Of a DNA stretch of 64,000 bases, positions 1-64,000 are shown piece by piece. Under the pieces are notes generated by a model. It did no database searches, was not told the DNA's origin, and saw nothing but the letters and a program-made list of their open reading frames with translations. The stretch covers positions 1,426,001 to 1,490,000 of the forward strand of contig NZ_JAUSXK010000001.1 of NCBI RefSeq assembly GCF_030815955.1, in the 5' to 3' direction. This DNA is from Microbacterium murale (GTDB lineage: Bacteria; Actinomycetota; Actinomycetes; Actinomycetales; Microbacteriaceae). Both the position numbers and the translations under genes were made by a program. Position 1 is the stretch's first letter; each line of letters opens with the position of its first letter.

Positions 1-1
1 C

Positions 2-1411
2 CAGGGTTTCGCAGAAGGGGCCCGTAGGAGCCCGGGCCCTGCAGTGTTGCCGGCGACGTTCTGGGGTCGAGTGCAGCCATACACGGTGTACGTGCCGACG
101 CAGTACACGCCAGAGACTCCGGCTCCGCTGACCATCCTGCTGCACGGCGGCAACTCCAACCACAACGGTTTCATCGGCGACAGGAAGGACGATGTCTACC
201 TGCCGATGTGCGAGGAAAGGGGCTCGATCTGCGTCACACCGCTCGGTCGAGGCCTCTCGTCGTGGTACATCAACCACGCCGAGCTCGATGTCTGGGAGGC
301 ATGGAACCGGGTCGCGAAGTCCTACTCTCTCAACAGCGAGCGCACGGTCATCGGCGGTTTCTCGATGGGCGGCGTCGGCGCCACGCATTTCCTCACCAAC
401 CATCCCGATCTGTTCGCCGGAGCCGCGATCGTCTCTGGCGCGGGCTACTACAACACCGCTGAGCTGCGAGATCGCGAGGGTGCCGAGCTGAGAGTCGAGA
501 ACCTGGGCAGCGTCCGCACCTACATGGAGTCAGGCAGCAATGACATCGCCTTGGCGAACACAGAGCACTGGGACCGCACCGCGGAAGACGCCGGGATCCC
601 GTACCGAGCCCACTACTACGACGGAGCCGACCATGGGATGCTCGGCTCGTGGCTCGGCTGGAGCGACGCGGCCGAATATCTCAACGACGCGCCCGACCGC
701 GTGACCAGCCCCAGCACGGTCACGTTCCGCTGGGAGCCCGGTGATGAGCGGGAGGATCTCGGAATGCCGGTGAACCGCGCGTACTGGCTCAGCGGCCTGG
801 AACCCCGCGACGATGATGCGCGCTGGAGCAGAGTCACCGCGACTTCTCACGCCCTGCAGACGACACGATTCGTGCCGCGTCTCACCGATGACGTCCAGGT
901 GATCTCTGACCGGGAGGTGCGTGTGCGGGACCAGCGGCTGAACGCCGAAGGAGCAGTCGCTCCGTACAACGGGATTGACCTGCAGGCGGAGAATTCCCGC
1001 ACGATGACCGTCGATCTGGATGCCGCGGAGCTGGATGCGACGACCGCCGCAGACATGCGCATTCACACGGATGGGGAGATCGAGCTGGAGCTGACCCGCG
1101 CGGGCGAACAGGCGACGATCGTCCTTCCCGCAGGCGATCACCGCGTCGCGAGCCCGACTGCGCCTGGTTCGGTCACGGCGTTCGCGGCGGGGGCGACCCG
1201 TCACATCCATTGGGCTGTGAGCGATTCCGATCTGCCGATCACGTACACCGTGCGTGACCCGTCCGGGGAGATCCTGTGCGAAACGACCGACCTGCGTTGT
1301 CTCGTCATCGACCGCGGTGGAGAGGCTCCGAAGGCGGTGACCGTGACCGCTTCGAACATCGTCGGAACCTCCGAGGGCACGCACGCGGAGGTGACACGAC
1401 CGGGCCGGTAA
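2..1411 (+). CDS. Alpha/beta-hydrolase esterase, 5' end outside window
   Basis: The frame is open from the window edge without an upstream stop, so the protein is probably cut at its N-terminus; a GTG at 44 is the first possible start inside the window but reads as mid-protein. The visible part has an alpha/beta-hydrolase fold: an oxyanion-type LLHGG motif, a nucleophile elbow GFSMGG with Ser as likely nucleophile, and a late DGADHGML segment supplying the likely catalytic His. The C-terminal 200 or so residues look like one or two beta-sandwich modules, ending in a fibronectin-like segment. This suggests a secreted or surface esterase/peptidase-like enzyme; a signal peptide would lie outside the window. 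The substrate is unknown and there is no functional link to the next genes. Confidence 0.6.
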   Translation, partial: QGFAEGARRSPGPAVLPATFWGRVQPYTVYVPTQYTPETPAPLTILLHGGNSNHNGFIGDRKDDVYLPMCEERGSICVTPLGRGLSSWYINHAELDVWEAWNRVAKSYSLNSERTVIGGFSMGGVGATHFLTNHPDLFAGAAIVSGAGYYNTAELRDREGAELRVENLGSVRTYMESGSNDIALANTEHWDRTAEDAGIPYRAHYYDGADHGMLGSWLGWSDAAEYLNDAPDRVTSPSTVTFRWEPGDEREDLGMPVNRAYWLSGLEPRDDDARWSRVTATSHALQTTRFVPRLTDDVQVISDREVRVRDQRLNAEGAVAPYNGIDLQAENSRTMTVDLDAAELDATTAADMRIHTDGEIELELTRAGEQATIVLPAGDHRVASPTAPGSVTAFAAGATRHIHWAVSDSDLPITYTVRDPSGEILCETTDLRCLVIDRGGEAPKAVTVTASNIVGTSEGTHAEVTRPGR

Positions 1412-1414
1412 GGC

Positions 1415-1436
1415 ACGAAGCGGTGACAATCTTCGT
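1415..1436. promoter_or_regulatory. Small inverted repeat after the hydrolase gene
   Basis: ACGAAG at 1415-1420 is complementary to CTTCGT at 1431-1436, with a 10-nt loop. It follows the hydrolase stop codon by a few bases. It could be a weak terminator, although no T-run follows. It includes a TGACAATC (1424-1431) that recurs at 1470-1477 inside the putative promoter of the ABC operon, so a regulatory role is equally possible. Confidence 0.25.
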
Positions 1437-1468
1437 TCGATGATTTTTCGACGCCCGTCGAGAAACCC

Positions 1469-1497
1469 TTGACAATCATGTTCGCTTCCCACACGAT
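1469..1497 (+). promoter_or_regulatory. Candidate sigma70-type promoter of the ABC operon
   Basis: A perfect -35 hexamer TTGACA (1469-1474) is followed after 17 nt by CACGAT (1492-1497), a 3/6 match to the -10 consensus. It lies about 100 nt upstream of the substrate-binding protein start. This is pattern matching only. Confidence 0.35.
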
Positions 1498-1595
1498 GGG
1501 CACTAACAGCACGTCGATGTGCGTCCCGTTGCGTTCTCCCCGAAGAGACCGCAACGAGGGTCGGCCTCGACAACCCATCGATGAGAGGCCCACCC

Positions 1596-2582
1596 ATGAA
1601 GAAGAGTCTTGCCGCGCTCGGCCTGCTGGCCGTCGTGACCCTCGCGCTGTCCGGTTGCACGGATTCGGCCGCCGGACCCACAGCCGAGCCGAGCGATGCC
1701 GGTTCATCGCCCGACGACGTCACGAAGATCCGCGTCGCCGCACTCCCCATCGCCGAGACCGGGGCCCTGTGGGCCGCGATCGACGAGGGCATCTTCGCCG
1801 ATCACGGCCTCGAGGTCGAGGTCGTACCGGCTCAGGGCGGAGCGCAGGCGATCCCCGCACTCCTCAGCGGCGACATCCAGTTCGCCATCGGTCAGCCCTT
1901 CGGCCCGATCCGTGCCGACCTGCAGGACCTCGGCGTCGCTATCATCGGCGACTATGCCGACAGCCTGGCCGACGGAGACGATGTGAACGCGGTGGTCGCA
2001 CTCGCCGATTCCGGTATCGCGAGCCCGAAGGACCTGAGCGGCAAGAAGGTGTCCGTCAACAGCCTCGGCGCCGCCGGCGACCTCACCATCCGCGCCGCGG
2101 TCGACGCCGACGGCGGCGACTCCTCCACGATCGAGTTCATCGAGGTCGCCTTCCCGGATGTGAAGGCCCAGCTCGACACAGGCACCATCGACGCCGGCTG
2201 GGCACCGGACCCGTTCCGCGCCATGGTCGTCGGCGAGGGGGGTACATCCGTCGTGGCGCCGTATCAGGCGGTCATCCCGGGCCTGTCGGTGCTGACGAAC
2301 ATCACCACGCAGGAGCTCATCGACGAAGATCCCGATCTCGTCGCCGCATATTCGGCGGCGATGACCGAGGCGCTGGAATTCGCATCCTCCAATGAGGATG
2401 CCGTCTACGCGGCGATCGCCGAGGGACTCGACATCCCGCTCGAGGCCGCGCAGGGGATTACTCTTCCCACCTTCACGTTCGAGATGGATGTGGACAGCAT
2501 CAAGACGCTCGCGGATCTCGCCGTCAAGTACGAGTACATCGAGAAGCTGCCCGACTTCGATCGCCTGATCCAGCAGCAGTGA
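1596..2582 (+). CDS. NitT/TauT-family ABC substrate-binding lipoprotein
   Basis: This is the extracytoplasmic solute receptor of the ABC importer encoded by the next three genes. The start at 1596 gives a clean lipoprotein signal: two Lys, a hydrophobic core and a lipobox ending LSGC with the lipidated Cys at about residue 21. An in-frame ATG at 1581 would add five residues and weaken the signal. The mature part matches the SsuA/TauA/ThiY class (PF09084-like), with the early pattern ETGALWAAIDEGIFADHG and a central GWAPDPF. Such receptors bind sulfonates, nitrate, thiamine precursors or aromatic acids; the ligand cannot be read from sequence. The co-located PaaX-like regulator makes an aromatic ligand plausible, which is inference. 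Confidence 0.85.
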   Translation: MKKSLAALGLLAVVTLALSGCTDSAAGPTAEPSDAGSSPDDVTKIRVAALPIAETGALWAAIDEGIFADHGLEVEVVPAQGGAQAIPALLSGDIQFAIGQPFGPIRADLQDLGVAIIGDYADSLADGDDVNAVVALADSGIASPKDLSGKKVSVNSLGAAGDLTIRAAVDADGGDSSTIEFIEVAFPDVKAQLDTGTIDAGWAPDPFRAMVVGEGGTSVVAPYQAVIPGLSVLTNITTQELIDEDPDLVAAYSAAMTEALEFASSNEDAVYAAIAEGLDIPLEAAQGITLPTFTFEMDVDSIKTLADLAVKYEYIEKLPDFDRLIQQQ

Positions 2583-2589
2583 CCCCGGC

Positions 2590-3420
2590 ATGACGACTGC
2601 GACCTCCTCTGCGGCACTCACCGGACACCGGCGCCGTCACCGCCTCGGCAGCCTCCGCCGGGTGCTTCTGGGCACGCTCGGAGTCGTCGGCTTCCTCGCG
2701 GTGTGGCAGCTGCTCTCGACGTTGAGAATCCTCAACCCCGAGCAGCTGCCCTCTGCGACGGACACTTTCGCTCAGCTGTCGGTGCTGCTGCGAGATCTGG
2801 AGTTCTGGCGGAACATCGGTCGCACCATGACGGCATGGGCGATCGGGCTCGTGATCGCGACGATCGTCGGCACGGCACTCGGCACCGCGATCGGCATGGT
2901 GCCAGTACTGCGACGGGCGACACACACCGTGGTGGAGTTCCTTCGACCGATCCCGTCGGTCGCGCTGATCCCGCTCGCCATCCTCGTCTACGGGCTTCAG
3001 ATGCCGGCCGCACTGATCATCATCGTGTACGCCAGTTTCTGGCAGGTCTTCGTGCAGGTGCTGTACGGCGTCGCCGATATCGACACGGTCGCACGAGACA
3101 CGGCGCGCAGCTTCGGTCTCACCCGAGCGTCTCAACTGCGCAACCTCGTGCTTCCCACCGCGCTGCCGTACCTGATGACCGGCCTGCGGCTCGCCGCTGC
3201 CGTCGCCCTCATCCTCGCCGTCACGGCAGAGATGACGATCGGCAATCCCGGTCTCGGACGGCAGCTGACCGTGGCATCCGGAATCGGCAACATCACCACC
3301 GTCTACGCCATCGTGATCGTCACCGGCGCACTCGGCCTGCTGATCAACATCGGGTTCCGAGCGATCGAGCGCCGCACGCTGTCGTGGCATCAGTCCGTGA
3401 GAGGGGATGAGGCCGGGTGA
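2590..3420 (+). CDS. ABC transporter permease (SsuC/TauC type), first copy
   Basis: This inner-membrane permease of the importer starts 7 nt after the substrate-binding protein gene. The 276-residue product has a cytoplasmic N-terminus rich in Arg and His, then about six hydrophobic segments. The EAA-loop region around residues 160-190 (DTARSFGLT) is the ATPase docking site typical of binding-protein-dependent permeases. The next gene encodes a second, different permease of the same family, so the channel is probably a heterodimer, whereas SsuC-type systems usually have one permease gene. Its stop codon overlaps the next GTG start by 4 nt, indicating translational coupling. Confidence 0.85.
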   Translation: MTTATSSAALTGHRRRHRLGSLRRVLLGTLGVVGFLAVWQLLSTLRILNPEQLPSATDTFAQLSVLLRDLEFWRNIGRTMTAWAIGLVIATIVGTALGTAIGMVPVLRRATHTVVEFLRPIPSVALIPLAILVYGLQMPAALIIIVYASFWQVFVQVLYGVADIDTVARDTARSFGLTRASQLRNLVLPTALPYLMTGLRLAAAVALILAVTAEMTIGNPGLGRQLTVASGIGNITTVYAIVIVTGALGLLINIGFRAIERRTLSWHQSVRGDEAG

Positions 3421-4241
3421 GCCTGTACACCAGCACGGTCCGCACCCCGGCACCGAAGTCGCGCCTGTGGGCGAAAGCGGGCGAGAACACGCTCTACGCC
3501 GTCGCGCTCCCGCTCGTGCTCCTTCTCATCTGGGGCATCGCCGCGACGATCTCACCGGCGAAGTTCTTCCCCGCCCCGCAGACGATCGCCGGCGCGTTCT
3601 CCGACACCTGGATCGGTCCGGCATTCGTCAACGACGTGCTCCCGAGCCTCGCTCGGCTCTTCGTGGCCATCGTCATCGCCGTCCTCGTCGGCATCGTCGC
3701 GGGAACCCTCATCGGACTCACCAGATGGTTGCGGGAACTGCTCGAACCGCTCCTGGAGTTCTTCCGCGCCATCCCGCCGCCTGTGCTCATCCCGGTTTTC
3801 GTCGCCTTCCTCGGCGTGACCGACGCGATGCAGATCATCGTGATCGCCTTCGGTGCGATCTGGCCCGTGCTGCTGAACACGATCGAAGGCGTGCGCGCGA
3901 CCGACTCCGTGATGACCGAGACGGCCCGGTCGTACTCGCTCACACGCTCACAGCGCCTGTTCGACCTCGTCCTGCCGGCGGCGAGCCCGCGGATCATGGC
4001 CGGCGTGCGCCAGACGCTGTCGGTCGCACTGATCATGATGGTCATCTCGGAGCTGTTCTACTCATCGTCGGGGCTGGGATATCAGATCAAGTACTTCCAG
4101 CAGAACTACCTCATCGCCGAGATGTGGAGTGGCATCCTGCTGTTGGGACTCATCGGCGTTCTGCTCGCGGTCGTCTTCGGCTTCGTCGAGCGTCGGGTAC
4201 TGCGTTGGTACCACGGAATCAAGGAGGTCGAGCGTGCCTGA
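3417..4241 (+). CDS. ABC transporter permease (SsuC/TauC type), second copy
   Basis: The GTG start at 3417 overlaps the stop of the first permease gene (GTGA). The 274-residue protein has a short polar N-terminus, about six membrane segments and an EAA loop with ETARSYSLT. It is related to the first permease but clearly diverged, consistent with a heterodimeric channel. Its end overlaps the start of the ATPase gene by 8 nt. It forms a four-gene transporter operon with the flanking genes. Confidence 0.85.
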   Translation: MSLYTSTVRTPAPKSRLWAKAGENTLYAVALPLVLLLIWGIAATISPAKFFPAPQTIAGAFSDTWIGPAFVNDVLPSLARLFVAIVIAVLVGIVAGTLIGLTRWLRELLEPLLEFFRAIPPPVLIPVFVAFLGVTDAMQIIVIAFGAIWPVLLNTIEGVRATDSVMTETARSYSLTRSQRLFDLVLPAASPRIMAGVRQTLSVALIMMVISELFYSSSGLGYQIKYFQQNYLIAEMWSGILLLGLIGVLLAVVFGFVERRVLRWYHGIKEVERA

Positions 4242-5034
4242 GACGCTTCTGAAGGTGGAGAACCTCAACAAGGTCTACGACTCGGCCACCGGTCGCGTCG
4301 AGGCGATCGGTGACATCAGCTTCACGATGAATCGCGGCGAGCTCGTATGCATCGTCGGTCCGTCCGGCTGCGGCAAGACCACGCTGCTGAAGTGCATCGC
4401 GGGCCTCCTGCGTCCCACCGCGGGCGACGTGCAGCTCGACGGCAGACGGGTCACCTCTCCCCCCGAGAAGATGGCGCTCGTGTTCCAGGAGTACGGCCGC
4501 AGCCTCTACCCGTGGCTGACCGTGCGCGGCAACGTCGAGCTGCCCCTCAAGCACAAGAAGCTCTCGAAGGCGGAGCGCACGCAGCTGGTCGATGACGCAC
4601 TGCTGGCTGTGGGACTCGACCACGCTGCCAAGAGCTACCCGTGGCAGCTTTCGGGCGGAATGCAGCAGCGCGTGGCGATCGCGAGAGCGGTCGCCTACCA
4701 GCCCGAGGTGCTGATCATGGACGAGCCCTTCGCCGCGGTCGACGCTCAGACGCGCGCCGACCTCGAGGATCTGGTGCGCACGCTCCACTCCGAACGGGGG
4801 ATGTCGATCCTGTTCGTGACGCACGACATCGACGAGTCCGTCTATCTGGGCGAGCGCGTGATCGTGCTCTCGAAGTCGCCGACCTGGGTGCAGGAGGATC
4901 TCGCGATCGATCTGGCGCCAGAGCGCGATCAGATCACCACCAGGGCGCTGCCTCGGTTCACCGAACTGCGCACGCACGTGTACGAGCAGATCCAGCGGGC
5001 GAAGCGCGGCGAAGCCGTACGCTCGAACGCATGA
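4234..5034 (+). CDS. ABC transporter ATP-binding protein (SsuB/TauB type)
   Basis: This is the ATPase that energises the importer. Walker A is GPSGCGKTT, the Q-loop region is FQEYGRSLYPW, the signature is LSGGMQQR, Walker B is VLIMDEPF followed by AAVDAQTR, and the switch His lies in VTHDIDE. All catalytic elements are intact. The GTG start at 4234 was chosen because AAGGAGG sits 6 nt upstream and the N-terminus then begins directly with the NBD; a longer upstream frame only overlaps the permease gene. The product is 266 residues, the usual size for the family. Its stop overlaps the ATG of the downstream regulator. Confidence 0.9.
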   Translation: MPETLLKVENLNKVYDSATGRVEAIGDISFTMNRGELVCIVGPSGCGKTTLLKCIAGLLRPTAGDVQLDGRRVTSPPEKMALVFQEYGRSLYPWLTVRGNVELPLKHKKLSKAERTQLVDDALLAVGLDHAAKSYPWQLSGGMQQRVAIARAVAYQPEVLIMDEPFAAVDAQTRADLEDLVRTLHSERGMSILFVTHDIDESVYLGERVIVLSKSPTWVQEDLAIDLAPERDQITTRALPRFTELRTHVYEQIQRAKRGEAVRSNA

Positions 5035-5891
5035 CGACGCGCGCGCTCGATGACGGCGCCATGAGCGAGCCGGCACGCAGCAGACAGCCCAAACGCCTGG
5101 TGCTTTCCTTCCTCGGCGAGTTCATGGGGCAGGACTGGGATGCGCCGGTGCGCACCGGCGTCTTCCTCGAGGTGCTCCACGGCGCCGGCGTCGCCGCGCC
5201 CGCGGCGCGAGCGACGCTTGACCGCCTCGTCCGAAACGGCGTGCTCTCGCGCGAGCGGCACGGCCGACACCTCGAGTTTTCGCTGACGCCGGCCGGGCGG
5301 ACGATGCTGGGGGAGGCGACGGATCGCGTGCGCGGGCCATCGCCGTTCCATCCGGACGGTGACGGGTGGACCCTCGTCACTTTCTCGCTGCCGGAGGAAC
5401 TGCGCACGCTGAGGGGGCGACTGCGCTCCACGCTCACCTGGCACGGCTTCGCCCCGTTGCGCGACGGCCTGTGGCTGGCATCCGGGCGCCCCGCGCTGGC
5501 CGCGGCCATCGAGCCCCTCCGCGCGGAGCTTCCGGACGGCGCGGTGATGGCGTTCCATGCTCAGGAGCTCGACGGGTTCCCGATCGCCTCGAGCGTGCGC
5601 GACGCCTGGGACATCGACGGGATCCGCGGGGCGCACGAGGCGTTCATCGAGACCTGGCGCGATGTCGCGATCGACGGCTCTTCATCCGCAATGGTCATGC
5701 GCACGATGCTCGTCGCCGACTGGTTGGAGCTGCTGCGTGCGGATCCGCGACTTCCCCCGGAGTTCATGGACGCACAATGGCCGGCGCCGGACTCCTTCGC
5801 GCTCTACCGCCGCCTGCGCGCCGAACTCGCCCCTCAGTCGGAGGCGGAGTTCGCCGCGCTCACCGCGCAGCCGACGCCGGTCGGTGGATAG
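5031..5891 (+). CDS. PaaX-family transcriptional regulator
   Basis: The 286-residue protein has the PaaX layout: an N-terminal winged helix with KRLVLSFLGEF and the recognition region AAPAARATLDRLVRNGVLSR, a central ferredoxin-like domain (WTLVTFSLPEELR) and a C-terminal PaaX-type domain. PaaX proteins repress aromatic (phenylacetate) genes and respond to aryl-CoA esters. The gene overlaps the ATPase stop by 4 nt and is therefore probably cotranscribed with the importer, which suggests it controls uptake in response to an aromatic CoA ester, perhaps the product of the adjacent CoA ligase. An alternative ATG at 5061 would shorten the protein by ten residues. Confidence 0.75.
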   Translation: MTTRALDDGAMSEPARSRQPKRLVLSFLGEFMGQDWDAPVRTGVFLEVLHGAGVAAPAARATLDRLVRNGVLSRERHGRHLEFSLTPAGRTMLGEATDRVRGPSPFHPDGDGWTLVTFSLPEELRTLRGRLRSTLTWHGFAPLRDGLWLASGRPALAAAIEPLRAELPDGAVMAFHAQELDGFPIASSVRDAWDIDGIRGAHEAFIETWRDVAIDGSSSAMVMRTMLVADWLELLRADPRLPPEFMDAQWPAPDSFALYRRLRAELAPQSEAEFAALTAQPTPVGG

Positions 5892-5919
5892 CGCTCCTCG
5901 CGAGAGTTCGCGCAGGTGA

Positions 5920-7440
5920 TCACTCCAGGGTGAACTTGCCTCGCAGAGCGACCTTTCGCACCTTGCCGCTCGCCGTGCGCGGCAGTTCGTCGACGAACCG
6001 CACTCCGCGCGGGATCTTGTACTTGGCGATGCGGCCGGCAAGATGCGCGAGCACGTCCTCCGCGGTGATCTCGGAGCGGGCGACGGCGATCGCCAGCGGC
6101 ACCTCGCCCCAGCGCTCGTCCGGCACTCCGATCACCGCGACGGACTCGATCTCCGTGCGTTCCATGATGAGCTGTTCGATCTCGGCGGGGTAGATGTTCT
6201 CTCCACCCGAGATGATCATGTCCTTCACCCGGTCGCTGATGGTGAGATAGCCCTGCTCGTCGAGGAACCCGATGTCGCCGGAGCGCAGCCATTCGCCTCG
6301 ATGGGCGTCGCGGGTGGCATCCGGGCGCAGCCAGTACTCCTTCATGACGTTCGGACCGCTGATCTCGATCTCTCCCGCCTCCCCCGCCGGCATCTCGTCC
6401 CCGTCCGGAGAGGCGATGCGCACGTCGGTGAAGAAGTGCGCGATGCCGGACGAGCCGACGTGCTCGCGAGCCTTGCGGTACGGCAGCGAGGTCGCGCCCG
6501 GTGACGTCTCGGTCATCCCATAACCGGACGAGAAGCTCAGTCCCCGCTTCTCATAGGCTTCGATGACTCGCAGCGGCACGCTGGAACCACCGCAGGTGAG
6601 CCTTCGCAACGTCGAGAGGTCGGCCTCGTCCCAGCCCGGATGCTCGGCGAGCATCTGGAATGTCGTCGGCACCCCCGACAGGCTCGTGATGCCGTGCTCC
6701 TGCACAGCCGCGAGCACAGCACCCGGGTCGACCTTCTCCTGCACCACAAGCGTGCCGCCTTTGAGCAGCGTCGGCAGTGCCCCCATGCCCAATGACGCGA
6801 CATGGAACATCGGCGCGATGAGGAGGGTGCGCTCCTCGGACGTGAGGTCGTAGTCGACGAGGACGTTCATCGAGTTCCAGGTGAAGTTCCCGTGCGTGAG
6901 CACGGCACCCTTCGGACGGCCGGTCGTACCCGAGGTGTACAGGATCATGGCCGGGTCGTCGAGTGTGACCTCGGCGACGGGCGGAGTGGCGGATGCCGCG
7001 GCGACGACCTCCTCGAAGCTCTCTACGGCGGGCACTTCTGCCGGCCCGTCGACGATGATGCGCCGCTCGATGGCACTCGACCACGCGGCCGCGCGCGCGA
7101 CATCGCGGAGCTCCTCATGTGCGATCAGCAGACGCGCACCGCTGTCCTCGATCATGTACTCGAGCTCGCGCGGCGCGAGGCGCGTGTTCAACGGGACGAA
7201 GATCGCCCCGACCAGCCCGCAGGCGAAGAACGAGGTGAGGAAATCGGGGTGATTGTTCCCCAGGTATGCCACCCGATCACCCTTGGCGACACCCCGCTCC
7301 GCGAGCGCGCTGGCGAACCGGTCGATCCGGTCGCCCAGCTCCTCGTAGCGGTATGCGCGATCGCCCTGGATCACCGCGATGTCGCCTTCGGACTTCACGC
7401 GACGGCGAGAGATCCAGCTGCCCAGCCCTTGATTCTTCAT
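5920..7440 (-). CDS. Acyl/aryl-CoA ligase, set A (CouL-like)
   Basis: This adenylate-forming CoA ligase has 506 residues from the ATG at 7440, which is preceded by a GAGG-type ribosome site. An upstream frame extension overlaps the MaoC gene and was rejected. Signature motifs are YTSGTTGRPKG (P-loop), GYGMTETSPG (adenine/substrate region) and the A8-A10 region with SGGENIYPAEIE and a C-terminal TASGKVRK Lys. The order SDR, amidohydrolase, MaoC, ligase beside a divergent MarR gene matches the actinobacterial p-hydroxycinnamate systems (couNOM/couL in Rhodococcus jostii RHA1; phd in Corynebacterium glutamicum). It would activate p-coumarate, ferulate or a related acid; the exact substrate is inferred from context. 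Confidence 0.8.
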   Translation of the reverse strand: MKNQGLGSWISRRRVKSEGDIAVIQGDRAYRYEELGDRIDRFASALAERGVAKGDRVAYLGNNHPDFLTSFFACGLVGAIFVPLNTRLAPRELEYMIEDSGARLLIAHEELRDVARAAAWSSAIERRIIVDGPAEVPAVESFEEVVAAASATPPVAEVTLDDPAMILYTSGTTGRPKGAVLTHGNFTWNSMNVLVDYDLTSEERTLLIAPMFHVASLGMGALPTLLKGGTLVVQEKVDPGAVLAAVQEHGITSLSGVPTTFQMLAEHPGWDEADLSTLRRLTCGGSSVPLRVIEAYEKRGLSFSSGYGMTETSPGATSLPYRKAREHVGSSGIAHFFTDVRIASPDGDEMPAGEAGEIEISGPNVMKEYWLRPDATRDAHRGEWLRSGDIGFLDEQGYLTISDRVKDMIISGGENIYPAEIEQLIMERTEIESVAVIGVPDERWGEVPLAIAVARSEITAEDVLAHLAGRIAKYKIPRGVRFVDELPRTASGKVRKVALRGKFTLE

Positions 7441-7480
7441 CCTCAGCCTCTTTGCGATTGGATGCCGGTCCGAGTGCGGA

Positions 7481-7933
7481 TCAGGCGTAGAAGCGGTAGA
7501 TCCCACGGGCGACGACGGCGGGCTTCGTGCCGCCTTCGATCTCGATGGTCTGGTCTACGGCGAGCTGGTAGCCGCCCTTGACCTCCGTCACCTCGGCGAT
7601 GACGGCGTTCATGCGCACGCGGGAGCCCACGGCGACGGGTGAGACGAACCGCACCTTGTCGAGCCCGTAGTTGACCCGGGTCGTGACGCCCTCCGGCTCG
7701 AAGAGCTCGCTCCAGAACTTCGTCGCCAGCGACAGCGTGAGGAATCCATGCGCGATCGGCGCACCGAAGGGTCCACCGGCTGCACGCTCGGGGTCGACGT
7801 GGATCCACTGGTGGTCATCGGCGGCGTCAGCGAAGACGTCGATGCGGTCCTGGGTGATCTCCAGCCATTCGGAGTAGCCGAGATCGGTGCCGGCGGCGCT
7901 CTCGAGGTCGGCGTAGGCGACGGTGGTGGTCAT
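7481..7933 (-). CDS. MaoC-family hydratase, set A (CouM-like)
   Basis: This 150-residue single hot-dog-fold protein carries the MaoC/R-hydratase motif, with Asp and His in ADDHQWIHVDPE and a following GPFGAPIAHGFLTLSL. It would hydrate the hydroxycinnamoyl-CoA double bond to the beta-hydroxyacyl-CoA. The ATG at 7933 is preceded by AAAGGA and overlaps the amidohydrolase stop by 4 nt, so the two are coupled. A homologue at 48111-48575 occupies the same role in set B. Confidence 0.8.
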   Translation of the reverse strand: MTTTVAYADLESAAGTDLGYSEWLEITQDRIDVFADAADDHQWIHVDPERAAGGPFGAPIAHGFLTLSLATKFWSELFEPEGVTTRVNYGLDKVRFVSPVAVGSRVRMNAVIAEVTEVKGGYQLAVDQTIEIEGGTKPAVVARGIYRFYA

Positions 7934-8838
7934 GATGATGTCCTTTTCGTGGTTCGGTCGAGGCCGAGGAGGCGCACGGCGTTGTCCTTGTAGATGCGCG
8001 GGAGCACCTCGGGCGTGAAACGGTCGGCGGCCGTGGCATCCCGTATCCAGCGATCGGGTGTCAGCAACGGGTAGTCGGAGCCGAACAGCACCCTGTCCTT
8101 GAGGTACGAGTTCGCCGCGCGCACGAGGGAATCCGGGAAGTACTTCGGACTCCACCCCGACAGGTCGATCCAGGTGTTGTGCTTGTGGGTCGCGACGGAC
8201 AACGCTTCGTCCTGCCAGGGCACCGACGGATGCGCCATGATGATCTGCAACTCAGGATGCTCGGCAGCCACGTCGTCGAGCAGCATCGGGTTCGACAGTG
8301 CGAGACGCATTCCGCGTCCGCCGGGAAGCCCGGCGCCGATCCCCGTCTGGCCTGTGTGGAACAGCGCAACCACGCCCGCGTCCTGCAGCACCTCGTACAG
8401 CGGGAAGTGGACAGGGTCGCTCGGATCGAACCCCTGCACGGTGGGATGGAACTTGAAGCCGCGAACGCCGCTGTCCTCGATGAGCCGCCTGGCGCGGTCG
8501 ACGGCATCCGCCCGATTCGGATCGACCGAGCCGAACGGGATCAGCACGTCGTTGTGCCGTGCGGCACCCGCAGCGATGTCCGCGCTCGATATCGGCGATC
8601 GGCCGAGCCGGGTCTCGGCGTCGACGGTGAACACCACTGCCCCCATCCGTCGCTCACGGTAGTACGCGGCGATCGAATCGAGGTCGGGCCGACTCGCATC
8701 TGCCGAGAAGTATTTCGACGCCGCCGCCACGAGGTCATCCGGAAGTGACGCATGCCCGTGGTCATCGATCTCGATGTGGACGTGCACGTCGATCGCCCCG
8801 AGGACATCGAGGTCGAGGTTCGACTCGTAGCGGGTCAC
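7930..8838 (-). CDS. Amidohydrolase-2 family deacetylase, set A (CouO-like)
   Basis: This metal-dependent TIM-barrel protein of the ACMSD/LigW superfamily has an early metal-binding HVH (DVHVHIEIDD), a conserved GFKFHPTVQGF segment, a His in HTGQTG, IIMAHPS near the middle, and a late LFGSDYP whose Asp completes the metal site. In R. jostii the equivalent CouO is needed for deacetylation of the beta-keto phenylpropionyl intermediate, so this is likely the chain-cleaving step giving the hydroxybenzoate. The start is a GTG at 8838, 4 nt past the SDR stop and without an obvious ribosome site, giving 302 residues. The set B homologue (44718-45593) shares long identical stretches, including IIMAHPSVPWQDEA and WIDLSGWSPKYF. 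Confidence 0.75.
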   Translation of the reverse strand: MTRYESNLDLDVLGAIDVHVHIEIDDHGHASLPDDLVAAASKYFSADASRPDLDSIAAYYRERRMGAVVFTVDAETRLGRSPISSADIAAGAARHNDVLIPFGSVDPNRADAVDRARRLIEDSGVRGFKFHPTVQGFDPSDPVHFPLYEVLQDAGVVALFHTGQTGIGAGLPGGRGMRLALSNPMLLDDVAAEHPELQIIMAHPSVPWQDEALSVATHKHNTWIDLSGWSPKYFPDSLVRAANSYLKDRVLFGSDYPLLTPDRWIRDATAADRFTPEVLPRIYKDNAVRLLGLDRTTKRTSS

Positions 8839-8842
8839 GATG

Positions 8843-9760
8843 TCAGCGCTGCAGTTCTTCCGGCAGCGCGGGGAAGCGCTCGCCCACGGACTGCTGCTTC
8901 TCGCCGATGAGCGCGGGGAACTCCGCCTCGAGCGCGTCGTACGACCAGCCGCCCTCGTGGTATTCGGTGACAACGGCCTCCGGGTGAGACCAGAGCTGGA
9001 GGCGGTCGCCGCCGATGCCGATCGCCTGCCCGGTGACGGATGCCGCGGAATCGGATGCCAGATAGGAGATGAGCCCGGCGACATCGCCGGAAGTGCCGAA
9101 GCCGAGGTCATGGCGGAAGAACGCCGGCATCGCCTCGCCCTTCGCGTCGGCCTCGACGGCGGCGGCGAAGTACGGCACCGTGGCGGTCATGGCGGTCGCA
9201 GCGACCGGGATCACGGCGTTGGCGGTGATACCCGCCTTCTTGAGCTCCATCGCCCACGTGCGCACCATGCCGACGATGCCGGCCTTGGCTGCCGCGTAGT
9301 TCGTCTGACCGAAGTTGCCGCGCTGCCCGGTCGGCGAGCCGATGCAGATGATGCGGCCGGCGATCTCGTTCGCCCGCATGTAGGTCGCGGCCTCGCGGAC
9401 GCAGGTGAACGTGCCACGCAGGTGGACGCCGATGACAGTGTCGAAGTCGTCGTCGCTCATCTTCCACAGCACCGTGTCACGCAGCACCCCGGCGTTCGTG
9501 ACGAGGATGTCGAGCCTGCCATAGGTATCGACGGCGGTCTGCACGAGCCGCTTCGCGGTCTCAGTCGGACCGACCGGCGCCACGACGGCGACCGCCTTGC
9601 CCCCTTCGGCCTCGATCGCGCCGACCGCCTCTGCTGCGGCATCCGCCGAGACGTCGTTCACGACGACGGAGGCGCCCTGGCGGGCGAGCTCCTGCGCGTA
9701 GGCGAGCCCGAGTCCGCGACCGGATCCCGTGACGATGGCGACTTTGCCGTCCAATGACAT
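8843..9760 (-). CDS. Short-chain dehydrogenase/reductase, set A (CouN-like)
   Basis: This 305-residue NAD(P)-dependent dehydrogenase has the glycine motif TGSGRGLG, NAGVLRD and the catalytic Ser-Tyr-Lys set in IGSPTGQRGNFGQTNYAAAK. It would oxidise the beta-hydroxyphenylpropionyl-CoA to the beta-keto ester. It is longer than a classical SDR because of a C-terminal extension of about 50 residues ending in FPALPEELQR; the set B SDR has a comparable extension. The ATG at 9760 has AGGGAG upstream. It is the first gene of set A and is divergent from the MarR gene. Confidence 0.8.
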   Translation of the reverse strand: MSLDGKVAIVTGSGRGLGLAYAQELARQGASVVVNDVSADAAAEAVGAIEAEGGKAVAVVAPVGPTETAKRLVQTAVDTYGRLDILVTNAGVLRDTVLWKMSDDDFDTVIGVHLRGTFTCVREAATYMRANEIAGRIICIGSPTGQRGNFGQTNYAAAKAGIVGMVRTWAMELKKAGITANAVIPVAATAMTATVPYFAAAVEADAKGEAMPAFFRHDLGFGTSGDVAGLISYLASDSAASVTGQAIGIGGDRLQLWSHPEAVVTEYHEGGWSYDALEAEFPALIGEKQQSVGERFPALPEELQR

Positions 9761-9792
9761 GACACTCCCTCGTTGGTGTTCTCTCACATTAC

Positions 9793-9805
9793 TTGAGAAC
9801 TTCAA
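9793..9805. promoter_or_regulatory. Candidate MarR operator between set A and its regulator
   Basis: The 80-nt divergent gap holds the inverted repeat TTGA-GAACT-TCAA (9793-9805) in an AT-rich patch that contrasts with the surrounding GC-rich DNA. MarR regulators typically bind such short palindromes in the intergenic region next to their own gene. The site would cover the leftward promoter of the SDR gene. Confidence 0.45.
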
Positions 9806-9840
9806 TTATTGGTAGCATCACCGTACTCTAGGATGAATCC

Positions 9841-10302
9841 ATGACCAATCCCGCGGTGCAGCCCCAGGGCAGCCAGGCGCTGATCGATGACATGAGCTTC
9901 CTGCTCGCGCGGGCCAGCGCCCTCTCCAATGCGGCGGGCAATACGGCCCTCGCCGAATTCGGCCTGAAGGTCCGCTCGTATTCGGTGCTCGAGCTGGCCG
10001 CGGTCGGCGGGCGGACATCGCAGCGCGAGATCGCGGAGTTCCTGCGACTCGACCCGAGCCAGGTCGTCGCGCTCGTCGACCAGCTGCAGAAGGCGAAGCT
10101 CGTCGAACGCGAACCCGACCAGCGCGACCGGCGCGCCAACGTGATCGTCGCCACTGCCCTCGGTCTCGAGACGCTCGTGAAGGCGCGACAGAAGGTTCGC
10201 GCGACCGCGCACCTGCTGCACAGCGAGCTCACCGAGAGCGAGCGCAGCACACTCGCCGATCTGCTGCGTAGGACCGCTTTCCCCTCGAACCAGTCGCGCT
10301 GA
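9841..10302 (+). CDS. MarR-family regulator of set A (CouR/PhdR-like)
   Basis: The 153-residue winged-helix protein has the recognition region TSQREIAEFLRLDPSQVVALVDQL, followed by the wing with the DxRD-type DQRDRRAN motif of MarR proteins. It is divergent from the hydroxycinnamate set A genes, exactly as the MarR repressors couR and phdR are placed in other actinobacteria, where they are relieved by hydroxycinnamoyl-CoA esters. Repression of set A and of itself through the palindrome at 9793-9805 is the expected arrangement. Confidence 0.8.
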   Translation: MTNPAVQPQGSQALIDDMSFLLARASALSNAAGNTALAEFGLKVRSYSVLELAAVGGRTSQREIAEFLRLDPSQVVALVDQLQKAKLVEREPDQRDRRANVIVATALGLETLVKARQKVRATAHLLHSELTESERSTLADLLRRTAFPSNQSR

Positions 10303-10344
10303 CGACGCCCGGGCCGGGGCCATCTCGGCGGACAGCCGGCTCTC

Positions 10345-11832
10345 CTACAGCGGGTACTGCCCGGGCTCCCGGCGCAGAGTGATCCATCGGGTCTCGGTGA
10401 AAGCATCGATGTTGGCCTGCGCGCCGCCATGGCGAGATCCCGTGCCAGAGGCACCCACACCGCCGAACGGGCTGTTGGCCTCGTCGTTCACGGTCTGGTC
10501 GTTGATGTGCACGATACCGGTCGGAATGCGCTGTGCCATCCCAAGCGCCGCCATGGCGTCGCGGCTCACAATGCCCAGTGACAGTCCGTATTCCGTGGCA
10601 GCAGCCAACTCAACAGCCTCGTCGTCCGTTGCGTAGGAGACCACTGACGCTACGGGGCCGAACACCTCATCGCAGTACACGGCCGCATCGCGCGGCGGGT
10701 TCGCGAGCACCGTGGGTCGGTAGAAGAGCCCCTCGTACGTGCCGCCTGCGGCGAGCGTCGCGCCTTGGGCGACGGCATCCTGCACCATACTGTGGACGCG
10801 GTCGCGCTGCACCTCGTCGATGAGGGGTCCAAGATGCACCTGTCCCGCAGCAGGGTCGCCCACCACCATCGACTCAGCCTTCGTCGCAAGCTTCGACACG
10901 TAGTCGTCGAACAGCGACTCGTGCACGATGTGGCGACCCACGGTCATGCAGATCTGACCCTGATGCAGGAACGCACCCCACGTCGCGAGGTTCACAGCCT
11001 GATCGACGTCGGCATCCTCGCGGACGACGAACGCAGAGTTGCCACCCAGCTCGAGGTGTGCGCGCTTGAGGTGCCGTCCGGCGAGTTCGCCGACGATGCG
11101 ACCCGCGCGGGTGGACCCCGTGAAAGCGATGACACGCACGTTCGGGTCGGTGACAAGCGCCTCGCCGACGTCCGCCCCACCAGGAACGAGCTGCAGAAGC
11201 CCCGCGGGCAGGCCGGCCTCCTCGAAGATCCGCACCATCGAGACTCCGCCGGTGATCACCGTGCGAGGGTCTGGTTTGAGCAGCACCGCGTTGCCCAGGG
11301 CGAGGGCGGGTGCCACCGCGCGGATGCCGAGGATGAGCGGCACGTTGAAAGGCGAGATGACAGCCACGACCCCGACCGGAACCTGCTGGGCGAAGGACAG
11401 CCGCGGCTCCTCGCTGGAGAGTATCGAGCCCAGCGGAGCCGATGGCAACGCGGAGGCCTCGTAGCATTCAGCTGCGGTCACGTGCAGAGCGAAGCCGGCC
11501 AGCGGCGGGATGGCACCCACCTCGCGGATGTTCCAGTCCATGATCTCTTCGGCGTGCGCCTCCCACAGCTGGGCAGCCCGCCTCAGCACGGCTGCGCGTT
11601 CGGGATGCGGCGTCGCCGCCCAGTCGCGCTGCGCTTTCGCGGCCGAAGCGGCTGCACGAGCGACGTCGTCGGCGCCTGCGACGCCGACCGAGGCGATCGG
11701 TTCACCGGTCGCGGGCGCGATCGATCCGATCTCACCGCCAGAGCCCGCGACCCATTCGCCGTCGATGTAAATCTTTCCGCCGAACACGCTCTCGGAGATG
11801 AGGGGCTCGGCCGTCTCGGTCACGGTGGACAT
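10345..11832 (-). CDS. Benzaldehyde/vanillin dehydrogenase-like aldehyde dehydrogenase
   Basis: This NAD(P)-dependent aldehyde dehydrogenase has 495 residues from the ATG at 11832; a longer frame upstream lies mostly within the isomerase gene. The catalytic Glu is in HLELGGNSAF and the nucleophilic Cys in HQGQICMT; the family pattern NVPLILGIRAVAPALALGN is present. It resembles the aromatic (benzaldehyde/salicylaldehyde/vanillin) dehydrogenase branch. It is the last gene of the leftward sugar operon, 28 nt after the isomerase, so an aliphatic sugar-derived aldehyde is an alternative substrate. Confidence 0.75.
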   Translation of the reverse strand: MSTVTETAEPLISESVFGGKIYIDGEWVAGSGGEIGSIAPATGEPIASVGVAGADDVARAAASAAKAQRDWAATPHPERAAVLRRAAQLWEAHAEEIMDWNIREVGAIPPLAGFALHVTAAECYEASALPSAPLGSILSSEEPRLSFAQQVPVGVVAVISPFNVPLILGIRAVAPALALGNAVLLKPDPRTVITGGVSMVRIFEEAGLPAGLLQLVPGGADVGEALVTDPNVRVIAFTGSTRAGRIVGELAGRHLKRAHLELGGNSAFVVREDADVDQAVNLATWGAFLHQGQICMTVGRHIVHESLFDDYVSKLATKAESMVVGDPAAGQVHLGPLIDEVQRDRVHSMVQDAVAQGATLAAGGTYEGLFYRPTVLANPPRDAAVYCDEVFGPVASVVSYATDDEAVELAAATEYGLSLGIVSRDAMAALGMAQRIPTGIVHINDQTVNDEANSPFGGVGASGTGSRHGGAQANIDAFTETRWITLRREPGQYPL

Positions 11833-11860
11833 CGGGTGGTCCTTTCGTTGCTGCAGGGTC

Positions 11861-12760
11861 TCAGGCGCCGGCTCGGGAGAGTCGGCGGGCCCGTCGGCCT
11901 GGACCGCTTTCGGCCCAGCCCTTACGGATGACACGCACGGCGTCAGCGGCGACCTCCAGTCCATCCTGGAACGGTGAACGCCAGATCGACAGCATGTCGG
12001 CCACGCCGCGCGCCAGCAGCGGTCGGGAGAACGCCTCTACGCCGATGCGGCCACCGTAGCCGTCGTCGAGCGCCGCCGCAACGACACCTGGGATGTCGAG
12101 CGACCCGGTGCTGAGCAGTCCGCGACCCGACTGGCCGAGCTCCAGGTAGCGCAGGTGCGGCAGCGCGTGACGGATAGCCTCATTCATGTCGGCCTCCTCG
12201 ATCGCCATGTGGAATGTGTCGAGGTGAATGCCGAGATTGTCCGATCCGCTCGCGGAGACATACTCCATCGCCTGCGCCGCGGTGTTGATGGCCGCTTCCT
12301 CGTAGCGATTGAGCACTTCGAAGGTGAGCTGCACGCCGTGGTCGGCGGCGTAGTCGGCGACGACGCCGACCTCCCGGGCGCTCCGCTCGAACGCCGCCGG
12401 CGCCAGGGGGTGGACGGGGCGACCGAACAGCCCGTACGGCACGCCGTTGATCTGGTCGGCTCCCACGCGGACGGCGAAGTCCACCGATGCTCTGAGCGTC
12501 GCGGCTCCCGCCGCCCGTTCGGCTGCGTCCGATGAGGACACATCCGCACCCGGTCCCTGTCCGCACATCGTGATCGGCGCGATGCCGGCCTCGACGAAGA
12601 CTGCGCGCAGTGCCGCAGCATCCGTCGCACCCTCGTCCATCGGCGCGAGCACGGCCCTGCGGTACCCCATCTCGCGCAGGCCGCCGAGAATCGGGGCGAG
12701 GCCGGCACGATCCGTCTCGCCCGTGATGATCGACAGGTGGCAGGAGAGATCGAGATCCAT
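11861..12760 (-). CDS. Sugar phosphate isomerase/epimerase-type TIM-barrel protein
   Basis: The 299-residue protein has the xylose-isomerase-like TIM-barrel (AP endonuclease 2 family) with likely metal ligands Glu in FEVLNRYE, Asp and His in HLDTFHMA and a late Glu in GVEAFSR. This places it near tagatose/psicose 3-epimerases, hydroxypyruvate isomerase and similar enzymes acting on free sugars. It starts 8 nt after the SDR stop. Given the importer and split transketolase upstream, it probably isomerises an imported ketose or a derivative; the substrate is not determinable here. Confidence 0.75.
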   Translation of the reverse strand: MDLDLSCHLSIITGETDRAGLAPILGGLREMGYRRAVLAPMDEGATDAAALRAVFVEAGIAPITMCGQGPGADVSSSDAAERAAGAATLRASVDFAVRVGADQINGVPYGLFGRPVHPLAPAAFERSAREVGVVADYAADHGVQLTFEVLNRYEEAAINTAAQAMEYVSASGSDNLGIHLDTFHMAIEEADMNEAIRHALPHLRYLELGQSGRGLLSTGSLDIPGVVAAALDDGYGGRIGVEAFSRPLLARGVADMLSIWRSPFQDGLEVAADAVRVIRKGWAESGPGRRARRLSRAGA

Positions 12761-12768
12761 GGCGATCC

Positions 12769-13551
12769 TCAGAACACCGGTAGGTCGAGGCGCTGCTTGA
12801 ACGACGAGTAGCCGTCGTCGACGTGCACTACCGTGCCGTTGATGGCGTTCGCCTCGTCGGAGGCGAGGAACGCGACGACGTCGGCGATCTCGGACGGCTC
12901 GGTCATCTTGTTGCGCATCTGCTCGGCCGCGAAGGTGGCCTTCAGCTCGTCGCTGAACTGGTTGATGATCGCCGTGCCGACACGGCCGGGAGTGATCGCC
13001 ACGGCGCGGATGCCGAACTGCGCGAGCTCGTACGCGGCCGAACGCGTGAACGAGATGACCGCCGCCTTGGCGGCGCTGTAGGTGAACGACAGCTCGGCCG
13101 CCTGCTCGCCGTAGATGGACGACGTGCTGATGATCACGCCGGGAGTGCCCTGATCGCGGAACTGACGTCCCGCCGCGAGGATGCCGTAGTACACACCGTC
13201 CTGATCCACGCGGATCATCGGCTCGTAGTCGACGGACGGATCGTGGTCGAGTAGCGGCTTCCCGCCCGCGATGCCCGCGTTGTTGAAGATCACATCGAGC
13301 TTTCCGAACACCTCGACCGCCTTGGCGACCATCGCCTCGACCTCGGTGAACACCGACACATCGACCTGGCAGGCGGCCGTTGCGCCGGCGGCGCCGGTGG
13401 CCGCGATCTCATCCGACGCCTGCTGCGCCCGCTCGAGAGAGATGTCCGCGATCAGGACCTTCGCGCCCTCGCGGACGAACTTCTCGACGGTCGCGCGTCC
13501 GATTCCGCTGGCACCGCCGGTGATGATGGCGACTTTGCCTTCGAGCCTCAT
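12769..13551 (-). CDS. SDR-family oxidoreductase (sugar operon, second SDR)
   Basis: This classical 260-residue short-chain dehydrogenase carries TGGASGIG, NNAGIAGG, a catalytic Ser region (IISTSSIYGEQ) and Tyr-Lys in YSAAKAAV. The ATG at 13551 begins the usual MRLEGKVAIITGG opening; the frame continues far upstream but only into intergenic DNA and the next gene. It probably oxidises a hydroxyl of a sugar or polyol intermediate of this operon. Confidence 0.8.
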   Translation of the reverse strand: MRLEGKVAIITGGASGIGRATVEKFVREGAKVLIADISLERAQQASDEIAATGAAGATAACQVDVSVFTEVEAMVAKAVEVFGKLDVIFNNAGIAGGKPLLDHDPSVDYEPMIRVDQDGVYYGILAAGRQFRDQGTPGVIISTSSIYGEQAAELSFTYSAAKAAVISFTRSAAYELAQFGIRAVAITPGRVGTAIINQFSDELKATFAAEQMRNKMTEPSEIADVVAFLASDEANAINGTVVHVDDGYSSFKQRLDLPVF

Positions 13552-13624
13552 GATGTCTTCTCCTTCGTGATGATCTGCCGGCGGGGTGCGAACCCCGCCG
13601 GCAGAGATGGGTGAATGAATTCGG

Positions 13625-14446
13625 TCAGAATCCGGTGTGCGAGAGGGCGAGCGCCCCGCCGTCAACGGCGAGGACGGCTCCCGTGATGAACGACGACGCC
13701 GGCGAGACGAGGAAGAGCATGGGCCCTTGGACCTCGGCCATCGTCCCCATCCGCGCGAGGGGAATGGTCCCCGCCCACACCGCTTCCGCCTCGGGCGTGA
13801 TCTCGACCTCACCGTCGCCGATGCGTGTGCCCTTGAATGGCCCTGGCGCGATCGCGTTCACACGGATGCCGCGCGGTGCCATCTCGAGGGCCAGCTGGCG
13901 GACGAGGTTGAGAATGCCCGCCTTCGTGGTGACGTAGGCGTACGAGACCATCGGGTCCGTCCGCAGCCCTGCCGTCGAGGCGGTGACCAGGATCCGTCCG
14001 CCGGATTCGAGCACACGCGAGGCCGCGCGGAGCGTCTCGAACGTCCCGGTGAGGTTGGTCGCGAGAACCTCGTCCCACTCGCTGTCCGTGTAGTCCGCGA
14101 TACCGCCCTCGCCGAGGTAGCTCGCGCCACCGGCGATTCCCGCGTTCGCGACGACGACCGTGGGGCGACCGACCTCGGCCGTGATGCGCTGGAACACGGC
14201 ATCGAGCGCGCCGCGCTCGGCGATGTCGACGGCGTATCCGTGGGCCTTGCCGCCTGCGGATACGATCCGCGCAGCCACATCGGCCACACGGCCTTCACTC
14301 CGTCCGAGCACGACGACGCTGGCCCCGGCTGCGGCATAGATCTCCGAGGCCGCCTGTCCGATGCCGCTCGAGGCACCCGTCACGACGACGATGTCCCTAC
14401 TCAAGTCGAACAGCCCGGACAGGGCGGTTGAGGCGCTGGTTCCCAT
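13625..14446 (-). CDS. SDR-family oxidoreductase (sugar operon, first SDR)
   Basis: The 273-residue dehydrogenase has TGASSGIG, NAGIAGG, an active-site Ser in VTASTAG and Tyr-Lys in YAYVTTKAG. Either the ATG at 14446 or a GTG at 14452 could be the start; neither has a strong ribosome site. It directly follows the substrate-binding protein gene of the RbsABC-like importer. The TIADY/SEW insertion after NAG is typical of SDRs acting on sugar or gluconate-like substrates, but that is only a weak indication. Confidence 0.8.
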   Translation of the reverse strand: MGTSASTALSGLFDLSRDIVVVTGASSGIGQAASEIYAAAGASVVVLGRSEGRVADVAARIVSAGGKAHGYAVDIAERGALDAVFQRITAEVGRPTVVVANAGIAGGASYLGEGGIADYTDSEWDEVLATNLTGTFETLRAASRVLESGGRILVTASTAGLRTDPMVSYAYVTTKAGILNLVRQLALEMAPRGIRVNAIAPGPFKGTRIGDGEVEITPEAEAVWAGTIPLARMGTMAEVQGPMLFLVSPASSFITGAVLAVDGGALALSHTGF

Positions 14447-14460
14447 CGTCACAGCGCGGA

Positions 14461-15489
14461 TCAGAGCGTCGGCTCGTACGTCGCGACGTTGCTGCGGTCG
14501 ATCAGCTGGCCGTCCAACGGTACGTAGTTGACGTCGGGCAGTGTCGCCGAATCTCGGTACTCGTTCATGAAGCCGATCATCTGGTCGACGACCTTGATCC
14601 AGTCCTGCGCGACGGATGCGTACATCGGGCCGTCCTTCGCGATCTCGATCGCGGTCTCCCCCAGGGCATCGACGCCGGTGACGAAGATGTCGTCACGGCC
14701 TGCCTCTGTGATGGCACGTGCCGCGCCGAGTGCTGCGTCATCCCATCCGACCCAGACTCCGTCCAGCCCATCGGGGTTGGCCTGCAGGTAGTCGGTGACG
14801 AAGTTCAGCGCCTCGGTGCGTCCGGTTCCCGGATCGAGCGCCTGTTTCATGTCGCCCCCGGCAATGATCGCTCCGGCTGCCTTGAGCTTGTCCAACGCCA
14901 GGTTCGACCGGGTCTGGATGCCGATGTGCGGGTCGTGCCCGATCACCATGACGTTCTTCCCCTCGAGGCCGCCCATGGCCTCGTCGAGTGCACCGACCGT
15001 GAGGTCCGCAGTCACCTCCTGGCTGAAAGTGATGTCCACGACGAAGTCGTCGTTGGGCTCGACTCCGCCGTCGATCGAGAAGATCGGAATGCCGGCCTCT
15101 TTTGCCGCCTGGACGAGCGGAGCGATCTGACGCGGGTCGGGGAACCCTGCGAGGATGGCGTCCGCGCCCTGCTGGATGGCGGTCTGGACATCGCTGTTGA
15201 TCTTGTCGTAGTCGAACGCACTCGTATAGAGCGTCACGTCCCAGTTCTCCTGGGCGTTGCCTTCCTCCACGAACGCGTCGAGCGTCAGTTTTCCGCCCGG
15301 TGTGGCGTAGCCCGCGGTGAACGCCGCGACCGTGAAGACGCCGTCGTCGCCGAGTCCGTCCGTCTTGCCCTCGGCGTTCGTGCCGCTGTTCGAGGCTCCG
15401 GTGGTCACCGAGCATCCGGCGAGAGTCACCACGGCGGCTATGGCCAGCGCGGCGGCGTTGAGTCGTCTTCCCGTTTTTGCATTGCGCAT
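14461..15489 (-). CDS. Sugar ABC substrate-binding lipoprotein (RbsB-like)
   Basis: This periplasmic-binding-protein type I receptor (Peripla_BP_4) has a lipoprotein signal with the lipobox LAGC (Cys near residue 26). The ATG at 15489 is preceded by AAAGGAG. Sugar-pocket features include the DAILAGFPDPRQIAPLVQ region and IPIFSIDGG. It is the receptor for the permease and ATPase encoded upstream, separated from the permease gene by about 106 nt, which may hold an attenuator or processing site that lets more receptor be made. Confidence 0.85.
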   Translation of the reverse strand: MRNAKTGRRLNAAALAIAAVVTLAGCSVTTGASNSGTNAEGKTDGLGDDGVFTVAAFTAGYATPGGKLTLDAFVEEGNAQENWDVTLYTSAFDYDKINSDVQTAIQQGADAILAGFPDPRQIAPLVQAAKEAGIPIFSIDGGVEPNDDFVVDITFSQEVTADLTVGALDEAMGGLEGKNVMVIGHDPHIGIQTRSNLALDKLKAAGAIIAGGDMKQALDPGTGRTEALNFVTDYLQANPDGLDGVWVGWDDAALGAARAITEAGRDDIFVTGVDALGETAIEIAKDGPMYASVAQDWIKVVDQMIGFMNEYRDSATLPDVNYVPLDGQLIDRSNVATYEPTL

Positions 15490-15595
15490 GAGCGAACTCC
15501 TTTGTCGTGTTTCATACTGTGGCTGGTGGGATCGCCGGGACGGTGCCCCGACGGGAGGGAATGTCTGGGTGTCGGCCTCGCACGCCGACACCGCG

Positions 15596-16579
15596 CTAGG
15601 TGCTCTTCTGCTTGAGTCCTGACAGCAGAACGGCGGCGATGATGATCAAGCCGATGAGCACCTGCTGGATGTACGTGTTGACCCCGACGATGTTGAGGCC
15701 GTTCTGGACGACACCGATGATGGCGACGCCCACGATCGTTCCGCCGATGTTCGCCTGCCCAGACCGCAGCAGTGTCATTCCGAGAAACACCGCGGCGACG
15801 GCGAACATCATGAGATCGTTCGCACTCGAGGAGCCGGCACTGCCGAGGCGACTGACCAGGACGATGCCGCCGAGGCCCGAGAGGAAACCCGCCACCACGA
15901 ACGCGAGGAATCGAGTCGAGCGGACGCTGACGCCGGAGAGCCGGGCGACCTCGGCGTTGCCGCCGATCGCGTACCAGCGCCGCCCGATCGTCGTGAAGCG
16001 CAGGACCGCCCAGGCGACCACGGCGATCGCGACCGCATAGAAGACCGGAAGCGGCACCCCGTTCACGCGCGCCTGCCCGAGGAATCCGAACTCGTCCGGC
16101 CAGCCGTACAGGGTCGTTCCCCCGGTGACTATCAGGGCGAGCCCGCCGACAGTGGTCATGGTCGCCAGAGTCGCGACGAAAGCGGAGAGATTGAGGTACG
16201 CGACCAGGATGCCGTTGACCACACCGATGAGCGTGCCCACGATCAGAGCCAGGACGATCGCCAGCGGGACCGGCACTCCGGCGATCATGAGGGCGGCGGC
16301 CGACGCGCCGGAGAGCGTAGCCGTCGTTCCCACCGAGAGGTCGAAGTCCCCGACCACCATGACGAAGGTCTGCGCGGCCGCGATGATGGCCAGGATCGCG
16401 ACCTGGTTGAGGATGTTCGTCATATTGCCTGCGGTGAAGAACACCCCGTTGCCGGCAACGGTGAATACGATGACGAGCGCGACCAGGGCGATGACCGTGC
16501 TCCCCTGCCACACCCATTGCAAGCGCGGCGAGCGGTCGGGTTCGACCGCGGCGATCGTGAGGGTATCTGTCTGCGCCAT
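15596..16579 (-). CDS. Sugar ABC transporter permease (RbsC-like)
   Basis: This 327-residue, strongly hydrophobic protein has 8-10 membrane segments and the RbsC-type EAA-like region with GNAEVARLSGVSV. The ATG at 16579 starts directly after the ATPase stop (16581), so translation is coupled. It forms the channel for the imported sugar or polyol. Confidence 0.85.
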   Translation of the reverse strand: MAQTDTLTIAAVEPDRSPRLQWVWQGSTVIALVALVIVFTVAGNGVFFTAGNMTNILNQVAILAIIAAAQTFVMVVGDFDLSVGTTATLSGASAAALMIAGVPVPLAIVLALIVGTLIGVVNGILVAYLNLSAFVATLATMTTVGGLALIVTGGTTLYGWPDEFGFLGQARVNGVPLPVFYAVAIAVVAWAVLRFTTIGRRWYAIGGNAEVARLSGVSVRSTRFLAFVVAGFLSGLGGIVLVSRLGSAGSSSANDLMMFAVAAVFLGMTLLRSGQANIGGTIVGVAIIGVVQNGLNIVGVNTYIQQVLIGLIIIAAVLLSGLKQKST

Positions 16580-16580
16580 G

Positions 16581-18110
16581 TCAGGCGTCCCTTCCGTATG
16601 CGTAATTGAGGATGAGCTCATCGTCGGCGCCGTCTGCGTCGACTTCACCGGAGATGCGGCCCTCGTGCATCACGAGGATCCTGTCCGAAAGCCCGATGAG
16701 CTCGGGGAGTTCACTGGAGACGGCGACGACCGCCGTTCCCGTCGCGGCGAGCTCACGAATGAGTCGATAGATCTCAGCCTTCGTTCCCACATCGATCCCT
16801 CGCGTGGGTTCATCCATGAGCAGCACCGTGGGATTGCGTGCGAGCATCTTGGCGAGCACGACCTTCTGCTGGTTTCCGCCGGAGAGCTGCCCGACGGGTT
16901 GCCGGACGCCCCGGGCTTTGATCTGCAGTTCGGCGAGCGCCCGCTTGGCCAATTGCAGTATTCGTCCCTGCGACACGATGCCGCCGGAGCTCACCGACTT
17001 GAGGTTCGCGATCGCGATGTTGTCGGCGATCGGCGCAGACAGGATCACGCCCTGCGCTCGACGCTCCTCAGGCACGAGGGCGATGCCCGCATCGAGGGCC
17101 CGACCGACTCCACGTCCGACCGGTGCCCTCCCGTCGACCTGCACTGTGCCGGCCGATGTCTTCTGCGCCCCGGCGAGGAGGCGGAGCAGCTCGCTCCGGC
17201 CCGACCCCGCAAGACCTCCGATACCGACGACCTCGCCAGAGCGCACCTCGAACGACACATCGCTCACGCGGCGGCCTGAGAGCCCCTCGACGGACAGCAC
17301 GACGTCGCCTCCACCCGTGCCACGTGCCGGGTACATCTCGCTCTGCTCGCGACCGACCATCGTCGAGATGACGTCGTCTATCGAAGTATCGGACACGTTC
17401 TTCGTCACGATCGTGCGGCCGTTGCGCATGACGGTGAGGCGGTCGCACAGGGCGAACACCTCTTCGAGCCGGTGCGAGACGTAGACGATCGCGACGCCTT
17501 CGTCACGCAGGCTTCGCAGGACGGCGAAGAGTCCCTCGATCTCAGTGTCCGTGAGAGCTGCGGTGGGCTCGTCCAGGATGAGCACCTTGGCATCGATCGA
17601 CAACGCACGAGCGACCGCGACCATGGTCTGCTGAACGGGTGAGAGCCCGCCTGCGAGGCGACGCAGGTTGATCTGCTGCCCGAGGCGATCCAGCTGAGCC
17701 CGTGCGTGTGCGCGGAGTTCCTTCCAACGCACGAATCCGAGGGTCGACGGTGCATCCTCGCCCAGCACGATGTTCTCGGCCACGCTTATCGTCGGCACGA
17801 TCGAAAGCTCCTGGTAGAGCGCGACCACGCCGGCGCGGTGCGCGGTGCGCACATTCGTGAAGTCGACCGGCTCACCTGCGACCAGCACCCCGCCCTGATC
17901 CTGTTGGTAGAGCCCCGTGATGATCTTGATGAGCGTCGACTTGCCCGCGCCGTTCTCGCCGAGGAGGGCATGGATCTCTCCCGGACGCACCTCGAGGTCG
18001 ACCCCGCGCAGCGCCTGCACGCCGTCGAAGTGCTTTGTGATGCCCCGCACCTCAAGGATCGGCGCAATGGCCGGCGGCGCGACAGCTTCGAGGTCGAGGG
18101 GAATGCTCAT
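16581..18110 (-). CDS. Sugar ABC transporter ATPase, two NBDs (RbsA/MglA-like)
   Basis: The 509-residue protein contains two nucleotide-binding domains. The N-terminal one has Walker A GENGAGKST, a signature-like GGLSPVQQTM and Walker B VLILDEPTAAL. The C-terminal one has a degenerate Walker A (GLAGSGRSE), signature LSGGNQQK and Walker B VLLMDEPTRGID. This asymmetry is normal for RbsA/MglA. In the N-terminal domain the signature reads LSPVQQ, whereas RbsA usually has LSVGEQQ. The start at 18110 overlaps the dehydrogenase stop by ATGA. Confidence 0.85.
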   Translation of the reverse strand: MSIPLDLEAVAPPAIAPILEVRGITKHFDGVQALRGVDLEVRPGEIHALLGENGAGKSTLIKIITGLYQQDQGGVLVAGEPVDFTNVRTAHRAGVVALYQELSIVPTISVAENIVLGEDAPSTLGFVRWKELRAHARAQLDRLGQQINLRRLAGGLSPVQQTMVAVARALSIDAKVLILDEPTAALTDTEIEGLFAVLRSLRDEGVAIVYVSHRLEEVFALCDRLTVMRNGRTIVTKNVSDTSIDDVISTMVGREQSEMYPARGTGGGDVVLSVEGLSGRRVSDVSFEVRSGEVVGIGGLAGSGRSELLRLLAGAQKTSAGTVQVDGRAPVGRGVGRALDAGIALVPEERRAQGVILSAPIADNIAIANLKSVSSGGIVSQGRILQLAKRALAELQIKARGVRQPVGQLSGGNQQKVVLAKMLARNPTVLLMDEPTRGIDVGTKAEIYRLIRELAATGTAVVAVSSELPELIGLSDRILVMHEGRISGEVDADGADDELILNYAYGRDA

Positions 18111-19174
18111 CACCGCACCTCCTCGTCGATGTCGTTGCACCGGAGGACGACCTTGGGGAACCGGCCGCTGATGTGAACCGCGAACGCCTCCACGGCGTCG
18201 TCGAGGTCGTAGACCGCCTGAGTGAGCTCGTCGAGCTGAAGGTACGGCAGGATCTGCAGAGCCCGGGGGAACGCGTACGGCGAGACGAAGACGCCGGTGA
18301 GGGTGAGTTCCTTGAGGTACAGGTAGTCCGAGAGGTTGAGTGACAGCTCGTAGCTCGCGGGGTACATCGCCCCGTAGACGACCGTCGCACCCTTTGCCGC
18401 GATGTCGAGAAGACCCTGGGCGGCGCGGGGTGAACCGGATGCGTCGATCACGATGTCGTATCCGCGCCCGTCGGTGATCTCGGCCGCGAGCGAGCCCTGG
18501 TCCTCGGTCACGGGGTCGATCGCGAAATCGGCTCCGTGGCGCAGCGCCATCTCACGCCGTTCCGCGATCGGCTCGATCATGGTGAGCGAGGTCGCGCCGT
18601 TCATCTTCATCACCTGGAGGGTGAGCTGCCCGATGGGGCCACCGCCGCAGATGGCTACGCGGTCACCGACCCGCGCGCGGGCCTTGTCTGCGATACGGAC
18701 CGCGACCGAGGTCGGCTCGAGGATGCTGCCGTGCAGCAGGCTCACCCCGTCAGGCAGCCGATACACCTGGGACTCGTGCCAGGTGACGGTCTCGGCCATA
18801 CCGGGACGGTTGTAGTCCTGGATGTGTTCGCAGAACTGCTGTCTGCCCTCCTGACACGGGCGGCACGTGCCGCAGAATCGCAGGAAATTGCCCGCGACGC
18901 GGTCGCCGATCTTCAGACCGTTGCGGTGAGCCCGCTCGCCGAGCGCCTCGACCACGCCCGACAGCTCGTGTCCGAGCCCGATCGGCACATCGGTGCCGAA
19001 GAATCCCTCGGCCAGATGCGGGTCCGAGCCGCAGATCGCCGAATAGGCCACGCGGATGCGCACGTCTTCCGGTCCGAGCGGCTGCTCGGGGAAATCGACT
19101 ACGCCGATGCGTCCGCGCGTGCTCTCGTCGGGATCGCGCAGGCTGCCGATCCGGGTCACCGCTACCGTTCTCAT
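18110..19174 (-). CDS. Zinc-dependent alcohol/polyol dehydrogenase
   Basis: This 354-residue medium-chain dehydrogenase belongs to the sorbitol/threonine dehydrogenase branch. The catalytic zinc site is Cys in AICGSDPH plus GHE, and the structural zinc site is the four-Cys lobe in FCGTCRPCQEGRQQFC. The Rossmann motif is GGGPIG. The ATG at 19174 has an AGGAG site. With a sugar importer immediately downstream and a split transketolase upstream, it likely oxidises a polyol or sugar alcohol to a ketose. Confidence 0.8.
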   Translation of the reverse strand: MRTVAVTRIGSLRDPDESTRGRIGVVDFPEQPLGPEDVRIRVAYSAICGSDPHLAEGFFGTDVPIGLGHELSGVVEALGERAHRNGLKIGDRVAGNFLRFCGTCRPCQEGRQQFCEHIQDYNRPGMAETVTWHESQVYRLPDGVSLLHGSILEPTSVAVRIADKARARVGDRVAICGGGPIGQLTLQVMKMNGATSLTMIEPIAERREMALRHGADFAIDPVTEDQGSLAAEITDGRGYDIVIDASGSPRAAQGLLDIAAKGATVVYGAMYPASYELSLNLSDYLYLKELTLTGVFVSPYAFPRALQILPYLQLDELTQAVYDLDDAVEAFAVHISGRFPKVVLRCNDIDEEVR

Positions 19175-19205
19175 TCGCTTCTCCTTTGAACCGAGGTCGG
19201 GGTGG

Positions 19206-20171
19206 TCAGTGCTGGGCGGAGATGACGCGGCGCAGCGCGGCGACCGTGTCCGCCAGTCCGTAGCCGTGCTTGTCGCGCAGCTGCTCGTCCTCGCCGAAGC
19301 CCGCGTAGACCTGCGGGATGCCGAGGCGTTCGAAACCCGTCAGGTGCACGCCGTTGTCGGCCACCACGTCGGCGATTCGGGTGGCCAGGCCGCCGTAGGC
19401 GAGGTGATCCTCGAGAACCACGAACCGCCCACCGGTCTCGGCAGCGCTGCTCAGGATCAACTGCTCGTCGATCGGCTTGAGCGTCCACATGTCCACAACA
19501 CGCACCGAGTGCCCTTCCGAGGCCAGCTGGTCAGCGGCATCGAGAGCCTGCGCGACGGTGGTGCCGTGCGTAAAGATCGTGGCATCTGTGCCCTGGCGAG
19601 CGATGATGCCTTTGCCGATGCGCAGCTCGTGTTCCCCCGGCTCGTAGAGCACCTTGTCCTTCTTGCCCACGGCAAGGCGGATGTAGATGGGCCCCTCCAT
19701 CGTCATCGACTGACGGAGAACCTCGCCGACCATCGCCGGGTCGCCGATCGACGTCACAGTCATGTTCGTCAGCGCGCCCATGAGCGTGAGGTCCTCGACC
19801 GCGTAATGCGTCGATCCGCCGTTGCCGACAAGGCCGCCGTGCGTGCCGATGATCTTCACCGGCAGATTCGGGTAGCACACGTCCGTGCGCACCTGCTCGA
19901 GTGCGCGCATCGAGAGGAAGGGGAGCATGCCGGATACGACGGGGATGTTGCCGTCGTAGGCGAGCCCCGACGCGATGCCGACGCACGCCTGTTCGGCCAG
20001 CCCCACGTCTATGAAGCGGTCGGGGAACGCATCGCGGAACTCGACCAGCGTCGCGCCGATGTCAGGGGTGAGCACGTACAGATTCGGGTGCTCGTCGCCG
20101 AGCTCTGCCAGTGTCGTTCCGATGACGGACCGGGCGGAGAGCATCTCCCCGAAGGTGAAGGTCGCAGGCAT
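19206..20171 (-). CDS. Transketolase C-terminal subunit (pyrimidine-binding half)
   Basis: The 321-residue protein is the C-terminal half of a split transketolase, with the pyrimidine-binding part (FIDVGLAEQACVGIASGLAY) and the C-terminal domain. The Glu in VGLAEQ is the conserved activator of the thiamine diphosphate aminopyrimidine. It begins at 20171, overlapping the stop of the N-terminal half by ATGA. Split transketolases occur in sugar-catabolic operons such as apulose-4-phosphate transketolase (AptAB). No sugar kinase is present in this operon. Confidence 0.8.
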   Translation of the reverse strand: MPATFTFGEMLSARSVIGTTLAELGDEHPNLYVLTPDIGATLVEFRDAFPDRFIDVGLAEQACVGIASGLAYDGNIPVVSGMLPFLSMRALEQVRTDVCYPNLPVKIIGTHGGLVGNGGSTHYAVEDLTLMGALTNMTVTSIGDPAMVGEVLRQSMTMEGPIYIRLAVGKKDKVLYEPGEHELRIGKGIIARQGTDATIFTHGTTVAQALDAADQLASEGHSVRVVDMWTLKPIDEQLILSSAAETGGRFVVLEDHLAYGGLATRIADVVADNGVHLTGFERLGIPQVYAGFGEDEQLRDKHGYGLADTVAALRRVISAQH

Positions 20172-21049
20172 CAGACGGTCTCCTTTACGCGAGAGGCGTT
20201 GAGCGCCGTGAGGGCGCGTTCGAGGTCGGCGGCGCCGAGCGAGCCTGCATGCCAGGCGAGGTTGCGTTCCATGAAATCGACGCCCTTGCCTTTCACGGTC
20301 TCGGCGACGATCACGGTAGGCGTATCGCTGTCGGAGGCCGGCAGCCCGTCGAGGGCGGCGACGATCTGCGACATGTCGTGGCCGTCGATCTCGATGACGT
20401 TCCAACCGAACGCACGCCATTTGTCGGGGTAGGGCTCGAAGACGACCCGCTCCTCGGCGAAGCTGGTCATGAGCTGGCGGTTGCGGTCCACGAAGGCGAC
20501 CAGGTTGCCGAGCTTGTTGCTGCGGGCGGCCATGACTGCCTCCCACACCGAGCCTTCGCCGGTCTCACCGTCGCCCAGCAGACAGAACACGCGGTGCTCA
20601 TCGTTCCGGCCGCGGGCGCCCAGCGCCATGCCCACCGCGATCGGCAGCCCGTGGCCGAGAGAGCCGGTCGACGCCTCGACGCCGGGAAGCTGCACCTTGC
20701 AGGGGTGCATGCCGTATGCGCTGTCGAGCTGCCCGTACGTCGCGACGATGTCGTCGTACGACAAGAACCCTCGGATGGCCATCGCGATGTACATGCAGAC
20801 CGCCGCGTGGCCCTTGCTGAGCACGAAGCGGTCACGCTCCGGGTTGGCGAGGTCGGCCGGATCGACGTTCATCCCGTACTCGAACAGCGCCGTGAGGATG
20901 TCCGCAGCGGACAGGTCGCCGCCGATGTGCACGGCCCCCTCGTACGTGCCGCACAGGTGAAGCAGCTTCTCGCGGAGCTCGAATGCCAGGTCTTCAAGCT
21001 CTTCGACGCTGTGCCGTTCTTCGGTCGCGGTCAGTGGTGTCCGCTCCAT
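20171..21049 (-). CDS. Transketolase N-terminal subunit (diphosphate-binding half)
   Basis: The 292-residue N-terminal half of a split transketolase has the thiamine diphosphate and Mg site GDGETGEGSVWEA, preceded by LSKGHAA and TGSLGHGLP, all typical. The ATG at 21049 has a strong AGGAGG site. It is the first gene of the leftward sugar operon and is divergent from an aldehyde dehydrogenase gene, sharing the 211-nt regulatory gap with its paired palindromes. Confidence 0.8.
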   Translation of the reverse strand: MERTPLTATEERHSVEELEDLAFELREKLLHLCGTYEGAVHIGGDLSAADILTALFEYGMNVDPADLANPERDRFVLSKGHAAVCMYIAMAIRGFLSYDDIVATYGQLDSAYGMHPCKVQLPGVEASTGSLGHGLPIAVGMALGARGRNDEHRVFCLLGDGETGEGSVWEAVMAARSNKLGNLVAFVDRNRQLMTSFAEERVVFEPYPDKWRAFGWNVIEIDGHDMSQIVAALDGLPASDSDTPTVIVAETVKGKGVDFMERNLAWHAGSLGAADLERALTALNASRVKETV

Positions 21050-21168
21050 CGCATCCTCCTCATCGACTCGTCGACGGGATGCCGCTACGCGGGGTCTTCG
21101 TCGACTCTCGTTTGCTCTCGCCGCCCGCTTCGATGTGGGCGACGATGAGTGACGCTAACAGAATCTCA

Positions 21169-21206
21169 TTTACAAGTAAAGAAGAATGCCTATAAACTTG
21201 TTTATA
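21169..21206. promoter_or_regulatory. Two related palindromes in the divergent transketolase/ALDH promoter
   Basis: TTTAC-AA-GTAAA (21169-21180) and TATAAA-CTTG-TTTATA (21191-21206) are both inverted repeats sharing an ACAAGT core (the second read on the other strand), about 22 nt apart, two DNA turns. They lie in an AT-rich island inside a GC-rich context. The MarR-family protein encoded at 22863 is the nearest candidate to bind them. Confidence 0.5.
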
Positions 21207-21260
21207 AGCGGCGCACAGCATTGTGCGATGCTTCGACTCAGTCACAGAGAGGTGGAAACG

Positions 21261-22760
21261 ATGTCGAGAACGATTGACACGCGCTCAGGAGTGCGTACTG
21301 GACTGTTCATCGGGGGCGAGGAGCGCTTCACGGAAGAAGTGCTGCAGGTCGCGGACCCCGGCAAGAAGGGAGTGGTCGTCGGAGAGGCGGCATCGGCTTC
21401 CGAGGAGGACGTGGCCGATGCGGTAGTGGCGGCGAAGTCGGCCTATCCGGCGTGGGCATCGTTGTCGGCCGAGGCGCGAGCCGCTGCCATGACGGATGCG
21501 ATCGCGGGCATCGCCGACGACCGCGACACCGACGCGGCTATCCTGTCGCAGGAGAACGGCAAGGTGCGGATGGAAGCGTGGATCGACGCGCTCGTGTTCG
21601 AGATCCGGTGGAACCTCGCACTCACGCTGGCCGACGTCGTCGAGACCGGCAAGACGCTGCCAGCGATCCCCGGCGCAATCCCTGTCTCCACCGAAGTGAG
21701 CTTCCAGCCGCTGGGCGTGGTCACGATCATCGTGCCTTTCAACTGGCCGATTGCGATCCTCGGCGCGGCGCTGCCGCACGCCCTGCTCGCCGGAAACACG
21801 GTCATCGTCAAGGCGCCGCCGTCCACGCCACTGGCCACCGCTCGTCTCGTGCAGCGCATCGCGGAGAAGCTTCCGGCCGGCGTGCTCAACGTCATCACCG
21901 GCAACGACGAGAAGATGTCTGGCCTGATCCAGAATCCGGATGTCGCGAAGGTGTGCTTCACCGGGTCGGTCAATGGCGGCAAGCGGATCATGGAGATGGC
22001 ATCGAAGACGCTGACGCGGGTGACGCTCGAGCTGGGCGGCAACGACGCGGCGATCTTCCTCGAAGACGCCATCCTCGACGACGCGCACATCGACCGGCTG
22101 TTCGCGGCGATCTACGACACCACCGGGCAGATCTGCATGAACGCCAAGCGGGTGTTCGTGCACAGGTCGCGTCAGGACGAGCTGGTCGCCGGGCTCGAAG
22201 CACGCCTGAACCAGGTCAAGCTCGGGTACGGGCTCGACGAGGGCACCACGATGGGTCCGCTGCACCAGCCGGCGCAGAAGGCTTTCGTGGAGGAGATCAT
22301 CCAAGAGGCGAAGGATGCCGGAGCCGACGTCCGCGAGTACGGCGAGCTGCCAGGCGGCGACCTCGCCGGCGGCAACTTCCTGAGGCCGGCCATGGTGATC
22401 GATCCCGACGTCTCGCTGCGGGTCGTCACCCAGGAACAGTTCGGGCCGGTCATCCCGATCATCGCTTTCGATGCCGAGGAAGAGGCGGTGGCGCTGGCGA
22501 ACGACACATGGGCCGGCCTGTGCGGATCGGTGTGGACTGCGTCTGCGGATGCGGCGAACCGCGTCGGCTCACAGCTGGAGTGCGGTTACGTCTGGGTCAA
22601 CGACCACGGTGCGACTCGCCTCGACCTGCGCGCGCCCTTCGGCGGCATGAAGGGTTCGGGCTTCGGCCGAGAGCAGGGCATCGAGGGGGTGCGCGCATTC
22701 CAGGACACCCGCTCGATCGCGACCATCGACCCTGAAGCGCTCGCCACCATGGCCCACTGA
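21261..22760 (+). CDS. NAD(P)-dependent aldehyde dehydrogenase
   Basis: The 499-residue enzyme starts at the ATG at 21261, which follows GAGAGGTGG; an upstream extension to 21186 covers the palindromic operator region and was rejected. The catalytic Glu is in VTLELGGNDAAIF and the Cys in GQICMNAKRV. PFNWPIAILGAALPHALLAGN is the usual cofactor-site region. It is followed by a strong hairpin terminator and then a MarR gene. An aromatic aldehyde such as vanillin or syringaldehyde, or a sugar-derived aldehyde, would fit the two neighbouring pathways; sequence alone does not decide. Confidence 0.8.
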   Translation: MSRTIDTRSGVRTGLFIGGEERFTEEVLQVADPGKKGVVVGEAASASEEDVADAVVAAKSAYPAWASLSAEARAAAMTDAIAGIADDRDTDAAILSQENGKVRMEAWIDALVFEIRWNLALTLADVVETGKTLPAIPGAIPVSTEVSFQPLGVVTIIVPFNWPIAILGAALPHALLAGNTVIVKAPPSTPLATARLVQRIAEKLPAGVLNVITGNDEKMSGLIQNPDVAKVCFTGSVNGGKRIMEMASKTLTRVTLELGGNDAAIFLEDAILDDAHIDRLFAAIYDTTGQICMNAKRVFVHRSRQDELVAGLEARLNQVKLGYGLDEGTTMGPLHQPAQKAFVEEIIQEAKDAGADVREYGELPGGDLAGGNFLRPAMVIDPDVSLRVVTQEQFGPVIPIIAFDAEEEAVALANDTWAGLCGSVWTASADAANRVGSQLECGYVWVNDHGATRLDLRAPFGGMKGSGFGREQGIEGVRAFQDTRSIATIDPEALATMAH

Positions 22761-22772
22761 ACCGAGAGAGGA

Positions 22773-22817
22773 CGACGTGCGGGTTCGCGGTCGCTCGAAC
22801 CGCGACCTCGCACGTCG
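22773..22817 (+). terminator. Long hairpin terminator after the aldehyde dehydrogenase
   Basis: CGACGTGCG (22773-22781) pairs with CGCACGTCG (22809-22817), and an inner TCGCGGT/ACCGCGA pair extends the stem. There is no T-run, which is common for GC-rich actinobacterial terminators. Confidence 0.6.
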
Positions 22818-22862
22818 ACTAATGTGTCAGACGACAGGGGACTCCCTGGAAGGAATAAATCA

Positions 22863-23369
22863 GTGAGCACTGCGGATGACGGGATTCAGCGCGAACCTCT
22901 CAGCAACACGATCGATCCCGACGAATTCACGCCTCGTCTGCTCGCGCTGCTGTCCAATGCTCTGGTCTGGCGCGAGTCGAACGAGCTGCGCCGACGGTTC
23001 GGCCTCGGCACCAACGACTGGCGCATCATCTCCGCACTCGCCCTCCGCCCCGGCTCGTCGGCGACCGAGGTCTCGGAGTTCATCGGGGTCAATAAGGCCG
23101 TGGTGTCCAAGAGCGTGAACGTCCTCAGCGGGCGTGAACTCATCGTGCTCATGGACGGCCCGCGCGGGTCGCGACCGATGTACCTCACCACCGCGGGTGT
23201 GCAGATGCACGACGAGATGCTGCCGATCTCCATGCGCGGTCAGGAGATCGTGCTCGCCCATCTCAATCCCCGCGAGATCGAACGCCTCAATGAGCTCCTC
23301 CTCCGCATGCTCGTCGACGCACGCGAGTTGCAGACGCTCGATCATGAGGCCGCCGCCACGAACGTCTGA
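22863..23369 (+). CDS. MarR-family transcriptional regulator
   Basis: The 168-residue winged-helix protein starts at a GTG (22863) with AAGGAAT upstream. The recognition region is SATEVSEFIGVNKAVVSKSVNVL and the wing contains MDGPRGSRPMYLT. It resembles MarR regulators of carbohydrate or aromatic operons. It lies beside the ALDH and divergent transketolase operon, whose shared promoter holds two matched palindromes, so it probably controls both. Confidence 0.75.
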   Translation: MSTADDGIQREPLSNTIDPDEFTPRLLALLSNALVWRESNELRRRFGLGTNDWRIISALALRPGSSATEVSEFIGVNKAVVSKSVNVLSGRELIVLMDGPRGSRPMYLTTAGVQMHDEMLPISMRGQEIVLAHLNPREIERLNELLLRMLVDARELQTLDHEAAATNV

Positions 23370-23406
23370 CGCCCACGCAGCACGCCGCTGACGCCGCATC
23401 CGCGGA

Positions 23407-25752
23407 TCAGCGGACTCCCGCCGACGGCGTCACTCGCACGTGGATGCTCTTCATGAGCGGTTGATCGCTCTGCGCGCTGTAGTCGGCCTCGCCGACGAGC
23501 ACGTTCATCTCGGGCATGTAGCCGGCCGCACTCCCCCGCGGCGTGTCGTACGCGACCGCCCGGTACTGCCGCAGCTCGCGCTGCGAACCGTCCTTCGACG
23601 TCGAGACGATGTCGACGAGATCGCCCTGCCAGATGCCGCGATCGCGCATGTCGTCCTCGTGCATGAAGATCAGCTCACGCAGATTCTTCACTCCGCGGTA
23701 ACGGTCGTTGTTGCTGTAGATCGTGGTGTTCCACTGGTCGTGCGACCGCATGGTCTGCAGCACCAGCATGTCGTCGGAAGCGGGCAGCACGTCATGCAGC
23801 GCCGGCGCCGAGAAATCGGCCTTACCCGACGCCGTGCGGAAGTCGAGCTCTCGCGCCGGCTGAGGAATGCGGAACCCGTTCGGCTGACGCACGAGCTCAT
23901 TGAACCCCTCGAACCCGGGCAGCACCTTCGCCATCACGTCACGGATGCGGTCGTAGTCGGCCGCGTACTCCTCCCACGGCGTGCTGCTGTCCGGCAGCGT
24001 GGCGCGCGCCATCCGCGCGATGATGTCGGGCTCCGACAGCAGATGCTCGGAGGCCGGCTTCTTCTTGCCGACCGACAGGTGCACCATGCTCATGGCATCC
24101 TCGACCGACTGCCCCTGCAGTCCGCCTGTCTGCTCGTCCCGCTCGGTGCGCCCCAGACACGGAAGGATGAGCGCCTTCTCACCGTGCACGAGGTGGCTGC
24201 GGTTGAGCTTCGTGCCCACCTGGACCGTCAGCCGGCATCCGCTCAGCGCCTCTGCGGTGTAGTGGGTGTCGGGAGCGGCCAGCACGAAGTTGCCGCCGAG
24301 ACTCACGAAGACCTTGACGGCACCCTCGTGCATCTTGTGGATGCTGGCGACGGTGTCCAGTCCGGGCTCGCGAGGCGATGTGATCCCGCAGACCTCGTCG
24401 AGGGCATCCAGCAGCCAGGCCGGCGAATGGTGGTTGATGCCGCAGGTGCGATTGCCCTGCACGTTGCTGTGCCCGCGCACCGGTGCAGGCCCAGCACCCG
24501 GTCGGCCGATGTTGCCGCGCAGCAGCAGCACGTTCATGAACTCGCGCACCATGTCGACGGCGTGCTCCTGCTGGCTGATGCCGAGGCACCAGCTGATGAT
24601 CGCCTTGCCGGATGCGAGGTAGAGGGCCCCGGCCGCGCGGAGCTGCTCCTCAGTGAGCCCGGACTGCTGCACCAGCTCCGGCCACGGCGTCGCCTCGACG
24701 ACAGCACGATACTCATCGATGCCGTTGGTGTGCTGCGCGATGAACTCGGTGTCGAGCGCGCCGGGGTCGACCTCGGCCGCTTCGAACACGACCTTCGCGA
24801 TGGCGCGCATCAGCGCCATGTCGCCGCCAGGACGAACCTGCAGGTCGAGAGTGCCGGTCTCGTGCGTCTTGAACAGCGCCATGTCGACGAAGTCGTGCGG
24901 CACAGTGGTACGCCTGGATGCAGCCTCGATCAGCGGATTGACGTGCACCACCTGCGCGCCGTTTTTCACGGCATCCGACAACGCCGTCAGCATGCGCGGC
25001 GCATTCGAGGCGGCGTTCACCCCGAGCAGGAACAGCAGATCGGTCTGCTCCCAGTCCTCGACGGTCGTGGTCCCTTTGCCCGACCCGATCGAGGCGGTGA
25101 GCGCACGGCCGGAGGCCTCGTGGCACATGTTCGAGCAGTCCGGCATGTTGTTCGTGCCGTACTCGCGGATCATCAGCTGGTAGAGGAAGGATGCCTCGTT
25201 GCTGAGCCGCCCAGAGGTGTAGAACGTCGCCTCATCCGGACTGCCCAGTGCCCGCAGCTCCTCACCGATGAGTGCGAAGGCGTCGTCCCAGCTGATCGGT
25301 GCGTAGCGATCGGTCTCGGAGTCGTAGACCATCGGCTCGGTCAGACGGCCGGTGTTCTCGAGCTCGTAGTCGGTCCAGGTGGAAAGCTCGCTCACTGTGT
25401 GCTTCGAGAAGAAGCCGCTTCCTACGCGCTTGTGCGTCATCTCCCACGTGACGTGCTTCATCCCGTTCTCGCAGATGTCGAGCTTCAGGCCCTTCTGATC
25501 ATCGGGCCACGCGCAACCTGGGCAGTCGAATCCCTTGATCGGATGGTTCATCGTGAACATCGACAACGCGCCGCTCACCGGACGCTGCGATTTCACGAGC
25601 ACCTCACCGACCGACACCGCCGCACCCCAGCCCGCGGCGGGGTGCGTGTAGTCCTCTTGCGACCACGCCTTCGTCGTCACAGGGCCGTAGCCGCCCTGGC
25701 GGGGAACCTCCGGCATCAAACCGAAAGCGACGCCGCTATCGAGAGTGATCAT
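23407..25752 (-). CDS. fdhF: Molybdopterin formate dehydrogenase, FdhF/YdeP type
   Basis: This 781-residue molybdopterin oxidoreductase belongs to the FdhF/YdeP branch. Features are a Cys pair in CPGCAWPDD near residue 75, NMCHEASGRALTASIGSGKGT in the cofactor domain, GHSNVQGNRTCGI, and the C-terminal MopB domain (LQTMRSHDQWNTTIYS). A Mo-dependent enzyme of this type, paired with FdhD, is known in Corynebacterium glutamicum and oxidises formate to CO2. The ATG at 25752 has GGAG upstream; 15 further codons are possible but unsupported. In this window it is the natural sink for formate released by PurU. It is convergent with the MarR gene. Confidence 0.8.
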   Translation of the reverse strand: MITLDSGVAFGLMPEVPRQGGYGPVTTKAWSQEDYTHPAAGWGAAVSVGEVLVKSQRPVSGALSMFTMNHPIKGFDCPGCAWPDDQKGLKLDICENGMKHVTWEMTHKRVGSGFFSKHTVSELSTWTDYELENTGRLTEPMVYDSETDRYAPISWDDAFALIGEELRALGSPDEATFYTSGRLSNEASFLYQLMIREYGTNNMPDCSNMCHEASGRALTASIGSGKGTTTVEDWEQTDLLFLLGVNAASNAPRMLTALSDAVKNGAQVVHVNPLIEAASRRTTVPHDFVDMALFKTHETGTLDLQVRPGGDMALMRAIAKVVFEAAEVDPGALDTEFIAQHTNGIDEYRAVVEATPWPELVQQSGLTEEQLRAAGALYLASGKAIISWCLGISQQEHAVDMVREFMNVLLLRGNIGRPGAGPAPVRGHSNVQGNRTCGINHHSPAWLLDALDEVCGITSPREPGLDTVASIHKMHEGAVKVFVSLGGNFVLAAPDTHYTAEALSGCRLTVQVGTKLNRSHLVHGEKALILPCLGRTERDEQTGGLQGQSVEDAMSMVHLSVGKKKPASEHLLSEPDIIARMARATLPDSSTPWEEYAADYDRIRDVMAKVLPGFEGFNELVRQPNGFRIPQPARELDFRTASGKADFSAPALHDVLPASDDMLVLQTMRSHDQWNTTIYSNNDRYRGVKNLRELIFMHEDDMRDRGIWQGDLVDIVSTSKDGSQRELRQYRAVAYDTPRGSAAGYMPEMNVLVGEADYSAQSDQPLMKSIHVRVTPSAGVR

Positions 25753-26629
25753 GAGCTGCTCCTTCCGACACGAGCGCCAGATCGGGTGCCGTGGCATCCG
25801 TCCGGACTCGTTCAGGGCGTGAATACACGTTCATCGTCTGACCGCGCACGAATCCCACGAGCGTCAGACCGGACTTCTCGGCCAGCTCCGCCGCGAGGGA
25901 CGACGGTGCCGAGACGGCAGAGAGGATCGGGATGCCGGCCATCACCGCTTTCTGCACGAGTTCGAAGCTCGCCCGACCCGAGACCTGCAGGACAGTCCCG
26001 CGCAGGGGAAGGCGATCATGCAGTACCGCCCACCCGACGACCTTGTCGACGGCGTTGTGGCGCCCGACGTCTTCTCGCAGCACGAGCAGTTCTCCAGTGG
26101 CGACATCGAAGAGCGCGGCCGCATGCAGGCCACCGGTCTTGTCGAACGCAGCCTGCTGCTCGCGCAGCCGGTCGGGATACCGAGCGATGCCCGCAGCGTC
26201 AGCGACCACTGCATCCACCCCGACGTCGTGACGGGAGACCGTCTCGACGGCGTCGATGCTGGCCTTGCCGCAGACCCCGCACGAACTGGTCGTGTAGAAA
26301 GAACGCGCCAGCTCCGGCGCGGGCAGGGCCACTCCGGGAGCCAACGAGACGTCGAGGACGTTGTACGTGTTCTCGACCCCACCCGTACCGGGCCCGCCGC
26401 AGTGGATCGCGGACTGGAACTCGGCCCCCTCGCCGATCACTGCCTCCGAGACGAGGAATCCGGCCGCGAGTTCGACATCGTGACCGGGAGTGCGCATGGT
26501 CACGGCCAGTGGAGTGCCTGCGACACGGATCTCCAGCGGCTCTTCGACGGCGAGCGTGTCAGGGCCGCGGCGGGCGCCTTCACCCACCGTGACCTTCAGT
26601 ACCGATCGCCTCGTCGTGATCCGACCCAT
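25736..26629 (-). CDS. fdhD: FdhD, sulfurtransferase for formate dehydrogenase
   Basis: This 297-residue protein transfers sulfur to the molybdenum cofactor of formate dehydrogenase. The active Cys pair is visible in CGVCGKAS, and the conserved EDVGRHNAVDK and SGRASFELVQKA segments follow. The start at 26629 is the first ATG after a weak AGAGG site; frames further upstream run into the opposite-strand carrier gene and were rejected. Its stop overlaps the fdhF start by 17 nt, so the two are cotranslated, with fdhD first. Confidence 0.9.
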   Translation of the reverse strand: MGRITTRRSVLKVTVGEGARRGPDTLAVEEPLEIRVAGTPLAVTMRTPGHDVELAAGFLVSEAVIGEGAEFQSAIHCGGPGTGGVENTYNVLDVSLAPGVALPAPELARSFYTTSSCGVCGKASIDAVETVSRHDVGVDAVVADAAGIARYPDRLREQQAAFDKTGGLHAAALFDVATGELLVLREDVGRHNAVDKVVGWAVLHDRLPLRGTVLQVSGRASFELVQKAVMAGIPILSAVSAPSSLAAELAEKSGLTLVGFVRGQTMNVYSRPERVRTDATAPDLALVSEGAAHDHSR

Positions 26630-26711
26630 ACCTCTGAGCATAGTGTTCTGCGGCGCGTCGTGGGGCCGCGCTAACGTAGCGATATGGACAGTTCTCGATG
26701 ATGGTGCTGTC

Positions 26712-27914
26712 ATGACGCCGCAGACACGCAGAGCGCTCGTCGCGAGCGTGATCGCCCTCTGTCTGGTCGCCGCGATGATGCGCCCTGCGATCACCGCCGT
26801 GGGGCCGCTGATCGGCCGGATGAGCGCCGATACCGGCATCCCGCTCGCCCTCCTGGGCGCACTCTCCACGATCGTGCTGATCATGTGGGCTGCGGCCTCT
26901 CCGTTCGCGCACGGTATCGGAAGACGGCTCGGACTCGGCGGGGCTGTGCTCGCCGCGATGGGAGTGCTGGGCCTGGGCACGGCGGTCCGCTCGATCCCAG
27001 GATCGACGGCGTGGTTGTGGATCGGCACAGCGCTCATCGGTGTCGCCCTGGCAGTCGGGAACGTCCTGCTGCCCGCGATCATCAAGCGGGACTTCCCCTT
27101 GCGCGTGCCCCTGATGATGAGCGTGTACTCGGCGATCCTCGGCGGCGCGGGCGCCGTGGCATCCGGTCTCGCCGTTCCGATCGCCGACCTGAGCGGTGCT
27201 GTTTCCGGGTCGGGGTGGCGGCTGTCCCTGCTCGCCACAGGCGGGCTCGTCATACCCCTCGGCCTGGCGGCCTGGTGGTTCGTCCGCAGACGCGAGATCC
27301 GCGCAATGCGAGCGAGCCCATTCGTGCGCGAGCCCCGCACCGGAGTCTGGCGCGATTCGATGGCATGGCTGGTCGCTGCGTACATGGGCGTGCAATCGAC
27401 CTGTTTCTACGTGCTCGTGACCTGGCTGGCGTCGATGTCGACGGACATCGGACGCAGCCCGCTGACAGCCGGGTTCGACGTCATGGTGTACCAGGCGTTC
27501 TCCATCGCCGGTTCGCTGACGATCGCCGTGCTGATGCGCGGACGCGGAGCGCAGATCACGCCTGCACTGCTGCCCCTGGTCGGAATGGTGGGAGGCGCGG
27601 GGATACTGGTCGCCCCAGACGCGATCGGATTCTGGGTCATGCCACTCGGGTTGTTCTCGGGCTCCTCGCTCGGTGTCGCACTGACACTGATCGCGCAGCG
27701 CGCTCGCGATCACAGCATCTCGTCCGCACTGTCGGGAATGTCGCAATCAGTCGGCTACGGCATAGCAGCCATCGGTCCGGTGCTCTTCGGCGGTGTGCAT
27801 GCGATCACGGGAAGCTGGACGGCGTCACTGGTCATCCTGCTCCTCACGATGATCACGCAGGGCGTGATCGGCATCTTCGCCGCACGCGACCGCTTCGTCC
27901 TCGAACCGCGCTGA
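26712..27914 (+). CDS. MFS transporter, CynX/NimT family
   Basis: The 400-residue membrane protein has 12 predicted hydrophobic segments and the RPAITAVGPLI opening typical of the CynX/NimT (cyanate/nitroimidazole) MFS family. It begins at the ATG at 26712 and is divergent from fdhD, with only about 82 nt between the starts. Members export or import small anions and drugs; a role in formate or small-anion exchange beside fdhDF is speculation. A strong terminator lies directly after it. Confidence 0.75.
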   Translation: MTPQTRRALVASVIALCLVAAMMRPAITAVGPLIGRMSADTGIPLALLGALSTIVLIMWAAASPFAHGIGRRLGLGGAVLAAMGVLGLGTAVRSIPGSTAWLWIGTALIGVALAVGNVLLPAIIKRDFPLRVPLMMSVYSAILGGAGAVASGLAVPIADLSGAVSGSGWRLSLLATGGLVIPLGLAAWWFVRRREIRAMRASPFVREPRTGVWRDSMAWLVAAYMGVQSTCFYVLVTWLASMSTDIGRSPLTAGFDVMVYQAFSIAGSLTIAVLMRGRGAQITPALLPLVGMVGGAGILVAPDAIGFWVMPLGLFSGSSLGVALTLIAQRARDHSISSALSGMSQSVGYGIAAIGPVLFGGVHAITGSWTASLVILLLTMITQGVIGIFAARDRFVLEPR

Positions 27915-27945
27915 GCGCCGACCCTGACCTCGGGCCGGCGCTCAG
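27911..27945. terminator. Bidirectional hairpin between MFS and livK genes
   Basis: CTGAGCGCCG (27911-27920) pairs with CGGCGCTCAG (27936-27945), with an inner CCC/GGG pair. The stop codon of the carrier gene lies in the left arm. It serves the two convergent genes. Confidence 0.65.
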
Positions 27946-27963
27946 ACATCACCGCGGTGCGGG

Positions 27964-29229
27964 CTATTCGTCCCAGGACTCGACGGCTTCGTAACCCTTG
28001 CCGTTGTACTTGATCACCTGAACCGTCGACACGGCCGGCTGGTCGTCCTCGGTGGTGTCGACGGACGTGCCGGGCAGCATGAGCGGCGCCTCGAAGTCCG
28101 AGATGGTGCGAAGCTGCGCCATGAAGTCCTCACGCGTCGGCTCGGTCATCTTGGTGAACACCTGCTCGAGCGTCGCCCCGATCATGTAGCTCCACATGCA
28201 GTGCGGGAACGCGGGGGCTTCCGGATAGTCCGCGTACTCGGCGAGGTCTGACAGGAAGGTGACGACGTCCTCGTCTTCCGCGAATGCAGGGCTCTGCGGT
28301 GTCTTCGCGAACGACACGGTGTAGACCGCCGGCAGCGCCGCCGCACCACCGGGCTCGAGGATCGCCGTCGGGCTCGAGGTGTTCGACGGCAGGAACAGGC
28401 TCGGCAGCCATCCGATCTCCTGCACCTTCTGCAGCGAGGAGATCACCAGCGGCGTGATCGACATCGCGTTGAACAGCACATCCGCGCCCGATGCCGCGAG
28501 CTCGGTGAGCTGTGCGTCGACGGACGTGTCGGTCGCCTCGTAGGTGAGTTCCTTGACGATCTCGATGTTGTCGGCGCCCTCGATCGCAGACTTGAATCCT
28601 TCGACGTAACCCTCGCCGTAGTCATCGTTCTGCGAGAGGATCGCGACCTTGTGCTCGCCGCCGGCACCGGCCAGCAGCTCGCCGAAGGCCTCTCCCTCGT
28701 TCTGATACACCGGAACGAACCCGAGCTGCCACGGGCTCTCCTCCTTGTTGCTGAACAGCGGGTCACCGGTCTGGATCAGCACCTGCGGCACCTCATCGGC
28801 GATCGCTGCCTCGCGCCAGGCCCGGTTCGTCGGGGTGCCTAGGCCCGCGGTCATCGCGAAGACGCTGCCCTTGAGCTGGTCGTAGTTCGCTTTCGCCTTC
28901 TGCGGATCGTACTCGTCGTCGAGCGCCTTGATCTCGACCGTACGGGTCTTGCCGTCGCCGAACTCGATCCCGCCCGCGGCGTTCACGTTCCCGAAATAGG
29001 CCTTGAGTCCTGCCACCGTGCAGGTACCAGGACCCGCGGTGCCCCCGCTCAATGGTGTGGTCATCCCCAGGGTGATGGTCGTGTCGGTGATGCCCGGGCT
29101 GGCCGCGGCCGCCCCGCCGTCACCATCGGGTTCTGCGCCGCCACGGGAGCAACCGGCGACGAGGACGGCGACGATGCCGATCCCTGCCACCACGGACGCA
29201 ACCCTGCTTCTTCTGCGATTGATACTCAT
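27964..29229 (-). CDS. livK: Branched-chain-type ABC substrate-binding lipoprotein
   Basis: The 421-residue LivK-type (Peripla_BP_6) receptor has a lipoprotein signal with lipobox VAGC (Cys about residue 27), then TDTTITLGMTTPLSG. The ATG at 29229 follows AGAGAGG. It is the last gene of livGFHMK. Receptors of this class in aromatic-degrading bacteria often bind aromatic acids (protocatechuate, vanillate, ferulate and others). Because the operon is divergent from an O-demethylase gene, uptake of a methoxylated aromatic acid is likely, though this is inferred from context. Confidence 0.8.
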   Translation of the reverse strand: MSINRRRSRVASVVAGIGIVAVLVAGCSRGGAEPDGDGGAAAASPGITDTTITLGMTTPLSGGTAGPGTCTVAGLKAYFGNVNAAGGIEFGDGKTRTVEIKALDDEYDPQKAKANYDQLKGSVFAMTAGLGTPTNRAWREAAIADEVPQVLIQTGDPLFSNKEESPWQLGFVPVYQNEGEAFGELLAGAGGEHKVAILSQNDDYGEGYVEGFKSAIEGADNIEIVKELTYEATDTSVDAQLTELAASGADVLFNAMSITPLVISSLQKVQEIGWLPSLFLPSNTSSPTAILEPGGAAALPAVYTVSFAKTPQSPAFAEDEDVVTFLSDLAEYADYPEAPAFPHCMWSYMIGATLEQVFTKMTEPTREDFMAQLRTISDFEAPLMLPGTSVDTTEDDQPAVSTVQVIKYNGKGYEAVESWDE

Positions 29230-29252
29230 GAGTGGTGCCTCTCTGTGTGTTC

Positions 29253-30296
29253 TTACTCTTCGGTGTGCTGTGGAACTTCGGCGACCGAGCGCTGCGGAGC
29301 GTCACGTCGGCCTATGCGTCGCAACAGGCGCGGCAAGGACACGAACCCGTTGGGCAGGAAGAAGAGCACGATGAGCAGGATCGCGCCCTGTAGCACCGTC
29401 GTCAGGTTCGGGTCGATGATGTTCGTGACCTGCGGGAGGAGCACGTACCACGCACCCCCGATGAGCGAACCGATGATGCTTCCCGCTCCACCGATCACCA
29501 TCGAGGCCAGCAGTTCGATCGAATGCCCGAAGTTGAGCGTCTCAGGTGAGGTGTACTGCACCACCACCATGTAGAGGAAGCCGCTCACCCCGCCGATGAG
29601 GGAGGCGATCGTGAAGGCCAGGACTTTAAAGCGGTACGGCGATACCCCCATCGATGCCGCGACGGACTCGTTGCCCTTGACGATCGCGAACGCACGGCCG
29701 TACTTGCCTCGCACCAGGTTGCGGGTGAGCAGGAAAGTGATCCCCCCGATCAGGATGACGAGGTACAGCTGCCACTGGTCGTCGTAGAGTCCCGACCACT
29801 CGGGGGCCGCGGAGAATCGAGCGGATGTCCCCTGCGATCCACCGGTGACCTCTGAGAATCGCTTGGCCAGCGGGACGCCGATGATCGGAAGCGCGATCGT
29901 CACCATCGCGATGGCCAGTCCACCGAGCCGAGCGGCAGCGAGCGCCACCACCATTCCCACGACAGCGGGGATGAGGCACGCGAGCACGAAGACGATGACG
30001 ATGTTCCAGCCCGCGTTGTATCCGTAGGCGGTGACGTAGGCGCCGAGTCCCACGAAGAAGATCTGGCCGAGCGAGATCTGTCCCGCGTATCCCATGACGA
30101 CGTTGAGACCGAGCACCGCGACGGAGAACACCCCGATCCGTGCAAGCGTCTGGTTCGCGAACTCCGGCAGCAGCAAGGGCACCACGATCGCCAGCACCAC
30201 CACCAGGACGACGAGGCCCCACTTCACCCACGGACGCTCCAGTCGCGCGCGCCACGGCGAAGCGGGTGCAGTCGAGAACGAATTCGTTGCAGTCAT
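29253..30296 (-). CDS. livM: Branched-chain-type ABC permease LivM
   Basis: The 347-residue LivM-class permease has about ten hydrophobic segments and the family patterns GYAGQISLGQIFFVGLGAY and the EAA-like region GNESVAASMGVSPYRFK. The ATG at 30296 overlaps the livH stop by 4 nt; a long frame upstream is an opposite-frame artefact. It forms the channel with LivH. Confidence 0.85.
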   Translation of the reverse strand: MTATNSFSTAPASPWRARLERPWVKWGLVVLVVVLAIVVPLLLPEFANQTLARIGVFSVAVLGLNVVMGYAGQISLGQIFFVGLGAYVTAYGYNAGWNIVIVFVLACLIPAVVGMVVALAAARLGGLAIAMVTIALPIIGVPLAKRFSEVTGGSQGTSARFSAAPEWSGLYDDQWQLYLVILIGGITFLLTRNLVRGKYGRAFAIVKGNESVAASMGVSPYRFKVLAFTIASLIGGVSGFLYMVVVQYTSPETLNFGHSIELLASMVIGGAGSIIGSLIGGAWYVLLPQVTNIIDPNLTTVLQGAILLIVLFFLPNGFVSLPRLLRRIGRRDAPQRSVAEVPQHTEE

Positions 30297-31177
30297 CACA
30301 CTCGCACCACCGATTTCCGGCCGAACAGACCTTGAGGTCTCACGAGGAGCACCACGAACACGAGGACGAACGGCACGGCGATCTTGAGATCGTGGCCGAT
30401 GAACGGCACGTACACGGCCGCGAGGTTCTCGAGTATCCCGATGAGCCACGCGGCGACGACCACGCCGATCGGACTCGTCAGACCACCCAGGATCACCGCT
30501 GCCAGCGCGTACACCAGCGCGGAATCCATCATTCCCGGCGTGAGGGTGAGCTGTGGAGCGACCAGCACACCCGCGATGGCGCCGAGCGAGGCAGCCAGTC
30601 CCCATCCGATCATGAGGTTCCGTCCGACCGGAATCCCCGAGAGCGCTGCAGAGGACGGGTCGATCGCCACCGCGCGCAGGGCGAGGCCCAACTTCGTGCC
30701 GACGAAGAGCGCCTGGAGCAGGAGCATGATCGCCACGATCACGACGATGGTCCCGAGCGAGCGCACGCTGATCACCGCCCCGGCGATCTGCACCGTGTCG
30801 AGCGGGAACAACGACGGGAAGAGCTGATTGTTGTACGTCCAGAACCACGCGCAGATGCCGGTGATGAGAGTGAGCAGCCCGATGGTCACGACGACCGCGG
30901 TGTCGGGATCTCCGCGCTCGAATCTGCGCACCAGATACCGCTCGATCAGCGCGCCGAGGAAGAACGAGATGATGACCGCGGCGAGGATCGCGACGATGAG
31001 CGGTGCGCCGAAGCCGTAGATCACCCACGCGATGTATGCGGACAGCACCGCCATCCCGCCCTGCGCGAAGTTGATCAGGCCGGTCGCCTGGTGGACGAGG
31101 ACGATGCTCAACGCCAGCGCGGCGTAGATGGACCCGGTGGAGAGACCATCGATCATGAGCTGCAGGAATGTGCCCAT
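30296..31177 (-). CDS. livH: Branched-chain-type ABC permease LivH
   Basis: The 293-residue LivH-class permease contains LIDGLSTGSIYAALALSIVLV-type opening residues and INFAQGGM. The ATG at 31177 is chosen over a GTG at 31183 because GGAGGG lies 5 nt upstream of the ATG but directly abuts the GTG. It follows the livF stop closely. Confidence 0.85.
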   Translation of the reverse strand: MGTFLQLMIDGLSTGSIYAALALSIVLVHQATGLINFAQGGMAVLSAYIAWVIYGFGAPLIVAILAAVIISFFLGALIERYLVRRFERGDPDTAVVVTIGLLTLITGICAWFWTYNNQLFPSLFPLDTVQIAGAVISVRSLGTIVVIVAIMLLLQALFVGTKLGLALRAVAIDPSSAALSGIPVGRNLMIGWGLAASLGAIAGVLVAPQLTLTPGMMDSALVYALAAVILGGLTSPIGVVVAAWLIGILENLAAVYVPFIGHDLKIAVPFVLVFVVLLVRPQGLFGRKSVVRV

Positions 31178-31179
31178 CT

Positions 31180-31890
31180 TCACCCTCCCAGGTAGGCGCG
31201 GCGGATCTCGTCCATGCCCTTGAGTTCAGCCGTCGACCCGGTCAGCACATTGCGCCCTGCCTCGAGCACGGTCGCGCTGTCGACCAGCGTGAACGCGAGG
31301 TTCGCATTCTGTTCGACGACGACCATCGCGATGCCGGAATCCTGTCGCAGGCGGCCGATCGCCTTGTAGACCGTCTTCGCCGTGCTGGGAGCGAGTCCCA
31401 GCGATGCCTCGTCCAACAGCATCAGCCGTGGCCGCGCCATGATGGCGCGCCCGATCGCGAGCATCTGCTGCTCACCGCCGGAGAGCGCGGAACCGTTCGA
31501 GCGCACCCGGTTCTGCAACTGCGGGAAGAGGTCGAGGCAGTAGTCGATGTCCTCATGGACCTGTTTGGCGTCCTTGCGGCGATACGCGCCGACTCGCAGA
31601 TTCTCACGGACGGTCAGATCCGAGAACGTACCGCGCCCCTCAGGGACGTGAGCGATGCCGCGCGCGGCGACCTGGTCGGGACGCAGCCCACGAAGGCTCT
31701 TGCCATCGAAGCGGATGTCGCCTCCGGAACGCACCGCGCCGGAGATCGCACGCAGTGTCGTCGTCTTGCCCGCCCCGTTCGCGCCGAGAATCCCGACTGC
31801 TCCCCCGTCGGGGATGGAGAGCGAGATGTCTTCGAGCACCTGGACACGGCCGTAGAAGGCCTGCATCCGCGATACCTCAAGCAGCGTCAT
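31180..31890 (-). CDS. livF: Branched-chain-type ABC ATPase LivF
   Basis: The 236-residue ATPase has Walker A GANGAGKTT, signature LSGGEQQM, Walker B LMLLDEASLGLAP and the LivF-type HVPEGRGTF. The ATG at 31890 fits AAAGGA with 8-nt spacing; an ATG at 31899 is too close to it. It overlaps the end of livG. All catalytic elements are intact, unlike in its partner LivG. Confidence 0.85.
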   Translation of the reverse strand: MTLLEVSRMQAFYGRVQVLEDISLSIPDGGAVGILGANGAGKTTTLRAISGAVRSGGDIRFDGKSLRGLRPDQVAARGIAHVPEGRGTFSDLTVRENLRVGAYRRKDAKQVHEDIDYCLDLFPQLQNRVRSNGSALSGGEQQMLAIGRAIMARPRLMLLDEASLGLAPSTAKTVYKAIGRLRQDSGIAMVVVEQNANLAFTLVDSATVLEAGRNVLTGSTAELKGMDEIRRAYLGG

Positions 31891-32656
31891 CGACGGCATC
31901 CTTTCCGAGATACGCTTCGATCACTCGCGGGTCAGCCTGCGCCTCGGACGCTGACCCTTCCATGAGCTTGCGGCCGTGGTCGAGCACCACCACGCGGTCG
32001 GTCAGCGCCGAGATCAGGCCCATGTTGTGCTCGACGACCACGATCGTGATATCCCGTTCACGGATACTGCGCACGGTCTCGATCAGCTGCTCGACCTCCG
32101 AGTGCGGCAACCCGGCGGCCGGCTCATCGAGAAGGAGGAGGCGCGGCTTCATGAGCAGTGCACGGCACAGCTCGACACCTTTGTGCAGACCGTGCGACAG
32201 CTCATCCGCCCGAACCGATGCCGCCCATGCGAGCCCGTGGCTGTCGAGGAGTTCCATCGCTTCCTCGCGGACGGCCTTCTCGGCACGGACGGTCCGCGGC
32301 CAGCGCAGCGACCATTCCACTGGGCCCCCGGGGAGTCTGCTGTGCGCCCCCAGCAGCACGTTCTCGAGCACGGTCGCGTGCAGCTGCAGCGCGGGATGCT
32401 GGAAGGTGCGGGCAAGGCCATGACGCGCGAGCGTCGCCGGAGGAGAACCCAGAACCTCGGTGCCGGCGATCGCGATCGACCCGGAACTCGGCCGGTAATG
32501 ACCGCTCACGCAGTTGAAGAGCGATGTCTTTCCCGCACCGTTCGGCCCGACGAGTCCCAGGATCTGGTCGGCCTCGGCAGTGAACGAAACCTCTTCGAGG
32601 ACTTTCACGCCGCCGAAGTGCAGGTTGACGTCTTCGACCACGAGCTGCGCGCCCAT
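31877..32656 (-). CDS. livG: Branched-chain-type ABC ATPase LivG, unusual signature
   Basis: The 259-residue ATPase has Walker A GPNGAGKTS, the LivG-type ARTFQHPAL Q-loop region and Walker B LLLLDEPAAGL. The signature motif reads LSHGLHKGVE, where LivG proteins normally have a LSYGxQR-like sequence; the Gly is kept but the following Gln and Arg are replaced. It is the first gene of the operon. The ribosome site AAAGGCGGAACG lies just before the ATG at 32656. Confidence 0.85.
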   Translation of the reverse strand: MGAQLVVEDVNLHFGGVKVLEEVSFTAEADQILGLVGPNGAGKTSLFNCVSGHYRPSSGSIAIAGTEVLGSPPATLARHGLARTFQHPALQLHATVLENVLLGAHSRLPGGPVEWSLRWPRTVRAEKAVREEAMELLDSHGLAWAASVRADELSHGLHKGVELCRALLMKPRLLLLDEPAAGLPHSEVEQLIETVRSIRERDITIVVVEHNMGLISALTDRVVVLDHGRKLMEGSASEAQADPRVIEAYLGKDAVDDAA

Positions 32657-32750
32657 CGTTCCGCCTTTCGCTTCATTGCATAAGGAGACTGAAACACTAC
32701 GTCGTCACGGAAGATACCTGCACGCCGTCTTCCGATCGATCCATCCGTCA

Positions 32751-32908
32751 TCATACGGTGATGCTCATCGAGATAGCACTATTTACATAGATATATAGCC
32801 ATAGTCATCACCGGGTCGCAAGCATCGGATCAGCCGAACCCGTTCCGCGTTCCCGGTCAGCGGAAAAAGTCGACGGCCGGCCTCGGCTGCGCTCATACGC
32901 TGATGCTC
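32751..32908. repeat. Direct repeat TCATACGSTGATGCTC in the livG/O-demethylase promoter region
   Basis: TCATACGGTGATGCTC (32751-32766) recurs as TCATACGCTGATGCTC (32893-32908), 15 of 16 identical. Each has a TCA-TACGN-TGA palindromic core, extended to ATCA/TGAT in the first copy. Between them is an AT-rich stretch (about 32768-32800). The gap is divergent: livG leftwards and the O-demethylase rightwards. The likely binder is the IclR protein encoded at 34354. Confidence 0.5.
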
Positions 32909-32929
32909 CACGACAGACGGAGGTCGAAG

Positions 32930-34297
32930 ATGACTGAAACACTTGCCCAGGCGGTCGAACGCGCGGGGAACCCGGTGCAATTCCTGCGCGACCAGGATTG
33001 GCCCGCCTTCACATTCCCGGTAGCCGCGGAGTTCACGAACTGGCGTGACGAGCAGCGCGCGTGGATGCAGTCGGTGGCACTCCTGGATCAGTCGCACCAC
33101 ATGACCCAGCTCTTCCTGGACGGCAGCGATCTGATTCCTCTCCTCGAGTCGATATCGCCCAACACGTTCGCGACATTCCGACCCGGCGTCGCCAAGCAGC
33201 TCATCGCCGTCAACGAGGGCGGCTACCTCATCGGTGACGGCATCCTGTTCTACAACGCGGACGGCCCAGAGGGATTGGTGCTGATCGGGCACCACATCCT
33301 GATCGACTGGGTACGGTTCAACGTCGAGAAGGCCCAGGCCGCGGGACGAGATGTGCGCGCACGCCTCGAGGGCAACTCGAACATGCGCCAAGGCCCACCG
33401 ACCTTCTACCGCTACGAGGTCCAGGGGCCGAATGCCGACTTCGTCATGGAGAAGCTCTTCGGAGGCCCCGCCCCCGACATCAAGTTCTTCCACATCGGCG
33501 AGGTCTCGATCGCCGGTCGCACCGCCAGGGCTCTGCGTCACGGCATGGCCGGCCAACCCGGATTCGAGTTCTACGGGCCGTGGGCCGACCACGAGGTCAT
33601 CGCGGACGCGATCATGGCGGCGGGCGAAGAATTCGATATCCGCCGGGTGGGCGCGAAGGCGTACTCCTCCTCGCCGCTCGAGTCCGGCTGGGTGCCCACT
33701 CCGTTCCCCGCGATCTTCGAGCACGACCTCGCAGAGTATCGGGAGTGGCTACCGGCATCGCGCGCCGGTTCCATCGGCGGTTCGCTGTACTCCACCGACG
33801 TGCGCGACTTCTATCTGACCCCGTTCGATATCGGACTCGGGAAGTCGGTGCGCTTCGATCACGAGTTCCACGGGCGCGCTGCACTCGAGGCGCACGCCGC
33901 GAATCCGCCGCGGCGCAAGGTGACGCTGCTGTGGAACCCGAGCGACGTCGCCGATGTCGTCAAGTCGCAGCTCGAACCCGGCACACCGGCGAAGTTCCTG
34001 GACTTCCCGAAGGCGCGATACGGCTTCTACCAGATGGACGAGGTCGTCCAGGAGGGCCGCCCTGTGGGCATCTCCACAGATGCCGGGTATGTCGCCCACG
34101 ACCAGTTGTACATGTCGCTGGCGACCGTCGACGTGGCGATCAACGATGGCGATACCGTCGAAGTCGTGTGGGGAGAGGATCCCATCTCCCGGAAGGCGGC
34201 CGTCGACGCGAACCATCGGCAGGTGCGGATACGCGCGACTGTGGCGCCGGCTCCCTATCATTCCTTCGCGCGCACGACCTATCGCTCCGACGAATGA
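32930..34297 (+). CDS. LigM/DesA-like THF-dependent aromatic O-demethylase, copy 1
   Basis: The 455-residue protein belongs to the GcvT/aminomethyltransferase fold but of the aryl O-demethylase type: DQSHHM at residues 53-58, LRHGMAGQPGFEFYGP in the middle and PLESGWVPTPFPAIF after it. These enzymes (LigM for vanillate and 3-O-methylgallate, DesA for syringate in Sphingobium SYK-6) move the aromatic methyl to tetrahydrofolate. The ATG at 32930 has GGAGG 7 nt upstream. It is closer to copy 3 (48748-50100) than to copies 2 and 4, judged by shared segments such as KYIDFPKARYG/KFLDFPKARYG. It is divergent from the liv operon and followed by an IclR gene. The substrate is unresolved. Confidence 0.85.
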   Translation: MTETLAQAVERAGNPVQFLRDQDWPAFTFPVAAEFTNWRDEQRAWMQSVALLDQSHHMTQLFLDGSDLIPLLESISPNTFATFRPGVAKQLIAVNEGGYLIGDGILFYNADGPEGLVLIGHHILIDWVRFNVEKAQAAGRDVRARLEGNSNMRQGPPTFYRYEVQGPNADFVMEKLFGGPAPDIKFFHIGEVSIAGRTARALRHGMAGQPGFEFYGPWADHEVIADAIMAAGEEFDIRRVGAKAYSSSPLESGWVPTPFPAIFEHDLAEYREWLPASRAGSIGGSLYSTDVRDFYLTPFDIGLGKSVRFDHEFHGRAALEAHAANPPRRKVTLLWNPSDVADVVKSQLEPGTPAKFLDFPKARYGFYQMDEVVQEGRPVGISTDAGYVAHDQLYMSLATVDVAINDGDTVEVVWGEDPISRKAAVDANHRQVRIRATVAPAPYHSFARTTYRSDE

Positions 34298-34353
34298 CCC
34301 ACGGGTATCCGCTCCGCCTCCCCGTCGAACTACGATGTGGTCGAGGAGGAGAG

Positions 34354-35199
34354 ATGGAGCGGATGCCGGAGAGCGATTCGGTGCTTCATCGACACCTGCG
34401 CGTTCTTGACGCCTTCGACGTGCGGCACCCGTTCCTGACCCTGAGTGAGATCGCGTCCGCATCTGGTCTGCCGGTCTCGACCACGCACCGGCTCGTCGGT
34501 GAGCTCGAGCGCGAAGGCCTGCTGGAACGGCTCCCCGATCGTTCATACCGCCTGGGGGTGCGGCTCTGGGAGTTCGCGAGCCGCGCCCCCAGAGCACTCG
34601 GGCTCCGCGAAGTCGCTCGACCGTGGCTCGATGCCGTCCACGACCGGGTGAAGCAGCACACCCAACTCGGCGTGCGAAGCGGACGCAGCGTGCTCTTCAT
34701 CGAACGGATGTCGACTCGTGAGTCGGTCATCAATGCGACGCTCATCGGCGGACGCACCCCGCTCCATGCGTCCTCCAGCGGGCTGGTGCTGCTCGCGCAC
34801 GCAGACGACGACACGATTGCAGACGTCCTGGCGCATGTCCCGCACGACTTCCCCGACTCCCGCATGCGCACCGGCACCGGGCTGCGCGAACGCCTGCGTC
34901 AGGTGCGCGAGGACGGTTACGCCGTGGCCAACGGATACATCCATCCGGAATCGCGAGGGATCGCCGTGCCGGTTCGGGACGCGGACGGCATCTATGCCGC
35001 GATCGGGGTGGTCGTCGCCAACGATGAGAGCTCACCGAACCCGCACATCGCCGTACTGCACCGCGCCGCTGCGGGGATCGCCAGAGACCTCGCCCAGGCG
35101 TATCGCCCAGACATGGAGCACCGCATCCACGGCCTCCGACCGCACGTCGGACGCTCGCTCCGGTCGCTCGAGTATCTGGAAGGACTGTCGTCGAGCTGA
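34354..35199 (+). CDS. IclR-family regulator next to O-demethylase copy 1
   Basis: The 281-residue protein has an IclR helix-turn-helix (LSEIASASGLPVSTTHRLVGEL) and an effector domain with HASSSGLVLLAH and ESRGIAVPVRD. The ATG at 34354 follows GAGGAGGAG. It is 56 nt after O-demethylase copy 1 and probably regulates it and the divergent liv operon, likely through the repeated element at 32751/32893. Its effector may be an aromatic acid. Confidence 0.8.
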   Translation: MERMPESDSVLHRHLRVLDAFDVRHPFLTLSEIASASGLPVSTTHRLVGELEREGLLERLPDRSYRLGVRLWEFASRAPRALGLREVARPWLDAVHDRVKQHTQLGVRSGRSVLFIERMSTRESVINATLIGGRTPLHASSSGLVLLAHADDDTIADVLAHVPHDFPDSRMRTGTGLRERLRQVREDGYAVANGYIHPESRGIAVPVRDADGIYAAIGVVVANDESSPNPHIAVLHRAAAGIARDLAQAYRPDMEHRIHGLRPHVGRSLRSLEYLEGLSSS

Positions 35200-35232
35200 G
35201 ACCGCGGCACGTCCTATCGCGGCACCGGCGCG

Positions 35233-36345
35233 TCAGTTCCAGACGTCGGCAGCGATCTCCACGACCTCGCGCACCTTCGCCCACTGTTCGTCTTCGGTGA
35301 GGACATTGCCCTCTTCCGTCGACGCGAATCCGCATTGCGGGCTCAGCCGGAGCTGGTCGAGGGGGACGAAGCCCGCCGCTTGGTCGATGCGGTTCTTGAT
35401 GAGCTGCGGATCCTCCAGCTGCCCGGACTTCGAGGTGATCAGTCCGAGCACGACGCTCTTGCGCCCCTGAGGAAGGAAGCGCAACGGCTCGAAGCCGCCC
35501 GCCCGCTCGTTGTCGTACTCGAGGAAATAGGCGTCATACGACGTGCCTGCCAGCAGCTGCTCGGCGACCGGCTCGTACCCGCCGGACGAGATCCAGGTGG
35601 AGCGGAAGTTGCCTCGGCACACATGCGTGGCGACCACCAGATCGTCGGGCTTGCCTTCGAGCACACGGTTGAGCATGTCCGCGTAGCGTTCGGCGATTCC
35701 GTCGACGCGGATGCCACGCTGACGGGCCTTCTCCAACTCGACATCGGAACACAGGTACGCCCACGCCGTGTCGTCGAACTGGAGGTAGCGGGCACCGGCG
35801 TCGTAGAGCGCGGCGACCGCATCCCGATACGCGAGCACGAGGTCGTCGACCAGGTCGTCGCGGTCGTCGTAGATCGACGCATCGACGGCCTCCTGCTCGA
35901 GCCGGAAGTCGAGCACCGTCGGCGCAGGAATGCTGAACTTCGGCACCACACCGGTGGTGCGTTCGACGATCGACTTGAGCGAACGGAACTGTTCCACGAA
36001 CGGGTGCGATGCGTCGAACGAGATCTTTCCGTTCAGCTCGATGCCGCGCGGCTTGGTCTGCACGCCCTGGAACTGGATGCCGTGGTCGAGCTCGACGATG
36101 TCGACACCGCCCAGACCGTCGAAGAAGTCGAAGTGCCACCACGAACGGCGGAACTCTCCGTCGGTGGCGAGCTTGAGCCCGCTGTCCGCCTCACGTGAGA
36201 CCAGGTTCGAAATCGTCTCGTCTTCAACGGCGAGAAGCGCGTCGGCATCGATGTCGCCGCGCGCGAAACGTGCGCGAGCCTCTACGAGCGCGGGCGGGCG
36301 GAGGAAGCTGCCGACGATGTCGGCGTAGAACGGTGCGGTAGCCAC
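35233..36345 (-). CDS. MetE-like methyltransferase (methionine synthase C-terminal type)
   Basis: This 370-residue protein resembles the stand-alone C-terminal domain of cobalamin-independent methionine synthase (YxjG/YxjH class). Zinc-ligand candidates are His and Cys in THVCRGN, Glu in FLEYD and Cys in SPQCGFAS. It would transfer a methyl group from methyl-THF (or a related donor) to homocysteine. The gene follows the MarR gene in an apparent pabAB-marR-metE-like operon. In an O-demethylation setting it gives a second outlet for methyl-THF. A different thiol acceptor is an alternative. Confidence 0.75.
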   Translation of the reverse strand: MATAPFYADIVGSFLRPPALVEARARFARGDIDADALLAVEDETISNLVSREADSGLKLATDGEFRRSWWHFDFFDGLGGVDIVELDHGIQFQGVQTKPRGIELNGKISFDASHPFVEQFRSLKSIVERTTGVVPKFSIPAPTVLDFRLEQEAVDASIYDDRDDLVDDLVLAYRDAVAALYDAGARYLQFDDTAWAYLCSDVELEKARQRGIRVDGIAERYADMLNRVLEGKPDDLVVATHVCRGNFRSTWISSGGYEPVAEQLLAGTSYDAYFLEYDNERAGGFEPLRFLPQGRKSVVLGLITSKSGQLEDPQLIKNRIDQAAGFVPLDQLRLSPQCGFASTEEGNVLTEDEQWAKVREVVEIAADVWN

Positions 36346-36388
36346 ACTCCGACGATAGTGTTCTCTCGTCTTCCGTGCTGATCAGCTG

Positions 36389-36844
36389 TCACGAGAGGTC
36401 ACGTGTGCGTCGCTGGCCCTCTGCGGCCGCCAGACCGTGACGAGCGAGCCGAAGGAGCGATTCCAACTGCACCGCTTGGACGTCGCTCATCTCCGATGTG
36501 AGGCGGTCTTCGATCGCTTGGACATCCACGCGCACCGCACGCATCCGTTCGCGTCCGTCTCGAGTGATGAAGAGAAGGATCTGACGCGCATGCTCGGGAT
36601 CCGCCTCCCGTCGCACCAACCCCTCCTCGATCAGGGGAGCGAGCGTCTGCGCCATCGACTGCGCACGCACGAGCGACCTGCGGGCGAGTTCGGACGAGGT
36701 GATTCCAGGGAGCCGATCAAGGACTGAGAGCGCCGTGTACTGAGCTGCTGACATTCCGTGCGATCTGACGGTGGCCATGAACGGCCGGCGCAGCCCCGAC
36801 TCGAGCTGCTTGATCACGTAGATCAGGTTCAGATTCTCACTCAC
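36389..36844 (-). CDS. MarR-family regulator in the pabAB operon
   Basis: The 151-residue MarR protein starts at a GTG (36844) preceded by GGAGG; a GTG at 36862 is possible but would lose that ribosome site. The recognition region is TSSELARRSLVRAQSMAQTLAPL, and the wing carries EADPEHARQIL. It lies 30 nt after pabAB and 43 nt before the MetE-like gene on the same strand. The palindrome at 38922-38939 in the pabAB/metF divergent promoter is its most likely operator, so it would control the whole C1/folate cassette. Confidence 0.75.
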   Translation of the reverse strand: MSENLNLIYVIKQLESGLRRPFMATVRSHGMSAAQYTALSVLDRLPGITSSELARRSLVRAQSMAQTLAPLIEEGLVRREADPEHARQILLFITRDGRERMRAVRVDVQAIEDRLTSEMSDVQAVQLESLLRLARHGLAAAEGQRRTRDLS

Positions 36845-36874
36845 TCCCCCATCCTCCCTCACGAGACCCCGTCG

Positions 36875-38905
36875 TCAGGAGGGGATGAGCGGCGCCGTGG
36901 CGACGGAACGCGCCTTGTCCATCGCCTCGTCGAGTTCATCATCGGGGTCGGACCCGACGATGATGCCTCCGCCGACATGGAGCCTGAGTCGGCTGTTCGA
37001 GCCATGAAGCGTCCGGATGACGACCGAGAACTCTGCGCGAGATCGATCGAACCAGCCCAGCGACCCCGAATACAGCCCGCGCCGTGCCCATTCCACGTCT
37101 CGGATCAGCTCCATGGTTCGGCGTTTCGGCGCCCCTGTCATCGATCCGGCCGGGAAGACCGCTCGCAAGCAGTCGATGGGACCGTGCTCCGGTCTGAGCT
37201 TCGCGCTGATCGCAGAGACGAGCTGGTGGACTCCGCGATACGTCTCCACTTCCATCAGCTGGGTGACGGCGACTGAGCCGCGCACAGCGACTGTTCCCAG
37301 GTCGTTGCGGATGAGATCGGTGATCATCAGATTCTCGCGACGGAACTTATCCTCGGTGGCAAGTCGCCACCGAGCGATCGCGTCGCCCTGCGCGTTCGCC
37401 GATCGAGGAAGGGTGCCTTTGATCGGACGGACCTCCGCGTCGCCTGATCGCGTCACAGACAGCATGCGCTCGGGCGACGCCGACAGCACGACCTCGGCGC
37501 CGTGCCGCAGATATGCTGAGTAAGGAGCAGGACTCCGCGCCCGCAGCTCCAGATAGTGGTCGAGCGGATCGCCGTCGAGTTCGAACTCGAGCGGGAAGGT
37601 GAGGACCGCTTCATATGTGTCCCCCCGCCGGAGTGCGTCATCGATGCGCTGATACGCGGCAGCGTATTGCTCGCGCGGGAGCGTCGATCGCGGCATAATC
37701 CTCGCGGGTGCGGCAGGGCTCTGAAGCGTGCGCGATTCGTCGAGCAGCGTGACGAGTTGCGCCACCTGCGTCTCCAGAGCGGCGAAGCAGGTGATGAGGC
37801 GATGCTCGTGATCGAACACCACGGTGCGGTTCGCCCGCATGAAGAACCCGTCCGCTGGCGATCCTGGCTCCGCCGACGGCAGGATCTCCTGGGTGTCGTA
37901 TCCCGCTATCCCCACCCAGCCGCCGACACCGGGCGGCGCGTCGGCGGCGGGCGGCGACGCCTCAGCGGACAACCGAACGAGGTGGCGCAGGAACTCCGCT
38001 CGGGGAATCGCTGTGACGCCGGCGCCGGCATGCTCCGCTCCCCCGACCACCACGCTCTCATCTTCGGGATCGAGGTAGCCGAGCAGCGAGAACCGCCCGC
38101 TCCATTCGCGGGAGTCGGCGGAGTCGAGCCAGAAGGCCCTGCTCCGTCCGCGCAGGAGATGCGAGGCCACGATCTCCGGCGCGATCCACTCGGGATATCG
38201 CAGGGATACGTGCGGGCCGGCAGCCTGGGCCGCGTCACCCGGCGGCGTCGCCGTCGCTTCATCCTGTTCCGGGGGATCCTCGCGCAGAGCGAAGCCGGCC
38301 AGCACGAGGAAGTTCTGCAGCATCCTCGTGCCCTCCTCGGTCAGGATCGATTCGGGGTGGAACTGGAGCCCGTAGTGCGGAAGCACCTTATGCGCCACTG
38401 CCATCACGACTCCATCGTCGGTACGCGCCGTGACGTCGAGCGTCGGCGGGACGTCGAGCGCACCGAGCGAGTGGTATCTCACGACGCGGGTGCGCGGCGC
38501 CACACCTTCGAACAGCCCCGTGCCCGTGTGTTCGATCTCGTCGAGTTCGCCGTGCGCAGGCGGCAAGCGATCGACGGTGCCCCCATGGACGATGATGATC
38601 CCCTGATGTCCGAGGCAGACGCCGAGCGTCGGAAGCGTTCGCGTGGCGAACAGTTCCAGACAGGCGGCGAAGGCGGGCTCCGTGGCGGGATGACCAGGTC
38701 CGGGCGAGACGATGATCGCCGCGTACTCCGATTCCGTGCGTGGATCGAAGCGGTCCACGTGCACGACCTCGGGTTCGATATCGACCAGCCGACCGACAGC
38801 CTGGACGAGGTTGTAGGTGTACGAATCGTAGTTGTCGATGATCAGGATCCGCGCCGACTGATCCACGCTCCGCCTCATCGCCGTGATCTCATGGTCGTCC
38901 GACAC
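36875..38905 (-). CDS. pabAB: Aminodeoxychorismate synthase, fused PabA-PabB
   Basis: The 676-residue fusion makes 4-amino-4-deoxychorismate for p-aminobenzoate and folate. The N-terminal glutamine amidotransferase has its Cys in GVCLGHQG (about residue 97) and His-Glu in FHPES. The C-terminal chorismate domain carries PIKGTLPR, whose Lys is diagnostic of PabB (TrpE has Ala there), and ends with AVFPAGSMTGAPKRRTM. The GTG at 38905 has an AGAGGGA site. The location of a folate gene in a catabolic island, divergent from metF, suggests a dedicated THF supply. No aminodeoxychorismate lyase is seen here. Confidence 0.85.
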   Translation of the reverse strand: MSDDHEITAMRRSVDQSARILIIDNYDSYTYNLVQAVGRLVDIEPEVVHVDRFDPRTESEYAAIIVSPGPGHPATEPAFAACLELFATRTLPTLGVCLGHQGIIIVHGGTVDRLPPAHGELDEIEHTGTGLFEGVAPRTRVVRYHSLGALDVPPTLDVTARTDDGVVMAVAHKVLPHYGLQFHPESILTEEGTRMLQNFLVLAGFALREDPPEQDEATATPPGDAAQAAGPHVSLRYPEWIAPEIVASHLLRGRSRAFWLDSADSREWSGRFSLLGYLDPEDESVVVGGAEHAGAGVTAIPRAEFLRHLVRLSAEASPPAADAPPGVGGWVGIAGYDTQEILPSAEPGSPADGFFMRANRTVVFDHEHRLITCFAALETQVAQLVTLLDESRTLQSPAAPARIMPRSTLPREQYAAAYQRIDDALRRGDTYEAVLTFPLEFELDGDPLDHYLELRARSPAPYSAYLRHGAEVVLSASPERMLSVTRSGDAEVRPIKGTLPRSANAQGDAIARWRLATEDKFRRENLMITDLIRNDLGTVAVRGSVAVTQLMEVETYRGVHQLVSAISAKLRPEHGPIDCLRAVFPAGSMTGAPKRRTMELIRDVEWARRGLYSGSLGWFDRSRAEFSVVIRTLHGSNSRLRLHVGGGIIVGSDPDDELDEAMDKARSVATAPLIPS

Positions 38906-38914
38906 CGTTCCCTC

Positions 38915-38943
38915 TTGCGATTACCTATCGTAATAGGTATTGT
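38915..38943 (+). promoter_or_regulatory. Promoter with palindromic operator for metF (and pabAB)
   Basis: The -35 TTGCGA (38915-38920) and -10 TATTGT (38938-38943) are separated by 17 nt. In the spacer lies TACCTAT-CGTA-ATAGGTA (38922-38939), a perfect 7-bp inverted repeat with a 4-nt centre. A repressor bound there would block the rightward promoter. The leftward pabAB promoter is probably in the same gap. The MarR protein at 36389 is the nearest candidate. Confidence 0.6.
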
Positions 38944-38994
38944 CCTTCAACAGAGGCGCAAAGCTGCGCATCGCGGACCCGAAAGGATCAGCAC

Positions 38995-39870
38995 GTGGGA
39001 AACATCGCCCCGGCAACGACCAAGGCTGCTGCACGAGAGCTGGTGGATCAGTTCTCTCTGGAAATGACGGGCAAGGATGTTCCGGGCCTTCGCGAAGCCG
39101 CACATGCCATCCCTCAGGGAACCAAGATCAACGTCACCTTCCTCGGCAACGAGGACCTCGAGATGCGTGTCGCCGCCGCCAAGGCCGTGAAGGAGCTCGG
39201 GTTCATCCCGGTCCCGCACATCTCTGCGCGGCGCCTTCAGAGCCAGGCCCAGCTCGAGGAGTTTCTCGCGCGTCTTCAGGAAGTCGGTGCCACGGAGCAT
39301 GTCTTCGCGGTGGGCGGCGACCCGGCAGAGCCCGAGGGCCCCTATCCGGACTCGCTCAGCGTCATCCGCTCCGGCATCCTTCAGAACTACGGCGTCAAGG
39401 AGGTGTCCATCGCCGGATACCCGGAAGGTCATCCTGACATCCCCACTGATGTGCTCTGGCGTCACCTCGAAGAGAAGTCGGCCGCACTCAAGGAACAGGG
39501 CCTGGATGCCGTCATACTCACCCAGTTCGCCTTCGACACGGACCCGGTGATGGAGTGGATAACGGCGGTGCGCGATCGCGGCATCACGAGCCCGATCCGC
39601 ATCGGCACACCCGGACCCGCCGGAATCAAGCGACTCATCGCGTTCTCGCGCCGCTTCGGAGTCGGCGCCAACGCGATGATCGTCAAGAAGTACGGCTTCT
39701 CGCTCACCAACCTGATGGGTACCGCCGGACCCGACAAGTTCGTCTCCGACCTCTCCAGCCTGCTCGCAGCCGCCCCGCGCACCGCGCCCGTGATGCTGCA
39801 CTTCTACACCTTCGGCGGCCTGCTCGCCGCGGCCGAGTGGACCCATGAGTACATCAAGGCCCAGTCCTGA
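38995..39870 (+). CDS. metF: Methylenetetrahydrofolate reductase
   Basis: The 291-residue flavoprotein has MetF features: a TIM barrel with VPHISARRL, VGGDP (FAVGGDPAEPEG), QFAFD in the middle and GTPGPAGI. The start is a GTG at 38995 with AAAGGA upstream. In biosynthesis MetF reduces methylene-THF. Here, next to THF-dependent O-demethylases, it is likely used in the reverse direction to oxidise methyl-THF, as in Sphingobium SYK-6 where metF sits beside ligM. It is followed by purU and O-demethylase copy 2 on the same strand. Confidence 0.85.
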   Translation: MGNIAPATTKAAARELVDQFSLEMTGKDVPGLREAAHAIPQGTKINVTFLGNEDLEMRVAAAKAVKELGFIPVPHISARRLQSQAQLEEFLARLQEVGATEHVFAVGGDPAEPEGPYPDSLSVIRSGILQNYGVKEVSIAGYPEGHPDIPTDVLWRHLEEKSAALKEQGLDAVILTQFAFDTDPVMEWITAVRDRGITSPIRIGTPGPAGIKRLIAFSRRFGVGANAMIVKKYGFSLTNLMGTAGPDKFVSDLSSLLAAAPRTAPVMLHFYTFGGLLAAAEWTHEYIKAQS

Positions 39871-42225
<2,355 letters not shown>

Positions 42226-42238
42226 CCGATTCGGTGAT

Positions 42239-42280
42239 GCGTGAGGGTGGTGCCGAGGTTGCCTCAGCCCACCCTCACGC
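42239..42280 (+). terminator. Hairpin terminator of the metF-purU-demethylase operon
   Basis: GCGTGAGGGTGG (42239-42250) pairs with CCACCCTCACGC (42269-42280), a 12-bp stem, and GAGG/CCTC extends it inside. It follows the O-demethylase stop codon and precedes the PadR gene. Confidence 0.7.
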
Positions 42281-42328
42281 GTTCCGGCGAGACATCCCCC
42301 GTCGGCCCGATACGACCGAGGGAGATTC

Positions 42329-42937
42329 ATGAGTCTTCGCTACGCACTTCTCGCGATATTGCGCGTCGGCCCGCTGTCAGGGTACGACCTGCAGAAGCAG
42401 TTCTCGCAGTCGGTGGGACATGTCTGGCACGCCCCCGATTCGCAGATCTACCCTGAGCTGCGCAAGATGGAGGCCGCTGGTCTCGTGGAGGGCGAGGATC
42501 AGCTCCGAGGCGCGCGCGGTACGCGCCGGGTCTACCACGTGACTCCCGAAGGCGACAGGGCATTCATGGAGTGGATGGGCTCCCCGCTGGACTATCAGCG
42601 TGTACGGGACCCCGCCCATCTTCGAGCGGCCTACCTCGAATCCGCCTCCCCTGAGTCTGCCCGGGAGTTCTTCCGGAAGCACATCCAGGTATGGGAGGGC
42701 GAATTGGCGCAGTTCGAAGGCGAACTCACCCACATTCAGAATGTGAGCAATCCGATGCTCGTCCGACGGCTCGAGAAGATGCCTGACGGCGATCGGGAGG
42801 CCACGATCGAATACAAGAGACTCGCGTATCAGGGCCTCGTCGACAGGGCGCAGGTCGAGATCAACTGGGCGCAGCGCGGCTTGGATCTCGTTACTCGGCT
42901 CGAGAAGGAGAAGGTGGACGACGATGTCCCTGATTGA
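42329..42937 (+). CDS. PadR-family transcriptional regulator
   Basis: The 202-residue protein has the PadR winged helix (LLAILRVGPLSGYDLQKQF, then SQIYPELRKMEAAGLV) and a C-terminal helical Vir_act_alpha_C-type domain. PadR proteins often respond to phenolic acids. It has GAGGGAG upstream of its ATG and overlaps the start of folE by 14 nt, so the two are cotranscribed. It may repress folE and the upstream operon in response to an aromatic acid. Confidence 0.8.
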   Translation: MSLRYALLAILRVGPLSGYDLQKQFSQSVGHVWHAPDSQIYPELRKMEAAGLVEGEDQLRGARGTRRVYHVTPEGDRAFMEWMGSPLDYQRVRDPAHLRAAYLESASPESAREFFRKHIQVWEGELAQFEGELTHIQNVSNPMLVRRLEKMPDGDREATIEYKRLAYQGLVDRAQVEINWAQRGLDLVTRLEKEKVDDDVPD

Positions 42938-43532
42938 GAAGAACGCACCCTTGTTCGTGCAGGAGATCGATCGCGAGCGTGCGGCCAGCGCAGTTCGCGA
43001 TCTCCTCACGGCGGTCGGCGAGGACACCAACCGCCGTGGTCTGCAACGCACGCCGGAGCGCGTCGCCGATCTGCTCATCAGCATGCTCTCGGGAGTCGGA
43101 GTGGATCCGGCATCGGCGCTCGGCGCGCCCGTCCTCCTGGATGACGCCGAGGCGATCGGCGACGTGGTCGGCCTCACAGGAATCAGATTCTCCTCGCTCT
43201 GCGAGCATCACCTGCTCCCCTTCGAGGGGACGGTCGACATCTGGTACGCACCCCGTGAGCACCTCGCCGGCCTGAGTCGCCTCGCCTCAGCTGTCGAGGT
43301 GGCTGCCCGCCGACCGCAGTTGCAGGAACGACTGGGCAGCGATCTTGCGAACGCCGTCATGGCAGTGCTTCGGCCGCATGGTGTCTGCGTGCGCATCGAG
43401 GCGACGCACGGCTGCGTCTCGCACATGGAGCCCCGCGCCTCGGAAGCGCGTGCCGTCACGATCGCGAAAATCGGTGTCGTGCCTGGTCTTATGCTCGAAA
43501 CCGCAGAGGCGCGCGTCTCGACTGCACCGTAG
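42924..43532 (+). CDS. folE: GTP cyclohydrolase I
   Basis: The 202-residue enzyme opens the folate pathway by converting GTP to dihydroneopterin triphosphate. Zinc ligands are visible: Cys in SLCEHHLLPF with His, and Cys in THGCVSHM. RTPERVADLL and GLSRLA are also typical. It overlaps the PadR gene by 14 nt. With pabAB nearby, it points to enlarged folate production for the O-demethylases. A housekeeping copy elsewhere would be expected if this one is the catabolic copy. Confidence 0.9.
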   Translation: MSLIEKNAPLFVQEIDRERAASAVRDLLTAVGEDTNRRGLQRTPERVADLLISMLSGVGVDPASALGAPVLLDDAEAIGDVVGLTGIRFSSLCEHHLLPFEGTVDIWYAPREHLAGLSRLASAVEVAARRPQLQERLGSDLANAVMAVLRPHGVCVRIEATHGCVSHMEPRASEARAVTIAKIGVVPGLMLETAEARVSTAP

Positions 43533-43545
43533 CCGGTTCAGGAGG

Positions 43546-44721
43546 TCAGCCGACGAATGAGCTGAGTCCCGTGATCGCTCGCCCGACGATGAGGGTGTTC
43601 ATCTCTCTCGTGCCTTCGAAGGTGTAGATCGCCTCGGCATCGACGAAGAAGCGCGCGACGTCATACTCGAGCAGGATGCCGTTACCTCCGAGCGTCTCGC
43701 GCGCGAGCGCGACGGACTCGCGCAGCCGATCTGCGACGACGATCTTCACGAGGCTCGCCGCGGCATCATCGGCGGGCGCCTCTGCCGTTCGACACGCCAA
43801 CGACAGTGTCTGTGCGATGTTCGCGACGATGCGAACCAACTTCTCCTGAACCAATTGGAAGCCCGCAATGGGGCGGCCGAACTGCGTCCGCTGCGTGGCG
43901 TAGGCAAGGGCAGCGTCGTATGCACCCAGCTGCATCCCCGCCGCACTCCACGCGACGTCTGCACGCAACTCGCGCATCGCGCGGTTCACATCGCGAAAGC
44001 TCTCGATCCGCGGCAGCCGCCGTGTCTCGGAAACGGCCACGCCGCGCAACGTGACCTCCGCGTTGTGCACCATCCTCGCGGCCACCTTGTGCTCGATCAC
44101 GCGGCGTTCGACGCCCTCGGATTCCGTGGGCACCACGAAGGCGAGGATGCGATCGCCGTCCTGCTCGCGCGCGATCACGACGATGTTGTCGGAGATCGTC
44201 GCGTTTCCGATCCACCGCTTCGCGCCATCGAGAATCCAGCCGTCCCCTGCCCTTCGGGCGACAGTCTCCATGCCGCCGGCGATGTCCGATCCGTGATCCG
44301 GCTCGCTCAGGGCGAAGCATCCTGTGAACGTGAAATCAAGGATCCCTCGATCCCACTCCTCGATCTGCTCCGGGGAGCCGCCGGCGTGGATCAGCGTCCG
44401 GAACATGTTCGCCTGTCCGCCATAGAGGATCGAAACGGAGAGGTCGAGACGGCTGAGCTCCAGCGTGACGAAGCCGCGGTACAGCTCCCGAACAGCACCG
44501 GTCTCGGTGACGAGAGCGGGATCGTCGAGCAGTCTCAGCTGCGCGAGTCCCGCCCGGAAGTCGCCGAGGTTCGCAGCCTGCTCCCATCGTTCCGCGAGCA
44601 CGGGACGGATCTCGGCGTCGAGGAAGGCCCGAAGACGCCGGATCTTGTCCACCTCTACGGGGGTCAGTGCGTTCGCGAACCCGAGGAGGTCGCCAGGATA
44701 CAGATCAGCCGCTTCGCTCAT
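43546..44721 (-). CDS. Acyl-CoA dehydrogenase, hydroxycinnamate set B
   Basis: The 391-residue FAD-dependent dehydrogenase has the FAD/substrate motifs FTGCFALSEPDHGSD and KRWIGNATISDNIVV and the C-terminal YTFEGTREMN with the catalytic Glu expected for glutaryl-CoA and related dehydrogenases. It would desaturate the saturated phenylpropanoyl-CoA to the cinnamoyl-CoA, which lets set B accept dihydro-phenylpropionates as well. A comparable dehydrogenase is present in the C. glutamicum phd cluster. Its ATG overlaps the amidohydrolase stop by 4 nt; set A has no equivalent. Confidence 0.75.
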   Translation of the reverse strand: MSEAADLYPGDLLGFANALTPVEVDKIRRLRAFLDAEIRPVLAERWEQAANLGDFRAGLAQLRLLDDPALVTETGAVRELYRGFVTLELSRLDLSVSILYGGQANMFRTLIHAGGSPEQIEEWDRGILDFTFTGCFALSEPDHGSDIAGGMETVARRAGDGWILDGAKRWIGNATISDNIVVIAREQDGDRILAFVVPTESEGVERRVIEHKVAARMVHNAEVTLRGVAVSETRRLPRIESFRDVNRAMRELRADVAWSAAGMQLGAYDAALAYATQRTQFGRPIAGFQLVQEKLVRIVANIAQTLSLACRTAEAPADDAAASLVKIVVADRLRESVALARETLGGNGILLEYDVARFFVDAEAIYTFEGTREMNTLIVGRAITGLSSFVG

Positions 44722-45593
44722 GACGTGACCGTATCCAACTCGAGAAGGCGCACGGCGTTCTCTTTCAGGATCAGTCCTCGCACATCCTCAGGGAGATCGA
44801 GCCGTTCGAAGTCCGCCAGCCATCGGTCCGGCGTGATCGCGGGGAAGTCCGATCCGAACAGCACCTTCCGCTTCAAGAACGTCCGCGATGCTCTCACGAG
44901 TGCGGGACTGAAGTACTTCGGAGACCACCCCGACAGATCTATCCAGACATTGGACTTGTGGGTTGCGATCGAGATCGCCTCGTCCTGCCACGGAACGCTC
45001 GGGTGCGCCATGATGATCTGCAGCTCGGGATGCCGTGCCGCGACATCGTCCAGGAGGATCGGGTTCGACAGGCCGAGCCTCAACCCGAGACCGCCCGGGG
45101 AACCGGCGCCGACTCCGGTCTGTCCCGTGTGCACCACGATCGGAAGGCGACGCTCCTCGATCGCGGCGAACAGCGGGATGAACTCCTCGCCCGAGGGGTC
45201 GAATCCCTGCACCGTCGGGTGGAACTTGAATCCGCGCACACCGAGATCGTCCGCTTGCCGATGCAGTTCCTCGATGGCCGCCGGCCCCTGGAGCGGGTCG
45301 ACGGAACCGAACGCGATGAGTGCATCCGGGTTGCGCTGAGCTCCGGCGACGATGTCGTCGATGCTGTTCGGGCGCCGCCCGGAGTTCGTTGTCGCGTCAA
45401 CCGTGAAGACGACGGCCAGCATCCTGCGCTCGCGATAGTAGGCAGCCGTCTCGTCGACGCTGAGCGCAGGATCTGATGTCCCGAAGTATCGATCCATCCC
45501 CTCGCGCTGCTCATCCGTCGCACCGAAATGGCCGTGATCATCGACCTGGATGTGGACGTGGGTATCGATCGCGCGGATGGCGTCAAGGTTCAT
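44718..45593 (-). CDS. Amidohydrolase-2 family deacetylase, set B (CouO-like)
   Basis: The 291-residue TIM-barrel protein has HVH (DTHVHIQVDD), GFKFHPTVQGF, HTGQTG, IIMAHPS and LFGSDFP, identical in layout to the set A protein at 7930-8838. The ATG at 45593 is preceded by GAGGGA. Predicted role: non-thiolytic removal of the acetyl unit from the beta-keto intermediate. Separate divergence of the two copies suggests different substrates. Confidence 0.75.
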   Translation of the reverse strand: MNLDAIRAIDTHVHIQVDDHGHFGATDEQREGMDRYFGTSDPALSVDETAAYYRERRMLAVVFTVDATTNSGRRPNSIDDIVAGAQRNPDALIAFGSVDPLQGPAAIEELHRQADDLGVRGFKFHPTVQGFDPSGEEFIPLFAAIEERRLPIVVHTGQTGVGAGSPGGLGLRLGLSNPILLDDVAARHPELQIIMAHPSVPWQDEAISIATHKSNVWIDLSGWSPKYFSPALVRASRTFLKRKVLFGSDFPAITPDRWLADFERLDLPEDVRGLILKENAVRLLELDTVTS

Positions 45594-45614
45594 TCGTGGT
45601 TCCCTCTGGTCGGG

Positions 45615-47207
45615 CTATCGGTCGAGGGCTATCAATGCGCGCATCCGAGCGAGATCGACCTTTCCCGTCGGTGTCCGTTCCATACTGGAGCGGAACAGGA
45701 TGTGTCGCGGCCGCTTGTACCCGGCGAGGAGCGGATCGATGAAGTCGATCAGCTCATCGGCCGTGACCTCGCTCTCCGCGGTTCGTTCGACGACCGCCGT
45801 GACGATCTCACCGAACCGCGCGTCGGGTACTCCGACCACGACGACGTCAGCGACTCCCGGATGCGTCAGCAACGCCTCCTCGACCTCCAACGGGTAGACC
45901 TTCTCTCCGCCCGAGTTGATCACCCCGCTGCCCCGACCGAGGAACTCGAAGTAGCCGTCTTCCTGAACACGCACGAGGTCCCCCGGCACCACATGCCGGA
46001 TGCCATTGATCACGGGGAAAGTGGCCGCCGTCTTGTCCGGGTCGCCGTGGTAGCCGATCGGCAGTGCGCCGCGCTGCGCCAACACGCCCAGCGCACCTGG
46101 GCGGTCGTGGACCTCGCGTCGATCGTCGTCGAGCACGGTGGCCGTTGGTTGCAGGCGAGGACGACCCGGCAGATCCTGCAGGCCGGTGGTCGTGGTGACC
46201 GCGAATGCGCCGCCCTCGGACGAGGCGAGCAGATCGATCACCGTGAGGGAGGCGACCGCATGCAGACGCGCCTTCACTTCGGGGCTGAATCGCATTCCGG
46301 AACTGATCACCGAAGTGACTGTCGGCAGCCCCTGACCCAGCCTCTCGATTGCATCCACGAGAGGCACCGCGACCGCGTCGCCCGCCACGATGATCCGCGT
46401 CGCAGAGGCGTCGTTCGCGAAACGCACAGCTGCGTCAGCATCCAGCTTCGGCGATGACGTCACCAGCACGGTCCCCCCGAGCGTGAACGTGTTCATGGAT
46501 GTCGTCAGCGCGGTCCCGTGCATGAACGGCGCGAGCGGCAGGTTCACCATCAACGGCATGTCCGGTCCGGAGGCGATGCTCGCCGCGTCAGACACCGTCT
46601 GGGGCCACGAGAGCCCCGCGAGCGTATACGTCGAGAACATCTGGACCTCGAACATGTCCTGAGCATCCCAGCGAACCGCCTTCGGTCGGCCGGTCGTACC
46701 GCCGGTGTAGATCCACAGTTCCGCACCGTCCGGAGCGTGGGCGGGGAGCTGCGCGTCCACGGCGATCGCATCGTCCCAGGTGACCCCTGGAGCGTCTGCG
46801 GATGCCCCGTCGTCATCGACCTGCATCAGGGCGATGTCGCCCGTCGACTGTGCGACGGCGTCGGCCACGACGTCGGCGAGGGAGGTCGTGTACACCAGCG
46901 CTTTGGCGCCCGAATCATCCAGCAGCGCCGCGACCTCGCTCGGTCGGAATCGGAAGTTGAACGGCACAGGGGTTATCCCGGCCCCGAGGCATGCGTAGAG
47001 CGCGATGAGGAACTCCGGACGGTTGTACAACAGGAGCGCGACTCGATCCCCTCTCCCCACCCCGCGGTCCGCCAGTGCGCCGGCGAATGCGCCGGCCTCA
47101 CGCGTGAATCGCGCGTACGACCATTCCTCATCGGCGGTGCGGATCGCGACATGCTCAGGAATCACCCGGGTGATCGCCTGCCATACATCGGAGTAGTGCG
47201 CGCGCAC
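45615..47207 (-). CDS. Acyl/aryl-CoA ligase, set B
   Basis: The 530-residue adenylate-forming enzyme has YTGGTTGRPKA (the Ser of the usual YTSGTTG is replaced by Gly), an INSGGEKVYPLEVEE core and a C-terminal PTGKVDL Lys. Between P-loop and A5 it differs strongly from the set A ligase, so the substrate preference is probably different. The start is GTG 47207, right after the SDR stop; a TTG at 47240 overlapping the SDR gene is less likely. A methoxylated substrate such as sinapate is an attractive idea because CouL-type ligases reject it. Confidence 0.75.
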   Translation of the reverse strand: MRAHYSDVWQAITRVIPEHVAIRTADEEWSYARFTREAGAFAGALADRGVGRGDRVALLLYNRPEFLIALYACLGAGITPVPFNFRFRPSEVAALLDDSGAKALVYTTSLADVVADAVAQSTGDIALMQVDDDGASADAPGVTWDDAIAVDAQLPAHAPDGAELWIYTGGTTGRPKAVRWDAQDMFEVQMFSTYTLAGLSWPQTVSDAASIASGPDMPLMVNLPLAPFMHGTALTTSMNTFTLGGTVLVTSSPKLDADAAVRFANDASATRIIVAGDAVAVPLVDAIERLGQGLPTVTSVISSGMRFSPEVKARLHAVASLTVIDLLASSEGGAFAVTTTTGLQDLPGRPRLQPTATVLDDDRREVHDRPGALGVLAQRGALPIGYHGDPDKTAATFPVINGIRHVVPGDLVRVQEDGYFEFLGRGSGVINSGGEKVYPLEVEEALLTHPGVADVVVVGVPDARFGEIVTAVVERTAESEVTADELIDFIDPLLAGYKRPRHILFRSSMERTPTGKVDLARMRALIALDR

Positions 47208-47208
47208 G

Positions 47209-48114
47209 TCACGCCACCCGCGGCCCGGAGTGCTGTGCAAGATCGGCGAGATCCTCGCGCCATGCGGCGTCGATCTGCTCCGGCGACCATCCGCCGTCCT
47301 GGTCCAAGGTCTTGAGCACTGCAGGGTGCGAGTAGAGAGTCAGTCGATCTCCGCCGACCCCGATCGCCTGGCCGGTGACAGCGGCGGATTGATCGGAGGC
47401 CAGCCAGACGATGAGCGGAGCCACATCCTCTGCCGATCCCAGTGCGTGATCACGGCGGTATTCGGAAGGGATCACGCCGGTTTCCACGTAGTCCTCGTAG
47501 ACCTTCGTGTACGCCGGGATCGTGGCGGTCATCGGTGACAGCGCAGTCGGGATGACGGCGTTCACGGTGATCTCCGCCTTGGCGAGTTCCAGCGACCAGG
47601 TGCGTGCCATCGCGACGAGGCCGGCCTTGGCTGCCGCGTAGTTCGTCTGTCCGAAACTTCCGAACTGTCCTGCCGGTGAGCCGATGAGCACGATGCGACC
47701 GCCCTCCCCCTGCTCTCGCATGCCGATCGCAGCGGCGCGACCACAGGTGAACGATCCGCGCAGGTGCGTCTCTGTGACGAGGTCGAAATCGTCGTCCCCC
47801 ATCTTCCAGAGCACGCGGTCCCGAAGCACGCCTGCATTGGCGATGAGGATGTCGATCCGGCCGAACTCCTCCTGGGCGGCGGCGACGAGGGCCTCCGCCG
47901 TCGCGCTCGGGCCCACCGGCGCGATGACGGAGATCGCGCGGCCGCCGGCCTCGCGGATCGCCGTCACAGTCTGCTCAGCGCTCTCAGCATCGACATCGTT
48001 CACGACGACGCATGCCCCGGCTGCGGCGAGCGCGATCGCGTAGGCGCGACCGAGGCTGCGTCCGGCACCGGTGACGATCGCCGACTTGCCATCCAGGCGA
48101 ATCGCGACGCTCAT
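47209..48114 (-). CDS. Short-chain dehydrogenase/reductase, set B
   Basis: The 301-residue SDR has TGAGRSLG, NAGVLRDRVLWKMGDDDFD and SPAGQFGSFGQTNYAAAKAG with the catalytic Tyr and Lys. It is clearly the paralogue of the set A SDR at 8843-9760. The ATG at 48114 overlaps the MaoC stop by 4 nt and it leads into the ligase gene. Predicted role: oxidation of the beta-hydroxyphenylpropionyl-CoA. Confidence 0.8.
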   Translation of the reverse strand: MSVAIRLDGKSAIVTGAGRSLGRAYAIALAAAGACVVVNDVDAESAEQTVTAIREAGGRAISVIAPVGPSATAEALVAAAQEEFGRIDILIANAGVLRDRVLWKMGDDDFDLVTETHLRGSFTCGRAAAIGMREQGEGGRIVLIGSPAGQFGSFGQTNYAAAKAGLVAMARTWSLELAKAEITVNAVIPTALSPMTATIPAYTKVYEDYVETGVIPSEYRRDHALGSAEDVAPLIVWLASDQSAAVTGQAIGVGGDRLTLYSHPAVLKTLDQDGGWSPEQIDAAWREDLADLAQHSGPRVA

Positions 48115-48575
48115 CGGTAGTACCTCAGAACCAGCTCCGCCACGCACGCAGGCTTCTCACTGCCTTCGACGTCGAACACGACGCGAACGATGATCTGCGA
48201 TCCGTCGGCGATCGGCTGGACGGCGAGGACCTCGCCGCGAACACGGATGCGCGAACCGACGGGAACAGGCGCGGGGAAGCGAACCTTGTTCATGCCGTAG
48301 TTCACCCCCATGCTGAACCCGGTCACCTCGAACACCTCGCGCATCAACGGAACGACAAGGCCGAGCGTGAGCATGCCGTGAGCTATCCGCGTTCCGAAGG
48401 GCGTGGCTGCAGCGAAGTCCTCGTCGAGATGAATCGGATTGTCATCGCCGGAGACACGCGCATAAAGGTTGACGTCGTCCTGCGTCACCTCCCGCCACTC
48501 GGAGGGGCCGAATGTGTCGCCCTGGATATCGGAGAGTTCTTCGACCGGTGTGAACAGAGTCGTGGCTGGCGTCAT
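48111..48575 (-). CDS. MaoC-family hydratase, set B
   Basis: The 154-residue hot-dog-fold hydratase carries the Asp-His pair in SGDDNPIHLDEDFA and GTRIAHGMLTLGL. The ATG at 48575 has an AAGGA site. It begins the leftward set B operon: MaoC, SDR, CoA ligase, amidohydrolase, acyl-CoA dehydrogenase, mostly with 4-nt overlaps. Predicted role: hydration of the cinnamoyl-CoA analogue. Confidence 0.8.
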   Translation of the reverse strand: MTPATTLFTPVEELSDIQGDTFGPSEWREVTQDDVNLYARVSGDDNPIHLDEDFAAATPFGTRIAHGMLTLGLVVPLMREVFEVTGFSMGVNYGMNKVRFPAPVPVGSRIRVRGEVLAVQPIADGSQIIVRVVFDVEGSEKPACVAELVLRYYR

Positions 48576-48685
48576 CGCGGTGCATCCTTCTCATCCTGCC
48601 GACGCGCTGTGCACGTCGAGCATCATCGCTCGTGATATCAGGCTACCTGAAATGATCGGCGATCGCCATATACGTCCGACACCAG

Positions 48686-48724
48686 GAAGCGGCCTTCGCT
48701 CCCGCTGGGAGTGAAGGCCGCTTC
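48686..48724. terminator. Very stable hairpin terminator beside O-demethylase copy 3
   Basis: GAAGCGGCCTTC (48686-48697) pairs perfectly with GAAGGCCGCTTC (48713-48724), and CTCCC/GGGAG extends it to about 18 bp with a 3-nt loop. It ends the leftward O-demethylase copy 3 transcript before set B. Confidence 0.7.
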
Positions 48725-48747
48725 TCGGCGTTTCTCGTGGACCCGTA

Positions 48748-50100
48748 TCAGTTCGAGCGATAGTTCTCGCGAGCGAACCTCGAGTACGGGGCGGGTTCGA
48801 CAGCCGCTCGGATCGACACCTGCCGGTGCCGCTCGACGGCCGGCTTCTCCGAGTTCGGCTCTTCGCCCCACACGACGCTCACTTCAGTGCCGGGTGCTGC
48901 AGCGTCCTGGTCAACACTGGCGAGCGACGCGAAGACCTGCTCGTTGGTGATGTACCCGCAGTCATGCGAGATACCCACCGCGCGACCTTCGAGCAGGACA
49001 CGGTCCATCTGATACTGCCCGTAGCGCGCCTTGGGAAAGTCGATGTACTTCGCGGGCACACCTTCTTCCAGCAGCGAACGCTGCGCCGCCGCGACGTCAT
49101 CCGGATTCCAGACGAGGGTCACCTTGACCCGTCGGGGCGCGACGGCGATCCGCTCGAGCGCCTCACGACCGATGAAGTCGTGGTCGAACGCCACGCTGCG
49201 GCCGTATCCCAGGTCGTACGGAGTCAGGTAGTAGTCCTCGACATCATCCGCGTCGAAGCTTCCCGCCAACGAGCCCAACCGTGCCGCGGGGAGCCAGGCG
49301 AGGTAGTCGTCGGCAGCTGGTCCGGTGAAGATCGCCGGTATCGGCGACGGCACCCACGCCGACTCGAGATTGGCCGAGGAGTATGCCTTCGAGCCGACCA
49401 GGACGAGCCCGAACTCTTCGCCGGCCGCGATCAGCGCCTCTCGTATCCGCTCTGCATCCGCCCACGGTCCGAACAGTTCGAATCCAGGTTGACCCGCCAT
49501 ACCGTGGCGCAGTGAACTCACGCGAACGCCCGCGATCTCGAACTCAGCCATGCCGAAGAACCTGGTGGCCGGCACGGGCGCCCCGGTGACCTTCTCCATG
49601 AGCGCCAGCGCGTGGGGCCCCTGCACCTCGAAGCGGTAGAGCTTCGGATCGCCCTCGCGCACCAAGGAGTTGCCGTCACGCTCGAACGTGACATCGTAAT
49701 CGCCGGTCTCGCCGTGGAACTGCAGCCAGTCGATCACCATGTGCCACCCGACCAGGTCGTATACGCCCTGGTCGAGGTGGAAGAGGATGGCGTCACCGAT
49801 CAGGTAGCCCTCGTGATTCACTGCGATGAACTGCTTCGCCGAACCGGCGGGGAACTTTGCGAAGCTGTTCACCGCCACATCCGACAGCAGCCGCTGAGCG
49901 TCCGGACCCGAGATGAACAGATCGGTCATGTGATGCGATTGATCCAGGAGGGCAACGGAGTCCCGCCACGCTCGCTGCTCGGATCGCCAGTTCGAGAACT
50001 CAGGCGTGACCGGGAACACCGTCGGCCGGCCGGGCGCATTCCGCAGCGCGGGCAGCACTCCGCCCGCCTGTGCGATGACATCTGCAGCTGTCTGTGACAT
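48748..50100 (-). CDS. LigM/DesA-like THF-dependent aromatic O-demethylase, copy 3
   Basis: The 450-residue enzyme has DQSHHM at residues 53-58, LRHGMAGQPGFELFGP and NLESAWVPSPIPAIF. It starts at the ATG at 50100 after GGGAG; a longer frame upstream lies in the promoter region. It pairs with copy 1 as a subfamily (both end in YRSN/YRSDE, and share FPKARYG). It is a single-gene unit between a terminator and a divergent LysR gene. The substrate is probably a methoxybenzoate different from that of copies 2 and 4. Confidence 0.85.
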   Translation of the reverse strand: MSQTAADVIAQAGGVLPALRNAPGRPTVFPVTPEFSNWRSEQRAWRDSVALLDQSHHMTDLFISGPDAQRLLSDVAVNSFAKFPAGSAKQFIAVNHEGYLIGDAILFHLDQGVYDLVGWHMVIDWLQFHGETGDYDVTFERDGNSLVREGDPKLYRFEVQGPHALALMEKVTGAPVPATRFFGMAEFEIAGVRVSSLRHGMAGQPGFELFGPWADAERIREALIAAGEEFGLVLVGSKAYSSANLESAWVPSPIPAIFTGPAADDYLAWLPAARLGSLAGSFDADDVEDYYLTPYDLGYGRSVAFDHDFIGREALERIAVAPRRVKVTLVWNPDDVAAAQRSLLEEGVPAKYIDFPKARYGQYQMDRVLLEGRAVGISHDCGYITNEQVFASLASVDQDAAAPGTEVSVVWGEEPNSEKPAVERHRQVSIRAAVEPAPYSRFARENYRSN

Positions 50101-50165
50101 GTGAACTCCCTTGTTATGTCGCCCCGAGTCTACTGAGGTCGTGCTTCTTCTCATCAGCGTTGCGG

Positions 50166-50180
50166 ATAAGATTCACTTAT
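50166..50180. promoter_or_regulatory. LysR-type box between O-demethylase copy 3 and the LysR gene
   Basis: ATAAG-ATTCA-CTTAT (50166-50180) is an interrupted dyad and fits the LysR T-N11-A format. It lies about 61 nt upstream of the LysR start and about 66 nt upstream of the O-demethylase start, in the right place for both. Confidence 0.55.
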
Positions 50181-50240
50181 GACTGCGAGAGAGTTGCTTA
50201 GCCTTCGGAGTGCACGCTCCGAAGGCTCGACGCACGGCCG

Positions 50241-51167
50241 ATGATGGACCTGAATCTGGTCAAGGTCTTCGTCGCCATCTACGAAGCGCGAAACCTCACG
50301 ACCGCGGCGCGCAGACTCTTCGTCACCCAACCTGCGGTGAGTCAATCCTTGACCCGGCTGCGCCGTGAACTGGATGACCCCCTGTTTCGCCGCAATGGTC
50401 GATCAATGGATGCTACCCCGCTGGCCGACTCGGTCTACCCCGGTTTTCGGCAGGCGATGGCGGGGATCGATCGAACGCTGGATGCCGTGCATCGATTCGA
50501 TCCGAGCGACTCCACGAGACTCTTCCGCATCGCCCTGTCCGAGCTCGGAGAGATCGGCTGGTTCCCGGCGATCCTCTCCGCCGTGCGCGCAGCAGCGCCG
50601 CACATCCGCCTCGCCGTTGTTGCACTCCAGCCGGCGGAACTGCCGTCGTGGCTGGCCCGCGGGGCGGTGGACCTGGCGATCAGTACAGCGTCGATCCCCG
50701 GCTTCGAGCGCACACTCCTGAAGTCGCAGTCGTACGGTGTCGCGATGTCACGCAGCAGCACGCTGCCGGACATGCTGAGTGTGCGCGAGTATTCGGATGC
50801 AGATCATGTCGTGGTCTCGAGCGACTCGGGGCACGACCAGCTCGAGGCGGCTCAGCGACGCGCCGGCGCGAGCTTCGAGGCATCCGTGATCATCGACCAC
50901 TGGGCGACACTGCCACCCCTGCTGTCAACGCAGCAGAATCTGATAGCCACGGTGCCGGACAGCATCGCCGACGGCTGGGCGGAGACGTGGCCCATCCGCG
51001 TCGGACCTCTTCCGTTCGCGATGCCTCCGGTAGAGGTGCACCTCTACCGTCGTGCGACGACTGTGCACACTGCCGCGCTCGATTGGCTGTCCACGACGGT
51101 CACCGACGCAGTGCGCGGTTCCTCCGGCCGCTTCTTCGCGATTCACGGCGACGCGCGCCAGCCGTGA
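50241..51167 (+). CDS. LysR-family transcriptional regulator
   Basis: The 308-residue LysR protein has the N-terminal helix-turn-helix (NLTTAARRLFVTQPAVSQSLTRL) and a type-2 periplasmic-binding-like effector domain. Starts at 50241 or 50244 are equivalent. It is divergent from O-demethylase copy 3, sharing a dyad-containing promoter, and convergent with folD. It likely activates copy 3 with its substrate or product as effector. Confidence 0.8.
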   Translation: MMDLNLVKVFVAIYEARNLTTAARRLFVTQPAVSQSLTRLRRELDDPLFRRNGRSMDATPLADSVYPGFRQAMAGIDRTLDAVHRFDPSDSTRLFRIALSELGEIGWFPAILSAVRAAAPHIRLAVVALQPAELPSWLARGAVDLAISTASIPGFERTLLKSQSYGVAMSRSSTLPDMLSVREYSDADHVVVSSDSGHDQLEAAQRRAGASFEASVIIDHWATLPPLLSTQQNLIATVPDSIADGWAETWPIRVGPLPFAMPPVEVHLYRRATTVHTAALDWLSTTVTDAVRGSSGRFFAIHGDARQP

Positions 51168-51192
51168 CGTCGATGGGCCTGGCATCGACTCC

Positions 51193-52080
51193 TCAGCGGA
51201 TGCTGCGCTCCGCCGCCTCCACGACATTGGCGACCAGCATCGCGCGCGTCATGGGCCCGACGCCGCCCGGGTTGGGTGAGATCCAGCCGGCTGCTTCGGC
51301 CACGGCTGGATCGATGTCCCCCGCGAGCCGCGCCTTCCCCGATTCCGTCGTTCCCACTCGGGTCACGCCGACGTCGAGGACCGCGGCACCTGGTCTGATC
51401 CAGTCCGCCTTCACGAGATGAGGTACCCCGACGGCGGCGACGACTATGTCCGCGCGCCGGACCTCTGCGGCGAGATCCGCCGTGCGGGAGTGCGTCAGTG
51501 TGACGGTGGCGTCGGTACCCTTGCGCGTGAGCAGAAGACCGAGAGGGCGACCTACTGTTATTCCTCTTCCGATGACGGTGACATGCGCACCCTGGAGAGG
51601 CACGTCATAGCGCGTGAGAAGCTCGACGATTCCTGCGGGCGTGCACGGCAGAGGCGCCTCCACGGCAGTGCGAGGGTCGACTCCCAGAACCAGACGTCCG
51701 AGGTTCGTCGGGTGCAGGCCGTCGGCATCCTTCACGGGATCGATCAGTTCGATGATGCGATTCTCGTCGACCCCCTCGGGCAACGGCAGTTGAACGATGA
51801 AACCGGTGACCCTTGCGTCGGCGTTCAATTCGCGGACGGCCGCCTCGATCTCCTCCTGCGTCGCGGTTACGGGCAGCTCGATCTGGATCGATGCGACGCC
51901 GACCTCCGCGCAGTCACGATGCTTGCCCGTCACATACGAGCGGGAGCCCGCATCATCTCCGACGAGCAGAGTTCCCAGCCCGGGAACGATCCCCTGAGCT
52001 GCGAGGCGGCTGACACGTTCGGCCAACTCGTGCTTGATGGCGGCGGCCGTGGCCGCACCGTCCAGTTTCTGCGCAGTCAT
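51193..52080 (-). CDS. folD: Methylenetetrahydrofolate dehydrogenase/cyclohydrolase
   Basis: The 295-residue bifunctional enzyme interconverts methylene-THF, methenyl-THF and formyl-[16 protein letters not shown] carries the catalytic Lys, followed by [20 protein letters not shown] and [11 protein letters not shown]. The ATG at 52080 has no strong ribosome site. In context it converts MetF-derived methylene-THF to the formyl-THF cleaved by PurU. It lies on the same strand and downstream of O-demethylase copy 4, separated by a hairpin. Confidence 0.9.
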
Positions 52081-52116
52081 GAATGTCCCGTCGATCGAGG
52101 ATGAGTACGGAAGACG

Positions 52117-52152
52117 CTGTTCCGGCCCGCCCGTGACAGCGGGCCGGAACAG
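52117..52152. terminator. Hairpin between O-demethylase copy 4 and folD
   Basis: CTGTTCCGGCCCGC (52117-52130) pairs perfectly with GCGGGCCGGAACAG (52139-52152), a 14-bp stem with an 8-nt loop. It follows O-demethylase copy 4 and precedes folD on the same strand, so it would reduce read-through into folD. Confidence 0.65.
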
Positions 52153-52174
52153 AGTTGATGCCCTGGCCTGCGGA

Positions 52175-53617
<1,443 letters not shown>

Positions 53618-53633
53618 TCACGCTAGCGAAGAA

Positions 53634-53669
53634 CTTTACCTATGTCCAGACCCTACGTATATAGTGAAG
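53634..53669. promoter_or_regulatory. Imperfect dyad in the O-demethylase 4/galB divergent region
   Basis: An AT-rich patch with CTTTACCTAT on one side and ATATAGTGAAG on the other forms an imperfect inverted repeat around TACGTA. The left arm contains TTACCTAT, which also occurs in the perfect palindrome upstream of metF (38921-38928), so one regulator might see both, although this copy lacks the ATAGGTA partner arm. The pairing is weak. Confidence 0.3.
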
Positions 53670-53733
53670 CGTGACGCAGCCGTCATGAGTCGCCGGTAGA
53701 GTCGGCGCCACGCACCAAGACAGAGGAGTCAGT

Positions 53734-54483
53734 GTGAACGAGAACAGCCTGCTCGTCGTCAGCGCACACGCTGGTGATTTCGTCTGGAGGGCCGGTGGCG
53801 CGATCGCCGCTGCCGCCGACCGCGGCGAACGAGTGGTGGTCGCATGCCTGTCGTACGGCGAACGCGGTGAGTCGGCGAGCCAGTGGCTCGATGGCAAGTC
53901 ACTCGACGAGATCAAGGCGATCCGACGCGAGGAGGCCACTGCGGCGGCAACCGCCCTCGGCGCGGAAGTCGTGTTCTTGGACCTCGGGGACTACCCGCTC
54001 CTCGAATCGGACGAGGCCGTGCGCAAGCTCGTCGATGTGTTCCGCGACGTGAAGCCCTCTGTCGTTCTGACTCATCCCCTCTCGGATCCGTACAACGGAG
54101 ATCATCCCGCTGCCGCCCGCATGGCCCTTCAGGCGCGCATCCTCGCGCAGGCGATCGGGGTGGCGAATTCCGACGGCACTTACCCGACTCGGGACGAGAT
54201 CATCGGAGCACCCCCCGTCTTCTTCTTCGAGCCGCACCAATCCGAGCAGTCCGATTTCAAGCCGACCCTGCTCCTCGACATCACCAGCGCGTTCGAGAAG
54301 AAGCGCGCGGCGATGGAATGTCTTCCTGCGCAGAAGCACATGTGGTCGTACTACACAGACCTTGCAGTGCGCCGCGGCGTGCAGGTCAGGCGCAACGCCG
54401 GCCCCAACCTCGGCCTCCCGCACAACACGATGGGCGAAGCGTACGTGCGCTACTACCCCCAGGTGACGGACGTCCTCGCATGA
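53734..54483 (+). CDS. galB: 4-Oxalomesaconate hydratase (PIG-L/LmbE fold)
   Basis: This 249-residue PIG-L/LmbE-type protein begins with HAGDFVWRAGGAIA, where typical PIG-L deacetylases have HPDDE; the HAxDFVWR form is that of GalB, the hydratase of gallate degradation in Pseudomonas putida. A later metal His is in HPLSDPYNGDHPAA. It would hydrate the enol of 4-oxalomesaconate to 4-carboxy-4-hydroxy-2-oxoadipate. The start is GTG 53734 with AGAGGAG upstream. It is the first gene of a four-gene operon with galC, galD and a VOC dioxygenase, each overlapping the next. Confidence 0.8.
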   Translation: MNENSLLVVSAHAGDFVWRAGGAIAAAADRGERVVVACLSYGERGESASQWLDGKSLDEIKAIRREEATAAATALGAEVVFLDLGDYPLLESDEAVRKLVDVFRDVKPSVVLTHPLSDPYNGDHPAAARMALQARILAQAIGVANSDGTYPTRDEIIGAPPVFFFEPHQSEQSDFKPTLLLDITSAFEKKRAAMECLPAQKHMWSYYTDLAVRRGVQVRRNAGPNLGLPHNTMGEAYVRYYPQVTDVLA

Positions 54484-55184
54484 GTCACGTAGTCGTCACC
54501 GATATCGAGCGCCTCCCCCTCTCGGTGGTCGACGCTTTCGCCGAATTCGGCTCGGCCACTGTGCACGAGGCGATGGGGCGCATCGGGTATCTCGGTGCGG
54601 ACATCAGACCGATCCAGCAGGGAGCGAGGGTCGCCGGCTCCGCCATCACGGTGCTGACCGCCCCAGGCGACAATCTGATGGTTCACGCGGCGATCGAGCA
54701 GTCCCAGCCCGGCGACATCATCATCGTGGCGACCCTGACAGAGTCGCCCTACGGGCACATCGGCGACCTGATGGCCACGCAGATGCACACCCGCGGCGTG
54801 CGGGGCTACGTCACCAACGCCGGCGTGCGCGATGCTCAGGAACTGCGCGAGATGCCCTTCGCGGTGTGGGCCCGATTCGTCAGCGCGGAGGGCACCGTGA
54901 AAGACACCGCGGGATCGGTGAACGTGCCGATCGTCATTGGTTCGACCGTGATCCACCCCGGCGACGTCGTCGTCGCGGACGATGACGGAGTGACGATCGT
55001 GCCGCGCGCGCACGCGGACGAAGCGCTCGAGCTCTCACGCCGACGTGTGCTCAAGGAAGCGGAGAACCGCGCGAAGTACCAGGCGGGAGCGACATCGATG
55101 GATGTCAACGCACTGCGCCCGGTCCTGGACGACCTCGGGGTCTCATTCATCTCCCAGAAGGAGTACGAGGATGAGCGCTGGTGA
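54480..55184 (+). CDS. galC: 4-Carboxy-4-hydroxy-2-oxoadipate aldolase (RraA/LigK fold)
   Basis: The 234-residue RraA-fold aldolase (LigK/GalC type) splits 4-carboxy-4-hydroxy-2-oxoadipate to pyruvate and oxaloacetate. Its GDLMATQMHTRGVRGYVTNAGVRDA carries the active-site Asp and Arg, with the Mg-binding Asp in AGVRD. The ATG at 54480 overlaps the galB stop by 4 nt, and the end overlaps galD by 14 nt. It is the last step before central metabolism in the gallate branch. Confidence 0.85.
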   Translation: MSHVVVTDIERLPLSVVDAFAEFGSATVHEAMGRIGYLGADIRPIQQGARVAGSAITVLTAPGDNLMVHAAIEQSQPGDIIIVATLTESPYGHIGDLMATQMHTRGVRGYVTNAGVRDAQELREMPFAVWARFVSAEGTVKDTAGSVNVPIVIGSTVIHPGDVVVADDDGVTIVPRAHADEALELSRRRVLKEAENRAKYQAGATSMDVNALRPVLDDLGVSFISQKEYEDERW

Positions 55185-56286
55185 GGAGTTCGATGCGGGA
55201 ATCCGATGCATGCTCATGCGCGGGGGAACGTCGAAGGGCGCGTATTTCCTCGCTGATGATCTGCCGGACGATCCCGCATCGCGCGACGAGCTGATCCTCC
55301 GCATCATGGGGAGCCCCGACGCGCGTCAGATCGACGGCATCGGGGGTGCCCATCCCCTCACGAGCAAGGTCGCCGTTGTCTCGCCTTCGACGTCCGCTGA
55401 GGCCGACGTCGACTATCTGTTCCTTCAGGTGGGAGTCGACGACGCCCGCGTGGCGACGACGCAGACCTGCGGCAATCTCCTGGCAGGTGTCGGACCCTTC
55501 GCCGTCGAGCGAGGCCTGGTCGAGGCGCACGAAGGTGAGACACGCGTTCGCATCCGTCTGGTCAACACCGGCGATGACGCACTCGCTTCGTTCACGACCC
55601 GCAATGGATCTCCCCTCTACAGCGGCTCCACCGCCATCGACGGCGTCCCTGGTACGGGCGATCCGATCCGGATCGAGATGCTCCCCGGAGCCCGCGCGCT
55701 CTTCCCCACCGGCAACATCCTCGACCGGATCGACGGCCACGAGGTCACCCTGATCGACAACGGCATGCCGATCGCGCTGATGCGCGCACAGCCGCTGGGC
55801 ATCAGCGGACAGGAGAGCCCGCTCGAGCTCGAGTCCGATCCCACCCTCACCGCTGCCGTGGAACGCATCCGCCGCGCCGCAGGCCAGGCGATGGGGCTCG
55901 GCGACGTCAGCGATCAGACCGTTCCGAAAGTGATACTCGTCTCAGAGCCGCAGCACGGCGGAGCGATCTCGACGAGAGCGTTCATCCCTGCCAGGGTTCA
56001 CACCTCTCTCGGGGTACTCATGGCCGCCTCCGTCGCTGCCGCCGTCCAGATCCCCGGCACTGCGGCCGACGCGGTCGCGCAGCTTCCCGGTTCCGCGCAG
56101 CTCGGCATCGAGCATCCGAGCGGAATCCTCCCGGCCGAGGTGCGTGTCGGCCGGGACGGCGACGGCACGTGGTGGGCGACGTCGACGACGATCCGCACTG
56201 CGCGCAAGCTGTTCGACGGCACCGTCTTTCCTCGCCCTCATTCATCGACCCCCGTGCGCTCTCGCGCAGACAAGGAAGTGCAATGA
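55171..56286 (+). CDS. galD: 4-Oxalomesaconate tautomerase (PrpF fold)
   Basis: The 371-residue PrpF-family isomerase opens with RCMLMRGGTSKGAYFL and carries an active Cys in TQTCGNLLAGV, both GalD/PrpF hallmarks. It converts the keto form of 4-oxalomesaconate to the enol used by GalB. The ATG at 55171 follows GAAGGAG. It overlaps galC and, by 4 nt, the dioxygenase gene. The last 20 residues are rich in Ser, Pro and Arg, and diverge from the fold. Confidence 0.85.
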   Translation: MSAGEEFDAGIRCMLMRGGTSKGAYFLADDLPDDPASRDELILRIMGSPDARQIDGIGGAHPLTSKVAVVSPSTSAEADVDYLFLQVGVDDARVATTQTCGNLLAGVGPFAVERGLVEAHEGETRVRIRLVNTGDDALASFTTRNGSPLYSGSTAIDGVPGTGDPIRIEMLPGARALFPTGNILDRIDGHEVTLIDNGMPIALMRAQPLGISGQESPLELESDPTLTAAVERIRRAAGQAMGLGDVSDQTVPKVILVSEPQHGGAISTRAFIPARVHTSLGVLMAASVAAAVQIPGTAADAVAQLPGSAQLGIEHPSGILPAEVRVGRDGDGTWWATSTTIRTARKLFDGTVFPRPHSSTPVRSRADKEVQ

Positions 56287-57230
56287 CTCACTCATCATCG
56301 TTCGACGTCGCCCATCTCGCCAACGTTGAGCTCCTCACGCCCACGCCCGCGGAAAGCCGGTGGTTCTTCGAAGAACTGTTGGCGATGCGGGTTGTCGCCG
56401 AGCACGGCGACTCGGTCTACCTGCGCACGTGGGACGACTACGAGGTGTACACGATCAAGCTCACCGCCTCGGATGCCGCCGGCGTCGGCCGCACGTCCTA
56501 TCGGGCGTCTTCGCAGGAGGCGCTCGAGCGACGTGTCGCCGCGATCGAGGCGACCGGGCTCGGAAAAGGATGGGTCGATGGCGAGGTCGGCACCGGCCGC
56601 ACTTTCACGTTCACCGACCCGGATGGCCATGACATGGGCATCTACTACGACACCGAGCGCTACGTCGCCACCGACGACAAGCCTGCGCTCAAGAACCAGG
56701 CATCACGATTCCCCGGGCGCGGCGTCAACGCACGCCGCCTCGACCACATCAACTTCCTCGCGAAGGACGTCGAGGCCAACGGGGAGTTCATCGCGACGGC
56801 TCTGGCCGGCCGGGAGAGCGAGCGGATCCGCCAGGACGATGGCAAATTCGCGGCGTGGTGGTTCCATTTCGCGCAGAAGTCGTACGACGTGGTCTACTCC
56901 GACGACTGGACCAAGCACGGCAACCGACTGCACCACATCGCGTTCGCGCCTGACACCCGTGAAGACATCCTGAAGGCTGCCGACATCTTCCTCGAGAACG
57001 GCATCCACATCGAGTCGGGTCCGCACAAGCACGCGATCAACCAGACGTTCTTCCTCTACGTCTGGGAGCCCGGCGGCAACCGGATCGAGTTCGCTCAGGC
57101 CGGTGCGAGACTGCTGCTGGATCCGGATCAGCCCGTCGTCGAATGGTCGCAGGAGGAGCGCAAGAAGGGTCAGGCGTGGGGCATGAAGACGATCGAGTCG
57201 TTCCACACGCACGGGACGCCGGTCAACTGA
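56283..57230 (+). CDS. VOC-fold (type I) extradiol dioxygenase in the gal operon
   Basis: The 315-residue protein has two vicinal-oxygen-chelate modules. The C-terminal one carries the likely Fe or Mn ligands His155 (RLDHINF), His218 (LHHIAF) and Glu269 (GNRIEF), plus a second-sphere His around residue 248-250. Spacing and motifs resemble type I homoprotocatechuate/catechol 2,3-dioxygenases. It overlaps galD by ATGA, so it is cotranslated with gallate-pathway genes. Known gallate and 3-O-methylgallate dioxygenases are LigAB-like type II proteins, so a type I enzyme here would be a replacement. It might also cleave 3-O-methylgallate, protocatechuate or another triol. Confidence 0.75.
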   Translation: MTHSSSFDVAHLANVELLTPTPAESRWFFEELLAMRVVAEHGDSVYLRTWDDYEVYTIKLTASDAAGVGRTSYRASSQEALERRVAAIEATGLGKGWVDGEVGTGRTFTFTDPDGHDMGIYYDTERYVATDDKPALKNQASRFPGRGVNARRLDHINFLAKDVEANGEFIATALAGRESERIRQDDGKFAAWWFHFAQKSYDVVYSDDWTKHGNRLHHIAFAPDTREDILKAADIFLENGIHIESGPHKHAINQTFFLYVWEPGGNRIEFAQAGARLLLDPDQPVVEWSQEERKKGQAWGMKTIESFHTHGTPVN

Positions 57231-57248
57231 GACGCGAAGACACGAGAC

Positions 57249-57287
57249 GTAGGGGGGGTGTGCTCGAGATGAGCACACCCCCCCTAC
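57249..57287. terminator. Bidirectional terminator between the gal and pca operons
   Basis: GTAGGGGGGGTGTGCTC (57249-57265) pairs perfectly with the complementary 17 nt at 57271-57287, leaving a 5-nt loop. It lies between the convergent dioxygenase and pcaC genes. The pcaC stop codon (57284-57286) is inside the right arm. Confidence 0.75.
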
Positions 57288-57673
57288 CCCTGTTCAGAGA
57301 ACACGGCGTCCGCAAGGCGGAAGGCTGTGTTGGCGGCCGGAACGCCCGCGTAGATCGCCGACTGCAGGATCACCTCACGGATCTCATCGACGGTGAGCCC
57401 ATTGCGCAGCGCCGCATGCACGTGCATGACGAACTCCTCGTGATGTCCGAGCGCGATCATCGTTGAAAGCACCGCCACCGATCGGGCGCGACGGTCAAGA
57501 CCGGGGCGACTCCACACATCACCCCAGGCGACGCGGGTGATGAAGTCCTGGAAGTCGCTCGTGAACTCGGTGGTGTTCGCGATCGAACGATCGACGTGCT
57601 CGTCAGAGAGAACCTCGCGGCGCACTTCCATGCCCTGCGCGTATCGCTCGTCGTCAGAGAGTCGTGCGTTCAT
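57284..57673 (-). CDS. pcaC: 4-Carboxymuconolactone decarboxylase
   Basis: The 129-residue enzyme of the AhpD-like fold decarboxylates 4-carboxymuconolactone to beta-ketoadipate enol-lactone. Its VDEIREVILQSAIYAGVPAANTAFRLA segment and GHHEEFVMHV are typical of PcaC. It is a separate gene; many actinobacteria have a fused PcaL instead. Its ATG overlaps the pcaD stop by 4 nt, and its stop lies within the terminator hairpin. Confidence 0.9.
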   Translation of the reverse strand: MNARLSDDERYAQGMEVRREVLSDEHVDRSIANTTEFTSDFQDFITRVAWGDVWSRPGLDRRARSVAVLSTMIALGHHEEFVMHVHAALRNGLTVDEIREVILQSAIYAGVPAANTAFRLADAVFSEQG

Positions 57674-58452
57674 CGTGCGGCCTCCTCGGCGAAGAATGCG
57701 GTCAATACGGATGCCACGGCCTGCGGCTGCTCGGCCGCGGGAAGGTGTGCGGCGTCGGCGATGCGCACCGTCTTTCCGTGCCGCACCCCCGTGGCGATCT
57801 CAGCGGCGGATGATTCAGGGGTCACCTCGTCGTACTCCCCCCACGCCGCGAGCACCGGAGCACTGATCTCACCGAGACGATCGCGCACATCGAACTCTGC
57901 GAGAGCATCGCAGCAGAAGGCGTACCCTGCATCATCTGCGTCGCGGAGAGCATGCAGCAGCCGTCCGGTCAGCACTGGTTCGCGCTCCATCGATCCCGGC
58001 GCGAACCAGCGCTCGGCGGAACCGACGATAAGGGTGCCGGTGCCCATCTGCCGCACCTGCCGCGCGCGACCCTCCCATGCGGCGGCGTCGCCGATCTTCG
58101 CGCCGGAGCACATGATCGCTGCCGCATCGACGAGGCTCGGATGCCGCAGCAGAAGTTCGATCCCGACAGCACCGCCGAGTGAGATGCCGGCATAGCGGAT
58201 GCTGTCGGCGTCGAGGCCGGCGGCGGCATCAGCCACGGCATCCGCCAGTTCTGCGACGGTGAACCCCTCGGTGGGCGCTGGTGCAGTGCCGTGGCCGGGA
58301 AGATCCCAAGCGACGACGCGGTGCGACGTCTGGAGCAGCGGGATGACGTTCTCCCACAGGATGGTGGAGGTACCGAGCGAGGGCCCCAGCAGCAGCAGCG
58401 GGGCGCCGGACGGACCGACCGGCGCGGTCACGGTGATCCTCGGAACGGTCAC
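57670..58452 (-). CDS. pcaD: Beta-ketoadipate enol-lactone hydrolase
   Basis: The 260-residue alpha/beta hydrolase has GISLGGAVG with the nucleophilic Ser, an Asp in AWGEYDEVTP and a His in AAHLPAAEQP. It converts beta-ketoadipate enol-lactone to beta-ketoadipate. The GTG start at 58452 overlaps the pcaB stop (GTGA). It is free-standing and not fused to PcaC. Confidence 0.9.
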   Translation of the reverse strand: MTVPRITVTAPVGPSGAPLLLLGPSLGTSTILWENVIPLLQTSHRVVAWDLPGHGTAPAPTEGFTVAELADAVADAAAGLDADSIRYAGISLGGAVGIELLLRHPSLVDAAAIMCSGAKIGDAAAWEGRARQVRQMGTGTLIVGSAERWFAPGSMEREPVLTGRLLHALRDADDAGYAFCCDALAEFDVRDRLGEISAPVLAAWGEYDEVTPESSAAEIATGVRHGKTVRIADAAHLPAAEQPQAVASVLTAFFAEEAAR

Positions 58453-59789
58453 CGCTCCTCCTCCGACCTGGTGGGCGCGGACGCAAGATGCTCCGCCAGC
58501 CCGAGATAGCCCTCGGGGTCGAGCAGCTCGTCGACGTCGAGGGCCGCACCAGAGTCTCGAACGGCATCTGCGACCAGCGTGTGCAGGTCTTCACCGCCTG
58601 AAGCTGCAGCGACGATTCGAGTCACGGCATCCGTTCCGATCACAGGGGCGAGAGTGATCGAGAGCCGCTCGGCGAGGATGAGCCCGCCGGATACCGCGGC
58701 GTTGCGCGCGATCGCATCATGATCGATGTCGAGGCCGGCGATGAGCTCTGCGGCGAGCGCACTGGCGCCCAGGCTCAGCCGCAGCAGCTCTCGCAGCGTC
58801 TGCCATTCCGCGTGCCAGGCACCATCCGGGCGTTCGTCCACGGCGAGCGCCGAGGCGAGGTGCAAGGTCGCTCCCAGTTGCGGAGCACGAAGTGCGCTGG
58901 AACGGATCAACACGGCAGCCACCGGATTCTGCTTCTGCGGCATGGCGCTGGATCCTCCGCCCGCGCCTTCGGCGAGCTCGCCGATCTCGGTCCGGGCAGC
59001 GGTCGCGACGTCTGCGGCCATCTTCCCGAGGGCATCGAGCGTCTGCACGAGCGCGTCGCCGAGTTCGGTGACCGGCCAGCGAGAGGTGTGCCAGGGCGCC
59101 GAAGGCGCCTCCAGCTTCAGCTCCGCGGCGAATGCCCCGACGAGGCGCGCCGCTGTGTCGGCATCCGATCGTTCGACGAAGGCTGCAAGGGTACCCCCTG
59201 CGCCGGCGAGCTGAGCGGGCAACTGCACGCCGGCAAGGCGCACGAGTGCCCGGGCTACACCCTGCTGCCAGCCGGCGACGCGTGCACCGAGCGTCGTCGG
59301 AACGGCGTGCTGTGTGAGCGTGCGCGCCACGGTGAGGGTGTCTCGCTCCGCGACCGCCAGAGAGCGAAGAGAACGATCGAGCGCGGTGAGGCCGTCGCGG
59401 ATCTCGGCGACTGCGCGCGCGGCGACGAGCATCAAGGCCGAATCGATGATGTCCTGACTGGTCGCACCGCGATGCACCCACTCGGCGGCGTCGTCACCGA
59501 CCACGGCACGGAGCTTTTTCACGAGCGGGATGACGGGATTGCCACCGGCGCGACCGGCAGCCGCCAGATCCGCGACGGAGATGCCGTGCCCCTGCGCGAG
59601 CTCTCCGGCACCCGCCCAGCCGAGCGCCACGCCGATGCTGTCGACGATGGCTTCCGGCGGCGCCCCTACTTCACCCCAGGCACGGGCGAGCGCGATCTCA
59701 ACGGTGACGAGGGCGTCGCATACGACGGCGTCCGATACCGACCCGTCATGTCCGCTCGTGCCGGGAGACAGCAGTCCCTCGTCGATCAT
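58449..59789 (-). CDS. pcaB: 3-Carboxy-cis,cis-muconate cycloisomerase
   Basis: The 446-residue fumarase/aspartase-superfamily enzyme shows the signature GGSSAMPQKQNPVA. It makes 4-carboxymuconolactone from 3-carboxymuconate. The ATG at 59789 is placed 4 nt after AAGGAG; a GTG at 59792 is the alternative. Both overlap pcaG. The start and size fit PcaB rather than argininosuccinate lyase, and the pca context settles it. Confidence 0.9.
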   Translation of the reverse strand: MIDEGLLSPGTSGHDGSVSDAVVCDALVTVEIALARAWGEVGAPPEAIVDSIGVALGWAGAGELAQGHGISVADLAAAGRAGGNPVIPLVKKLRAVVGDDAAEWVHRGATSQDIIDSALMLVAARAVAEIRDGLTALDRSLRSLAVAERDTLTVARTLTQHAVPTTLGARVAGWQQGVARALVRLAGVQLPAQLAGAGGTLAAFVERSDADTAARLVGAFAAELKLEAPSAPWHTSRWPVTELGDALVQTLDALGKMAADVATAARTEIGELAEGAGGGSSAMPQKQNPVAAVLIRSSALRAPQLGATLHLASALAVDERPDGAWHAEWQTLRELLRLSLGASALAAELIAGLDIDHDAIARNAAVSGGLILAERLSITLAPVIGTDAVTRIVAAASGGEDLHTLVADAVRDSGAALDVDELLDPEGYLGLAEHLASAPTRSEEER

Positions 59790-60385
59790 CACTCTCCTTG
59801 ATCGCCCTCCGCGGCGCCTGCGAACCGGAGGAAGACAGTCTCGTTCTGCCCCTGCAGGCGGATCTCCTGGTGGAGGTATCCGTTCGGCAGACGTGTTGCG
59901 ATGAGCGTAGCGCGCTCCTCCTCGGTCAAGGACGACAACAGCGGGTCCGCGGCGAGCGCAGCCTCGTCGTCCGGCAGATAGATGCGGGTGTGCAGCTTGT
60001 CCGGCAGACCCCTGGCGTAGACGATGGTCGCGAAGAACGCGGCATGACCGGTGCCGGCGCCGGGGTTGCGCGTCCAGAACTCCCAGTGACCCTCGTCATC
60101 GGTGAAAGTGCGGCCGTATCCGGTGAAGCTGTGATCGTCGCGCCGGAAGCTGCCGCGAGCGCGCGGCACTTCCCCGTCGGCATCGCGGCTCCAGATCTCG
60201 ACGATCGAGTCCGGCACCGCTGCGCCATTGCCGTCGAGCACCCGTCCGGAGAGCACGATCGCACCGGGGCTGTGCGGGAAGGCGACCTGGTTCATCTTCT
60301 CGAACTCGGTGCCGTAGGCGAAGAAGGGGCCGACAGTCTGTCCGGCTGTCGGCTGGTGGGTCCTGGGGGCGGTCGGCGCAGGCAT
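59789..60385 (-). CDS. pcaG: Protocatechuate 3,4-dioxygenase, alpha subunit
   Basis: The 198-residue intradiol dioxygenase alpha subunit has TVGPFFAYG and DSIVEIWSRDADGE, and HTRIYLPDDE near the end; it keeps the fold but lacks the full Fe-ligand set, as usual for alpha subunits. The ATG at 60385 overlaps the pcaH stop by 4 nt. Confidence 0.9.
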   Translation of the reverse strand: MPAPTAPRTHQPTAGQTVGPFFAYGTEFEKMNQVAFPHSPGAIVLSGRVLDGNGAAVPDSIVEIWSRDADGEVPRARGSFRRDDHSFTGYGRTFTDDEGHWEFWTRNPGAGTGHAAFFATIVYARGLPDKLHTRIYLPDDEAALAADPLLSSLTEEERATLIATRLPNGYLHQEIRLQGQNETVFLRFAGAAEGDQGE

Positions 60386-61203
60386 CAGTGGTCTCCCTCT
60401 TCGGACTCGAACCAGGTGGCATCCGGGCCGTCTACGACGATGTCCCACTCATAACCCATGGAGAACTCCGGCACGGTGTAGTCGTGGTTGTAGCGTGCGA
60501 TGAGATTGTCCCGATCCCTCTGACGCGGGATCGTATTGTAGATCGGATCAAGTGCGAACAGCGGATCGCTGGGGAAGTACATCTGCGTGATGTTGCGCTG
60601 CGTGAAGCCCGTGCCGAACACCGAGAAGTGGATGTGCGCTGGGCGCCACGCGTTGACGTGGTTCTTCCAGGGGTACGGGCCCGGCTTTATGGTCGTGAAC
60701 TTGTACGCGCCATCATCATCGGTCACGATGCGCCCGGCACCGGTGAAGTTCGGATCGAGCGGTGCCGGATGCTGGTCCCGCTGATGGATGTAGCGTCCGG
60801 CGGCGTTCGCCTGCCAGATCTCCAGCAACTGGTTGCGGATCGGACGACCCCATGAGTCGAGGAGACGGCCCTGCACGGTGATGCGTTCTCCGAGCGGCTC
60901 GCCGGAATGCTGCAGCGTGAGGTCGGCTTCGATCGCCGCGACGTCGCGCTGCCCGTAGGCGGGCGACCAGAGTTCGATCGTCTCAGGGTCGACGAGCTTC
61001 GGGTTCTTCGTCGGATGCCGCAACACACTGGATCGGTACGGGGCGAAGTCGCGCGTGGTGCGATCGACATGCTCGCCCCGCGCCTCAGCTTCCGCTGCGC
61101 TGCGATGCGCTTCGGAGATCTCCTCGCTGATCTGCTGCTGTGTCGGCATGTCTGGTGATGCGAGCAGACTCTCGGGGGCTGCTGCCGATGAATCGGTGGT
61201 CAT
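60385..61203 (-). CDS. pcaH: Protocatechuate 3,4-dioxygenase, beta subunit
   Basis: The 272-residue catalytic beta subunit cleaves protocatechuate to 3-carboxymuconate. Iron-ligand motifs are visible: a Tyr in GRYIHQRDQ, a Tyr in KPGPYPWKNH and His residues in RPAHIHFSVFG. The ATG at 61203 follows AAGGAG. It is the first of the five leftward genes pcaHGBDC, ending in the shared terminator. pcaIJ and pcaF are not in the window. Confidence 0.9.
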   Translation of the reverse strand: MTTDSSAAAPESLLASPDMPTQQQISEEISEAHRSAAEAEARGEHVDRTTRDFAPYRSSVLRHPTKNPKLVDPETIELWSPAYGQRDVAAIEADLTLQHSGEPLGERITVQGRLLDSWGRPIRNQLLEIWQANAAGRYIHQRDQHPAPLDPNFTGAGRIVTDDDGAYKFTTIKPGPYPWKNHVNAWRPAHIHFSVFGTGFTQRNITQMYFPSDPLFALDPIYNTIPRQRDRDNLIARYNHDYTVPEFSMGYEWDIVVDGPDATWFESEEGDH

Positions 61204-61239
61204 AGGTGGGTCTCCTTATGGCGTCGCCTCGACGCTGCG

Positions 61240-61262
61240 GCTGATTCCAGCGTCCCATCAGC
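61240..61262. promoter_or_regulatory. Candidate IclR/PcaR operator upstream of pcaH
   Basis: GCTGAT (61240-61245) and ATCAGC (61257-61262) form a perfect inverted repeat with an 11-nt spacer in the 83-nt gap between the IclR gene and pcaH. A second palindrome, TCACTGAGTGA (61287-61297), overlaps the IclR stop codon. Assignment to the IclR protein is inference. Confidence 0.4.
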
Positions 61263-61286
61263 CTGCTGGAGACTCGTCGCCGATTC

Positions 61287-62042
61287 TCACTGAGTGATAC
61301 TCAGCTCATCTCTGAGATCTTTCGCCGCCTGAATCACCAACGGAGCGAGCCGTCGTTCATCGGCACGCTGCAGGCGGACTACCACGCCGATCGCTACCGG
61401 CGGCAGATCATCGACGCGCCCCAGTGCGGCGGCGACCGACACGTTGCCCAGCGTCATCTCCTCCCGCGTCGTCGCGAAGCCGCGGACGCGCGCGAGCTCG
61501 ATGTCGGCGCGCAATGCTGCTTCTGCCGTGATCGAAAGCGTGGTCTCTGCTTCGAGCTTCCGGTGGAAGTACTGCTCGAGCCAGACATCATCCCTCGTCG
61601 ACAGCAGGGCTTTTCCGACGCCGGTGGTGTGCAGCGGTTCACGGCTGCCCATTCTGCTGACCGTGGGGATCGAGCTGCGCCCGGTGACCCGGCCGACGAA
61701 GAGCGCATCCGAGCTCGCGGGGTCGGGGCCGTCGAGCACCGCGAGGTGCACGTTCTCGCCAGTGGCCTCATACAGCCGCATCATGTGCGGCAGAGCAGTC
61801 TCACGCAGGCGCAGCGAGAGCGGCGAGAGCTCGCCGAGCTCCCACAGTCGCGCTCCCACCGCGTAGCGGTGGGGGGGCAGGCGCACGAGCAGTCCGCGTT
61901 CGATCATCGTCGCGAGCAGTCGATGCAGCGTGGAGACCGCGAGCCCTGTGCACTCGGCGAGTTGGGCCGCTGTCAGATCCGGTGCGTCCTCATGGAAGCA
62001 GCCGAGCACCAGAAGCGCGCGGTCCAGCACCCCATCGCTCAT
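61287..62042 (-). CDS. IclR-family regulator of the pca operon (PcaR-like)
   Basis: The 251-residue IclR protein has LTAAQLAECTGLAVSTLHRLLATM for the helix-turn-helix and an effector domain with TTGVGKALLS and SVAAALGRVD. It lies directly upstream of pcaHGBDC on the same strand with an 83-nt gap, so it may be cotranscribed or drive its own promoter. IclR regulators such as PcaR and PcaU use beta-ketoadipate or protocatechuate as effector. Confidence 0.8.
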   Translation of the reverse strand: MSDGVLDRALLVLGCFHEDAPDLTAAQLAECTGLAVSTLHRLLATMIERGLLVRLPPHRYAVGARLWELGELSPLSLRLRETALPHMMRLYEATGENVHLAVLDGPDPASSDALFVGRVTGRSSIPTVSRMGSREPLHTTGVGKALLSTRDDVWLEQYFHRKLEAETTLSITAEAALRADIELARVRGFATTREEMTLGNVSVAAALGRVDDLPPVAIGVVVRLQRADERRLAPLVIQAAKDLRDELSITQ

Positions 62043-62056
62043 CCTGCATCCTTCGC

Positions 62057-62077
62057 TCGATTCTGCGGATCGATTCT
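62057..62077. repeat. Short direct repeat in the IclR/IclR divergent gap
   Basis: TCGATTCT occurs at 62057-62064 and 62070-62077, a 13-nt period. It lies just upstream of the leftward IclR start and may be an operator half-site pair. Confidence 0.35.
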
Positions 62078-62100
62078 TCTCGGTTCGAGGCTACCGGCAC

Positions 62101-62142
62101 GCGTCAGGCCCTCGTACGGCTGACGCCGTCGCGTGATAGATC
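62101..62142 (+). promoter_or_regulatory. Inverted repeat and -10 element upstream of the second IclR gene
   Basis: GCGTCAG (62101-62107) and CTGACGC (62120-62126) are perfectly complementary with a 12-nt spacer. TAGATC (62137-62142) would be a -10 element placing transcription start at or next to the ATG at 62150, so the mRNA may be leaderless; no Shine-Dalgarno sequence is seen. Confidence 0.4.
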
Positions 62143-62149
62143 TAGACCG

Positions 62150-62899
62150 ATGGCAAACTCCCTGTCCGGCGACTCGATGACCGAGCGCATCGTCCGTGTG
62201 CTCGACACGTTCACGATCGACCGCACCGTCCAGACCGCCACCGAGATCGCCGCCCGCGCCGACCTGCCGGTATCCAGCGCGCATCGCATCGTGGGCGACC
62301 TGATCGACGCGGGTCTGCTGGAGCGCGATGAGGACAAGCGCGTCCGCCTCGGCCTGCGTCTGTGGGAGCTCGCTCTGCGCGGCTCGAGCGCACTGCGATT
62401 GCGCCAGGCTGCATTGCCGCACATGGAGCACGTGCAGGCGCTGATCCGCGAACACACCCAGCTCGCCGTGCTCGAGCATGAGGAGGCCCTCTTCCTCGAG
62501 CGGCTGTCGCATCCGGATGCCGGCGCCAACATCACGCGCATCGCGGGCCGCCTTCCCGTGCACGCGTCGTCGTCGGGTCTGGTGCTGCTCGCCCATGCCG
62601 ACCCTTCGATCAGGGAACGAGTCCTCGCCGGACCGCTGCGCGCCGTCGCGCGCGAGACGGCGACGGATGCCGCAACCCTGCGTGCAGTGCTCGCATCGAT
62701 CCGGCGACACGGATACGTCATCGCGCCGGGATCCATAGAAGCCGTCTCCACTGGCGTCGCTGTGCCGGTGCGCGATCACGGCGAGGTCGTCGCTGCGCTC
62801 TCGGTCGTGCTGCCACGCGAGAGCGCGACGAGTGCTGCGGTCGACGCACTGCTGGACGCCGCCACGGCCATCGAGCAAGACCTCAATCTGTCGCGCTGA
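62150..62899 (+). CDS. IclR-family regulator of pobA (PobR-like)
   Basis: The 249-residue IclR protein has QTATEIAARADLPVSSAHRIVGDL as helix-turn-helix and an effector domain with HASSSGLVLLAH and STGVAVPVRD. It is 122 nt upstream of pobA on the same strand, so it is probably the activator of 4-hydroxybenzoate hydroxylase. Start chosen at 62150; an ATG at 62177 is the alternative. It is more like the IclR gene at 34354 than like the pca one. Confidence 0.8.
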   Translation: MANSLSGDSMTERIVRVLDTFTIDRTVQTATEIAARADLPVSSAHRIVGDLIDAGLLERDEDKRVRLGLRLWELALRGSSALRLRQAALPHMEHVQALIREHTQLAVLEHEEALFLERLSHPDAGANITRIAGRLPVHASSSGLVLLAHADPSIRERVLAGPLRAVARETATDAATLRAVLASIRRHGYVIAPGSIEAVSTGVAVPVRDHGEVVAALSVVLPRESATSAAVDALLDAATAIEQDLNLSR

Positions 62900-63021
62900 C
62901 TCCCATTCAACGGGAAAGTGACGAGGGCGCGATGTGCGCACGGCACACTGGTCGACAAGCGGATGCCGATACCGGAGATCGCCCGCTCAGAACCCCGCAG
63001 AACACCGTCGAAGGAGACGCC

Positions 63022-64000
63022 ATGAGCGCAGGCGCACCGCACTCCCAGAAGATCCGCACTCAGGTCGCGATCGTCGGAGCGGGGCCCGCCGGCCTCATCC
63101 TCTCCCACCTGCTCGCCGACGCCGGCGTCGAGTCCATCATCATCGACCAGCGCTCACGCGACGAGATCGAGTCGACGATCCGCGCCGGAATCCTTGAGCA
63201 GGGCACGGTCGACCTGCTCACCGCGATCGATCCGAACTCACGCGTCAACACGGTCGGGAACCGCCACGACGGTATCGAACTGCGCTTCCAAAGCGAGGGG
63301 CACCGCATCGACTTCCCCGGCCTGGTGGGTCGTAGCGTCTGGCTCTATCCGCAGCATGAGGTGCTCAAGGACATGCTGCGGTTGCGCCTCGACGCGGGTC
63401 AGGATCTGCGCTTCGGCGTCACTGCAACCCGAGTCGAGGGCGTCGAGACCGATACCCCGTGCGTCGTCGCGACCACCGCGGACGGCGAGGAGATCACGAT
63501 CGAGGCCGAGTTCGTCGTCGGGGCCGACGGTTCGCGCTCGGTCGTGCGGCCCGCCGTAACCGGCTCGTCCACCGGCGGTTTCTTCCGCGAGTACCCGTTC
63601 GCCTGGTTCGGCATCCTGACCGAAGCGCCGCCGTCGGCAGATGAACTGATCTACAGCAACTCCCCGAACGGCTTCGCCCTCATCAGCCAGCGCAGCCCGG
63701 AGGTGCAGCGCATGTACTTCCAGTGCGACCCCGACGCCGACCCGAACGCGTTGAGCGAGGACGAGATCTGGGAAACGCTGCAGGCCCGCGTGCCGGGCAC
63801 CGCCCTCAAGGAGGGCAGGATCTTCCAGCGCGACGTGCTGCGCTTCCGCAGCTTCGTGGCGCACGAACTCCGTCGCGGTCGCGCGGCCCTCGTCGGCGAT
63901 GCCGCTCACACTGTGCCGCCGACCGGGGCGAAGGGGATGAACCTGGCGGTCGCCGATGTTGTCCTGCTCGCTCGCGCCCTGCGCTCGCTGTTCAGCGAGA
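63022..64000 (+). CDS. pobA: 4-Hydroxybenzoate 3-monooxygenase, 3' end outside window
   Basis: This flavoprotein hydroxylates 4-hydroxybenzoate to protocatechuate with NAD(P)H. The visible 326 residues include GAGPAGL (dinucleotide motif), LYPQHEVLKDML, the DG motif VGADGSRSVVR and the GD motif GDAAHTVPPTGAKGMNLA. About 70 residues are missing at the window edge; the reading frame is otherwise intact. The ATG at 63022 follows AAGGAG. It feeds the pca operon next to it. Confidence 0.9.
   Translation, partial: MSAGAPHSQKIRTQVAIVGAGPAGLILSHLLADAGVESIIIDQRSRDEIESTIRAGILEQGTVDLLTAIDPNSRVNTVGNRHDGIELRFQSEGHRIDFPGLVGRSVWLYPQHEVLKDMLRLRLDAGQDLRFGVTATRVEGVETDTPCVVATTADGEEITIEAEFVVGADGSRSVVRPAVTGSSTGGFFREYPFAWFGILTEAPPSADELIYSNSPNGFALISQRSPEVQRMYFQCDPDADPNALSEDEIWETLQARVPGTALKEGRIFQRDVLRFRSFVAHELRRGRAALVGDAAHTVPPTGAKGMNLAVADVVLLARALRSLFSE

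What the first reader, a model, noticed from the sequence alone, without database searches (positions are those of the whole stretch)
56283..57230. Type I (VOC) extradiol dioxygenase cotranslated with galBCD: a possible new gallate or 3-O-methylgallate ring-cleavage enzyme
Seen: galB, galC, galD and a two-module VOC dioxygenase overlap in series, with intact metal ligands His155, His218 and Glu269. No LigAB-type (type II) dioxygenase gene is present in the window. Established: known gallate dioxygenase (GalA, DesB) and 3-O-methylgallate dioxygenase (DesZ) are type II enzymes, while VOC dioxygenases act on catechols and homoprotocatechuate. Inference: a type I enzyme has replaced the type II one for gallate or 3-O-methylgallate. 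If true, this is a non-orthologous replacement in a central lignin pathway.
Basis: partly seen in the sequence, partly recalled or inferred. Interest (0 to 1): 0.85.

Follow-up and report, generated by a model that had tools for sequence, protein, structure and literature searches.

The report
Unrecognised type I gallate ring-opening enzyme
A bacterium appears to open the ring of gallate, a breakdown product of lignin and tannin, with an enzyme from a different protein family than the gallate-opening enzymes described in the papers seen here, and the same gene partnership recurs in several bacterial phyla.

Summary
A 315-aa VOC (type I) extradiol dioxygenase overlaps galD in a galB-galC-galD-VOC row, divergent from a LigM 3-O-methylgallate demethylase. 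The complete 4.11 Mb genome has no LigB-domain (type II) match.

Comparison widens it. Of 24 genomes with the OMA tautomerase GalD (among 396 of the order), 17 have this VOC, and the 7 without it all have a strong LigB; 9 have VOC and no LigB. The VOC sits with gal genes in Actinomycetota, Alpha- and Gammaproteobacteria, Chloroflexota and Thermus, in several gene orders, once beside a tannase. Some relatives show no gal genes in view, and some genomes carry both dioxygenase types.

These proteins form one clade that keeps the metal ligands but has Tyr at the catalytic His200 position, plus Arg226 and Arg276. A Bacillota sister branch (PDB 9wgj) shares the Tyr, not the two Arg.

Best reading: a type I gallate dioxygenase making 4-oxalomesaconate, a non-orthologous replacement of GalA/DesB, now labelled 'catechol 2,3-dioxygenase' or 'VOC family protein'. 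No activity is shown. Seven gallate-directed searches of an open-access library listed no type I gallate dioxygenase; subscription papers were not searchable.

The parts
56283..57230 (+). VOC (type I) extradiol dioxygenase, proposed gallate dioxygenase, 315 aa; ligands H155, H218, E269; Y201 at the His200 position; R226 and R276
55171..56286 (+). galD, 4-oxalomesaconate tautomerase (NF033377 over cut-off)
54480..55184 (+). galC/ligK, 4-carboxy-4-hydroxy-2-oxoadipate aldolase (NF006731 over cut-off; TIGR02798 under its cut-off)
53734..54483 (+). galB, PIG-L-family 4-oxalomesaconate hydratase (GTG start); named from its neighbours and relatives, no dedicated model matched
53579..53733 (.). divergent intergenic region, presumed promoters of ligM and galBCD-VOC (inference)
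52175..53578 (-). ligM, vanillate/3-O-methylgallate O-demethylase (NF047885, 886 bits over 580)
51193..52080 (-). folD, methylenetetrahydrofolate dehydrogenase/cyclohydrolase, presumably for the methyl group removed by LigM
50241..51167 (+). LysR-family regulator
48748..50154 (-). DesA/LigM-type THF O-demethylase, nearest DesA (552 bits, cut-off 800, not met)
40819..42225 (+). second ligM (NF047885, 862 bits over 580)
32903..34297 (+). DesA/LigM-type THF O-demethylase (DesA 475 bits, cut-off 800, not met)
57284..61203 (-). pcaC, pcaD, pcaB, pcaG, pcaH (C, G and H over their cut-offs, D and B under): protocatechuate 3,4-cleavage branch, presumably the outlet for vanillate-derived protocatechuate

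Best explanation
The gene encodes a type I (VOC-fold) gallate dioxygenase, a non-orthologous replacement of GalA/DesB. Pathway: syringate goes to 3-O-methylgallate and then gallate through the THF demethylases. Gallate binds Fe(II) or Mn(II) (His155, His218, Glu269) through two neighbouring hydroxyls, O2 is added, and the ring opens beside C4 to give 4-oxalomesaconate (OMA). GalD, GalB and GalC then give oxaloacetate and pyruvate. Shown: gene identity, aligned metal ligands, gene row, no LigB match in the genome, and recurrent linkage to OMA genes. Inferred: the substrate, the product and the metal. Also inferred: because all three hydroxyls of gallate are adjacent, intradiol and extradiol opening beside C4 give the same product. 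That may be why this clade can do without His200, which favours the extradiol outcome in HPCD. Arg276 and Arg226, in the gal-linked branch and nearly absent from the sister branch, are candidates for binding the carboxylate.
For: Gene row and overlaps; GalC, GalD and LigM over their cut-offs; no LigB in the genome. Order sample, 24 GalD genomes: 17 with VOC; the 7 without all have LigB at E 1.2e-69 or better; 9 of the 17 have no LigB match. Class sample, 21 GalD genomes at 437 bits or more: VOC directly beside GalD (34-151 bases between matches) in 13, LigB within 3.3 kb in 4, both in none (the two samples share some genomes). Actinobacterial loci with at least 78% identity: 44 of 48 have a gal gene within 8 kb. 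Elsewhere: Neorhizobium VOC-B-C-D, Agrobacterium B-VOC-C-D-tannase, Thioclava, A. vitis, Rhizobium, Roseibium, A. tumefaciens of rose, Paracoccaceae, Pantoea, Thermus oshimai VOC..PIG-L-GalC, Chloroflexota, and a 70% clade with GalD, an amidohydrolase and GalC. Y201, R226, R276 in 112 of 112 locus sequences.
Against: No assay. 13 Microvirga loci and one Nitratireductor have no gal gene within the flanks held. Of 14 plasmid loci that I opened and that bear the signature, 4 show no gal gene in view (Roseomonas, one Pantoea piersonii, Pantoea At-9b, Chimaeribacter) and Methylobacterium only GalC 7 kb away. Two genomes of the order, G409 and G448, have signature copies with no gal gene seen about 5 kb either side. 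Roseomonas has VOC beside LigAB. G421 has LigB, GalD and VOC together, and 6 of 17 VOC+GalD genomes have a strong LigB. G252 has GalD and neither. The T. oshimai cluster has a 4-hydroxybenzoate 3-monooxygenase and an aldehyde dehydrogenase and no annotated GalD, which would suit protocatechuate. The Bacillota sister branch shares Tyr201 and is mostly annotated as catechol dioxygenase, so Tyr201 alone does not mean gallate.
Confidence: 0.78

Rival explanations
1. It is a 3-O-methylgallate dioxygenase (DesZ-like function), giving CHMOD or 2-pyrone-4,6-dicarboxylate, which a hydrolase turns into OMA.
For: The row lies in an O-demethylation island; 3MGA ring opening also leads to OMA (PMC6888825, passages). 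One relative, L206, has an amidohydrolase about 4 kb from the VOC with weak similarity to 4-sulfomuconolactone hydrolase (198 bits, cut-off 500), which could act on a lactone.
Against: LigM, which makes gallate from 3MGA, is divergently adjacent. The L206 amidohydrolase has no match in this genome (no positive control). The Agrobacterium and Thioclava cassettes show no O-demethylase, and the former has a tannase.
Confidence: 0.1
2. It cleaves protocatechuate (4,5 type), and GalBCD act as the lower protocatechuate pathway.
For: The same lower-pathway steps serve protocatechuate 4,5-cleavage (PMC6888825, passages; PMC5065237, start of abstract in the listing). In Thermus oshimai a relative lies near a 4-hydroxybenzoate 3-monooxygenase and an aldehyde dehydrogenase.
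Against: A pcaGHBCD set lies directly downstream. Protocatechuate 4,5-cleavage also uses LigC and LigI (PMC6888825); none was seen in the row, though LigC was not searched genome-wide.
Confidence: 0.06
3. It is a catechol-type meta-cleavage enzyme, as databases name it, and sits in the gal row by chance or for a side substrate.
For: Best NCBIfam model is catechol 2,3-dioxygenase TIGR03211, 303 bits; many relatives are named catechol 2,3-dioxygenase. The T. thermophilus HB8 relative lies beside aldolase and acetaldehyde dehydrogenase genes of a catechol meta pathway.
Against: Under the 320.2 cut-off. The HB8 protein and AphC fall outside the clade and have His201 and Tyr276. The clade is linked to GalC/GalD in several gene orders and phyla.
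Confidence: 0.05

Closest known systems
GalA (P. putida), DesB (SYK-6): gallate dioxygenases, type II, LigB superfamily
   Same: Proposed reaction (gallate to OMA); pathway neighbours of the GalB, GalC, GalD kind
   Different: Unrelated fold: this protein has no LigB domain and matches Glyoxalase/VOC
AphC (Rhodococcus, PDB 7q2a) and 3lm4 (RHA1)
   Same: VOC fold, top Foldseek hits at 36% identity, same aligned metal ligands
   Different: AphC falls outside the clade, with His for Tyr201 and Tyr for Arg276; it was solved with 4-ethylcatechol
HPCD/MndD homoprotocatechuate 2,3-dioxygenases (Brevibacterium, Arthrobacter)
   Same: Fold, metal ligands, Tyr259 and His250 at the Tyr257 and His248 positions
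   Different: His200 is Tyr201; the aligned Arg243 and Arg293 are Ser245 and Gly296 (HPCD numbers recalled)
PDB 9wgj, named 'Catechol 1,2-dioxygenase', identical over 310 aa to a Geobacillus zalihae protein annotated catechol 2,3-dioxygenase
   Same: Nearest solved structure by sequence; shares Tyr201; sister branch
   Different: Gly51, Lys151, Met226, Ser248, Tyr276 instead of Asp, Arg, Arg, His, Arg; no paper found
PcaA, single-chain type II protocatechuate 4,5-dioxygenase of Pseudarthrobacter (PMC8431788, passages)
   Same: Actinobacterial extradiol enzyme that also turns gallate into 4-oxalomesaconic acid
   Different: Type II; described as highly specific for protocatechuate

Membership tests
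Type I (VOC) extradiol dioxygenases | VOC/glyoxalase fold, two modules | tested here: met
   PF00903 2.5e-12 for the C-terminal module; model pLDDT 81.7 with a repeated module pattern, Foldseek hits along the whole chain
Type I (VOC) extradiol dioxygenases | 2-His-1-carboxylate metal site | tested here: met
   H155, H218, E269 aligned and conserved
Type I (VOC) extradiol dioxygenases | Second-shell catalytic His (HPCD His200) | tested here: not met
   Tyr201 in 112 of 112 clade members plus 9wgj; His in 14 of 14 others
Catechol 2,3-dioxygenase equivalog TIGR03211 | Score over the curated cut-off of 320.2 | tested here: not met
   303.2 bits
HpaD equivalog TIGR02295 | Score over the curated cut-off of 321.4 | tested here: not met
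   178.1 bits
Type II gallate dioxygenases (GalA/DesB) | LigB domain PF02900 | tested here: not met
   No PF02900 match in the protein or the genome
Gallate dioxygenase as a function | Gallate + O2 to 4-oxalomesaconate | not testable with these tools
   Needs an assay; genetic context only
Gallate pathway locus | OMA tautomerase, hydratase and CHA aldolase with a ring-opening enzyme | tested here: met
   GalD and GalC over cut-off, PIG-L GalB by position, overlapping genes

The most novel reading that the evidence does not exclude
A type I gallate dioxygenase family, undescribed in the searches made here, occurs in at least five lineages (Actinomycetota, Alpha- and Gammaproteobacteria, Chloroflexota, Deinococcota). 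It has Tyr in place of the catalytic His otherwise conserved in the type I enzymes compared, and works without it because opening gallate's symmetric triol beside C4 gives OMA whether the chemistry is formally intradiol or extradiol.
Probability: 0.4. Interest if true: 0.85.

Novelty: new variant of a known kind. Interest (0 to 1): 0.72.

Why it matters
Gallate is a ring-opening intermediate of syringyl lignin and hydrolysable tannin catabolism, and gallate dioxygenases are filed under the LigB superfamily in the literature seen (AromaDeg, PMC4250580, passages). If this clade is a gallate dioxygenase, genomes that look unable to open gallate (9 of 24 GalD genomes in the order sample) are able to, and genes annotated catechol 2,3-dioxygenase or VOC family protein need renaming. 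It would also be a natural test of how type I dioxygenases work without His200, and it offers a single-gene enzyme for lignin conversion.

Tried and rejected
Bacillota branch as PheB: the G. stearothermophilus PheB (PMC2590616, passages) has 304 aa and a different N-terminus from 9wgj, so it was not taken as the same protein; the gene context of the Bacillota branch could not be reached. Tyr201 as a gallate marker: rejected, because the Bacillota branch shares it. R276 and R226 separate the two branches better, but are not exclusive: among the 14 His-type rows 1 has Arg276 and 4 have Arg226. 'No genome has both types near GalD': true for the class sample only; G421 breaks it. LigB search by tblastn: most of its LigB queries were wrong-frame ORFs, so LigB statements rest on the PF02900 searches. 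Fold of the promoter region was no better than shuffles (z -0.25); one 8-nt inverted repeat there was not pursued. 9wgj did not appear among the 50 Foldseek rows shown. One search stopped with an error after its main table, so its last lists were not printed.

Rows dropped: tblastn hits covering 40% or less of a query; VOC pieces spanning under about 200 residues and identical sequences (154 to 123 sequences); tree thinning (127 to 42 rows); the tree has 51 rows that I chose. The search for related loci kept the best 80 of 93 relatives; the homologue list shows the best 120 of 7142. Gene lists are mechanical ORFs named by eye. The PLSDB gene table of the plasmid regions is incomplete by its own description. 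Of the plasmid records matched (73, 77) I opened 16.

Full report
Observation. The ORF at 56283-57230 (+) codes for 315 aa from an ATG. It closes a row of four overlapping genes: galB 53734-54483 (PIG-L, GTG start), galC 54480-55184, galD 55171-56286 and the VOC gene. GalC and GalD pass NCBIfam cut-offs for 4-carboxy-4-hydroxy-2-oxoadipate aldolase (NF006731; not TIGR02798) and 4-oxalomesaconate tautomerase (NF033377); both were scanned one codon short of the start. GalB has no dedicated model and is named from position and relatives. Divergent from the row is a LigM over the cut-off for vanillate/3-O-methylgallate O-demethylase, followed by folD. A second LigM and two DesA-like demethylases (under the DesA cut-off) lie within 21 kb, with purU and a methylenetetrahydrofolate-reductase-like gene. 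A protocatechuate 3,4-cleavage set follows downstream; pcaC, pcaG and pcaH are over their cut-offs, pcaB and pcaD under.

Genome. The window lies in a complete single-contig genome of 4,111,363 bases. PF02900 (LigB) has no match; the control search rang in 4 of 14 reference genomes. PF07746 (LigA) also has none, but its control was silent. Three other VOC dioxygenase genes occur elsewhere in the genome at 29 to 34% identity.

The protein. Pfam gives Glyoxalase for the C-terminal module. It falls short of both catechol 2,3-dioxygenase (303 of 320 bits) and HpaD (178 of 321). An AlphaFold2 model from 18 sequences has mean pLDDT 81.7; Foldseek puts the RHA1 enzyme and AphC first (36% identity), then catechol 2,3-dioxygenases and HPCD. 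The ligands align at His155, His218 and Glu269; Asn157, Trp193, His250 and Tyr259 match HPCD residues.

A residue that sets it apart. Residue 201 aligns with HPCD His200 and XylE His199 (numbers recalled). It is Tyr in 112 of 112 distinct relatives gathered from loci and in PDB 9wgj, and His in 14 of 14 others, including AphC, XylE, MndD and the genome's own paralogs. A review of calculations gives Tyr257, His200 and His248 control over extradiol against intradiol outcome (PMC6308299, one passage; the enzyme is not named in the passage seen and is taken to be HPCD), and mutants lacking the His are slower (PMC13383722, passage). That an HPCD His200 variant performs intradiol cleavage is recalled; only the title of the underlying paper was seen in a reference list.

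Phylogeny. In a 51-row maximum-likelihood tree the Tyr201 proteins form one clade (bootstrap 99, SH-aLRT 96). It holds a Bacillota branch with 9wgj (100/99) and the gal-linked lineages; the branch that unites the latter is weakly supported (68/75), though in a quicker 42-row tree they were one group beside 9wgj (SH-aLRT 96). The gal-linked lineages share Asp51, Arg151, Arg152, Arg226 and Arg276: 112 of 112 for the four Arg, 111 of 111 for Asp51. The 57 Bacillota rows (56 proteins plus 9wgj, which repeats one) have Tyr276 in 57, Lys151 in 51 and Asn226 in 48. Among the 14 His-type rows 1 has Arg276 and 4 Arg226. T. thermophilus HB8 and Rhodococcus PD04 enzymes, beside catechol meta-pathway genes, fall outside with His201 and Tyr276. 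Arg276 and Arg226 are therefore candidates for holding the carboxylate, which catechol lacks; this is inference.

Linkage. Of 80 loci from named genomes (best 80 of 93), those with at least 78% identity have a gal gene within 8 kb in 44 of 48 cases, and a gal gene or a demethylase in 47 of 48; 3 of 3 at 60 to 78%; 15 of 29 below 60%. The 14 without are 13 Microvirga and one Nitratireductor; some loci have short flanks. I opened 16 plasmid regions, 14 of which bear the signature. Of these 14, 9 have at least two gal-type genes, Methylobacterium has GalC alone 7 kb away, and 4 have none in view. The cassette is galB-VOC-galC-galD in Agrobacterium (followed by a PF07519 tannase at 437.9 bits), Thioclava, Rhizobium, A. 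vitis and, with a small ORF between, Paracoccaceae; VOC-galB-galC-galD in Roseibium; galC-galD..VOC in A. tumefaciens of rose; VOC near galB-galC-galD in one Pantoea plasmid; VOC with PIG-L and GalC in Thermus oshimai. In a 70% clade GalB's place is taken by an Amidohydro_2 protein (likeness to LigJ is recalled, no NCBIfam match) while GalC, GalD and VOC stay. Against: Roseomonas has VOC beside LigAB and no gal genes in view; one Pantoea piersonii plasmid, Pantoea At-9b and Chimaeribacter and genomes G409 and G448 show none; and T. oshimai has a 4-hydroxybenzoate 3-monooxygenase and an aldehyde dehydrogenase nearby and no annotated GalD, which would suit protocatechuate.

Complementation. Class sample (296 genomes): 33 have an NF033377 match at 1e-60 or better; 21 reach 437 bits. 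Of these 21, 13 have the VOC directly beside GalD (34-151 bases between matches), 4 have LigB within 3.3 kb, none has both so; of the other 4, G131 and G199 have a strong LigB on another contig, G250 a weaker distant one, G252 neither. Of the 13 with VOC, 3 have no LigB match, 9 a weaker one (1e-30 to 1e-34) and G209 a strong one on another contig. Order sample (396 genomes, sharing some with the first): GalD at 1e-100 in 24, 11 of them over the curated cut-off and the rest at 428 to 438 bits; VOC at 1e-90 in 21; both in 17; Fisher p = 7e-21, not corrected for relatedness. All 7 genomes with GalD and no VOC have LigB at 1.2e-69 or better; their best VOC-type matches are at most 33% identical. 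Of the 17 with both GalD and VOC, 9 have no LigB, 2 a weak one and 6 a strong one; in G421 LigB, GalD and VOC lie together. Of the 4 with VOC and no GalD, G653 has GalC beside it, G659 demethylases, G409 and G448 neither.

Mechanism. In SYK-6, syringate goes through DesA and LigM to gallate, which DesB opens to OMA (PMC6888825, passages). Gallate has three adjacent hydroxyls. If two chelate the metal, the bond beside C4 lies between two oxygenated carbons whichever way it is counted, so formally intradiol and extradiol opening there give the same 4-carboxy-2-hydroxyhexadienedioate, the enol of OMA. This follows from the structure of gallate and is not taken from a paper. A cut at C2-C3 would give an aldehyde that GalD, GalB and GalC are not expected to use. 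A His that enforces extradiol cleavage would thus matter less for gallate than for catechols; the Tyr in the Bacillota branch, whose substrate I could not establish, is a difficulty for that idea.

Literature. Gallate dioxygenases are placed in the LigB superfamily (PMC4250580) and DesB is type II (PMC3962378) (passages). Of ten searches of an open-access library, seven were directed at gallate or syringate; their listings named no type I gallate dioxygenase. The other three concerned His200, 9wgj and PheB. Of ten papers I saw passages only, of none the whole text. Subscription papers and preprints were not searchable, so prior publication cannot be excluded. 9wgj shows that a relative has been crystallised.

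Verdict. The finding stands and is larger than described: a conserved, mostly gal-linked VOC clade, very probably a type I gallate dioxygenase, without biochemical proof.

Noticed in passing
window 32903-53578: Four tetrahydrofolate O-demethylase paralogs (two LigM over cut-off, two DesA-like under it) with purU, a MetF-like gene, folE, folD and a MetE-like protein (35233-36345): a methoxy-carbon island.
   Followed up: partly
window 43546-48575: Acyl-CoA dehydrogenase, amidohydrolase, CoA ligase, SDR and MaoC-type genes, like a CoA-dependent hydroxycinnamate (sinapate/ferulate) side-chain pathway that could feed syringate; the comparison with cou/phd genes is recalled.
   Followed up: partly
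L183 (Agrobacterium tumefaciens plasmid, walnut) 7252-12623: galB-VOC-galC-galD followed by a tannase, on a plasmid typed conjugative from a walnut isolate: a possible tannin-use trait.
   Followed up: partly
L064:9153-9986, L183:1414-2301, L184:3903-4781, L185:6190-7065, L186:6846-7904, L221:376-1260, L229:534-1409: A DUF1932/6-phosphogluconate-dehydrogenase-like protein recurs beside VOC or gal-VOC cassettes in Proteobacteria; its role in the pathway is unknown.
   Followed up: no
L205, L206, L207: In the roughly 70% clade an amidohydrolase stands where the PIG-L hydratase GalB is elsewhere, perhaps a second swap within the same pathway.
   Followed up: partly
L184 (Roseomonas mucosa plasmid) 6046-8963: LigA, LigB, an alpha/beta hydrolase and the VOC form one row, so both dioxygenase types sit in one cluster; the reason is unclear.
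   Followed up: no
L219 (Thermus oshimai plasmid) 4342-12355: VOC with PIG-L and GalC genes, plus an aldehyde dehydrogenase and a 4-hydroxybenzoate 3-monooxygenase: this relative may act on protocatechuate.
   Followed up: no
L210 (G252), GalD near 9.7 kb: A GalD-like gene with neither the VOC nor LigB found in the genome; its neighbours look unrelated to gallate by eye.
   Followed up: partly
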